Below, in pieces: positions 1 through 35,025 of a DNA stretch of 35,025 nt (position 1 is its first letter; each line of letters begins with the position of its first letter). The translations under genes and the position numbers were made by a program. The notes beneath the pieces were generated by a model. It saw nothing but the letters and a program-made list of their open reading frames with translations. It was not told where the DNA came from and ran no database searches. The DNA is from Dechloromonas sp. (GTDB lineage: Bacteria > Pseudomonadota > Gammaproteobacteria > Burkholderiales > Rhodocyclaceae), in the NCBI GenBank assembly GCA_008933675.1, contig WBUO01000018.1, positions 1 through 35,025 on the forward strand. Reading direction: 5' to 3'.

Positions 1-773
1 CCGACGACCCGGCCCGCGCGCTCGCCATCGCCCAGCAACTCGACACGCTGAACCGCGAGCGCCGCGAGATCGAATCCGGCATGCAGGAGCAGGCGCTGCA
101 CCTGCTGGAATCGCTGGATACCAGTGACGCCGCCCCGGGCATCGCCCTCTTCGACGACAGCTGGCACGAAGGCGTCGTCGGCATCCTTGCCTCGCGCATC
201 AAGGACAAGCTGCACCGGCCGGTCTTCGCCTTCGCACCCGGCGAGGGCGGCCTGATCAAGGGTTCCGGCCGTTCGATTCCCGGCCTGCACCTGCGCGACG
301 CACTCGACCTCGTCGCCAAGCGCGCCCCCGGGCTGCTGGTGCGTTTCGGCGGCCATGCCATGGCTGCCGGGGCGACACTGCGCACCGAGAATTTCGCCCG
401 CTTCCGCGAGCAGTTCGCCCAGGTTGCCGGCGAACTGCTCGCCCCCGCCGACCTGACCCGCACGCTGGAAACCGACGGCACGCTGGAAGGCGGCTACTAC
501 TCGCTGGAAATTGCCCGCCTGCTGGAGAACGAAATCTGGGGCCAGGGCTTTCCGGCCCCGCTGTTCATGGACGAGTTCGAGGTCGAGCAACAGCGCGTGC
601 TCAAGGAAAAGCACCTGAAGTTGCGCCTGCGCAAGGGCGACGCCCGCATCGACGCCATCCAGTTCAACTTCGCCGTGCAACCCGGCCACAGAACGCGACT
701 CGCCTTCCGTCTGGCAATCAACGAGTACATGGGTGTCGAGACCCCGCAACTGCTGGTCGAACACCTCGAATAG
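1..773 (+). CDS. recJ: Single-stranded-DNA-specific exonuclease RecJ, C-terminal part (5' end outside window)
   Basis: This is the 3' part of recJ. The frame is open from base 3 and gives about 256 residues ending at TAG 771-773; the first Met at 81 is internal, since the upstream in-frame residues (DDPARALAIAQQLDTLNRE) continue the protein. RecJ degrades single-stranded DNA 5' to 3' in recombination and mismatch repair. The visible part covers the DHHA1 region, with the phosphoesterase-type GGHAMAAGATL motif and the IKGSGRSIPGLHLRDAL stretch, followed by the C-terminal OB-like domain. The N-terminal DHH motifs lie outside the window. In E. coli recJ is followed directly by prfB; here a signalling block of about 10 kb separates them. 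Identification is from motif and family knowledge and is secure. Confidence 0.95.
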   Translation, partial: DDPARALAIAQQLDTLNRERREIESGMQEQALHLLESLDTSDAAPGIALFDDSWHEGVVGILASRIKDKLHRPVFAFAPGEGGLIKGSGRSIPGLHLRDALDLVAKRAPGLLVRFGGHAMAAGATLRTENFARFREQFAQVAGELLAPADLTRTLETDGTLEGGYYSLEIARLLENEIWGQGFPAPLFMDEFEVEQQRVLKEKHLKLRLRKGDARIDAIQFNFAVQPGHRTRLAFRLAINEYMGVETPQLLVEHLE

Positions 774-789
774 GCCGCCGCACAAGTTT

Positions 790-818
790 TTGCAAAGACC
801 GGCACTCGGTGCAAGAAT
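790..818 (+). promoter_or_regulatory. Candidate sigma-70 promoter for the signalling operon
   Basis: TTGCAA at 790-795 (4/6 match to the -35 consensus) lies 17 nt before AAGAAT at 813-818 (4/6 match to -10). TGC directly before the -10 gives an extended -10 arrangement. It lies 17 bp after the recJ stop, 79 nt before the ATG at 897. Assigned by eye only. Confidence 0.4.
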
Positions 819-830
819 CGTCGACAGCCA

Positions 831-871
831 GTCCCGCTCGCTGTCTGCCGGCGCCCTGCCGGATGCGGGAC
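831..871 (+). other. Two-tier hairpin in the 5' leader of the hybrid kinase gene
   Basis: Outer arms GTCCCGC (831-837) and GCGGGAC (865-871) pair perfectly. Within them CCGGC (848-852) and GCCGG (858-862) form an inner stem with a 5-nt loop. No T-run follows, so it is not a typical intrinsic terminator. It ends 8 nt before the Shine-Dalgarno-like GAGGGGG (879-885), so it could affect translation of the kinase gene. I see no match to the conserved core of known cyclic di-GMP riboswitches. Function unknown. Confidence 0.4.
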
Positions 872-896
872 GGGATTCGAGGGGGTGTCAACGCAC

Positions 897-3686
897 ATGC
901 CGACATTTTCACTGAGCAGCAGACTCTGGCTGGTTCTTGCCCTGGCGATCATCCCGCTGCTGGCACTCACCGTCTTCGACTTCCGCCATGAGCGCCAGAC
1001 GGCTACCGAGCACATCCTGTCGCTGGGCCGCAGCCTGCTCCAGCATTCGCGCATCGAGGAAGAGGCCGCTCACCGTCAGGTCCGCGAACTGCTGCACATC
1101 ATGGCCGGCGCCGACAACATGCGCGGACTCGATGCGGCTGACTGCTCCGGCCTGGCCCGGCGCCTGCTCGCGGCATCCGGGGAGATCGCCAACATCGGCG
1201 CTGCCCTGCCCAACGGCGACATCTTCTGCTCGGCTCACACCATCAAGCAGCCGGTCAACGTCGCCGACCGCCCATGGTTCCAGCAGGCGCTGACCGCCAC
1301 CGACGTTACCGACGGTCACTATCTGGTCGGCCGCATCTCCGGCAAACCGGGCGTCACCTTCGGCATGCCCCTGCGCGCGGCTGACGGCAGACTTCTGGCC
1401 ACCCTCTACGCCGCCAGCGACATCGGCTGGTTCGACCGGATCAGCCGCAACCAGCAATTACCGCCCGGCTGGACATCGTTGCTCGTCGCCCAGGACGGCA
1501 GCGTCGTTTCGCGCTATCCCGACCCCGATATCTGGCGCGGCAGCAATTTCGATCCGGCCAGCCGGCAACGCCTGGTCGCCGCCCTGCAACGGGGCGACGA
1601 CAGTGTCGTGACCCAGGGCGTCGACGGCATCGAGCGGCTGTTCCTGCTGCGCCGCCTGCAGATCGCCAACGGCCAGCTGGTGGCGGCGATCGGCGCGCCG
1701 GTCAATGAATCGCTGAAAGCCGTCGAGCGTGCCTTCATCCTGCATGTTGCCCTGCTCGCTTCGGTCGCCCTCCTCTCCATCCTGCTGTCGCGCTATTACC
1801 TGTATCGCCTGATCGAGCGCTGGGTCGACCAGCTCAAGAAGGCGACGGCGAGCATGGCCGGCGGCGACTTCTCGGTGCGCCTGAACGACCCGCGTCTGCC
1901 GGAGGAACTCGGCCTGCTCGACCAGCGCTTCAATGACATGGCCCGCGCCCTGGGCGAACGGGAAAACGAACTCGCCGCCGACCGTCAGGCCATCGAAATG
2001 CTCAACAGCCAGCTGGCCGAGCGTCTGGCGGCACAGGAGGCCGCCGACCAGGACCTGCGCCGCCTGTCCACCGCCGTCGAACAGAGCCCGGCGAGCATCG
2101 TCATCACCGACGTCGACGCCCGCATCACCTACGTCAATCTCGCCTTCTGCGTGAATAGCGGCTATTTCGCCGACGAAGTGCTCGGCGAGAACCCGCGCAT
2201 CCTGCAGTCCGGCGACACCGCACCGGAGGTCTACCACGACATGTGGAAGACGCTGACCGCCGGCGAGATCTGGCGCGGCGAGCTGGTCAACCGGCGCAAG
2301 GACGGCAGCCATTTCATCGAGCGCGCCACCATCTCGCCGGTCCGCGGCAGCGACGGGACAATCAGCCAGTACGTGGCGGTCAAGGAAGACATCAGCGAGC
2401 AACGGCGCAACGAAGCGGAACTGGCCACACATCGCCAGCACCTCGAGCTGCTGGTCGAGCAACGCACGGCCGAGCTGGCGCAGGCCAAGACGGCTGCCGA
2501 GTCGGCCAACCGGGCGAAGTCGGCCTTCCTGGCCAACATGAGCCACGAGATACGGACGCCGATGAACGCCATCATCGGCCTCAACTACCTGCTGCTCAAG
2601 AGTCCGCTCGATGCCGCCCAGCGCGACAAGCTGCTCAAGGTGACGAGCGCCTCCGAGCACCTGCTGCAGGTGATCAACGACATCCTCGACCTGTCGAAGA
2701 TCGAATCCGGCAAGCTCGAACTGGAAAACCAGAGCTTCGCCCCCCGCGAAGTCCTGCAGGCAGCCGCCGCGGTGATCCGCGATCAGGCGCTGGGCAAGGG
2801 CCTGCAGGTCAGCGTCGACTGTGGCAACCTGCCGGCGCTGGCCATGGGTGACGCCAAACGCCTGCGCCAGGTGCTGATCAACTTTGCCGGCAACGCGCTG
2901 AAATTCACCCGTAGCGGTTCGATCCGCTTCTCCGGCGAGCTGCTGGCCAGCGACGGCAACACCCTGACCTGCCGCTTCACCGTCACCGACACCGGCCTCG
3001 GCATCCGTCCGCAAGACATTCCGCGCCTGTTCAAACCCTTCGAGCAACTGGACGCCTCGACGACCCGCGAGTATGGCGGCACCGGACTCGGCCTGGCGAT
3101 CGCCCATCATCTTGCCCGGCTGATGGATGGCGAGGTCGGCGTCGACAGCACGCCGGGCCAGGGCAGCACGTTCTGGATCACCGCCCGCCTGCATGCCCCC
3201 GCCGGATCGTCGGGCAGGCAGCAGCCGGCCGGCGCGCCCCAGGCCAGACGACTGAGCGGCCGGGTATTGCTGATCGAGGACGACCCGCTGAATCGCGAAA
3301 TCGGCTACGACCTGCTGGTTGCCTGCGGTATCGATGTCGCCACCGCCGATGACGGCTTCAGCGCCATCAGCCGCTTCCAGGAAGGTGGTTTCGACCTGCT
3401 GCTGATGGATGTCCAGATGCCCGGACTCGACGGCCTCGACGCCACCCGGCGCATCCGCAGCCTGCCCGGCGGCGAGACCATACCCATCGTCGCCCTCACC
3501 GCCAACGCCTATGCCGAGGATCGCCAGCGCTGCCTGGCCGCCGGCATGAACGATTTCCTGGCCAAGCCGGTGGATCCGGAAGCGCTCTATGCGATTCTCG
3601 GCAAGTATCTGGCCGGCCCCGAAAGCGCCGGCGCCCCCGCCGACGGCGTCGCGGGGGCGGCGCCCCCCTCGACCCCGAGGCCCTGA
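897..3686 (+). CDS. Membrane-bound hybrid sensor histidine kinase (sensor-HAMP-PAS-HisKA-HATPase-REC), apparently frameshifted near the 3' end
   Basis: About 929 aa from ATG 897. An in-frame GTG at 885 overlaps the ribosome-binding site GAGGGGG, so ATG 897 is preferred. Order seen: transmembrane helix (about residues 6-25), periplasmic sensor region resembling double Cache (about 30-275), second membrane helix (about 280-300), HAMP (about 300-355), PAS ending near residue 500, HisKA with phospho-acceptor His550 in MSHEIRTPMN, HATPase_c with N box, DTGLGI and GGTGLGLAI motifs, then REC with Asp838 in LLLMDVQMPG. It should autophosphorylate on His550 in response to a periplasmic and/or PAS-sensed signal and pass phosphate to Asp838 and perhaps to downstream receivers. 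It is the first gene of the signalling block. The reading frame closes at TGA 3684-3686 shortly after a GC-rich hairpin, while a clearly coding 66-codon tail continues in another frame to 3868. Ligand unknown. Confidence 0.9.
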   Translation: MPTFSLSSRLWLVLALAIIPLLALTVFDFRHERQTATEHILSLGRSLLQHSRIEEEAAHRQVRELLHIMAGADNMRGLDAADCSGLARRLLAASGEIANIGAALPNGDIFCSAHTIKQPVNVADRPWFQQALTATDVTDGHYLVGRISGKPGVTFGMPLRAADGRLLATLYAASDIGWFDRISRNQQLPPGWTSLLVAQDGSVVSRYPDPDIWRGSNFDPASRQRLVAALQRGDDSVVTQGVDGIERLFLLRRLQIANGQLVAAIGAPVNESLKAVERAFILHVALLASVALLSILLSRYYLYRLIERWVDQLKKATASMAGGDFSVRLNDPRLPEELGLLDQRFNDMARALGERENELAADRQAIEMLNSQLAERLAAQEAADQDLRRLSTAVEQSPASIVITDVDARITYVNLAFCVNSGYFADEVLGENPRILQSGDTAPEVYHDMWKTLTAGEIWRGELVNRRKDGSHFIERATISPVRGSDGTISQYVAVKEDISEQRRNEAELATHRQHLELLVEQRTAELAQAKTAAESANRAKSAFLANMSHEIRTPMNAIIGLNYLLLKSPLDAAQRDKLLKVTSASEHLLQVINDILDLSKIESGKLELENQSFAPREVLQAAAAVIRDQALGKGLQVSVDCGNLPALAMGDAKRLRQVLINFAGNALKFTRSGSIRFSGELLASDGNTLTCRFTVTDTGLGIRPQDIPRLFKPFEQLDASTTREYGGTGLGLAIAHHLARLMDGEVGVDSTPGQGSTFWITARLHAPAGSSGRQQPAGAPQARRLSGRVLLIEDDPLNREIGYDLLVACGIDVATADDGFSAISRFQEGGFDLLLMDVQMPGLDGLDATRRIRSLPGGETIPIVALTANAYAEDRQRCLAAGMNDFLAKPVDPEALYAILGKYLAGPESAGAPADGVAGAAPPSTPRP

Positions 3687-3868
3687 ACGCCCTGGCCGCC
3701 ATGCTGGCCACCGGCGACATCAAGGCCAGCCTGGCCTACGCCAGCCTGCAGCCTTCGCTCAAGGCCGGTTTCCCGGATGTCTGGGAGACGCTGCAGCGGG
3801 CGATGGACAATTTCGATTTCGAGCAGGCCCGGGAGATCGTCCGCACGCTGCTCACGCGCATGGCATGA
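3662..3868 (+). other. Out-of-frame C-terminal tail of the hybrid kinase (putative frameshift)
   Basis: From 3668 the frame one base behind that of the kinase (-1) reads 66 residues beginning LDPEALNALAAMLATGD and ending REIVRTLLTRMA before TGA 3866-3868. Third positions are nearly all G or C, and the sequence is helical and resembles the short C-terminal extension seen after the receiver domain in related hybrid kinases. The upstream frame-0 residues (GVAGAAPPSTPRP) look like low-complexity linker. One extra base in the G5/C6 tract at 3653-3668 would fuse the two into a protein of about 990 aa. Possible causes are a real deletion, polymerase slippage, programmed -1 frameshifting or a sequencing error. 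No good ribosome-binding site precedes an internal ATG, so a separate gene is unlikely. Confidence 0.75.
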
Positions 3869-3962
3869 AGCCAGCGCTCCGCAACCGTGGAAGTACCTTG
3901 CCTGCCGGCCCGCTGCGGGAGAAACTAGCGGACATCGGCAACCAGAACCGGGAGAGATGGCC

Positions 3963-6914
3963 ATGACGGATCGGGAGACAGATTCGCGAATGGCGGCAAG
4001 ACCCGTCGTGCTCGCCGTGGACGACGTTCCCGACAACCTGAGCACCATCGCCAACATGCTGCAGGAGCTCGACGTCAATGTCCGGGTTGCCAGCAATGGG
4101 GCGACGGCGCTCCGCTACGCCAGTCTCGAGCCGCGTCCCGACCTGATCCTGCTCGACGTGATGATGCCCGGCATGGATGGCCACGCCGTGCTGGCCGAGC
4201 TGCGCGGTCGCCCGGAAACCCGCGACATCCCGGTGATTTTCGTCACGGCACTGGACAGTGCCGCCGATGAGGAAGCCGGACTGCTCGAAGGCGCCGCCGA
4301 CTACATTACCAAGCCGATCAAGCCATCCGTGCTGCGCGCCCGCGTCCAGGCCCAGCTCGAACTCAAGCTGGCGCGTGACCGCCGGGCCAGCCAGCAGGAA
4401 TGGCTGGAAAACGAAGTCCGGCGACGTGTCGCCGAGAATGCGGCCCTGGAGGCACGCCTGAAACTGGCGATCGATTCGGTCGAACTGGGCATCTGGGAAC
4501 TGGATCACCAGACCGGCCAGACCGTCTGGAGCGATACCCTGCGCCAGCTGTTCGGCCTGGACACCCACCCGGCCGATCTGGCCGGTTTCCTGGCGATGGT
4601 GCACCCCGAGGATCGGCCAGCCGTCGAGAAGCGTCTTGGCGAACTGTCCTCGCCCGACAACGAGGTACGCGTCGAGGAATTCCGCGTCCGCCATCACGAC
4701 GGCCACTGGCTCTGGGTGGAAGCCCGTGGTCGCGCCCTGCGCCGCGATGCCGGCGGCGCACCGCTGAATTCGGTCGGCGCGATGATCGACATCAGCCGGC
4801 GCAAGCAGGCGGAGATGGAACATCGCCTTTCGGCGGCCGTATTCACCCAGATCAGCGACGGCGTCTGCATCACCGACCCGGCCAACCGCATCCTGCTGAC
4901 CAACGCTGCCTTCAGCCGGCTGACCGGTTACAGCAGCGACGAGTTGCGCGGCCAGACGCCGGCCATGCTCAAGTCGGGGGCACACGGACCGGCCTACTTC
5001 CGCGCCATGTGGGATGCGCTCGGACAGCAGGGCAGCTGGCAGGGCGAAATCACCAATCGCCGCAAGGATGGCGAACTGATCACCGAGTGGCTGAGCATTT
5101 CCGCGGTCCATGACGAGAACGGCCGCCTGGCCAACTACATCGGTATCTTCAGCGATCTGTCGGAACGCAAGGCGGCTGCCGAACGCATCCAGTACCTGTC
5201 GAGCCACGACCCGCTGACCGATCTGCCCAACCGCAACCTCTTCGCCGACCGCCTGGCCCAGTCGCTGCTCGCCGCCCAGCGTTTCGGGCGGCAGACGGCC
5301 GTCATCCTGCTCGATCTCGACCGCTTTCGCAGCATCAACGAGACCCTCGGCCCACCGGCCGGCGACGAGGCGCTGCGCGAGATCGTCCGCCGCCTGAACC
5401 TGCAGGTAAGGGATGGCGACACCATCGGCCGCCGTTCCGGCAACGAGTTCGGTTTCGTCATGGCCAACCTCGGCCACGAACACGACGCCATCGCCCTCGC
5501 CCAGCGCCTGCTCGACGCCATCGCCCAGCCGTTCGCCGTGGCCGGCCAGGCCATCTCGCTGACCGCCAGCATCGGTATCAGCGTCGCCCCGCGTGACGGC
5601 AACAGTGCCGACGAACTGCTCAAATCGGCCGACAGCGCGCTGTCCCGGGCCAAGGCTGCCGGCCGTAACACCTTCCGTTTCCATTCCGCCGAGATGGACG
5701 CCGACGCCGCCCGTCGCCTGGGCCTGGAAACCGCCCTGCGCAACGCCCTGGCCAATAACGAGATGGCGGTCTACTACCAGCCGCAGATCAGCCTGGAAAG
5801 CGGCAACATCGTCGGCATGGAGGCGCTGCTGCGCTGGAACAGCCCGCAGTTCGGCAGCATTTCGCCGCTCGAATTCATCCCCATCGCCGAGGAAACCGGC
5901 CTGATCCTGCCCATCGGCGAGTGGGTGCTGCGCCAGGCCTGCCTGCAGACTCGCCGCTGGCTGGATCTCGGCCTGCTCAACCTGCGTGTCGCGGTCAATC
6001 TGTCGGCCCGCCAGTTCCGCCAGCCGGCCCTGCAGCGCATCATCGCCCAGGTGCTGGCCGACAGCGGCTTGCCGGCCGCTGCGCTGGAACTGGAGATCAC
6101 CGAGAGCGCCTTCATCGAGGAAGTGGACGAGGCCATCGCCACCTGCCGTGCCCTGAAGCAACTCGGCGTCAAACTGTCGCTCGACGACTTCGGCACCGGC
6201 TATTCCTCGCTCGCCTACATATCGCGCTTCCCCTTCGACAAACTGAAGATCGACCAGAGCTTCGTCCGCGACATCATCGAGAACCCGGTGAACGCGGCCA
6301 TCGCCACGGCAGCCATCGTCATGGGCCGGAGCCTCAACCTGGCCGTGCTTGCCGAGGGGGTCGAAACCGAAGCCCAGGCAAGCTTCCTGCGCGGCCGGCG
6401 GTGTGATGCGATGCAGGGCTACCTGTTCAGCCGCCCGCTGCCCGGTAGCGAATTCGAGCAGTTGCTGACCGGCGACAAGCGTCTGGCGATTCCCGACATT
6501 CCGGCCGATCCCGGACAGACGCTGCTGCTCGTCGATGACGAACCGAACATCCTCAATGCGCTGACCCGGCTGCTGCGTCGCGAGGGTTACCAGATACTGA
6601 CCGCGACCTCGCCGCTGAGCGCTTTCGAGTTGCTGGCCAAACACCCGGTACAGGTCATCCTTTCCGACCAGCGGATGCCGGACATGTCGGGCACCGAGTT
6701 CTTCTCACGCGTCCGCCAGCTCTACCCGGACACCATCCGCATCGTGCTCACCGGCTATACCGACCTCGATTCGGTGACCGGCGCCATCAATCGCGGTGCC
6801 ATCTACAAGTTCCTGACCAAGCCCTGGGACGACGACCTGTTGCGCGAACAGGTCCGCGACGCCTTCCGCCTGGCCAAGGAAACCGACCGCCGCAGCCCGC
6901 CGCCGGAGGCATGA
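3963..6914 (+). CDS. Multidomain response regulator / cyclic di-GMP phosphodiesterase REC-PAS-PAS-GGDEF(degenerate)-EAL-REC
   Basis: 983 aa. ATG 3963 is chosen because GGGAGA (3950-3955) lies 7 nt upstream; the in-frame ATG 3957 is too close to it. Order: REC with Asp65 (LLDVMMPGMDG), a short coiled stretch, two PAS domains (about 155-285 and 290-410), GGDEF-type domain (about 415-580), EAL domain (about 595-840), and a C-terminal RpfG-type REC with Asp902 (ILSDQRMPDMSG) and KPWDDD. The cyclase signature reads SGNEF (residues 492-496) instead of GGDEF, so diguanylate cyclase activity is unlikely; an RxxD I-site (RDGD, 483-486) stands five residues before it. The EAL domain has its key motifs: EAL at 620-622, NLSARQF, ELEITES, DDFGTGYSS, KIDQSF, EGVET, QGYLFSRPLP. 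It is therefore expected to hydrolyse c-di-GMP to pGpG. The stop overlaps the next gene by ATGA. Confidence 0.93.
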   Translation: MTDRETDSRMAARPVVLAVDDVPDNLSTIANMLQELDVNVRVASNGATALRYASLEPRPDLILLDVMMPGMDGHAVLAELRGRPETRDIPVIFVTALDSAADEEAGLLEGAADYITKPIKPSVLRARVQAQLELKLARDRRASQQEWLENEVRRRVAENAALEARLKLAIDSVELGIWELDHQTGQTVWSDTLRQLFGLDTHPADLAGFLAMVHPEDRPAVEKRLGELSSPDNEVRVEEFRVRHHDGHWLWVEARGRALRRDAGGAPLNSVGAMIDISRRKQAEMEHRLSAAVFTQISDGVCITDPANRILLTNAAFSRLTGYSSDELRGQTPAMLKSGAHGPAYFRAMWDALGQQGSWQGEITNRRKDGELITEWLSISAVHDENGRLANYIGIFSDLSERKAAAERIQYLSSHDPLTDLPNRNLFADRLAQSLLAAQRFGRQTAVILLDLDRFRSINETLGPPAGDEALREIVRRLNLQVRDGDTIGRRSGNEFGFVMANLGHEHDAIALAQRLLDAIAQPFAVAGQAISLTASIGISVAPRDGNSADELLKSADSALSRAKAAGRNTFRFHSAEMDADAARRLGLETALRNALANNEMAVYYQPQISLESGNIVGMEALLRWNSPQFGSISPLEFIPIAEETGLILPIGEWVLRQACLQTRRWLDLGLLNLRVAVNLSARQFRQPALQRIIAQVLADSGLPAAALELEITESAFIEEVDEAIATCRALKQLGVKLSLDDFGTGYSSLAYISRFPFDKLKIDQSFVRDIIENPVNAAIATAAIVMGRSLNLAVLAEGVETEAQASFLRGRRCDAMQGYLFSRPLPGSEFEQLLTGDKRLAIPDIPADPGQTLLLVDDEPNILNALTRLLRREGYQILTATSPLSAFELLAKHPVQVILSDQRMPDMSGTEFFSRVRQLYPDTIRIVLTGYTDLDSVTGAINRGAIYKFLTKPWDDDLLREQVRDAFRLAKETDRRSPPPEA

Positions 6915-9253
6915 TGCCAGGCCGACCGGGCGTCACCCGCCATCACCCTCTCGCCCCCTACGCACTGGCCGCGCTGCTCGCCGCGGCGGCAGGCGGCCTG
7001 TTCGTCTCCGGCCTGCCGGCCTGGGCGGCCACCCTCGCCCTTTTCATCCTCCTCGCCGGCACGCTGGTCAGCCTGCGCCGGGGCATCCGTGGCAGCCGGG
7101 AATCCGAACAGCGCCTGCGGGCTGTCGTGGACCATGCCCAGGTCGGCATCGGCCGCGTCCTGCCCGACGGTCGCTGGATCGATGTCAATCCGGCGCTCGC
7201 CCGGATGCTGGGCTATACGCCGGAAGCCATGCAGGGCAAGACCTGGGTCGAGATGACCCACCCCGACGACCTGGCGACCAGCCGCGCCGCCTTCGATGCC
7301 GTGTTGCGCGGAGAACAGGACACCTACTCGCTGGAAAAGCGCTACATCCGCGGCGACGGCTCGATTGCCGAGACCCTGATCCATGCCCGGGCCATCTTCG
7401 GTCACGAGCACCGGCTGGACTACATGACCGTCGTCATCACCGACATGAGCGAGCGGCGGCGCGTCGAACAGGCGCTCGAGCTGCAGGTCAAGCGCGCGGC
7501 GGTGCTGCTCGACCTGCCGAAGCGGGGGGAAACCCTGAAGGAAAGCGAGTTCATGCAGTACGCCCTGGAGCAGGCGGAAAGCCTGACCGGCAGCCACATC
7601 GCCTTCATGCACTTCGTCAACGACGATGGCAATTCGATCGAACTGGTGGCCTGGTCGGGCAATACGCTGAAGCACTATTGCCACGCCGCCTACGACAAGC
7701 ACTACCCGGTCGCCACCGCCGGCATCTGGGCCGATGCCGTGCGCTCCGGCAAGCCGGCCATCTTCAACGACTACGCCACGGCCCCCAACCGGCGCGGGCT
7801 GCCGGAGGGCCACTCGCAGCTGACGCGCCTGCTCAGCGTACCGACCGTCGTCGGCTCCGCCGTACGCATGGTCACCGGCGTTGGCAACAAGGAGAGCGAA
7901 TACAGCGATTTCGATGTCGAGACGGTCCAGCTGATCGGCAACGAAACCTGGCGCATCGTCAATCGCCTGCGCTCGGACCATGCCCTACGCCTCGCCATGC
8001 AGGTGGTCGATGCCAGCCCTGTCGTCTGTTTCCGCTGGCAGGCGAGTAGCGGCTGGCCGGTGGTCTTCGTTTCCAAGAACGTCAGTCAGTGGGGCTACCA
8101 GGCGGCCGACCTGCTCGCCGGCCGGCCGCATTTTGCCGACATGGTGCACCCGGACGACCTGGCGCGCGTCGTTGACGAGGTGAAACGCAACACCGCCGCC
8201 GGTCTCGGCGCCTACGACCAGGAATACCGGCTGGTCACCGCCGACAACCGGGTGATCTGGGTTGCCGACCGGACCCAGGTGCTGCGCGACGACAGCGGCA
8301 CCCCCTTGTACTACGACGGGGTGATCACCGACATCACCCAGCGCAAGCAGCAGGAACTGCTGCTTGCCGACAATCTGAACCGCCTGCAGACCTTGAACGA
8401 GCGCCTGGAAGAAGCCGGCAGCCAGTTGATGCAGTCAGAAAAGATGGCGTCGATCGGCCAGCTGGCTGCCGGTGTCGCCCATGAACTGAACAATCCGATC
8501 GGTTTCGTGCATTCCAATCTCGGCACGCTGGACGGTTATCTGCACGACCTGCTGGCCATCATCGAGGCCTATCAGCAATGCCTCGCCCAGCGGCCCGAGT
8601 GCAGCGATGCCGCAGCCATCGCCAGGCTGCTCGAGCAGCGCGACTACGCCTTCATCCGCGATGACGTCTTCAATCTCGTTGCCGAATCGAAGGAAGGCCT
8701 GAGCCGCGTCCGCAAGATCGTTCAGGACCTGAAGAGCTTCTCGCGTGTCGGCGAACAGGAGTGGCAGGAAGCCGATCTGCACCAGGGGCTCGATTCGACG
8801 CTGAACATCGTCTGGAACGAACTGAAATACAAGTGCAAGGTGATCAAGGAATACGGCGACATCCCGCCCGTCTACTGTCTGATTTCGCAGCTCAACCAGG
8901 TATTCATGAACCTTCTGGTCAATGCCGGCCAGGCCATCGAAAGCCAGGGCACGATCACCATCCGCACCTCCCGCCAGGGCACGGACGCCGTCTGCGTCGA
9001 GGTCGCCGATAGCGGCTCGGGCATTCCGCCGGAAAATCTGAACCGCATCTTCGATCCTTTCTTCACCACCAAACCGATCGGCAAGGGGACCGGCCTGGGC
9101 CTCTCCCTCTCCTACAATATCGTGCGCCGCCATCATGGACGCATCGACGTCAGCAGCGAACCCGGAGTCGGTACCAGCTTCCGCATCATCCTGCCGATCC
9201 GCCAGGACAATAACGGCGACTCAACCGCCAAACCGATGGAGCAAAGCCCATGA
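6911..9253 (+). CDS. Sensor histidine kinase with PAS-GAF-PAS sensory region
   Basis: 780 aa from ATG 6911, which overlaps the preceding stop (ATGA). The adjacent ATG 6914 is slightly better placed after GGAGG (6905-6909). The N-terminus carries two hydrophobic segments (about residues 13-30 and 33-52) forming a membrane hairpin with almost no periplasmic loop. Then come PAS (about 70-190), a GAF-like domain (about 195-350), a second PAS with HPDD and ITDITQRK features (about 355-480), HisKA with the H box [17 protein letters not shown] (phospho-acceptor near His524), and HATPase_c (N box [32 protein letters not shown]). There is no attached receiver domain. The likely phospho-acceptors are the RpfG-type receivers encoded on either side, by gene coupling (inference). 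The signal is probably cytoplasmic or membrane-derived. Confidence 0.92.
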
Positions 9254-10545
9254 CCGAGGCGCCTCCCCTCACCCTGCTCTTCGTCGACGACGAACCGAGC
9301 ATCCTTTCCGCCCTGCGCCGCCTGTTCCGGCCGCACGGCTACCGCATCCTGATTGCCGAAAGCGGCCAGGCCGGCCTCGACACGCTGGAGAGCGAAACGG
9401 TCGACCTGGTCATTTCCGACATGCGCATGCCGGAAATGGACGGTGCCACCTTCCTCAAGGCGGTACGCAGCAAGTGGCCCGGCATCATCCGCATCCTGCT
9501 GACCGGCTATGCCGACATCACCTCCACCATCGCCGCCATCAACGAGGGCGAAATCTATCGCTACATCGCCAAGCCCTGGGACGACACGGAAATCGTCCTC
9601 ATCGTCCGCGAGGCACTGGAACGGCAACGCCTGGAACAGGAAAACCGGCGGTTGAGCGAACTCACCCGGCAGCAGAACGAGGAGTTGAAGGCGCTCAACG
9701 CCGGTCTCGAGCAGAAGGTGGCCGAACGTACGGCGGAAGTCCGCGGCGCCCTCGGCGAATTGCGCAAGACCTTCATGGCCACCGTCCAGGTCTGCGCCGG
9801 CATGGTCGAACTGCGGGCCGGCCAGGCCGGCGCCCAGCTGGCCGGCCACGGCCGGCGGGTTGCCGAGCATGCGCGGGCGACGGCCCGCCGTCTGCAACTG
9901 AGCGACGGCGAGGTGCAGACCATCATGCTGGCCGGCCTGCTCCACGACATCGGCAAGATCGGCCTGCCGGACGAGTTGCTGGTCCGCCCGTTCAACCTGC
10001 TGACGCCCGAACACCGGGCGATGGTGATCAAGCACTCGGTGCTGGGCCAGAACATCCTGATGCCGATCGAAAAGCTGCGCGACACCGCCCTGCTCGTCCG
10101 CCATCACCACGAGAACTACGACGGCAGCGGCTTTCCCGACCGTCTGGCCGGCATGGCCATTCCCCTCGGCAGCCGCATCCTGGCTGTCGTCAACGACTAC
10201 GACGCCCTGCAGATCGGCACCCTCGCCCAGCGCCCGCAAAAACCCGACGACGCACTGAACTTCCTGCTCGACAACCGTGGCCGGCGCTACGACCCGCGCG
10301 TCGTGGACACTTTTGCCGCCATACTTGCCGAGACGCAGAAACCGCCCCCCGGTGAAACGGCAATACGGCCGATGCACCTCAAGCCGGGGCAGGTTCTCGC
10401 CCGCGAACTCAATCATCCGGAAGGCTTCATGCTGCTGGCCCAGGGCAGCCGTCTGACACCGGAGATCATCCAGCAGCTGGTCAAGCTGGAGGAAAGCGAA
10501 CAGCGCGCCTACACGCTCTACATCCGCCAGGAGGAAAAATCATGA
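9250..10545 (+). CDS. Two-component response regulator with HD-GYP phosphodiesterase domain (RpfG-like)
   Basis: 431 aa, starting at an ATG that overlaps the previous stop (ATGA 9250-9253). N-terminal REC (about 8-125) has phospho-acceptor Asp57 in LVISDMRMPEMDG and an RpfG-type end (LLTGYAD, KPWDD). A coiled linker (about 130-180) precedes the HD-GYP domain (about 180-360), which has the metal-binding HD pair His232-Asp233 in LLHDIGKIGLPDE and the HHENYDGSGFP motif near residue 285. The GYP tripeptide is GFP here, a conservative change. A tail of about 60 residues (MHLKPGQVLARELNHPEG) follows. The family degrades cyclic di-GMP, some members also cGAMP. Phosphorylation by the upstream kinase probably controls activity (inference). 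It is translationally coupled to both neighbours. Confidence 0.93.
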   Translation: MTEAPPLTLLFVDDEPSILSALRRLFRPHGYRILIAESGQAGLDTLESETVDLVISDMRMPEMDGATFLKAVRSKWPGIIRILLTGYADITSTIAAINEGEIYRYIAKPWDDTEIVLIVREALERQRLEQENRRLSELTRQQNEELKALNAGLEQKVAERTAEVRGALGELRKTFMATVQVCAGMVELRAGQAGAQLAGHGRRVAEHARATARRLQLSDGEVQTIMLAGLLHDIGKIGLPDELLVRPFNLLTPEHRAMVIKHSVLGQNILMPIEKLRDTALLVRHHHENYDGSGFPDRLAGMAIPLGSRILAVVNDYDALQIGTLAQRPQKPDDALNFLLDNRGRRYDPRVVDTFAAILAETQKPPPGETAIRPMHLKPGQVLARELNHPEGFMLLAQGSRLTPEIIQQLVKLEESEQRAYTLYIRQEEKS

Positions 10546-11105
10546 GCCGCATCATGCTCGTCGACGATGAGGAATCGATCCTCAAATCACTGCGTCGCCT
10601 GCTGCGCTCCGTACCCTGCACTTGCGGCAGCAAGGCCTTCACGCTGGAAGTCGAGGCCTTCACTTCGGCCCGCGAGGCCCTGCAGCGGGCCCGTGACGAG
10701 GATTTCGACCTTTTCGTCAGCGACTACCGCATGCCGGAAATGGATGGCATTGAATTCCTCAAGGCCGCCAAGGAGATACGCCCCGATGCGGCACGCCTGA
10801 TCCTCTCCGGCTACGCCGACCTGAACGCGCTGATCCGGGCGGTCAACGAGGTCGGCATCGAGCGCTTCATCGGCAAGCCGTGGAACGACTACGAACTGGT
10901 GGCGGCAATCGGCCAGGCCCTGGCCCACCGCGACCTGATGCTGGAAAACCGCCAGCTGGCCAATCTGGTCCGTCTGGAGATGGGCGACACGACGCCCGAG
11001 CAACTGGAAGCGGAACGCCTGGAGCATCTGGAGCCCGGCATCACGCAGGTCAACTGGGGGCCGGACGGCTCGGTCCTGCTCGACCCCGATACCGGCAGGG
11101 AGTGA
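10542..11105 (+). CDS. Single-domain response regulator (REC) with short C-terminal extension
   Basis: 187 aa. ATG 10542 overlaps the preceding stop (ATGA), with ribosome-binding GAGGAA at 10531-10536. REC domain: acidic pair in MLVDDEES, phospho-acceptor Asp61 in LFVSDYRMPEMDG, LSGYAD and the KPW lysine motif. It is closest in style to the RpfG-type receivers of the two neighbouring proteins. Two features are unusual: an insert of about ten residues after the first helix carrying two close cysteines (PCTCGSKAF, about residues 25-33), and a tail of about 60 residues without a recognisable output domain. It could be a phosphate shuttle or sink within the relay, or act through protein contacts; function is inference. 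Last gene of the block. Confidence 0.9.
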   Translation: MSRIMLVDDEESILKSLRRLLRSVPCTCGSKAFTLEVEAFTSAREALQRARDEDFDLFVSDYRMPEMDGIEFLKAAKEIRPDAARLILSGYADLNALIRAVNEVGIERFIGKPWNDYELVAAIGQALAHRDLMLENRQLANLVRLEMGDTTPEQLEAERLEHLEPGITQVNWGPDGSVLLDPDTGRE

Positions 11106-11144
11106 GCCGGGGCGGCAGGCACGGCCGGCCCGGCCGGGGCGCAG

Positions 11145-11150
11145 TATAAT
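11145..11150 (+). promoter_or_regulatory. Candidate -10 box of the prfB promoter
   Basis: A perfect TATAAT stands 33 nt before the prfB start. No good -35 hexamer is found 16-18 nt upstream; that region is GC-rich with an inverted repeat (GGCCGG/CCGGCC), so the assignment rests on the -10 and its position. Confidence 0.4.
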
Positions 11151-11183
11151 GCCGGCCTTTCGCCACACATTGCAGGAACCCCC

Positions 11184-12288
11184 ATGGACGCCGAACACCT
11201 GAACAGCATCTCCTACAAGCTCGACGATCTGGCGCAGCGCGCCGCCGAGCTGCGGAGGTATCTTTGACTACGATCACAAGCGCGAACGTCTGACCCTCCT
11301 CTGCCAGGAGATGGAAGATCCCAAGATCTGGGACGATCCGAAACGCGCCCAGGAACTGGGCAAGGAAAAGAAGTCGCTGGAAGACATCGTGCTCGTCCTC
11401 GAAGCCGTCGATAGCGGCGTCAAGGACGGCCGCGAACTGTTCGCCATGGGCAAGGAAGACAACGACGACGACACGCTGCTCGCCGTCGAGGCCGATAACG
11501 CCGAGCTGGAAAAGAAGCTGGCCGCCCTGGAATTCCGCCGCATGTTCAACAATCCGTCCGACCCGATGCCCTGCTTCCTGGAAATCCAGGCCGGTGCCGG
11601 CGGCACCGAGGCGCAGGACTGGGCCTCGATGCTGCTGCGCATGTACCTGAAGTTCGGCGAGAAGAAGGGCTTCACGGTCGAGGTCATGGAAGAGTCGGAA
11701 GGCGACGTCGCCGGCATCAAGAGCGCCACCGTCAAGTTCACCGGCGACTACGCCTACGGCACACTGCGCACCGAAACCGGCATCCATCGCCTGGTCCGCA
11801 AGTCGCCGTTCGATTCCAACGCCCGCCGTCACACCAGCTTCACCTCGGTCTTCGTCTTCCCGGAAGTCGACGATTCGATCGAGATCGCCATCAATCCGGC
11901 CGACGTGCGTACCGACACCTACCGCGCCTCCGGGGCCGGCGGTCAGCACATCAACAAGACCGACTCCGCCGTGCGTCTGACGCACGTGCCGACCGGCATC
12001 GTCGTGCAGTGCCAGAACGACCGTTCGCAGCACCGCAACCGCGACGAAGCCTGGCAGATGCTGCGCGCCCGCCTGTACGAGTTCGAGCTGCGCAAGCAGC
12101 AGGCCGAGCAGCAGAAGCTGGAAGACGCCAAGTCCGACATCGGCTGGGGTCACCAGATCCGCTCCTACGTGCTCGACCAGTCGCGCATCAAGGACCTGCG
12201 CACCAACCACGAGACCGGCAACACCCAGGCCGTACTCGACGGTGACCTCGACCCCTTCATCGAGGCCAGCCTCAAGCAGGGCGTCTGA
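11184..12288 (+). CDS. prfB: Peptide chain release factor 2 (with programmed +1 frameshift)
   Basis: RF2 recognises UGA and UAA and triggers peptide release. The gene begins at ATG 11184 (AGGAA at 11174-11178 upstream). The first 27 codons end at an in-frame TGA (11265-11267); translation must skip T11265 and continue in the +1 frame from GAC 11266 to the TGA at 12286-12288, giving 367 aa (join 11184..11264, 11266..12288), close to the 365 aa of E. coli RF2. The release-factor signatures are present: the tripeptide anticodon SPF in [14 protein letters not shown] and the catalytic GGQ in [16 protein letters not shown]. The frameshift autoregulates RF2 levels: low RF2 leaves the ribosome paused at UGA and favours shifting. 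In E. coli prfB lies between recJ and lysS; here both flanks have extra genes. Confidence 0.97.
11254..11268 (+). promoter_or_regulatory. prfB programmed +1 frameshift site
   Basis: The internal Shine-Dalgarno-like GGAGG (11254-11258) is followed by TAT, the slippery CTT (11262-11264), the stop TGA and a C. Its 3-nt spacing to CTT equals that of the canonical E. coli site. The slippery core CTTTGAC is identical to the family consensus. Confidence 0.95.
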
Positions 12289-12294
12289 CGACAT

Positions 12295-12331
12295 GTTCAC
12301 GGTCGGCGACGGTCAGTCGATTGCCGTGAAC
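12295..12331 (+). repeat. Inverted repeat after prfB
   Basis: GTTCACGG (12295-12302) and CCGTGAAC (12324-12331) are perfect 8-bp inverted arms with a 21-nt spacer, starting 7 nt after the prfB stop. No T-run follows, so it is not a clear intrinsic terminator; it may stabilise or partially end the prfB mRNA, or be a protein site. Confidence 0.4.
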
Positions 12332-12346
12332 CTGCCCTGAACGGCC

Positions 12347-13600
12347 GTGCTCCGCCTCCTCGTCTGGCTGGCTGGTGCACTGTTCCTGCTCCTGCTGGCG
12401 GCCGGCGGACTGTTCCTCGGCACGCTGGAGGCGCGGCCGCTGGTCGACCGGCCGGCAACGGTCACGCCGCAGGCCATTGCCCAGGCCAGGTTGCTCCTGC
12501 TGACCAACGACCCGCGCCGGATGCAGGCGGGAGAAGCGCGGCGCACGGCCATCCCGGTCGCCCTGCTCGACCAGGCGTTCAACTACGCGGCAACCCGCTT
12601 TCTGAATGGCCGTGCCGCCTTGAAACTGGATCAGGGCCGTACGGCCGAGCTGCACTTCAGTCTGCGACTTCCCTGGGCAAGCGCTGCCGGCCACCTCAAT
12701 GTGGCCGCCAGCCTGGGCGACGCGGCCGGTCCGCCGCGCATCGAGGCGCTTCGTCTCGGCCCGCTGAACCTGCCCGCGCCGCTGGCCGAACCGCTGCTCG
12801 ACCTGGTGCTGGCCGGCGCCGGCTATGGCAAGGAGTGGCAACTGGCGCGCCGCGCCATCCGCGAGACCCGCTTCGAAGCCGGGCAACAGCGCGTCATTCT
12901 CAGCTATGTCTGGCAACCTGCCCTGCTCGAGCACGCCAGAGCGCTGGCCGTCCCGCCCGCCGAGCACACCGACATCCGTGCCGCCCAGGGCCGGCTGGCC
13001 GAGCTCCTCGCCGAGCGCAGTCCAGGCACCAGCATCCCGCTGACCGAGGTTCTCGGTCCCATGCTGAAAACCGATATGACTGCAGGACAAAGCCGTGCGG
13101 CAATGCTCGTACTCGCTGCCTACATGGCCGAACGCAACCTGGCCACGCTGCTGCCCGAGGCCGCCGACTGGCCCCGGCCACCGCCGCTTGCCCTGACCCT
13201 CGGCGGGCGCTACGACAGCGCCCAGCACTTCGTCATCTCGGCGGCACTTGCCGTCTGGGCCGGCGAGCCGCTGGCCGAAGCCATCGGCACCTACAAGGAA
13301 CTGGCCGACGCCCGTCACGGCTACGGTTTTTCCTTTGCCGATCTGGCGGCCGACCGCTCCGGAACGGCCTTCGGCGAGCAACTGTTGAAGGAGTCGCCCC
13401 TGTTGCGCAGCCTGCTGGCCGGCGAACTGCGCGATGCCGACCTCTTGCCGGCACTCGACGGCCTGCCGGAATATCTGCGCCAGAATGAGTTCCGGCGGCG
13501 CTACGGCGGCCCCGGCAATCCGGCCTATGAACGCCTGCTCGGCGAGGTCGAGCAACGCGTCATGGCCCTTCCGCTGTATCGCCGCAACGGCATGTCCTGA
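12347..13600 (+). CDS. Conserved-looking membrane-anchored periplasmic protein of unknown function
   Basis: 417 aa from GTG 12347; no strong ribosome-binding site is visible and no better start is seen nearby. The N-terminus has one strong hydrophobic helix (about residues 3-25) with no lipobox or clear signal-peptidase site, suggesting an N-terminally anchored protein with a large periplasmic portion. The rest is rich in Ala, Leu and Arg, with stretches such as IPVALLDQAFNYAATRFLNG (about 65-85) and YDSAQHFVISAALAVWAG (about 285-303). I recognise no catalytic motif or named domain. It follows prfB by 58 bp and precedes a cupin gene by 2 bp, so it and the cupin probably share a transcript. 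Coding use matches the neighbours. Confidence 0.8.
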   Translation: MLRLLVWLAGALFLLLLAAGGLFLGTLEARPLVDRPATVTPQAIAQARLLLLTNDPRRMQAGEARRTAIPVALLDQAFNYAATRFLNGRAALKLDQGRTAELHFSLRLPWASAAGHLNVAASLGDAAGPPRIEALRLGPLNLPAPLAEPLLDLVLAGAGYGKEWQLARRAIRETRFEAGQQRVILSYVWQPALLEHARALAVPPAEHTDIRAAQGRLAELLAERSPGTSIPLTEVLGPMLKTDMTAGQSRAAMLVLAAYMAERNLATLLPEAADWPRPPPLALTLGGRYDSAQHFVISAALAVWAGEPLAEAIGTYKELADARHGYGFSFADLAADRSGTAFGEQLLKESPLLRSLLAGELRDADLLPALDGLPEYLRQNEFRRRYGGPGNPAYERLLGEVEQRVMALPLYRRNGMS

Positions 13601-13602
13601 GC

Positions 13603-13923
13603 ATGAACGACAATCTCCTCGCCCACCCGCCTGGCAGCGCCGAAGAGCAGTTCAGCACCCTGCTGAAGCGGCCCGGGTTGCGCATCGAACGCATCGTCTC
13701 AACCGGCCAGTGCAGCCCGCCGGATTTCTGGTACGACCAGGCGGAAGGCGAATGGGTGAGCCTGCTGCAAGGCGAAGCGAGGCTGCGCTTTGCCGACGAG
13801 GACACGGCCCGCCACCTGCGGGCCGGCGATTTCATCGACATCGCGCCGCACCGCCGGCATCGCGTCGAGTGGACGCCGGCCGATCAGGTGACGATCTGGC
13901 TGGCGGTGTTCTACTTCGTCTGA
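13603..13923 (+). CDS. Small cupin-domain protein
   Basis: 106 aa, starting 2 bp after the preceding stop and likely co-transcribed with it. The sequence fits a single small cupin barrel: a first strand group with EGEWVSLLQGEARLRF (about 48-63) and the second motif GDFIDIAPHRRHRVEW (about 75-91). The usual GX5HXH metal ligands of cupin motif 1 are not visible; two or three histidines remain in motif 2. Metal binding is therefore uncertain and no reaction can be named. Its stop is 1 nt from the stop of the convergent gene at 13925. Confidence 0.85.
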   Translation: MNDNLLAHPPGSAEEQFSTLLKRPGLRIERIVSTGQCSPPDFWYDQAEGEWVSLLQGEARLRFADEDTARHLRAGDFIDIAPHRRHRVEWTPADQVTIWLAVFYFV

Positions 13924-13924
13924 A

Positions 13925-14278
13925 CTACTTGCGAATCGGCTGGTTGCGACCGGAAAACTGATCGCTCAGACGCATCGCACCATCGCTGAACCTGCCGCTC
14001 GGGTTGCTCGCGCAATAACGGTTGATATGGTTCTCGATGGTGCCGCTGGAAATCGTCGACACCTGCTGCTTCGGAAGCGCGTAGTTGTGGCCGCTCAGGA
14101 AGCCACGCACCCAGACGACGTAGGCCGCACGCTGGTCCGGATCGTCCTTCGAACCGGCCCACGCGGCGCAGGACATGTCGTCGAAACCGAGAACGTTCTG
14201 CGCCTGCGCCACCCCGCTAGCGACACAGCAGGCAAGGCAGGCGGCAATACTGAGACGGCTGATCGTTGTTGCTGACAT
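13925..14278 (-). CDS. Small secreted (periplasmic) protein of unknown function
   Basis: 117 aa. ATG at 14278 is chosen because AGGGGA lies about 6 nt upstream and the protein then begins with a standard Sec signal peptide (about residues 1-24, cleavage probably after AQA). The mature part is about 93 aa with two cysteines (MSCAAW and NRYCAS) that could form a disulfide, and the stretch VVWVRGFLSGHNYA. The layout recalls small periplasmic families such as HdeA/HdeB or Rap1a/Tai-type proteins, but the resemblance is loose and I do not assign a function. It lies 16 bp downstream of the nucleoside-recognition membrane protein on the same strand and is probably in the same transcript. Confidence 0.85.
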   Translation of the reverse strand: MSATTISRLSIAACLACCVASGVAQAQNVLGFDDMSCAAWAGSKDDPDQRAAYVVWVRGFLSGHNYALPKQQVSTISSGTIENHINRYCASNPSGRFSDGAMRLSDQFSGRNQPIRK

Positions 14279-14294
14279 CGGCACTCCCCTGTTA

Positions 14295-15233
14295 TCACGC
14301 CCCGAGTATATGCCCGAAGGTGCGCACTGCGATGCCGACACAGGCGCCAAGCGCTGCCGGCTTCCAGACGGCGGCGATACGTCGGCCGGCAGAAATCAGG
14401 ACCGCCACGCCCGGCAGATCGAAGGGTGAGATCAGGAAGCCGGCACTGGCATTGAGCAGTTCGGCACTGATCTGGCCGGCCCGGCGCATCTCGTCCATCA
14501 CGCCCATCATTGCCGTGCCGCCGGCGATGTATTTGGTCAGCGTCGGCAGGATCAGCGCACTGTCGATCGACAGTGCCGCCAGCACCGGTGCCAGCAGCTG
14601 CGTCAGGCCGTCAATGGCGCCGGAGGTACGCAAGGCGGTAACGATGACCAGCGACAGCACCAGCATCGGGATCGCCCCCACCGCCAGCTTGAAGGCCTCG
14701 GCCCCGGCCCGGTTGATGACGTCGAGAACGCCCTTGGCGCTCTCCGCCACCGGATGGTGCAGACTTTCGTCGAGCCGCCCTTCCTCGGTCGACAGGGCCC
14801 GGCCGAACAGGTAGTAGGTCGCCGCCGCTGCCGTCAGGCCGCCCGTCAGCGACCAGGCCAGGGTCAGGGCGATGTCGAGGCCCATCGTCATCATCGGCAG
14901 CGCCGCGTTGGCCTGCGACATGGCAAAGACCATCGCCAGCGTTGCCGCGATATGGCGATCGGAAGCGCCGCGCTGCTCCATCATCGCCAGCGTCGCCATC
15001 GGCGCTGCGAAACTGACGAAGTTGATCTGCAGCGCCGCGAACACCCCCAGCCCGGTCAACCCGAGCGGCTTCAGCACCGGCGCCAGGCGCGCCACCAGCC
15101 AGTCGAGCACACCGCGCGCCTCGAGCAGTCGCATCAGCGACAGCATGACGACCATGACCGGCAACAGGACGAAAAGGGCCAGTTCGACAGCGGAACGGCC
15201 GGCCTTGAGGATGATGTCGATGAGGATTTCCAT
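14295..15233 (-). CDS. Nucleoside-recognition (Gate) domain integral membrane protein, SpmA/SpmB-like
   Basis: 312 aa, with about seven or eight hydrophobic segments. It resembles the nucleoside-recognition/Gate domain proteins, which include spore maturation proteins A and B and nucleoside transporters. Characteristic stretches are [21 protein letters not shown] (about 58-78) in the first half and a second similar half with [19 protein letters not shown] (about 228-246). The two-fold internal arrangement fits a transporter-like fold; the substrate is unknown and bacteria of this group do not sporulate, so the spore name is only historical. The start ATG 15231-15233 has no strong Shine-Dalgarno sequence. 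It is divergent from lysS across a 262-bp gap. Confidence 0.85.
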
Positions 15234-15402
15234 GGGGGTGGATTATTTCATCGCAGCGCAGGCTTGGGGGATAGGCGATTTCCCTTGGCGCGACATATCC
15301 CGACCGGCGCCACCAGCCTTCGCCGCCGCCAGCAAGGCCGGAGCTCCGACAGCGCACCCCGGCACCGGCAGCCCGCCCTGCCCGCAATACCCCATGCCAA
15401 CC

Positions 15403-15432
15403 TTGTCCGAAACCCCACAAATCGGCGAAAAT
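15403..15432 (+). promoter_or_regulatory. Candidate lysS promoter
   Basis: TTGTCC (15403-15408, 4/6) and GAAAAT (15427-15432, 4/6) are separated by 18 nt and lie 63 nt before the lysS start. The rest of the 262-bp gap (15234-15495) shows no other clear signal by eye. Confidence 0.35.
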
Positions 15433-15495
15433 TCAGGGTTCTACGCGGTCGCCCGCAGTAACCCCCCGCAGTTCCTCCATTTCCAAGGATTCTCA

Positions 15496-17001
15496 ATGTC
15501 CAACGCCGAACAGCAAACCCCGGTCCAGCAGGATGAAAACCAGCTCATCGCCGAGCGTCGTGCCAAGCTCGCCGAATGGCGCAAGACCGGCAAGGCCTTC
15601 CCCAACGACTTCCAGCGCGAGAACACCGCGGCGAAGCTGCACGAGGGCTACGGCGAGAAAACGGCCGAGGAACTGGAAGGCATGCCGGTGGAAGTCAGGG
15701 TCGGCGGCCGCATGATGTTGAAGCGCGTCATGGGCAAGGCCTCCTTCGCGACGCTGCAGGATCTCTCCGGCCGCATCCAGATCTACGTCGCCCGCGACAA
15801 GGTCGGCGAAGAGAGCTACACCGCCTTCAAGGGCTGGGACCTCGGCGACATCCTCGGCGTCGTCGGTACGCTGATGAAGACGAAGACCGGCGAACTGTCC
15901 ATCCAGGCTGCCGAGATCCGCCTGCTGACCAAGTCGCTGCGCCCGCTGCCGGACAAGTTCCACGGCCTGGCCGACCAGGAGATGAAGTACCGCCAGCGTT
16001 ACGTCGACCTGATCATGAACGAGGAAACGCGCTTCACCTTCCGCGCCCGCTCGGCCATCGTCCAGTCGATCCGCAACTACATGTGCGGCCACGGCTTCAT
16101 GGAAGTCGAGACGCCGATGATGCACCCGATCCCCGGCGGTGCTGCCGCCAAGCCCTTCGTCACCCACCACAATGCGCTGGACATGCAGCAGTTCCTGCGC
16201 ATCGCCCCCGAGCTGTACCTGAAGCGCCTGGTCGTCGGCGGCTTCGAGAAGGTCTTCGAGGTCAACCGCAACTTCCGCAACGAAGGCCTTTCGCCGCGCC
16301 ACAACCCCGAATTCACGATGATGGAGTTCTACGAGGCGTACGCGAACTACCACACGCTGATGGACTTCACCGAAGGCCTGCTGCGCCACGCCGCGCGCGA
16401 GGCGCTGGGCAAGGAAGTGTTCATCTACCAGGGGCGCGAGCTGGACCTGTCCAAGCCCTTCCACCGCCTGACCATCAACCAGGCCATCCAGCGCCAGCAT
16501 CCGGAATTCGCCGACGCCCAGCTGGCCGACGGCGAGTGGCTGAAGACCAAGATTCAAGCCTTCGGCGAGAAGGTCAAGCCGGGCGGCCTCGGCAGCCTGC
16601 AGCTGCAGCTGTTCGAAGCCTGCGCCGAAGCCCAGTGCTGGGAGCCGACCTTCATCATCGACTACCCGGTCGAGGTGTCGCCGCTGGCCCGCGCCTCCGA
16701 CAACAATCCCGAGATCACCGAGCGCTTCGAACTGTTCATCGTCGGCCGCGAGATCGCCAACGGCTTCTCCGAGCTGAACGACGCCGAGGATCAGGCGGCC
16801 CGCTTCCAGGAACAGGCCAAGGCCAAGGATGCCGGCGACGAAGAGGCGATGTACTACGACGCCGACTTCATCCGCGCGCTGGAATACGGCCTGCCGCCGA
16901 CCGGCGGCTGCGGCATCGGCATCGATCGCCTGATCATGCTGCTGACCGATTCGCCAGCCATCCGCGACGTCATCCTCTTCCCGCAGATGCGTCCGGAATG
17001 A
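15496..17001 (+). CDS. lysS: Lysyl-tRNA synthetase (class II)
   Basis: 501 aa from ATG 15496 (AAGGA at 15485-15489), close to the 505 aa of E. coli LysS. It charges tRNA-Lys with lysine using ATP. The N-terminal OB-fold anticodon-binding domain covers about residues 55-165. The class II catalytic core has motif 1 ([17 protein letters not shown]), motif 2 ([20 protein letters not shown]) and motif 3 ([20 protein letters not shown]). Longer in-frame upstream starts exist but lack family similarity. mnmC follows. Confidence 0.97.
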
Positions 17002-17012
17002 CCGGCTGCCTT

Positions 17013-17039
17013 GCCCTGCCTGCCAACCGGCGGCAGGGC
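17013..17039 (+). repeat. Hairpin between lysS and mnmC
   Basis: GCCCTGCC and GGCAGGGC are perfect 8-bp inverted arms around a loop of about 11 nt, beginning about 12 nt after the lysS stop. No T-run follows, so it may attenuate rather than end transcription into mnmC. Confidence 0.35.
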
Positions 17040-17058
17040 CGGCACTGATCGCATCGCC

Positions 17059-18969
17059 GTGCTCAAGCTGCAGCCCGCCCGCCTGGAATTCACCGCCGAC
17101 GGCACGCCCTTCTCCGCCGAATTCGGCGATGTCTATCACTCGGTTCATGGCGGCCCCGCCCAGGCCCGCCATGTCTTTCTCGGCGGCAACGATCTGCCGC
17201 AGCGCTGGCAGGGCCGCCAGCGCTTCGTCATCCTCGAGACCGGTTTTGGCCTCGGCCTGAACTTCCTGGCCACCTGGCAGGCCTGGCGCAGCGATCCGCA
17301 ACGTTGCCGGCGCCTGCATTTCGTTTCCCTCGAGAAGCACCCGTTCACCGCCGCCGACCTGGCCATCGCCCACCGTGCCTGGCCGGAGTTCGCCGCCCTC
17401 GCCGAACGTCTGCAGGCACGCTGGCCAGCACTGACGCCGGGCATGCACCGTCTGTACTTCGAAGACGATCAGCTTGTCCTGACACTGGTCTTCGGCGATG
17501 CCACAACGCAACTGCGCGCCATCGATGCCTCGGTGGACGCCTACTACCTGGATGGCTTCTCGCCAGCCAGGAATCCCGAGCTGTGGACTGCGCAGCTGTG
17601 CAAGGGGTTGGCGCGCATGGCCGCCCCCGGCGCAACGCTGGCCACCTGGTCGGTCGCTGGCGAACTGCGCACCGCGCTGGCCGCTGCCGAATTCGATCTG
17701 GAGAAACGGCCGGGCTTCGCCGGCAAGCGGCAAATGCTGGCCGGCCGCTTCCGCTCACGCCGCCCCGAACGCCGTCCGCTACCGGTCGAGCGCCGGGCCA
17801 TCGTCATCGGTGCCGGCATTGCCGGCAGCAGCACGGCGCATCGCCTGGCCAGCGCCGGTTGGCAGGTTAGCGTGCTGGAACAGGCGGCAGCGCCAGCCAC
17901 CGCTGCCTCCAGCAATATCGCCGGCATGCTGCGCCCGCTGCCGAGTGCCGACGACAACCGCTTGTCGCGCCTTACCCGCGCCGGCTTTCTCGCTGCCCGC
18001 AATCTGCTCACCAGCCTCCCCGACGCCCGCTGGTCAGCCTGTGGCGTCCTGCATCTGGCGCGCGAAACCGAGCATGCGGCGCAACAGCGGCGTGCCGTCG
18101 AGCAACTCGGCTGGCCCCCTGAAGTCGTACAGTTCGTCGATGCCGACGAAGCCAGCCGGCGACTGGGCCAGACGGTGAAGATCGGCGGCTGGTGGTTCCC
18201 CGGCGGTGGCTGGGTACAACCGCCTTCAGTCTGCCGGGCAGCGCTGACCGCTTTCCCCGATCACGTTGCCGTCCGCTTCTCGACCAGGGTCGACCGCATC
18301 GAACAGGTTGCCGGTGGCTGGCACGCCCTCGCCGCCGACGGCAGTCTGCTGGCCGAAGCCCCGGTGCTGGTCATGGCCAGCGGTGCCGCGGCCCCGCGCT
18401 TTGCCCAGTTTGCCTGGCTGCCGCAGCGTTCCGGGCGCGGCCAGGTCAGCCACCTGCCGCCAACGGCATCGCCAGCCCTGGAGACGGTGCTGTTCCAGGT
18501 CGGCTACGCCATGCCGGAAGTCGATGGCGTACGCCTGATCGGTGCCTCGCTGTCCTACGAGGATGAGGAAGTTGACGAGCGTGTCGCCGACCACGCCGAC
18601 AACCTCGCCCGCCTGCGCCTGACCTTGCCTGACTTCGCCACCGGCATTGATCCGGCAACGCTCAGCGGCCGGGTCGGTTTCCGCCCGATGTCGCCCGACC
18701 GCCTGCCCATCGTCGGCGCCATGCCGCTGCCAGGAGGCGCGGCCAACCGGCGCCTGCGCGACCTGCCGGTAACCCCCGGCCTCTGGTGCGTCCAGGGCTT
18801 CGGTGCGCGCGGCATCGTCTGGTCGGCACTGATGGCCGATCTGCTGCTCAGTCGCCTGGAAGGCGAACCGCTACCGCTGGAGAACGATCTGGTCGATGCG
18901 CTCAATCCCGGCCGCTTCCTTGTCCGTGGCCAGCCCCCTGAAACCGCCGGCGAGGAGGAATCTTCCTGA
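17059..18969 (+). CDS. mnmC: Bifunctional tRNA 5-methylaminomethyl-2-thiouridine biosynthesis protein MnmC
   Basis: 636 aa from GTG 17059. This start places [12 protein letters not shown] at the position usual for the family; an earlier in-frame TTG (17011) would lie in the hairpin region and adds unconserved residues. MnmC completes the mnm5s2U34 wobble modification of tRNAs. The N-terminal methyltransferase (about 1-230, SAM motif [11 protein letters not shown] and [17 protein letters not shown]) converts nm5U to mnm5U. The C-terminal FAD oxidoreductase (about 245-620, dinucleotide motif [19 protein letters not shown]) removes the carboxymethyl group of cmnm5U. Length compares with 668 aa in E. 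coli. It probably belongs to the lysS transcript. Confidence 0.95.
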
Positions 18970-18997
18970 AACGGGGCCGCCCGGGTTGCCGCCGTCA

Positions 18998-19039
18998 TTG
19001 ACATGGATCAGCCCATGTAATAAAACCTCCGCCCATAAC
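18998..19039 (+). promoter_or_regulatory. Candidate promoter with FNR/Anr-like box upstream of the 286-aa gene
   Basis: Two readings fit the same DNA. As a sigma-70 promoter: TTGACA (18998-19003) with a 17-nt spacer and TAAAAC (19021-19026). As an FNR-type class II promoter: TTGAC-ATGG-ATCAG (18998-19011, 8 of 10 positions of TTGAT-N4-ATCAA), then 22 nt and CATAAC (19034-19039), which is the expected class II spacing. A further inverted repeat ACATGG-N6-CCATGT (19001-19018) overlaps. Confidence 0.35.
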
Positions 19040-19155
19040 AGGATTCACGATCCGATAACGATGCTGTCCGGTCGACGACACCAGCCTTCCGACGTCTTCC
19101 CGGCCAGACTCCCCGGCGCTGCAAGTCATGCTTTCCATCCAGGAGTCCTGCGTCC

Positions 19156-20016
19156 ATGCTTGGCAAACTCGTCCGTCTGATCCGTTCCAGCAATTCCACC
19201 CCCGCATCCCAACACCCCCTGCTGCCGCGGATTCTGGCCGCTGTCGGCAACGAAATCGGCGAGGCCAAAGGTTTCGCCGAGCAGTTGATCCCGGCTGCCG
19301 AAGCAGCCCTGAACTATTTCGAGAACGAGATCGCCAGCATTCCCGGCTCGCAGGAACTCGCCACCGATCGCCTGGCCGATGGCAGTTCACTGGCCAGTCT
19401 GTTTGCCGACAGCGACGACATCGGTCGCGCCCTGGGCCGCAGCCTGGCCGTCAAGGAAGCCCTGCCGGCATTGATCAAGAGCGGCTGCGACGAGATCCAT
19501 GCCCTGCTCGGCATGCGCCTGAAGAGCACCAACGCTGCAGGCACGGCGATGCCGCCGGTCTTCGCCGACCACACCCTGCGCAGTCTGGCCGGTGATGCCG
19601 GGACCACCCGCGAACTGTTGCGTTTGGCCGCCTTTGACCGTCTGCTGCTGGATTTTGCCGAACACGTGGGCAAGTTGCGACGCAAGGACAGGATGCTGAA
19701 AATCGAATGGGAATGGAACCTGCAGCATGACGCCGCCCGCGTCATGGCGGCCGAACCCCAGGCCGAGTATGTCTACGCGGCCAACGAACTGACGCCCGAG
19801 AATCAGTTGAAGGGGCTGCTGACCTGGCTGTCCACACCAGAGTGCTTCTTCCGCCTGGAGCCGGCCAACGCCTCCGCATCCGGGCAGCCTTCCCTGCCCC
19901 AGCTCCGCTGCAGCGACCGTCGTCACTGGCTGGTCTGCCTGGTGCGCTTCTCCGCTGATGACGCCATCGCCGCCCTCGAGCGGGAAACGCACAACCATCG
20001 CTATATCCTGATCTGA
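19156..20016 (+). CDS. Hypothetical protein, unrecognised
   Basis: 286 aa. ATG 19156 follows AGGAG (19140-19144). No signal peptide, membrane helix or named domain is recognised. The predicted character is a soluble, mostly helical protein: long amphipathic runs in the first two thirds (for example GEAKGFAEQLIPAAEAALNY, and LLLDFAEHVGKLRRKDRMLK near 160-180) and a more mixed C-terminal third with RLEPANASASG and a closing RETHNHRYILI. It is flanked by mnmC and metY on the same strand with its own candidate promoter at 18998-19039, and a hairpin follows the stop. Codon use matches the neighbours, so it is a real gene, but no function is offered. Confidence 0.8.
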   Translation: MLGKLVRLIRSSNSTPASQHPLLPRILAAVGNEIGEAKGFAEQLIPAAEAALNYFENEIASIPGSQELATDRLADGSSLASLFADSDDIGRALGRSLAVKEALPALIKSGCDEIHALLGMRLKSTNAAGTAMPPVFADHTLRSLAGDAGTTRELLRLAAFDRLLLDFAEHVGKLRRKDRMLKIEWEWNLQHDAARVMAAEPQAEYVYAANELTPENQLKGLLTWLSTPECFFRLEPANASASGQPSLPQLRCSDRRHWLVCLVRFSADDAIAALERETHNHRYILI

Positions 20017-20019
20017 GCC

Positions 20020-20037
20020 GCCGACCGCTCGGTCGGC
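20020..20037 (+). terminator. Hairpin after the 286-aa gene (weak terminator candidate)
   Basis: GCCGACC (20020-20026) and GGTCGGC (20031-20037) form a 7-bp stem with a 4-nt loop 3 nt after the stop codon. The following bases (ACAAAC) are not T-rich. A second hairpin, AGCCCG-N5-CGGGCT, lies at 20051-20067. Confidence 0.35.
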
Positions 20038-20074
20038 ACAAACATGCGACAGCCCGCTCGCCGGGCTTCGTGCC

Positions 20075-20083
20075 TGCTAAACT
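20075..20083 (+). promoter_or_regulatory. Candidate extended -10 of the metY promoter
   Basis: TGC-TAAACT (TG at 20075-20076, hexamer 20078-20083) fits an extended -10 and lies 36 nt before the metY start. No convincing -35 is seen. Confidence 0.3.
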
Positions 20084-20119
20084 TCCGCTCCCGATTCAAA
20101 AACAAAGAGAGACACGCGC

Positions 20120-21391
<1,272 letters not shown>

Positions 21392-21441
21392 TCCCGGCGC
21401 AAGCCCAGCGGCAAACCTGACTTGAGACCCGGTCAGAAAAC

Positions 21442-21472
21442 AACAAACCCGGCACCAGGCCGGGTTTGTTTT
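21442..21472. terminator. Strong bidirectional rho-independent terminator after metY
   Basis: AACAAACCCGGC (21442-21453) pairs with GCCGGGTTTGTT (21459-21470) in a perfect 12-bp stem with a 5-nt loop, followed by further T residues. On the minus strand the A-rich left flank supplies a T-rich tail, so it can also end transcription of the convergent 80-aa gene at 21487. Confidence 0.9.
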
Positions 21473-21486
21473 GGGCTAACGCAAAC

Positions 21487-21729
21487 TCAGCCGCCGCCAG
21501 GCAACTCGTCCTCCGGCAGCACCGGCTGCGGGACGCTCATCGCAAAGCAGACCACCGCACAGAAGCCGAAAAACGCCGCGACTGCGAGCAGGCTGGGGGT
21601 CCAGGTATCGGCGAGGCCACGCGTCTGCCACAACCAGACGAAGGCGGCGAATGCCGGCAAGGTCAGCACGGCGCAAACGAGGGACATGGCCAGCGCGAGC
21701 TTCTGACCGGCATGACGGGATTTTCTCAT
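21487..21729 (-). CDS. Small two-helix membrane protein, unknown function
   Basis: 80 aa. The start ATG 21729 overlaps the stop of the upstream secretin-like gene (ATGA, 21726-21729) and has GAGGAA about 6 nt before it. Two hydrophobic helices (about residues 12-33 and 46-66) and a short Pro/Glu-rich C-terminus (PQPVLPEDELPGGG) are visible. No family recognised. The tight coupling suggests it works with, or is at least made together with, the secretin-like protein. The shared bidirectional terminator lies just beyond its stop. Confidence 0.75.
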   Translation of the reverse strand: MRKSRHAGQKLALAMSLVCAVLTLPAFAAFVWLWQTRGLADTWTPSLLAVAAFFGFCAVVCFAMSVPQPVLPEDELPGGG

Positions 21730-22529
21730 TCGACTTCCTCAACTTTCAGCCAGATCGACCGATGATCGCGCACATCGCCAGTACCGATACTGAACGCCCC
21801 GCTATCCCGACTGGTGGCCTGGCGTCCGCTACCGCCGAGCTCGATCCACTCACCGAGGCGACCGGAAACGCTGGTCGCCAGACGTTGCGATTCGACGCCG
21901 CCCGGGTAACGATGATCGCCCCGTTCGGCCTGCTGCGATATCTCCAGCGTCACCCGCTCGCCATTGACGCGCGGTGAGACGTGAAAACCGCTGCCAATAT
22001 CCCGATACACAACGCTTTCGTTGACGACTGCGCCACCGGGCCCGACGAACACCTGACGCATCGGCACAGCCAGTGAACGGCCAATCTGGATGAAGGCACG
22101 TCCGCCATCGACCGTTTGCACCATCTGTCCGGCGTTCTCGTTGCGCGCACTGCGCGTGTCCCAGACACTGGCCCGCACGTCGGCACTCCGCCGGCTACCG
22201 ATCGTCACCTCGCCACTCGCCTGGCCACCACGGGCGCCCTCGTCGCTCTGCCGATCGGTGGCGACGCGGATGATCAGGCGCCGCTGGGGCCGGTCAATGG
22301 CGGCCAGCGCCTGCCTGATCTCCGCCCGGTTACGCGGCGAAGCCTTGAGGAATAGCTGATTGTTCATACCGGTCAGCGTTCCGCCCGGTTCGAGCAACGG
22401 CAACAGCACCGGCAGCACCTCGTCGACGGTCCGGCTGCGCAGTTCGATGATTTCCATCTGCTGGGCACCAAGCAAGCCACACCAGAAAGCAAGGAGAAAA
22501 GTGGACAGGGTTTTCAGGAAACGCTTCAT
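21726..22529 (-). CDS. Solitary secretin-like periplasmic protein (N-domain plus partial secretin core)
   Basis: 267 aa from ATG 22529 (GAGGAG upstream). A Sec signal peptide (about 1-22) is followed by a short secretin N-domain-like region (MEIIELRSRTVDEVLPVLLP to AALAAIDRPQRRLIIRV-like residues, about 24-88). After a polar linker, a region with the pattern of the N-terminal half of the secretin core follows (GRAFIQIGRS, VYRDIGSGFHVSPRVNG, LEISQQ, SVSGRLGEWIELGG; about 140-245). The protein stops soon after, without the C-terminal membrane-gate segments of GspD or PilQ, so it is unlikely to form a conventional outer-membrane channel alone. No pilus or type II secretion gene is nearby. It lies 9 bp after zapE and overlaps the next gene by 4 nt. 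Confidence 0.75.
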   Translation of the reverse strand: MKRFLKTLSTFLLAFWCGLLGAQQMEIIELRSRTVDEVLPVLLPLLEPGGTLTGMNNQLFLKASPRNRAEIRQALAAIDRPQRRLIIRVATDRQSDEGARGGQASGEVTIGSRRSADVRASVWDTRSARNENAGQMVQTVDGGRAFIQIGRSLAVPMRQVFVGPGGAVVNESVVYRDIGSGFHVSPRVNGERVTLEISQQAERGDHRYPGGVESQRLATSVSGRLGEWIELGGSGRQATSRDSGAFSIGTGDVRDHRSIWLKVEEVE

Positions 22530-22538
22530 GGCTGCTCC

Positions 22539-23657
22539 TCAAGGTGCCACGATATGGGCCAGCGCCAGATATTCGCGCGAATTCATCTCGGTCAGGCGGC
22601 TGACCGTGCGCTTGAACTCGCTGGCCTGGGTGCCCTCGGTATACAACTCGTCGGCCGGGCAGTCGGCTGTCGCAATCAGCTTCACCTTGTTGTCGTAGAA
22701 GACATCGACCAGCCAGGTGAAGCGCCGCGCCTCGGAAGCCTGGTGCTGGGTCATGCGTGGAATGTGGGAGAGGAGCACGGTGTGGTAGCCGCGCGAAATC
22801 TCCAGGTAATCGTTCTGCGAACGCGGGCCGCCACACAGGGTACGGAAATCGAACCAGATGACGCCATGACCGCGACGCACGGTCGCAATCTCCCGGCCCA
22901 GGACGTCGATATGACCGCCCTTCTTGCCCTCCTCTCCGGCCACCATGCGGAAATAGTCGAGCATCTTCTTCTCGGCAGCCTCATCGGCCGGATGATGGTA
23001 GATCTCGACCTGTTCCAGCGCCCGCAGGCGGTAGTCAATGCCGGAATCGACCTCGAAAACATCCAGGTGCTTCTTCAGCAGCGCGATGGTCGGCAGGAAA
23101 CTTTCCCTGTGCAGGCCGTTCGGGTAGAGCATGTCCGGCGGATAGTTGGAAGTCATGACGACGATCACGCCATTGGCGAACAGGCCATCCATCAGGCGGC
23201 CGAGGATCATCGCATCGGCAATGTCGGAAACGTGGAACTCGTCGAAACAGAGCAGGCGCACCTCCTTGGCAATATCGGCGGCCAGTTTCAGCATCGGGTC
23301 GGACTCGCCCTTGTATTTCTCCAGATCGCGATGGATCTGCTGCATGAAGGAATGGAAATGCAGGCGCTTCTTGCGCCGGTAGGGCACCGAATCGTAGAAG
23401 CAATCCATCAGGAAGCTCTTGCCACGGCCGACGCCGCCCCAGAAATACACGCCTTTCGGCGGCTTCGGCGGATTGAGCAAACGCTTCAGCGTACTGCCCC
23501 GATCGACCTTGAAATACAGCAGGTTGGTATACAGCGCCTGCAGGGCATTGGCCGCCGTCATCTGGGCGGCATCGGCGATATAGCCGCGAACATCGAGCAA
23601 CTGCCGGTAGGCGTCGAGCATGCCTTGGGCGGCGACATTGAGTTTTCTGTGTGGCAT
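22539..23657 (-). CDS. zapE: Cell division protein ZapE (AFG1-like ATPase)
   Basis: 372 aa. P-loop ATPase of the AFG1/ZapE family, a cytoplasmic protein that in E. coli interacts with FtsZ at the division ring and is important under low oxygen or stress. Walker A is GGVGRGKSFLMD (about residues 74-85) and Walker B is LLCFDEFHV (about 134-142); VVMTSNYPPDMLYPNGL is a further family stretch (sensor region). Length agrees with E. coli ZapE (375 aa). The start ATG 23657 has only a weak Shine-Dalgarno sequence. A strong terminator separates it from lpd upstream, so it probably has its own promoter in 23658-23694 and leads a three-gene operon with the two genes that follow. Confidence 0.93.
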   Translation of the reverse strand: MPHRKLNVAAQGMLDAYRQLLDVRGYIADAAQMTAANALQALYTNLLYFKVDRGSTLKRLLNPPKPPKGVYFWGGVGRGKSFLMDCFYDSVPYRRKKRLHFHSFMQQIHRDLEKYKGESDPMLKLAADIAKEVRLLCFDEFHVSDIADAMILGRLMDGLFANGVIVVMTSNYPPDMLYPNGLHRESFLPTIALLKKHLDVFEVDSGIDYRLRALEQVEIYHHPADEAAEKKMLDYFRMVAGEEGKKGGHIDVLGREIATVRRGHGVIWFDFRTLCGGPRSQNDYLEISRGYHTVLLSHIPRMTQHQASEARRFTWLVDVFYDNKVKLIATADCPADELYTEGTQASEFKRTVSRLTEMNSREYLALAHIVAP

Positions 23658-23693
23658 CGGGGCGAAGCGTCAGGGGGAAAGGCGTATTCTGCC

Positions 23694-23731
23694 AAATAAA
23701 AAAGGCGGGTGCGTTGCCGCAACCCGCCTTT
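23694..23731 (-). terminator. Rho-independent terminator of lpd
   Basis: On the minus strand AAAGGCGGGT (23731-23722) pairs with ACCCGCCTTT (23710-23701) in a 10-bp stem with an inner GCG/CGC extension, followed by a run of T (A-rich 23694-23703 on the plus strand). It begins 20 bp after the lpd stop. Confidence 0.9.
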
Positions 23732-23751
23732 GGCGAACGAGACGTTGCTGC

Positions 23752-25176
23752 TTAGAAGTGCAGCGGGCGTTTGTCGCAGGCCAGCGCCGCTTCGTGCACC
23801 GCTTCCGACAGCGTCGGGTGAGCATGGCAGATGCGTGCCAGATCTTCCGAGGCACCACCGAACTCCATCGCCACGACGGCTTCGGAAATCAGTTCGGAAG
23901 CATTCGGGCCAATGATGTGCACGCCGAGGATGCGGTCGGTCTGCGCGCAGGCCAGCATCTTGACGAAGCCGGTCGGGTCGCCCATCCCCAGTGCCCGGCC
24001 GTTGGCCAGGAACGGAATCTTGCCGACCTTGTACGCGACACCATCAGCTTTCAGTTGCTGCTCGCTCTTGCCGACCCAGGCGATTTCCGGGGCGGTGTAG
24101 ATGACGCCCGGGATGGTGTCGAAGTTGCAGTGACCGGCCTGGCCGGCGATCAGCTCGGCGACCATGACGCCTTCTTCCATCGCCTTGTGGGCCAGCATCG
24201 GGCCGCGCACCACGTCACCGACGGCCCAGACACCCGGCAGGTTGGTCTTGCAGTGGCCATCGACCTCGATCATGCCGCGCTCGTTGAGCTTGAGGCCGAC
24301 CGCGTCGGCATTCAGGCCATCGGTGTTGGGGATGCGGCCGATGGAGACGATCAGGCGGTCGGCATCGAGCTTCTCGGCCTTGCCGTCCTTGCTTTCGTAG
24401 GCAATGGAAACGCCCTTCTTGGTCGTCTTGATCTCGCCGATCTTGACGCCGGTCTGGATGTTCAGGCCCTGCTTGTTGAACAGCTTGAGCGCTTCCTTGG
24501 CGATGTCCTGGTCAGCGAACGCCAGGAAATCCGGCATTGCTTCGAGGACGGTCACTTCGGAACCGAGACGGCGCCAGACCGAGCCCATTTCCAGGCCGAT
24601 CACGCCGGCGCCGATGATGGCCAGCTTCTTGGGCACGGATTCCTGATCCAGCGCCCCTTCGTTGTCCATGACGATCTTCTGGTCGACCGGCACGTTCGGC
24701 AGATGGCGCGGCTTCGAGCCGGTAGCGACGATGACCTGCTTGGCCAGCACGTCCTCGCCGCCGACCTTGACCTTCCAGAAGTCGCCTTCCTTGGCGACGA
24801 AGGAGCCGTGACCCGGGATCATCGTGACCTTGTTCTTCTTGAACAGGCCCTTGATGCCGGAAGTCAGCTGATTAACGACGCCGTCCTTGCGCGCCTTCAT
24901 GACCGGCACGTCGATGGTCGGCTTCGACACCTTGATGCCCTGGCCGGCAAACGTATGCGCGGCCTCTTCGAACAGGTGCGAGGTGTGCAGCAGGGCCTTG
25001 GACGGGATGCAGCCCACGTTCAGGCAGGTGCCGCCGAGGCGCGGTTCGCCCTTGGGATCGGCATAGGGATTGGATTCGCAGCAGGCGGTCGAGAAGCCCA
25101 GTTGCGCGGCGCGGATCGCCGCCACATAACCGCCGGGGCCACCACCGATGACGAGCACGTCGAATTGCTTGGACAT
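23752..25176 (-). CDS. lpd: Dihydrolipoyl dehydrogenase (E3 of 2-oxoglutarate dehydrogenase)
   Basis: 474 aa from ATG 25176 (AGAGAGG about 5 nt upstream). It re-oxidises dihydrolipoamide on the E2 subunit, passing electrons through FAD and a redox disulfide to NAD+. Seen: FAD motif [12 protein letters not shown], redox pair in [17 protein letters not shown] (about residues 49-65), NAD motif [15 protein letters not shown] (about 187-201), second FAD motif [18 protein letters not shown], and the catalytic His-Glu in [13 protein letters not shown] near the C-terminus. It is downstream of odhB, 76 bp away, with a hairpin between them, and is followed by a strong terminator. Confidence 0.97.
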
Positions 25177-25205
25177 TTGTTACCTCTCTTGTTCTTTAGA
25201 TGTGC

Positions 25206-25240
25206 AAAGGCGCCAGCGCCCGGTCTGGGACACTGGCGCC
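25206..25240 (-). terminator. Hairpin between odhB and lpd (attenuator or partial terminator)
   Basis: On the minus strand GGCGCCAG (25240-25233) and CTGGCGCC (25216-25209) are perfect 8-bp arms with a 16-nt loop that can pair further (CCC/GGG), followed by only three T residues. It could lower expression of lpd relative to odhB or stabilise the odhB 3' end. Confidence 0.5.
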
Positions 25241-25252
25241 GGCGAACGTCAG

Positions 25253-26494
25253 TTAGACGCCGAGCAGCAGGCGGGACGGGTCTTCCAGCGCTTCCTTCAT
25301 GGTCACCAGACCGAGCACGGCCTCGCGGCCGTCGATGATGCGGTGATCGTAGGACATCGCCAGGTAGTTCATCGGGCGCACCACCACCTGACCATTCTCG
25401 ACCACGGCGCGATCCTTGGTGGCATGAATACCGAGGATCGCCGACTGTGGCGGGTTGATGATCGGGGTGGACATCATCGAACCGAAGATGCCGCCATTGG
25501 AGATCGAGAAAGTACCACCGGTCAGGTCTTCGATGGACAGCTTGCCATCCTTGGCCTTGTTGCCGAACTCGGCGATCTTCTTCTCGATGTCGGCGATCGA
25601 CATCTGGTCGGCGTTACGGATGATCGGCACGACCAGACCGCGCGGCGAGCCGACGGCAATACCGATGTCGATGTAGCCGTGGTAGACGATGTCGTTACCG
25701 TCTACAGAAGCATTCAGGATCGGGAACTTCTGCAGCGCGGCACAGGCGGCCTTGACGAAGAAACCCATGAAGCCGAGGCGGACGCCGTGCGTCTTCTCGA
25801 ACTTCTCGCCGTACTGCTTGCGCAGGGCCATGACCGGAGCCATGTTGACTTCGTTGAACGTGGTCAGGATGGCATTGGTGGCTTGCGATTCGAGCAGGCG
25901 CTCGGCAATGCGGGCACGCAGGCGGGTCATCGGCACGCGCTCTTCCGTGCGGTCGGCAAGGGCGACACCGGACGGCGGCACCGGCAAAGAGGTCGTCGCC
26001 GACTTGGCGGCGACAACCGGGCCGGCCGCGGCTGCCGGCTTGGCTTTGGCAGCGACGGCATCTTCCTTGGTAACGCGACCGCCGCGCCCCGAACCCGCGA
26101 CGTCCGCAGCAGCAATGCCCTTCTCGTCGAGGATCTTGCGGGCCGACGGGCTGGCCGTACCGGCCGGCGCAGCGGCAGCCGGGGCCGGAGTGGCCACCGG
26201 CGCGACAGCAGCCTTCGGTGCTTCGGCAGCCGGGGCGACGGCACCGGCAGTGGCAGCGGTGTCGATCTTGGCGATCAACTCGCCGGAAACGACGGTCTCG
26301 CCATCACCCTTGATGATCTCGACGAGCACGCCGGCAGCCGGGGCAGGCACTTCGAGAACGACCTTGTCGGTTTCAATGTCGATCAGCACTTCGTCACGGG
26401 CAACGGCTTCGCCGATCTTCTTTTTCCAGGATGCGAGGGTGCCTTCGGCTACGGACTCGGAAAGCTGGGGAACTTGAACTTCGATAATGCTCAT
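25253..26494 (-). CDS. sucB: Dihydrolipoyllysine succinyltransferase (E2 of 2-oxoglutarate dehydrogenase)
   Basis: 413 aa from ATG 26494 (GGAG upstream); also called odhB. It transfers the succinyl group from lipoamide to CoA and forms the core of the 2-oxoglutarate dehydrogenase complex. Seen: one N-terminal lipoyl domain with the lipoylated lysine in [11 protein letters not shown] (about Lys43), an Ala/Pro-rich flexible linker, a peripheral-subunit-binding domain ([18 protein letters not shown], about 115-150), a second Ala-rich linker, and the catalytic domain with [12 protein letters not shown] near the C-terminus (catalytic His and Asp). It begins 23 bp after odhA and is likely co-transcribed with it. 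Confidence 0.97.
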
Positions 26495-26517
26495 GGTGAC
26501 TCCACTCTGCTGTTTTA

Positions 26518-29358
26518 TCAGTACTCGATCTTGCCCAGTGCGGACTCGATCAGTGCCTTTTGTTGCTCGTTATGCTTGGCCAGATAGCCAACCGCCGGCG
26601 ACGAGGATGCCGGACGGGAAACCAGCAGCATTTTCTGCTTGCCACTGATCTGCGAATCCAGATGGTGACGCGAGGCGATCCAGTACCAGGCGCCCTGATT
26701 GCGTGGCTCTTCCTGACACCAGACGATTTCGGTCGCCTTCGGGTACTTGGCCAGTTCCTTCTCCAGGGACTCCTTGGGGAAGGGATAGAGCTGCTCGAGA
26801 CGGACGATGGCAATATCGTTGATTTTCTTTTCGCGGCGGGCGTTGACCAGATCGTAGTAGACCTTGCCGCAACACAGAACAACGCGCTTGACCTTCTTGC
26901 CATCAAGCTGATCGACTTCGCCGATGACACGCTGGAACTCGCCGTTAGCGAGCTCTTCGAGCGAGCAGGCGGCGTCCTTGTGACGCAGCAGCGACTTGGG
27001 CGACATGACGACCAGCGGCTTGCGCTGCATGCGCACCGCCTGACGGCGCAGCATGTGGAAGACCTGGGCAGCCGTGGTCGGCACGCAGACTTCCATGTTC
27101 ATCTCGGCACACAGTTGCATGAAGCGCTCAAGACGAGCCGAAGAGTGCTCCGGTCCCTGGCCTTCATAGCCATGCGGCAGCAGCATGACCAGACCACAGG
27201 CGCGGCCCCACTTGGCTTCGCCGGAGGCGATGAACTGGTCGATGACGACCTGGGCACCGTTGGCGAAGTCGCCGAACTGACCTTCCCAGATCACCAGTTC
27301 GTACGGGTTGGCCGAGGCATAGCCGTAGTCAAAGGCGAGCACAGCCTCTTCGGACAGGACCGAGTCGTAGCACTGGAAGCCGGCCTGCTTTTCCTGCAGG
27401 TTCTTCAGCGGATGATAGGTGCCGATGTCCCAGTTGGTACGGTTCTGATCATGGAAGGCGGCGTGGCGGTGGAAGAAAGTGCCGCGACCGACATCCTCGC
27501 CGGAGATGCGAACGCCGTAACCGGAAACCAGCAGCGAAGCGTAGGCCAGATTCTCGGCCATGCCCCAATCGACCGGCAGTTTGCCCTCGCCCATGGCGGC
27601 ACGATCCTCGACGATCTTCTTGACGCGCGAATGCAGCGTGAAGCCTTCGGGCAAGGCGGTCAGGCGCTGGGCCAGGCGTTGCAGTTCGGCAACCGGGACG
27701 CGGGTATCGCAGGTCTCGATGTAGTTCTTCGTCAGGAACGGCGTCCAGTCGATGGTCATCGGATGCTTGTAGCCGGCGAGAACCGGGTTGTACAGCAGCT
27801 CGCCCTTGTCCAGGTGCTCGCGGTATTCCTTGATCATCTGGTCCGGACCATCCGCCGGCAGCGTACCTTCGGCAATCAGCTTGTCGCCGTACAGCTTGCG
27901 GGTACCCGGATGCTTGGCAATGATCTTGTACATCAACGGCTGCGTGACCATCGGCTCGTCCTGCTCGTTGTGGCCGAGCTTGCGGAAACAGATGATGTCG
28001 ACGACGACGTTCTTCTGGAAGGTCTGGCGATATTCGACAGCCAGCTGGGTAACCAGCGCCACGGCTTCCGGATCGTCACCATTGACGTGGAAGATCGGGG
28101 CGTCGGCCATCTTGAAGATGTCGGTGCAGTAGTGGCCGGAACGGTAATCGCGCGGGTCGGAGGTGGTGAAACCGACCTGATTGTTGACCACGATGTGCAG
28201 CGTGCCGCCGACACCGTAACCGCGGGTCTGCGAAAAGTTCAGCATCTCCTGATTGACGCCCTGACCGGCGACTGCGGCATCGCCGTGGATCAGGATGGGC
28301 ATGACTTTGGTCTTGGCGCCTTCACCGCGACGAACCTGGCGGGCGTAGACCGAGCCTTCGACCACAGGGTTGACGATTTCCAGGTGCGACGGGTTGAAAG
28401 CCAGCGTCAGGTGGCAGGCGCCGCCCGGGGTGGACACGTCGGACGAGAAGCCCATGTGGTACTTGACGTCGCCAGCCGACAGGTCGCTCTTCTTCTTGCC
28501 TTCAAATTCGGCGAAGAGCATCGACGGCGCCTTGCCCAGGGTATTGACCAGCACGTTCAGGCGGCCACGGTGGGCCATGCCGACGACGACTTCGTCAATG
28601 CCCATCGAACCGCCGGTACGCACGGCTTCGTCCATGGCAACGATCAGCGATTCACCGCCCTCGAGCGAGAAGCGCTTCTGGCCGACATACTTGGTGTGCA
28701 GGTAACGCTCGAGGGTCTCGGCAGCAGTCAGGCGCTCGAGGATGCGCTTCTTCTGCTCACCATTGAAGGACGGGCGCGAACGGATGTTTTCGAGACGCTC
28801 CTGCAACCAGCGCTTCTCGTTGTAATCCGTCATGTACATGTACTCGACACCGATGGTGCCGCAGTAGGTTTGCTTCAGCGTCTCGAGAATCTCGCTCAGC
28901 TTGGCGTTCTCCGGCAAGCCTTTGAGCGACCCAACGTTGAAGGTCTGATTCAGATCGGCATCGGCGAAGCCGTAGAAGGACGGCTCCAGCTCATCAAGCT
29001 TGGGGCGCGGCAGGCGCTTGAGCGGATCGAGATCGGCCCAGCGCGTGCCGAGCGAGCGGTAGGCGGTGACCAGCTGGCCGACAGCCGACTGCTTCTTGTG
29101 CTCGGTTGCCGACGACACCGGGGCAGCCTGGCGGAACCCACCATCCTTTGCCAGCTCGGCAAAAGCGGCGACAACCGGGGCATGAGCGACGTCGCGGGCG
29201 ACAAAACCCGGCATCTGCGCCAGATGGTCGAAATAGTCGCGCCATTCCGCCGAAACCGACGTCGGATCGTTCAGGTAATTTTCGTAAACTTCTTCGACAA
29301 AAGGTGCGTTGCCACCAAAGTAAAGCGTGCTGTCGAATTTCTCATTCATCGTAGTCAT
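26518..29358 (-). CDS. sucA: 2-oxoglutarate dehydrogenase E1 component
   Basis: 946 aa when started at ATG 29358 (odhA). In-frame alternatives are GTG 29370 and ATG 29349; TGGGGA lies about 5 nt before ATG 29358, which favours it. This thiamine diphosphate enzyme decarboxylates 2-oxoglutarate and succinylates the lipoyl group of E2. Seen: the short N-terminal E2-binding segment ([16 protein letters not shown]), [18 protein letters not shown], the ThDP/Mg motif beginning [14 protein letters not shown] and ending [10 protein letters not shown], and the transketolase-like pyrimidine domain ([20 protein letters not shown]). Length matches E. coli SucA (933 aa). A terminator after gltA stands 70 bp upstream, so part of its transcription must come by read-through or from a local promoter not resolved here. 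Confidence 0.96.
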
Positions 29359-29427
29359 AGGCGTCCCCACCTGGGTCTTTTATCTTTGTCTCTGTTGCTG
29401 CGGAAGCCAGCCAAAAGGCCCCGCATG

Positions 29428-29453
29428 AAAAAAAGGGCGGCACGCAGCCGCCC
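29428..29453 (-). terminator. Rho-independent terminator of gltA
   Basis: On the minus strand GGGCGGC (29453-29447) and GCCGCCC (29441-29435) form a perfect 7-bp stem with a 5-nt loop followed by seven T residues (A-run 29428-29434 on the plus strand), 9 bp after the gltA stop. Confidence 0.9.
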
Positions 29454-29462
29454 GATTCTCTT

Positions 29463-30761
29463 TTAGCCGCGTTGCGCCAGCGGTACGACATCGCGCTTTG
29501 CTGCGCCCATATACAACTGACGCGGACGGCCGATCTTGTATTCCGGATCGGAGATCATTTCTTCCCACTGCGTCATCCAGCCGACCGTACGGGCCAGCGC
29601 GAAGATACAGGTAAACATCTCGGTCGGGATTCCGATCGCCTTCTGAACGATACCGGAGTAGAAGTCGACGTTCGGGTAGAGCTTCTTCTCGACGAAGTAC
29701 GGATCTTCCAGGGCGATCTTTTCCAGTTCCATGGCCAGCTTGAACAGGCGATCGTTTTCCAGGCCCAGTTCGCTCAGCACTTCGTTGCACACCTTGCGCA
29801 TCAGCTTGGCACGCGGGTCGAAGTTCTTGTAGACGCGGTGACCGAAGCCCATAAGCTTGAAGGAGTCGTTCTTGTCCTTGGCGCGGTTGATGTACTCACC
29901 GACGCGCGACACGTCGCCGATTTCTTCCAGCATCTGCAGGCAGGCTTCGTTCGCACCGCCGTGTGCCGGACCCCACAGGCAGGCGATACCGGCCGAGATG
30001 CAGGCGAACGGGTTGGCGCCCGACGAACCAGCCAGACGGACGGTCGAGGTCGAGGCATTCTGCTCGTGATCGGCGTGCAGCGTGAAGATGACGTCAAGGG
30101 CGCGGACCAGCACCGGGTTCGGCACATACTTCTCGCACGGATTACCGAACATCATGCGCATGAAGTTGGCGGTGTAATCCAGATCGTTGTCCGGATACAG
30201 GAAGGGTGCGCCGGTGTTGTACTTGTAGGCCATGGCGACGATGGTCGGCAACTTGGCCACGATGCGGTTGAAGCTGATGTTGCGGTGCTCGGCATCCGAG
30301 TAGTCCATGGCTTCGTGGTAGAAGGCGGACAGGGCGCCGACGACACCGACCATGACAGCCATCGGGTGCGCATCACGACGGAAACCGTTGTAGAAACGGG
30401 TCAGCTGGTCATGCACCATCGTGTGCTTCTTGATGGTGGTTTCGAAAGTGGTCTTCTGGGAAGCGTTCGGCAGTTCGCCATTCTTCAGCAGATAGGCAAC
30501 TTCCAGGAAGTTGCAATTTTCAGCCAGTTGTTCAATCGGGTAACCGCGGTACAGCAGCTCGCCCTTGTCGCCATCGATGAACGTGATTTTCGACTTGCAG
30601 CTGGCGGTGGAAAGGAAACCGGAGTCATAGGTGAACAGACCGGTTTTACCACCCAGAGTACGAATATCGACGCAGTCGTTGCCGTGCGTCGGGGACATGA
30701 TCGGGAAATCGACGGGCGCTTGTCCGTCGATCGTCAGGGTTGCCTTGCGTTCGGTCGTCAT
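29463..30761 (-). CDS. gltA: Citrate synthase (type II, hexameric)
   Basis: 432 aa from ATG 30761 (AAGGGAAGAA upstream). Condenses acetyl-CoA and oxaloacetate to citrate, the entry step of the TCA cycle. Seen: the N-terminal beta region typical of Gram-negative type II enzymes ([13 protein letters not shown]-like, here [19 protein letters not shown]), catalytic histidines in [15 protein letters not shown] (about 232) and [10 protein letters not shown] (about 273-277 region) and the catalytic Asp in NVDFYSGIV (about 367). Length agrees with E. coli GltA (427 aa). It follows sdhE by 83 bp on the same strand and has its own terminator. Confidence 0.97.
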
Positions 30762-30844
30762 GGTTTCTTCCCTTTTCAGGTGTTGGTTATCACTGCACTG
30801 CCAAAATTACGGTCAACGTTGGAAAAATACCCCGCCAACCTTAC

Positions 30845-31090
30845 TCAACTCTTACGAAGCATCGCCACAATCGGCACCAGCCGCGGATCCTCGATCTCTG
30901 CCTTGCCCGTCAGCAAATCCCAGAGATCGTAATCCTCCATGTCAGCAAGCTCAACGAACGCCTGTTGCTGATCGTCATTCAGCTTTTCGAACTCTCCGCT
31001 GTCAAGAAACCGGGTCAGCGTAATGTCCAGCTCGAGAAGTGCCCGTCGAATACAGCGCCAACGCAGGCGTTCGTAGTCTGCTCTTTCCAT
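30845..31090 (-). CDS. sdhE: Succinate dehydrogenase flavinylation/assembly factor SdhE
   Basis: 81 aa. The start ATG (31090-31088) overlaps the sdhB stop by one base. SdhE assists covalent attachment of FAD to SdhA. Length and the small all-helical sequence (YERLRWRCIRRALLELDITL, then FLDSGEFEKLNDDQQQAF, DMEDYDLWDLL) match the family. The normally conserved RGxxE motif reads RALLE: the glycine is alanine (codon GCA). Because position in the sdh operon and the rest of the protein agree well, the assignment is secure, but the motif change is worth testing. Confidence 0.93.
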   Translation of the reverse strand: MERADYERLRWRCIRRALLELDITLTRFLDSGEFEKLNDDQQQAFVELADMEDYDLWDLLTGKAEIEDPRLVPIVAMLRKS

Positions 31091-31800
31091 CAAACTGCGC
31101 GACGGACCATCATGTCCTTGATCTTGCCGATGGCCTTGGTCGGATTCAGACCCTTCGGACAGACATCCACACAATTCATGATGGTGTGGCAACGGAACAG
31201 ACGATACGGGTCTTCGAGGTTGTCGAGGCGCTCGTTGGTCGCCTGGTCGCGCGTATCGGCGATGAAACGGTAGGCGGCCAGCAGGCCGGCCGGTCCGACG
31301 AACTTGTCCGGGTTCCACCAGAACGACGGGCAGGACGTGGAGCAACAGGCGCACAGGATGCACTCGTACAGGCCATTCAGTTCCTCGCGATCCTCTGGCG
31401 ATTGCAGACGCTCGCGCTCCGGAGCCGGATCGTTGTTGATCAGGTACGGCTTGATCGAATGGTACTGCTTGAAGAACTGGGTCATGTCGACGATCAGGTC
31501 GCGAATGACCGGCAGCCCCGGCAGCGGACGCAGCACGATCGGCTGCTTCAGGCTGTCGATGTCGGTCAGACAAGCCAGGCCGTTCTTGCCGTTGATGTTC
31601 ATCGCATCGGAACCACAGACGCCTTCACGACAGGAACGACGGTAGGAAATCGTGTCGTCCTTGGCCTTCAACTTGGTCAGAGCGTCCAGCAACTTGCGGT
31701 CGGTCGGTTCGATTTCGACCGAGATGTCCTGCATGTACGGCGCGTCGTCCTTGTCCGGATCGTAGCGATAGATGCTGAATTGAACCATGCGTTTGCTCAT
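31090..31800 (-). CDS. sdhB: Succinate dehydrogenase iron-sulfur subunit
   Basis: 236 aa from ATG 31800, chosen because GGAG lies 6 nt upstream; an earlier in-frame TTG (31812) overlaps that site. SdhB carries electrons from the SdhA flavin to ubiquinone. Cluster ligands are visible: the 2Fe-2S loop CREGVCGSD with a later Cys in NGLACLTD, the 4Fe-4S CILCACCSTSC, and the Cys residues of the 3Fe-4S site in RCHTIMNCVDVCPKG. Length matches E. coli SdhB (238 aa). It lies 12 bp after sdhA and overlaps sdhE by one base. Confidence 0.97.
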   Translation of the reverse strand: MSKRMVQFSIYRYDPDKDDAPYMQDISVEIEPTDRKLLDALTKLKAKDDTISYRRSCREGVCGSDAMNINGKNGLACLTDIDSLKQPIVLRPLPGLPVIRDLIVDMTQFFKQYHSIKPYLINNDPAPERERLQSPEDREELNGLYECILCACCSTSCPSFWWNPDKFVGPAGLLAAYRFIADTRDQATNERLDNLEDPYRLFRCHTIMNCVDVCPKGLNPTKAIGKIKDMMVRRAV

Positions 31801-31812
31801 TCTGGACTCCAA

Positions 31813-33597
31813 TTAGTACGAGCGCGTCTTGAGCGCAACAGGCTCGACGGTCAGGGGTTGCATGTTCACCGGCTTGTAGGTGATCGAGTTATCAACCGGC
31901 GAGAACAGCGTGTGCTTCAGCCATTCCTTGTCATTACGGCCATTCGGGAACTCGGCCGTATCCGGGGCATCGTCGCGGACGTGAGCGCCGCGCGATTCCT
32001 TGCGGGCCTCGGCGGAGATCATCGTGGCCTTGGCGACTTCGATCAGGTTCTCCATTTCGAGCGCTTCGGTACGGGCCGTATTCCAGGCCATCGACTTGTC
32101 CTTGATCTCGAGCTGACGGGCCGCCTTCTCGACTTCGAGAATCTTCTCGACACCCTGCTTCAGCATGTCACCGAAACGGAACACGCCGGCGTGGTCCTGC
32201 ATGGTGCGCTGCATGGCGAGACGGGTCTCGTGCACATTGGCGCCACCCTTGCGGTTATCGAGCGCGGCGATACGGGCCAGCGTCTTGTCGGCGACGTCCT
32301 TTGGCAGCTCGCGGTGAGCGCGACCAGCCTTGAGATCTTCCACGGCCGAGTCTCCAGCCGATTTGCCGAAAACCAGCAGATCGAGCAGCGAGTTGGTACC
32401 GAGACGGTTGGCACCGTGCACCGAGGCACAGGCACATTCGCCGCCGGCGTAGAAGCCCGGCACAACAGTGTTCATGTCGCCGTTCTTCGGCATCACGACG
32501 CGACCGGAGTAATGGGTGGGAATACCGCCCATCTGGTAGTGGCAGGTCGGAACGACGGGCAGCGGCTCCTTCAGGCAATCGACACCGGCGAACTGCAGGC
32601 CGATTTCATGAATGCCGGGCAGGCGCTTCATGATGGTGGCCGGATCAAGGTGGGTGATATCAAGCAGGACGTAGTCCTTATTGACGCCGCAGCCGCGACC
32701 CTCCTTGATTTCGGTGGCCATGGCACGGGAAACCACGTCACGCGACGCCAGATCCTTGGCATTCGGGGCGTAGCGCTCCATGAAGCGCTCCTTGCTGGAA
32801 TTACGCAGGATGCCGCCTTCGCCGCGCACACCTTCGGTAATCAGCACGCCAGCACCAGCCACGCCGGTCGGGTGGAATTGCCAGAACTCCATGTCTTCGA
32901 GCGGGATGCCGGCACGTGCCGCCATGCCCAGGCCGTCACCGGTGTTGATGAAGGCGTTGGTCGACGAGTAGAAGATACGGCCGGCGCCACCGGTCGCAAA
33001 GATGGTAGCGCGGGCATGGAAGATGACAACCTGACCGGTTTCCATCTCCATGGCCGTGACGCCGAGGACATGACCTTCTTCGTCACGGATCAGGTCAAGC
33101 GCCATCCACTCCACGAAGAACTGGGTATTGGCCTTGACGTTGCGCTGGTACATGGCGTGCAACATGGCGTGACCGGTACGGTCAGCGGCAGCGCAGGAAC
33201 GGCGCACCGGCTTTTCGCCGAAATTGGACATGTGGCCGCCGAACGGACGCTGATAGATCTTGCCGTTGTCGGTACGATCGAAAGGCATGCCATAGTGCTC
33301 GAGCTCAACAACGACTTCGTTGGCCTTCTTGCACATGAACTCGATCGCATCCTGGTCGCCGAGCCAGTCGGAGCCCTTGACGGTATCGTACATGTGCCAC
33401 GTCCAGTGGTCCTCCTCGGAGTTGCCGAGGGAAGCGGCGACGCCACCCTGAGCAGCCACAGTATGAGAGCGCGTCGGGAAGACCTTGGACAGCACGGCCG
33501 TCTTCAGGCCGGCTTCGGACAATTGGATTGCGGAACGCAGACCGGCACCACCGGCACCGACGATGACCGCATCGAACTTCAGAACGGGAATACTCAC
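31813..33597 (-). CDS. sdhA: Succinate dehydrogenase flavoprotein subunit
   Basis: 594 aa from GTG 33597, preceded by GGAGG at 8 nt; a longer in-frame start (33630) would run into sdhD. Oxidises succinate to fumarate at a covalently bound FAD, facing the cytoplasm. Seen: dinucleotide motif VIVGAGGAGLRSA, the FAD-linking His in TRSHTVAAQGGVAA (about residue 45), substrate-site HPTGVAGAGVLITEGVRGEGG region (split: HPTGVAG, EGVRGEGG), TCHYQMGGIPTHYSG and GANRLGTNSLLDLLVFG. Length agrees with E. coli SdhA (588 aa). Two bases separate it from sdhD. Confidence 0.97.
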   Translation of the reverse strand: MSIPVLKFDAVIVGAGGAGLRSAIQLSEAGLKTAVLSKVFPTRSHTVAAQGGVAASLGNSEEDHWTWHMYDTVKGSDWLGDQDAIEFMCKKANEVVVELEHYGMPFDRTDNGKIYQRPFGGHMSNFGEKPVRRSCAAADRTGHAMLHAMYQRNVKANTQFFVEWMALDLIRDEEGHVLGVTAMEMETGQVVIFHARATIFATGGAGRIFYSSTNAFINTGDGLGMAARAGIPLEDMEFWQFHPTGVAGAGVLITEGVRGEGGILRNSSKERFMERYAPNAKDLASRDVVSRAMATEIKEGRGCGVNKDYVLLDITHLDPATIMKRLPGIHEIGLQFAGVDCLKEPLPVVPTCHYQMGGIPTHYSGRVVMPKNGDMNTVVPGFYAGGECACASVHGANRLGTNSLLDLLVFGKSAGDSAVEDLKAGRAHRELPKDVADKTLARIAALDNRKGGANVHETRLAMQRTMQDHAGVFRFGDMLKQGVEKILEVEKAARQLEIKDKSMAWNTARTEALEMENLIEVAKATMISAEARKESRGAHVRDDAPDTAEFPNGRNDKEWLKHTLFSPVDNSITYKPVNMQPLTVEPVALKTRSY

Positions 33598-33599
33598 GC

Positions 33600-33947
33600 T
33601 TACAGCCTCCAGAGAATCGCAGCAGCCCACGCGGTGTAGCCCACCAGCGCGGTAATGGTCAGAACGTGCAAGGTCAGGCGCAGGCCCGTCGGCTTGACGT
33701 AGTCCATCCAGATGTCACGCACGCCAATCCAGGCGTGATAGAAAAGGCTGACGAAAAAGAGGAAAGTCAGGAACTTGATGACGCCATTGGCGAAAACGCC
33801 TTGCCAAGCCTCGAAGGTAGCAGGACGGACAATCAGCAGGACAGCCGCAATCAGCACCGAATAAACTGCCATGATGACGGCCGTGGCACGCTGGGCGATC
33901 CAGTCCTTGAGGCCGTAGTGCGCCCCGACAACATTACGGTTGATCAC
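33600..33947 (-). CDS. sdhD: Succinate dehydrogenase membrane anchor subunit
   Basis: 115 aa from GTG 33947, which overlaps the sdhC stop (GTGA) and follows GGGGGG in the sdhC end. Three membrane helices are seen (about residues 22-42, 54-76 and 88-112). The heme-ligand-type His lies in FYHAWIGVRDIWMDYVKP. With SdhC it anchors the enzyme and forms the quinone and heme b site. Confidence 0.95.
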   Translation of the reverse strand: MINRNVVGAHYGLKDWIAQRATAVIMAVYSVLIAAVLLIVRPATFEAWQGVFANGVIKFLTFLFFVSLFYHAWIGVRDIWMDYVKPTGLRLTLHVLTITALVGYTAWAAAILWRL

Positions 33948-34330
33948 AGCAGAACCCCCCACAGGATCAAGGTCAACGGGATGCTGACCGCAAGAACGAC
34001 GGCAGCCGACTTGCCGGCAGCCTCCTTCTCGATGCCAATGTGCAGATCAAGCAGCAGAAAACGGATACCGGCACAGAAATGATGAACAAAGGCCCAGATC
34101 AGACCAGCAAAAATCACTTTGACCGGCCAGGCCGCAGCCAGCGCCTTGAAGCTCCCGAAGCTCTCCGGGGAAGTCAGGCTGGCACCGAAGAACCAGAGCA
34201 GCACGGGCAAAAAAAGAAACAATCCGGCACCGCTGACGCGATGCAGAATCGAAACCTTGCCCGGCAACGGCAACCTGATGGTGGTCAAGTCCAAGTTTTT
34301 TGGACGCTTCTTGATGGTCATTTCTGCCAT
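33944..34330 (-). CDS. sdhC: Succinate dehydrogenase cytochrome b556 subunit
   Basis: 128 aa from ATG 34330, with GAGGG 9 nt upstream; the ATG at 34339 lies directly on that site and is less likely. Three membrane helices are visible (about 32-52, 67-90 and 107-126). The cytochrome b subunit signature HRVSGAGLFLFLPVLLWF and the heme-ligand region FVHHFCAGIRFLLLDLHIG are present. First gene of sdhCDABE, with a candidate promoter at 34388-34393. Confidence 0.95.
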   Translation of the reverse strand: MAEMTIKKRPKNLDLTTIRLPLPGKVSILHRVSGAGLFLFLPVLLWFFGASLTSPESFGSFKALAAAWPVKVIFAGLIWAFVHHFCAGIRFLLLDLHIGIEKEAAGKSAAVVLAVSIPLTLILWGVLL

Positions 34331-34354
34331 GAACGTCATCCCTCGCGTTAGTTT

Positions 34355-34366
34355 GCGGCTAGCCGC
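34355..34366. repeat. 12-bp perfect palindrome in the sdhC leader
   Basis: GCGGCTAGCCGC is a perfect palindrome in the predicted 5' untranslated region, 24 bp upstream of the sdhC start. It contains the rare tetranucleotide CTAG. It could form a small RNA hairpin or bind a dimeric regulator. Confidence 0.5.
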
Positions 34367-34387
34367 TTGTGCGTAAAAAGAGCCGTA

Positions 34388-34393
34388 ATTATA
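34388..34393 (-). promoter_or_regulatory. Candidate -10 box of the sdhC promoter
   Basis: A perfect TATAAT on the minus strand lies 57 nt upstream of the sdhC start. The -35 region (17-nt spacer) is GTGCCG, only 3/6, which suggests an activator-dependent promoter. An 8-bp inverted repeat brackets that -35 region. Confidence 0.55.
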
Positions 34394-34396
34394 CAT

Positions 34397-34436
34397 TCAA
34401 TATCGCCCCCGGCACGGCCTGCAGCGGTGATATTGA
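34397..34436. promoter_or_regulatory. Inverted repeat upstream of the sdhC -10 (putative operator)
   Basis: TCAATATC (34397-34404) and GATATTGA (34429-34436) are perfect inverted arms with a 24-bp GC-rich spacer; centres are 32 bp apart, about three helical turns. It spans the expected -35 region between the GntR gene and sdhC. Binding partner unknown. Confidence 0.45.
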
Positions 34437-34455
34437 GGGTTTGCGCCCCCGACTT

Positions 34456-35025
34456 TCAGCCTAGTTCGTTGCGGTAATAGTGATGACGCGTGCTGTACAA
34501 ACCCAGACGCCATTCAACCGGTTTGTTGCCATAGGTATAGGCTGTCCGCTCGACGCGCAGCAACGGCTCGCCGCGAGCAACACCAAGACAGGAGACACTG
34601 TCGCCGTCCGCAGCCACAGCCCGCAAACGCTCTTCGGCGCGAATCATCCGCACCCCGTAATCACTCTCGAACAAGCTGTAGAGAGAACGCTCTCCACCAC
34701 GCAGCGCATCAAGAGTCAACCCTTCGAACAGTTCGGCGACGAGGTGTATCTGATCAAAGACGACAGCCTCACCAGCAAACCGCAAGATCCGCTGAACGCG
34801 GATCACCGGATCGCCAAGCACCAACCCCAGCGCCTCAGCAACCTCTGCGGTCGCAGGCAGGGTTTCGCAAGAGAAAGCATCGCTGACGCCCTGCGTCGCC
34901 TTTCCATCGTCCGGCACCAGACGCAGGAAACGATAAAAGGAGCGCGGATCGCTGTGAGTAGCAACGAAAGTGCCCTTTCCTTGCCGGCGAACCAGCATGT
35001 TTTCAGCCGCCATCTCGTCGATGGC
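34456..35025 (-). CDS. GntR-family transcriptional regulator, HutC/UTRA type (5' end outside window)
   Basis: The frame is open to the window edge at 35025 and ends at TGA 34458-34456, giving about 189 visible residues. The first residues (AIDEMAAENMLVRRQGKGTF) are the end of a GntR winged helix; the rest of the DNA-binding domain lies beyond the window. The UTRA effector domain follows (about the last 150 residues: EVAEALGLVLGDPVIRVQRI, LRVERTAYTYGNKPVEWRLG, YSTRHHYYRN), the fold that binds small ligands in HutC-like regulators. It lies 125 bp upstream of sdhC on the same strand, and a GntR regulator in this position is common in betaproteobacteria, so control of the sdh operon is likely but inferred. 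Effector unknown. Confidence 0.93.
   Translation of the reverse strand, partial: AIDEMAAENMLVRRQGKGTFVATHSDPRSFYRFLRLVPDDGKATQGVSDAFSCETLPATAEVAEALGLVLGDPVIRVQRILRFAGEAVVFDQIHLVAELFEGLTLDALRGGERSLYSLFESDYGVRMIRAEERLRAVAADGDSVSCLGVARGEPLLRVERTAYTYGNKPVEWRLGLYSTRHHYYRNELG

Follow-up and report, generated by a model that had tools for sequence, protein, structure and literature searches.

Five genes for signalling proteins lie between recJ and prfB in a 35,025-nucleotide stretch of a Dechloromonas sp. genome, called the window below. Do they form a complete pathway for lowering c-di-GMP, inserted here as a unit, or are they one part of a larger system?

Gene content of the recJ-prfB interval

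The layout of the locus is as follows.

3..773, + strand: 3′ part of recJ, flanking gene that runs off the contig
885..3686, + strand: P1, hybrid histidine kinase, weak dCache-HAMP-PAS-HisKA-HATPase_c-REC (open reading frame, Pfam)
3663..3868, + strand: P1 frame break at a run of six C (3663-3668), and out-of-frame C-terminal tail (3677-3868)
3957..6914, + strand: P2, REC-PAS-PAS-degenerate GGDEF (SGNEF)-EAL-REC(KPW) (open reading frame, Pfam, motifs)
6911..9253, + strand: P3, PAS-GAF-PAS-HATPase histidine kinase (open reading frame, Pfam)
9250..10545, + strand: P4, REC-HD-GYP response regulator (open reading frame, Pfam, NosR family NF053512)
10542..11105, + strand: P5, REC with a long C-terminal helix and a conserved EPGITxVxWGxDGS tail
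11090..11134, no strand: junction where genes P6 to P9 of relatives are missing (homology to the relative G027)
11184..12288, + strand: prfB with a programmed frameshift site at 11257, flanking gene outside the unit

Open reading frames, Pfam matches and flank profiles agree with the first-pass annotation on five co-directional genes between recJ and prfB, and Pfam returned the same count of two histidine kinases, five receivers, one EAL and one HD-GYP domain. The last four genes are joined by ATGA overlaps, as had been reported (starts at 6911, 9250 and 10542). In profile searches, the recJ part scores 264 bits against the RecJ model, over the C-terminal half of that model, and prfB scores 489 bits for a cut-off of 370. 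The prfB ATG is at 11184, leaving 78 bp after the end of P5. The split of recJ from prfB had been taken as a mark of this block, but adjacency of the two genes is no rule in the genus: recJ was found at most 1.5 kb upstream of prfB in none of 18 other same-genus loci (17 of them hold the full 1.5 kb upstream, one only 129 bp); for other families of the order, the count is 2 of 11 loci. Given the 18 same-genus loci, insertion into a conserved recJ-prfB pair was rejected as a special feature of this block.

P1 starts at GTG 885 or at ATG 897, and its dCache match is under the curated Pfam cut-off (31.4 versus 45 bits). Its reading frame ends near the run of six C, and the tail runs on in another frame to 3868; this tail is kept in the relative G026, in frame. 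Runs of C are usual error sites. The P1 kinase core is only 26-31% identical to cores of the type of P3 and of the relatives' kinases P7 and P9. The input from P1 would be separate, most likely passing through its own receiver and the N-terminal receiver of P2.

Predicted enzymes, receivers and kinases

The active-site loop of the P2 GGDEF domain reads SGNEF, and lacks the GG(D/E)EF of a diguanylate cyclase. Among 44 P2 rows of relatives, NEF is present in 29 and DEF in 7, all distant ones, and the pattern was not found in 8. The EAL domain of P2 contains EALLR, VNLSA, EITES, LDDFGTG, KIDQSF, AEGVE and QGYLFS, which we take to be the seven canonical catalytic motifs of a phosphodiesterase. The earlier claim that the five proteins include two predicted phosphodiesterase domains and no intact cyclase was supported. 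Because the GGDEF domain is degenerate and the EAL residues are present, the five-gene set looks c-di-GMP-degrading, as far as motifs predict activity.

P2 resembles FimX, given as REC-PAS-dGGDEF-dEAL in the available part of PMC10333796, by its REC-PAS-degenerate GGDEF-EAL order and by a PilB-type partner (P8) in relatives. It differs by its canonical EAL motifs, where FimX has a degenerate EAL domain binding c-di-GMP without cleaving it, and by its second, C-terminal receiver. The best PDB matches of P2 are other GGDEF-EAL proteins (best 418 bits); FimX is matched far more weakly, with 92 bits for chain 4j40 and 87 bits for chain 7lkq. With intact EAL motifs and FimX chains scoring far lower, P2 was rejected as a FimX orthologue.

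P4 matches NosR family NF053512 with 543.1 bits over residues 9-425, for a cut-off of 400. Its motifs are LLHDIGK and HHENYDGSGFP, i.e. GFP for GYP, and this substitution counts against the reading preferred below. Over 63 P4 rows, the HD pattern was matched in 50 and HHE..DGxG(Y/F)P in 36, the rest being without match. RpfG, of the RpfC-RpfG system, is a REC-HD-GYP regulator with a KPW receiver. P4 shares this architecture and the KPW receiver, but no RpfC-type kinase or rpfF was found among the genes scanned, and the P3 H-box is of the NNP(I)GFV type. For P5, a search with the modelled fold suggests a receiver, with ordinary receivers or receiver-containing regulators in the 50 matches listed, and gave no clue to the tail.

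KPW is found in the C-terminal receiver of P2 (P2C), in P4 and in P5, and the first-pass annotation had put these three together as possible targets of one kinase. P4 is indeed the best partner of both P2C (115 bits) and P5 (95.5 bits). The best of five other receivers compared from the same genome, L004 on another contig, scores 85.5 bits against P4, 80.1 against P2C and 66.2 against P5, meaning that P2C is slightly nearer to L004 than to P5 (78.6 bits), and in this the grouping gives way. By these scores, the KPW receivers are probably a loose group centred on P4, the HD-GYP protein, and the P8 receiver of relatives falls in the same group (49-50% to P2C and P4). P3 has no Pfam HisKA match; its H-box, GVAHELNNP, is at residue 521, and its kinase core resembles NCBIfam T2SS_HK with 372 bits, below the cut-off of 450. 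Since P3, P7 and P9 have a common type of H-box and of kinase core (39-47% identity), recognition of the KPW receivers by one kinase type is plausible.

A longer cluster in relatives, and its missing part here

The gene order in relatives is P2-P3-P4-P5-P6-P7-P8-P9, seen in G026 and G027, the two closest, and in many other Azonexaceae; Dechloromonas denitrificans and D. hortensis (loci L074 and L069) are examples of strains that carry the cluster whole. P6 is an MglA-type GTPase (in G027 it matches MglA structures, E 1e-42 for 3t12; the P-loop GPA(Q/R)(S/G)GKTT is present in 31 of 33 rows), P7 is a kinase, P8 a PilB-type ATPase with a fused receiver, and P9 a further kinase. The five genes as the unit were not recovered: P1 is a variable partner among relatives, and the cluster normally continues with more genes. 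No MglB was found among the scanned cluster proteins (the window five and G027 P6-P9). Of the neighbouring genes looked at, none was recognised as coding for a pilin or the pilus platform, which counts against the preferred reading. A description of the cluster was not found in the literature, with subscription papers mostly outside coverage.

The MshEN c-di-GMP receptor consists of two 24-residue RLGxx... motifs, according to the available part of PMC5013675. In 25 scored P8 proteins, 7-8 of 11 positions were kept in motif I and 4-6 of 11 in motif II, and in 5 more proteins motif I was not found within the span searched. Because the motif is incomplete, direct gating of the P8 ATPase by c-di-GMP through MshEN is doubtful.

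Of 71 scan matches, one (L132, 23% identity) was dropped as chance and 70 loci were kept. The P4+P5 tables and tree include 59 of them, the others having no P4 or P5 call that was sufficiently complete. Of these 59 loci, 30 have the whole set P6-P7-P8, a single one has two of the three genes, and 28 lack them all. At least 11 switches of this presence state, gain or loss, are needed on the tree for the 58 tips counted (L097 and L118 were left out of this count as well), a figure that may be too high because 16 of 57 inner branches are weak. That loci without P6-P8 are so common counts against the preferred reading, and together with the many changes it favours an alternative, namely that the c-di-GMP-lowering phosphorelay is complete with these five genes, the relatives' P6-P9 being a neighbouring cassette with a separate job. 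Many Azonexus loci consist of P2-P3-P4-P5-P9 only, and P6-P8 are divergent in one locus (L122), as would suit this alternative. However, where P6 is present it mostly lies close behind P5 in the same direction, and the P8 receiver belongs to the KPW group. Of the 40 nearest loci, 32 have 8.5 kb or more of sequence downstream of P5, and all 32 encode a P9-type kinase there, those that lack P6-P8 included; the window locus has none. We regard the complete relay as a serious but rather unlikely explanation. Over 60 genomes, counting the present one, 13 have MglA, and the same 13 have the REC-PilB N-terminus; among 370 genomes of the class, MglA is present in 8 and the REC-PilB N-terminus in 7, the 7 inside the 8 (a Fisher test was applied to this co-occurrence).

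In the window, homology to G027 stops at 11089, at the end of P5, and returns at 11135, one base past the G027 P9 stop. The absent P6-P9 stretch is about 5.5 kb long in G027. The junction is given only as 11090-11134, because local alignments favour both the G026 P5 end (score 50) and the G027 P9 end (score 37). The window P4+P5 groups with G026 and G027, both bearing P6-P9, with an SH-aLRT of 100. By this comparison, the five genes are probably what is left at the front of a longer conserved cluster, and would then be no complete pathway in themselves.

Could the gap be a mis-join, the living genome being intact? The draft consists of 530 contigs with 4.9% contamination, and the P1 frame break sits at a C run. 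We hold an assembly error to be improbable, as a contig of 35 kb runs across the junction, and what follows P5 there is the native region upstream of prfB, with 95% identity to G027. Neither MglA nor REC-PilB turned up on another contig: in the own draft genome, the search for MglA (P6) gave one weak match only (31%, E 5.9e-4), and that for receiver-PilB (P8) no ATPase match covering the receiver. Kinases of the P9 kind are present elsewhere in this genome, a full-length hemerythrin-type one of 670 aa on contig C360 (55-56% to relatives' P9) and another on contig C485 (62-65%). Therefore only the copy of this locus is missing and the kinase input is not reduced to P3, which moves the odds slightly towards the stand-alone five-gene relay. 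The dN/dS of P2-P5 to their sisters is 0.11-0.30, an average that says little on the time since deletion; it suggests that purifying selection acts, by and large, on the genes still present, a point for both the preferred reading and the stand-alone relay.

Proposed mechanism and known systems

The reading that we prefer, with a probability of about 0.57, is that the window holds the upstream control half of a multi-input phosphorelay which acts to lower c-di-GMP and, in its intact form, would control a pilus output of the MglA/PilB type. The relatives' gene order, the co-occurrence of MglA with REC-PilB, the tree position beside G026 and G027 and the P9-type kinase found behind P5 in other loci speak for it. 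P3-type kinases (P3 here; P3, P7 and P9 in intact clusters) would sense PAS/GAF or hemerythrin signals and phosphorylate the sister KPW receivers of P2 (EAL), P4 (HD-GYP) and P5 (a putative stand-alone adaptor), as well as, in intact clusters, that of the receiver-PilB ATPase P8. Phosphorylated P2 and P4 would bring c-di-GMP down, and phosphorylated P8 would act with the MglA-type GTPase P6 to set the site of extension of a type IV pilus-like machine, or whether it extends at all. Here, a true deletion would have taken P6-P9 from the locus and left the c-di-GMP-lowering arm with one P3-type kinase; further input may come from the P9-type kinases encoded on other contigs.

A nitric-oxide pathway of the NosP-NosK-NosR kind is very improbable: P4 passes the NosR cut-off, and in Burkholderia, according to the available part of PMC12570481, NosK does phosphorylate the HD-GYP protein NosR, but no FIST (NosP) domain was found at E 0.001 among the five window proteins or G027 P6-P9, on which ground NO sensing by analogy to NosR was rejected, and P4 keeps HD and has GFP where the published NosR has HG-GTP. 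Beyond the shared pair of a histidine kinase and a REC-HD-GYP regulator, the present system also differs from the one described there by its several kinases, its four sister receivers and the MglA/REC-PilB link in relatives.

In the MglA-RomR/FrzS-SgmX-PilB system of Myxococcus xanthus, as given in the available parts of PMC11580455 and PMC4316618, an MglA-type GTPase, receiver proteins and PilB jointly act on polar type IV pilus extension. The relatives' cluster has the same kinds of component (MglA-type GTPase, receiver proteins, PilB-type ATPase). Compared with those descriptions, it differs by the fusion of a receiver to the PilB-type ATPase and by the presence of c-di-GMP phosphodiesterases in one cluster with this fusion protein, and the window locus itself has neither MglA nor REC-PilB.

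Tentatively, and at slightly less than even odds, the block may be what is left of a modular signalling island not described before. A single phosphorelay would there drive c-di-GMP hydrolysis as well as an MglA-type GTPase/receiver-PilB motor, as a polarity and pilus-extension switch outside the myxobacteria. Its effector cassette (MglA-HK-REC-PilB) would be gained or lost as a unit, and the window would be a natural effector-less variant. If so, two-component phosphotransfer, c-di-GMP turnover and MglA/PilB polarity, which are well studied but usually separate, would be tied into one movable cassette, present in betaproteobacteria and on one or more Nitrospirae contigs. Loci with and without it would provide natural pairs for testing the contribution of MglA and of the receiver-fused PilB.

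Five signalling genes between recJ and prfB

The first-pass annotation had described a five-gene phosphorelay for lowering c-di-GMP. The genes themselves were borne out, the kinases being P1 (a hybrid) and P3, and the receivers lying in P1, at the N- and C-terminus of P2 (P2N and P2C), in P4 and in P5:

P1, 885 or 897-3686: hybrid kinase with receiver
P2, 3957-6914: N- and C-terminal receivers, GGDEF, EAL
P3, 6911-9253: kinase
P4, 9250-10545: receiver (REC-HD-GYP)
P5, 10542-11105: receiver

ATGA overlaps were confirmed at three junctions. P2 has canonical EAL motifs and reads SGNEF for GGDEF; P4 keeps HD, with GFP in place of GYP. A frame break ends P1 near a six-C run (3663-3668), its tail running on to 3868 in another frame. 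This tail is in frame in G026, which with G027 is one of the two closest relative genomes, and the break is either a sequencing error or a real truncation.

The window is one entire contig of a draft genome (4.87 Mb, 530 contigs). Nearest to this genome among named relatives are MAGs carrying the label Betaproteobacteria, together with Azonexus/Dechloromonas strains and MAGs. Over window 23000-35025, GC drops from 62-69% to 56-63%; the same span carries oppositely oriented genes that, to judge by their sequence, resemble gltA, sucAB-lpd and sdh.

The identities of recJ and prfB as flanks were confirmed. prfB occupies 11184-12288 and has its customary programmed frameshift (GGTATCTTTGAC, 11257), because of which it begins late, at 11311, in ORF listings; with its start at 11184, the P5-prfB distance is therefore 78 bp. 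The block literally separates recJ from prfB in the window, as first claimed, but the split is not peculiar to it: a search upstream of prfB found recJ at none of 18 further loci of the same genus (one of these offers just 129 bp to search) and at 2 of 11 belonging to other families.

A longer cluster in relatives

That the five genes form a unit was not upheld, as the cluster goes on past P5 in G026 and G027, whose P4 proteins are 91-92% identical to that of the window. There, P5 is followed by P6, an MglA-type GTPase of 217 aa (E 1e-42 against solved MglA), P7, a histidine kinase in which no sensor domain was recognised, P8, in which a receiver is joined to MshEN and an ATPase of PilB/GspE type (E 1e-126 against PilB), and P9, a hemerythrin-type histidine kinase in G027; the hemerythrin match is absent from G026 P9, which is shorter as called. 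prfB comes next after P9, with three opposite-strand genes intervening in G026 (L057 8864-13083; one matches P2). Upstream of P2, G027 has other genes, without P1 or recJ.

A genome-collection scan yielded 71 loci, 70 of which were kept as P5 relatives. Among the 40 nearest (L062-L099, L105 and L106), the 32 that extend 9 kb or more upstream of P5 contained P4 in 32 cases and P3 and P2 in 31 each, while a same-strand P9-type kinase was found in all 32 loci with at least 8.5 kb downstream. In loci of Roseateles, Mitsuaria and Pelomonas, which are less closely related, P4-P5-HK was the common part of the fetched span.

This 3' part is missing from the window locus. The match of window P5 to G027 ends at 11089, and similarity resumes at 11135, where the window aligns at 95% identity with G027 sequence beginning one base past the P9 stop. 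Searches of the own genome turned up neither P6 nor REC-PilB: P6 gave one weak match only (31%, E 5.9e-4) and none at 1e-20, P8 matched five ATPases from residue 174 or later, none covering the receiver, and the P8 N-terminal part gave no match at 1e-50 (35 of 141 candidates scored). P9-type kinases are present elsewhere in this genome: contig C360 encodes a full-length hemerythrin-type one of 670 aa (L171 1468-3480), with 55-56% full-length identity to the P9 kinases of several relatives, and contig C485 a P9-like kinase, 62-65% identical to those of L070 and L079. A P4+P5 tree groups the window with G026 and G027 in a single clade (SH-aLRT 100). P6-P9 are present in both of these sisters; the simplest reading is a loss of P6-P9 from this locus in the window's lineage. 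dN/dS of window P2-P5 against the sisters (0.11-0.30) is near the sister-sister range (0.08-0.23), window pairs being slightly higher for P3, P4, P5 and prfB, and lower for P2.

Co-occurrence of P6, P7 and P8

P6, P7 and P8 travel together. Among 59 loci with P4 and P5, and with presence called by score thresholds, 30 had all three genes, one had two (L091, no P8) and 28 had none, L097 and L118 of these being on short contigs. On the P4+P5 tree this state requires a minimum of 11 changes over 58 counted tips, 16 of the 57 inner branches being weak. Of 60 genomes, the own one among them, 13 had MglA, and exactly these 13 had the receiver-PilB N-terminus (three of the MglA matches carry one TGA inside the matched span). 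Over 370 class genomes, 8 had MglA; REC-PilB was detected in 7 of these 8 and in no others, with at most 5 REC-PilB candidates scored per genome. Fisher p was <1e-12 in each set, genomes being taken as independent and kinship uncorrected. MglA, HK and REC-PilB adjoin in 8 of 9 further fetched loci, L191 showing only partial P6. A Nitrospirae contig (L131 9986-17120) has REC, REC-HD-GYP, MglA-type GTPase, HK, REC-PilB and REC consecutively; a rho gene adjoins this row.

Possible wiring and output

Two groups of receivers can be told apart: P1 with P2N (33% mutual identity), and P2C, P4, P5 and P8 (35-50% mutual, 23-31% to P1/P2N). The second group comprises the KPW receivers, of which P2C, P4 and P5 were proposed earlier to share one kinase. 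Compared with five other receivers of the own genome, taken as top P5 matches (54 places in all), P2C and P5 are each closer to P4 than P4 is to any of the five, but for P2C one of them, L004, scores 80.1 bits, slightly above P5 at 78.6. The H-boxes of P3, P7 and P9 are all of the GVAHE(L/V/I)NNP type, these kinases sharing 39-47% identity, and P1 differs. At the sequence level, this would be consistent with a single group of kinases serving the KPW receivers and P1 acting on a line of its own.

P5 is not a bare receiver: in its model two helices come after the receiver, a long one at 116-147 and another at 152-163 (mean pLDDT 87, near 70 in the tail). Across an alignment of 34 sequences, most positions of the tail motif EPGITxVxWGxDGS (window 11031-11072) reach 90% conservation or more. 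At a guess, P5 may have a protein-docking role.

No description of the cluster was found in the literature searched. In the sources consulted, gene neighbourhoods vary widely for MglA groups 1, 4 and 5 (PMC4316618), PilB is recruited by MglA and SgmX (PMC11580455), and FimX and PilB binding is treated (PMC10333796), as are NosR (PMC12570481) and the MshEN motifs (PMC5013675). Against a longer cluster with a pilus output stand the frequent loci without P6-P8, the persistence of P9-type kinases elsewhere in the own genome, the incomplete MshEN motifs of P8, and the lack of recognised pilus-structure genes among the neighbours inspected. We infer that the cluster, where intact, may be a phosphorelay with a pilus-type output.
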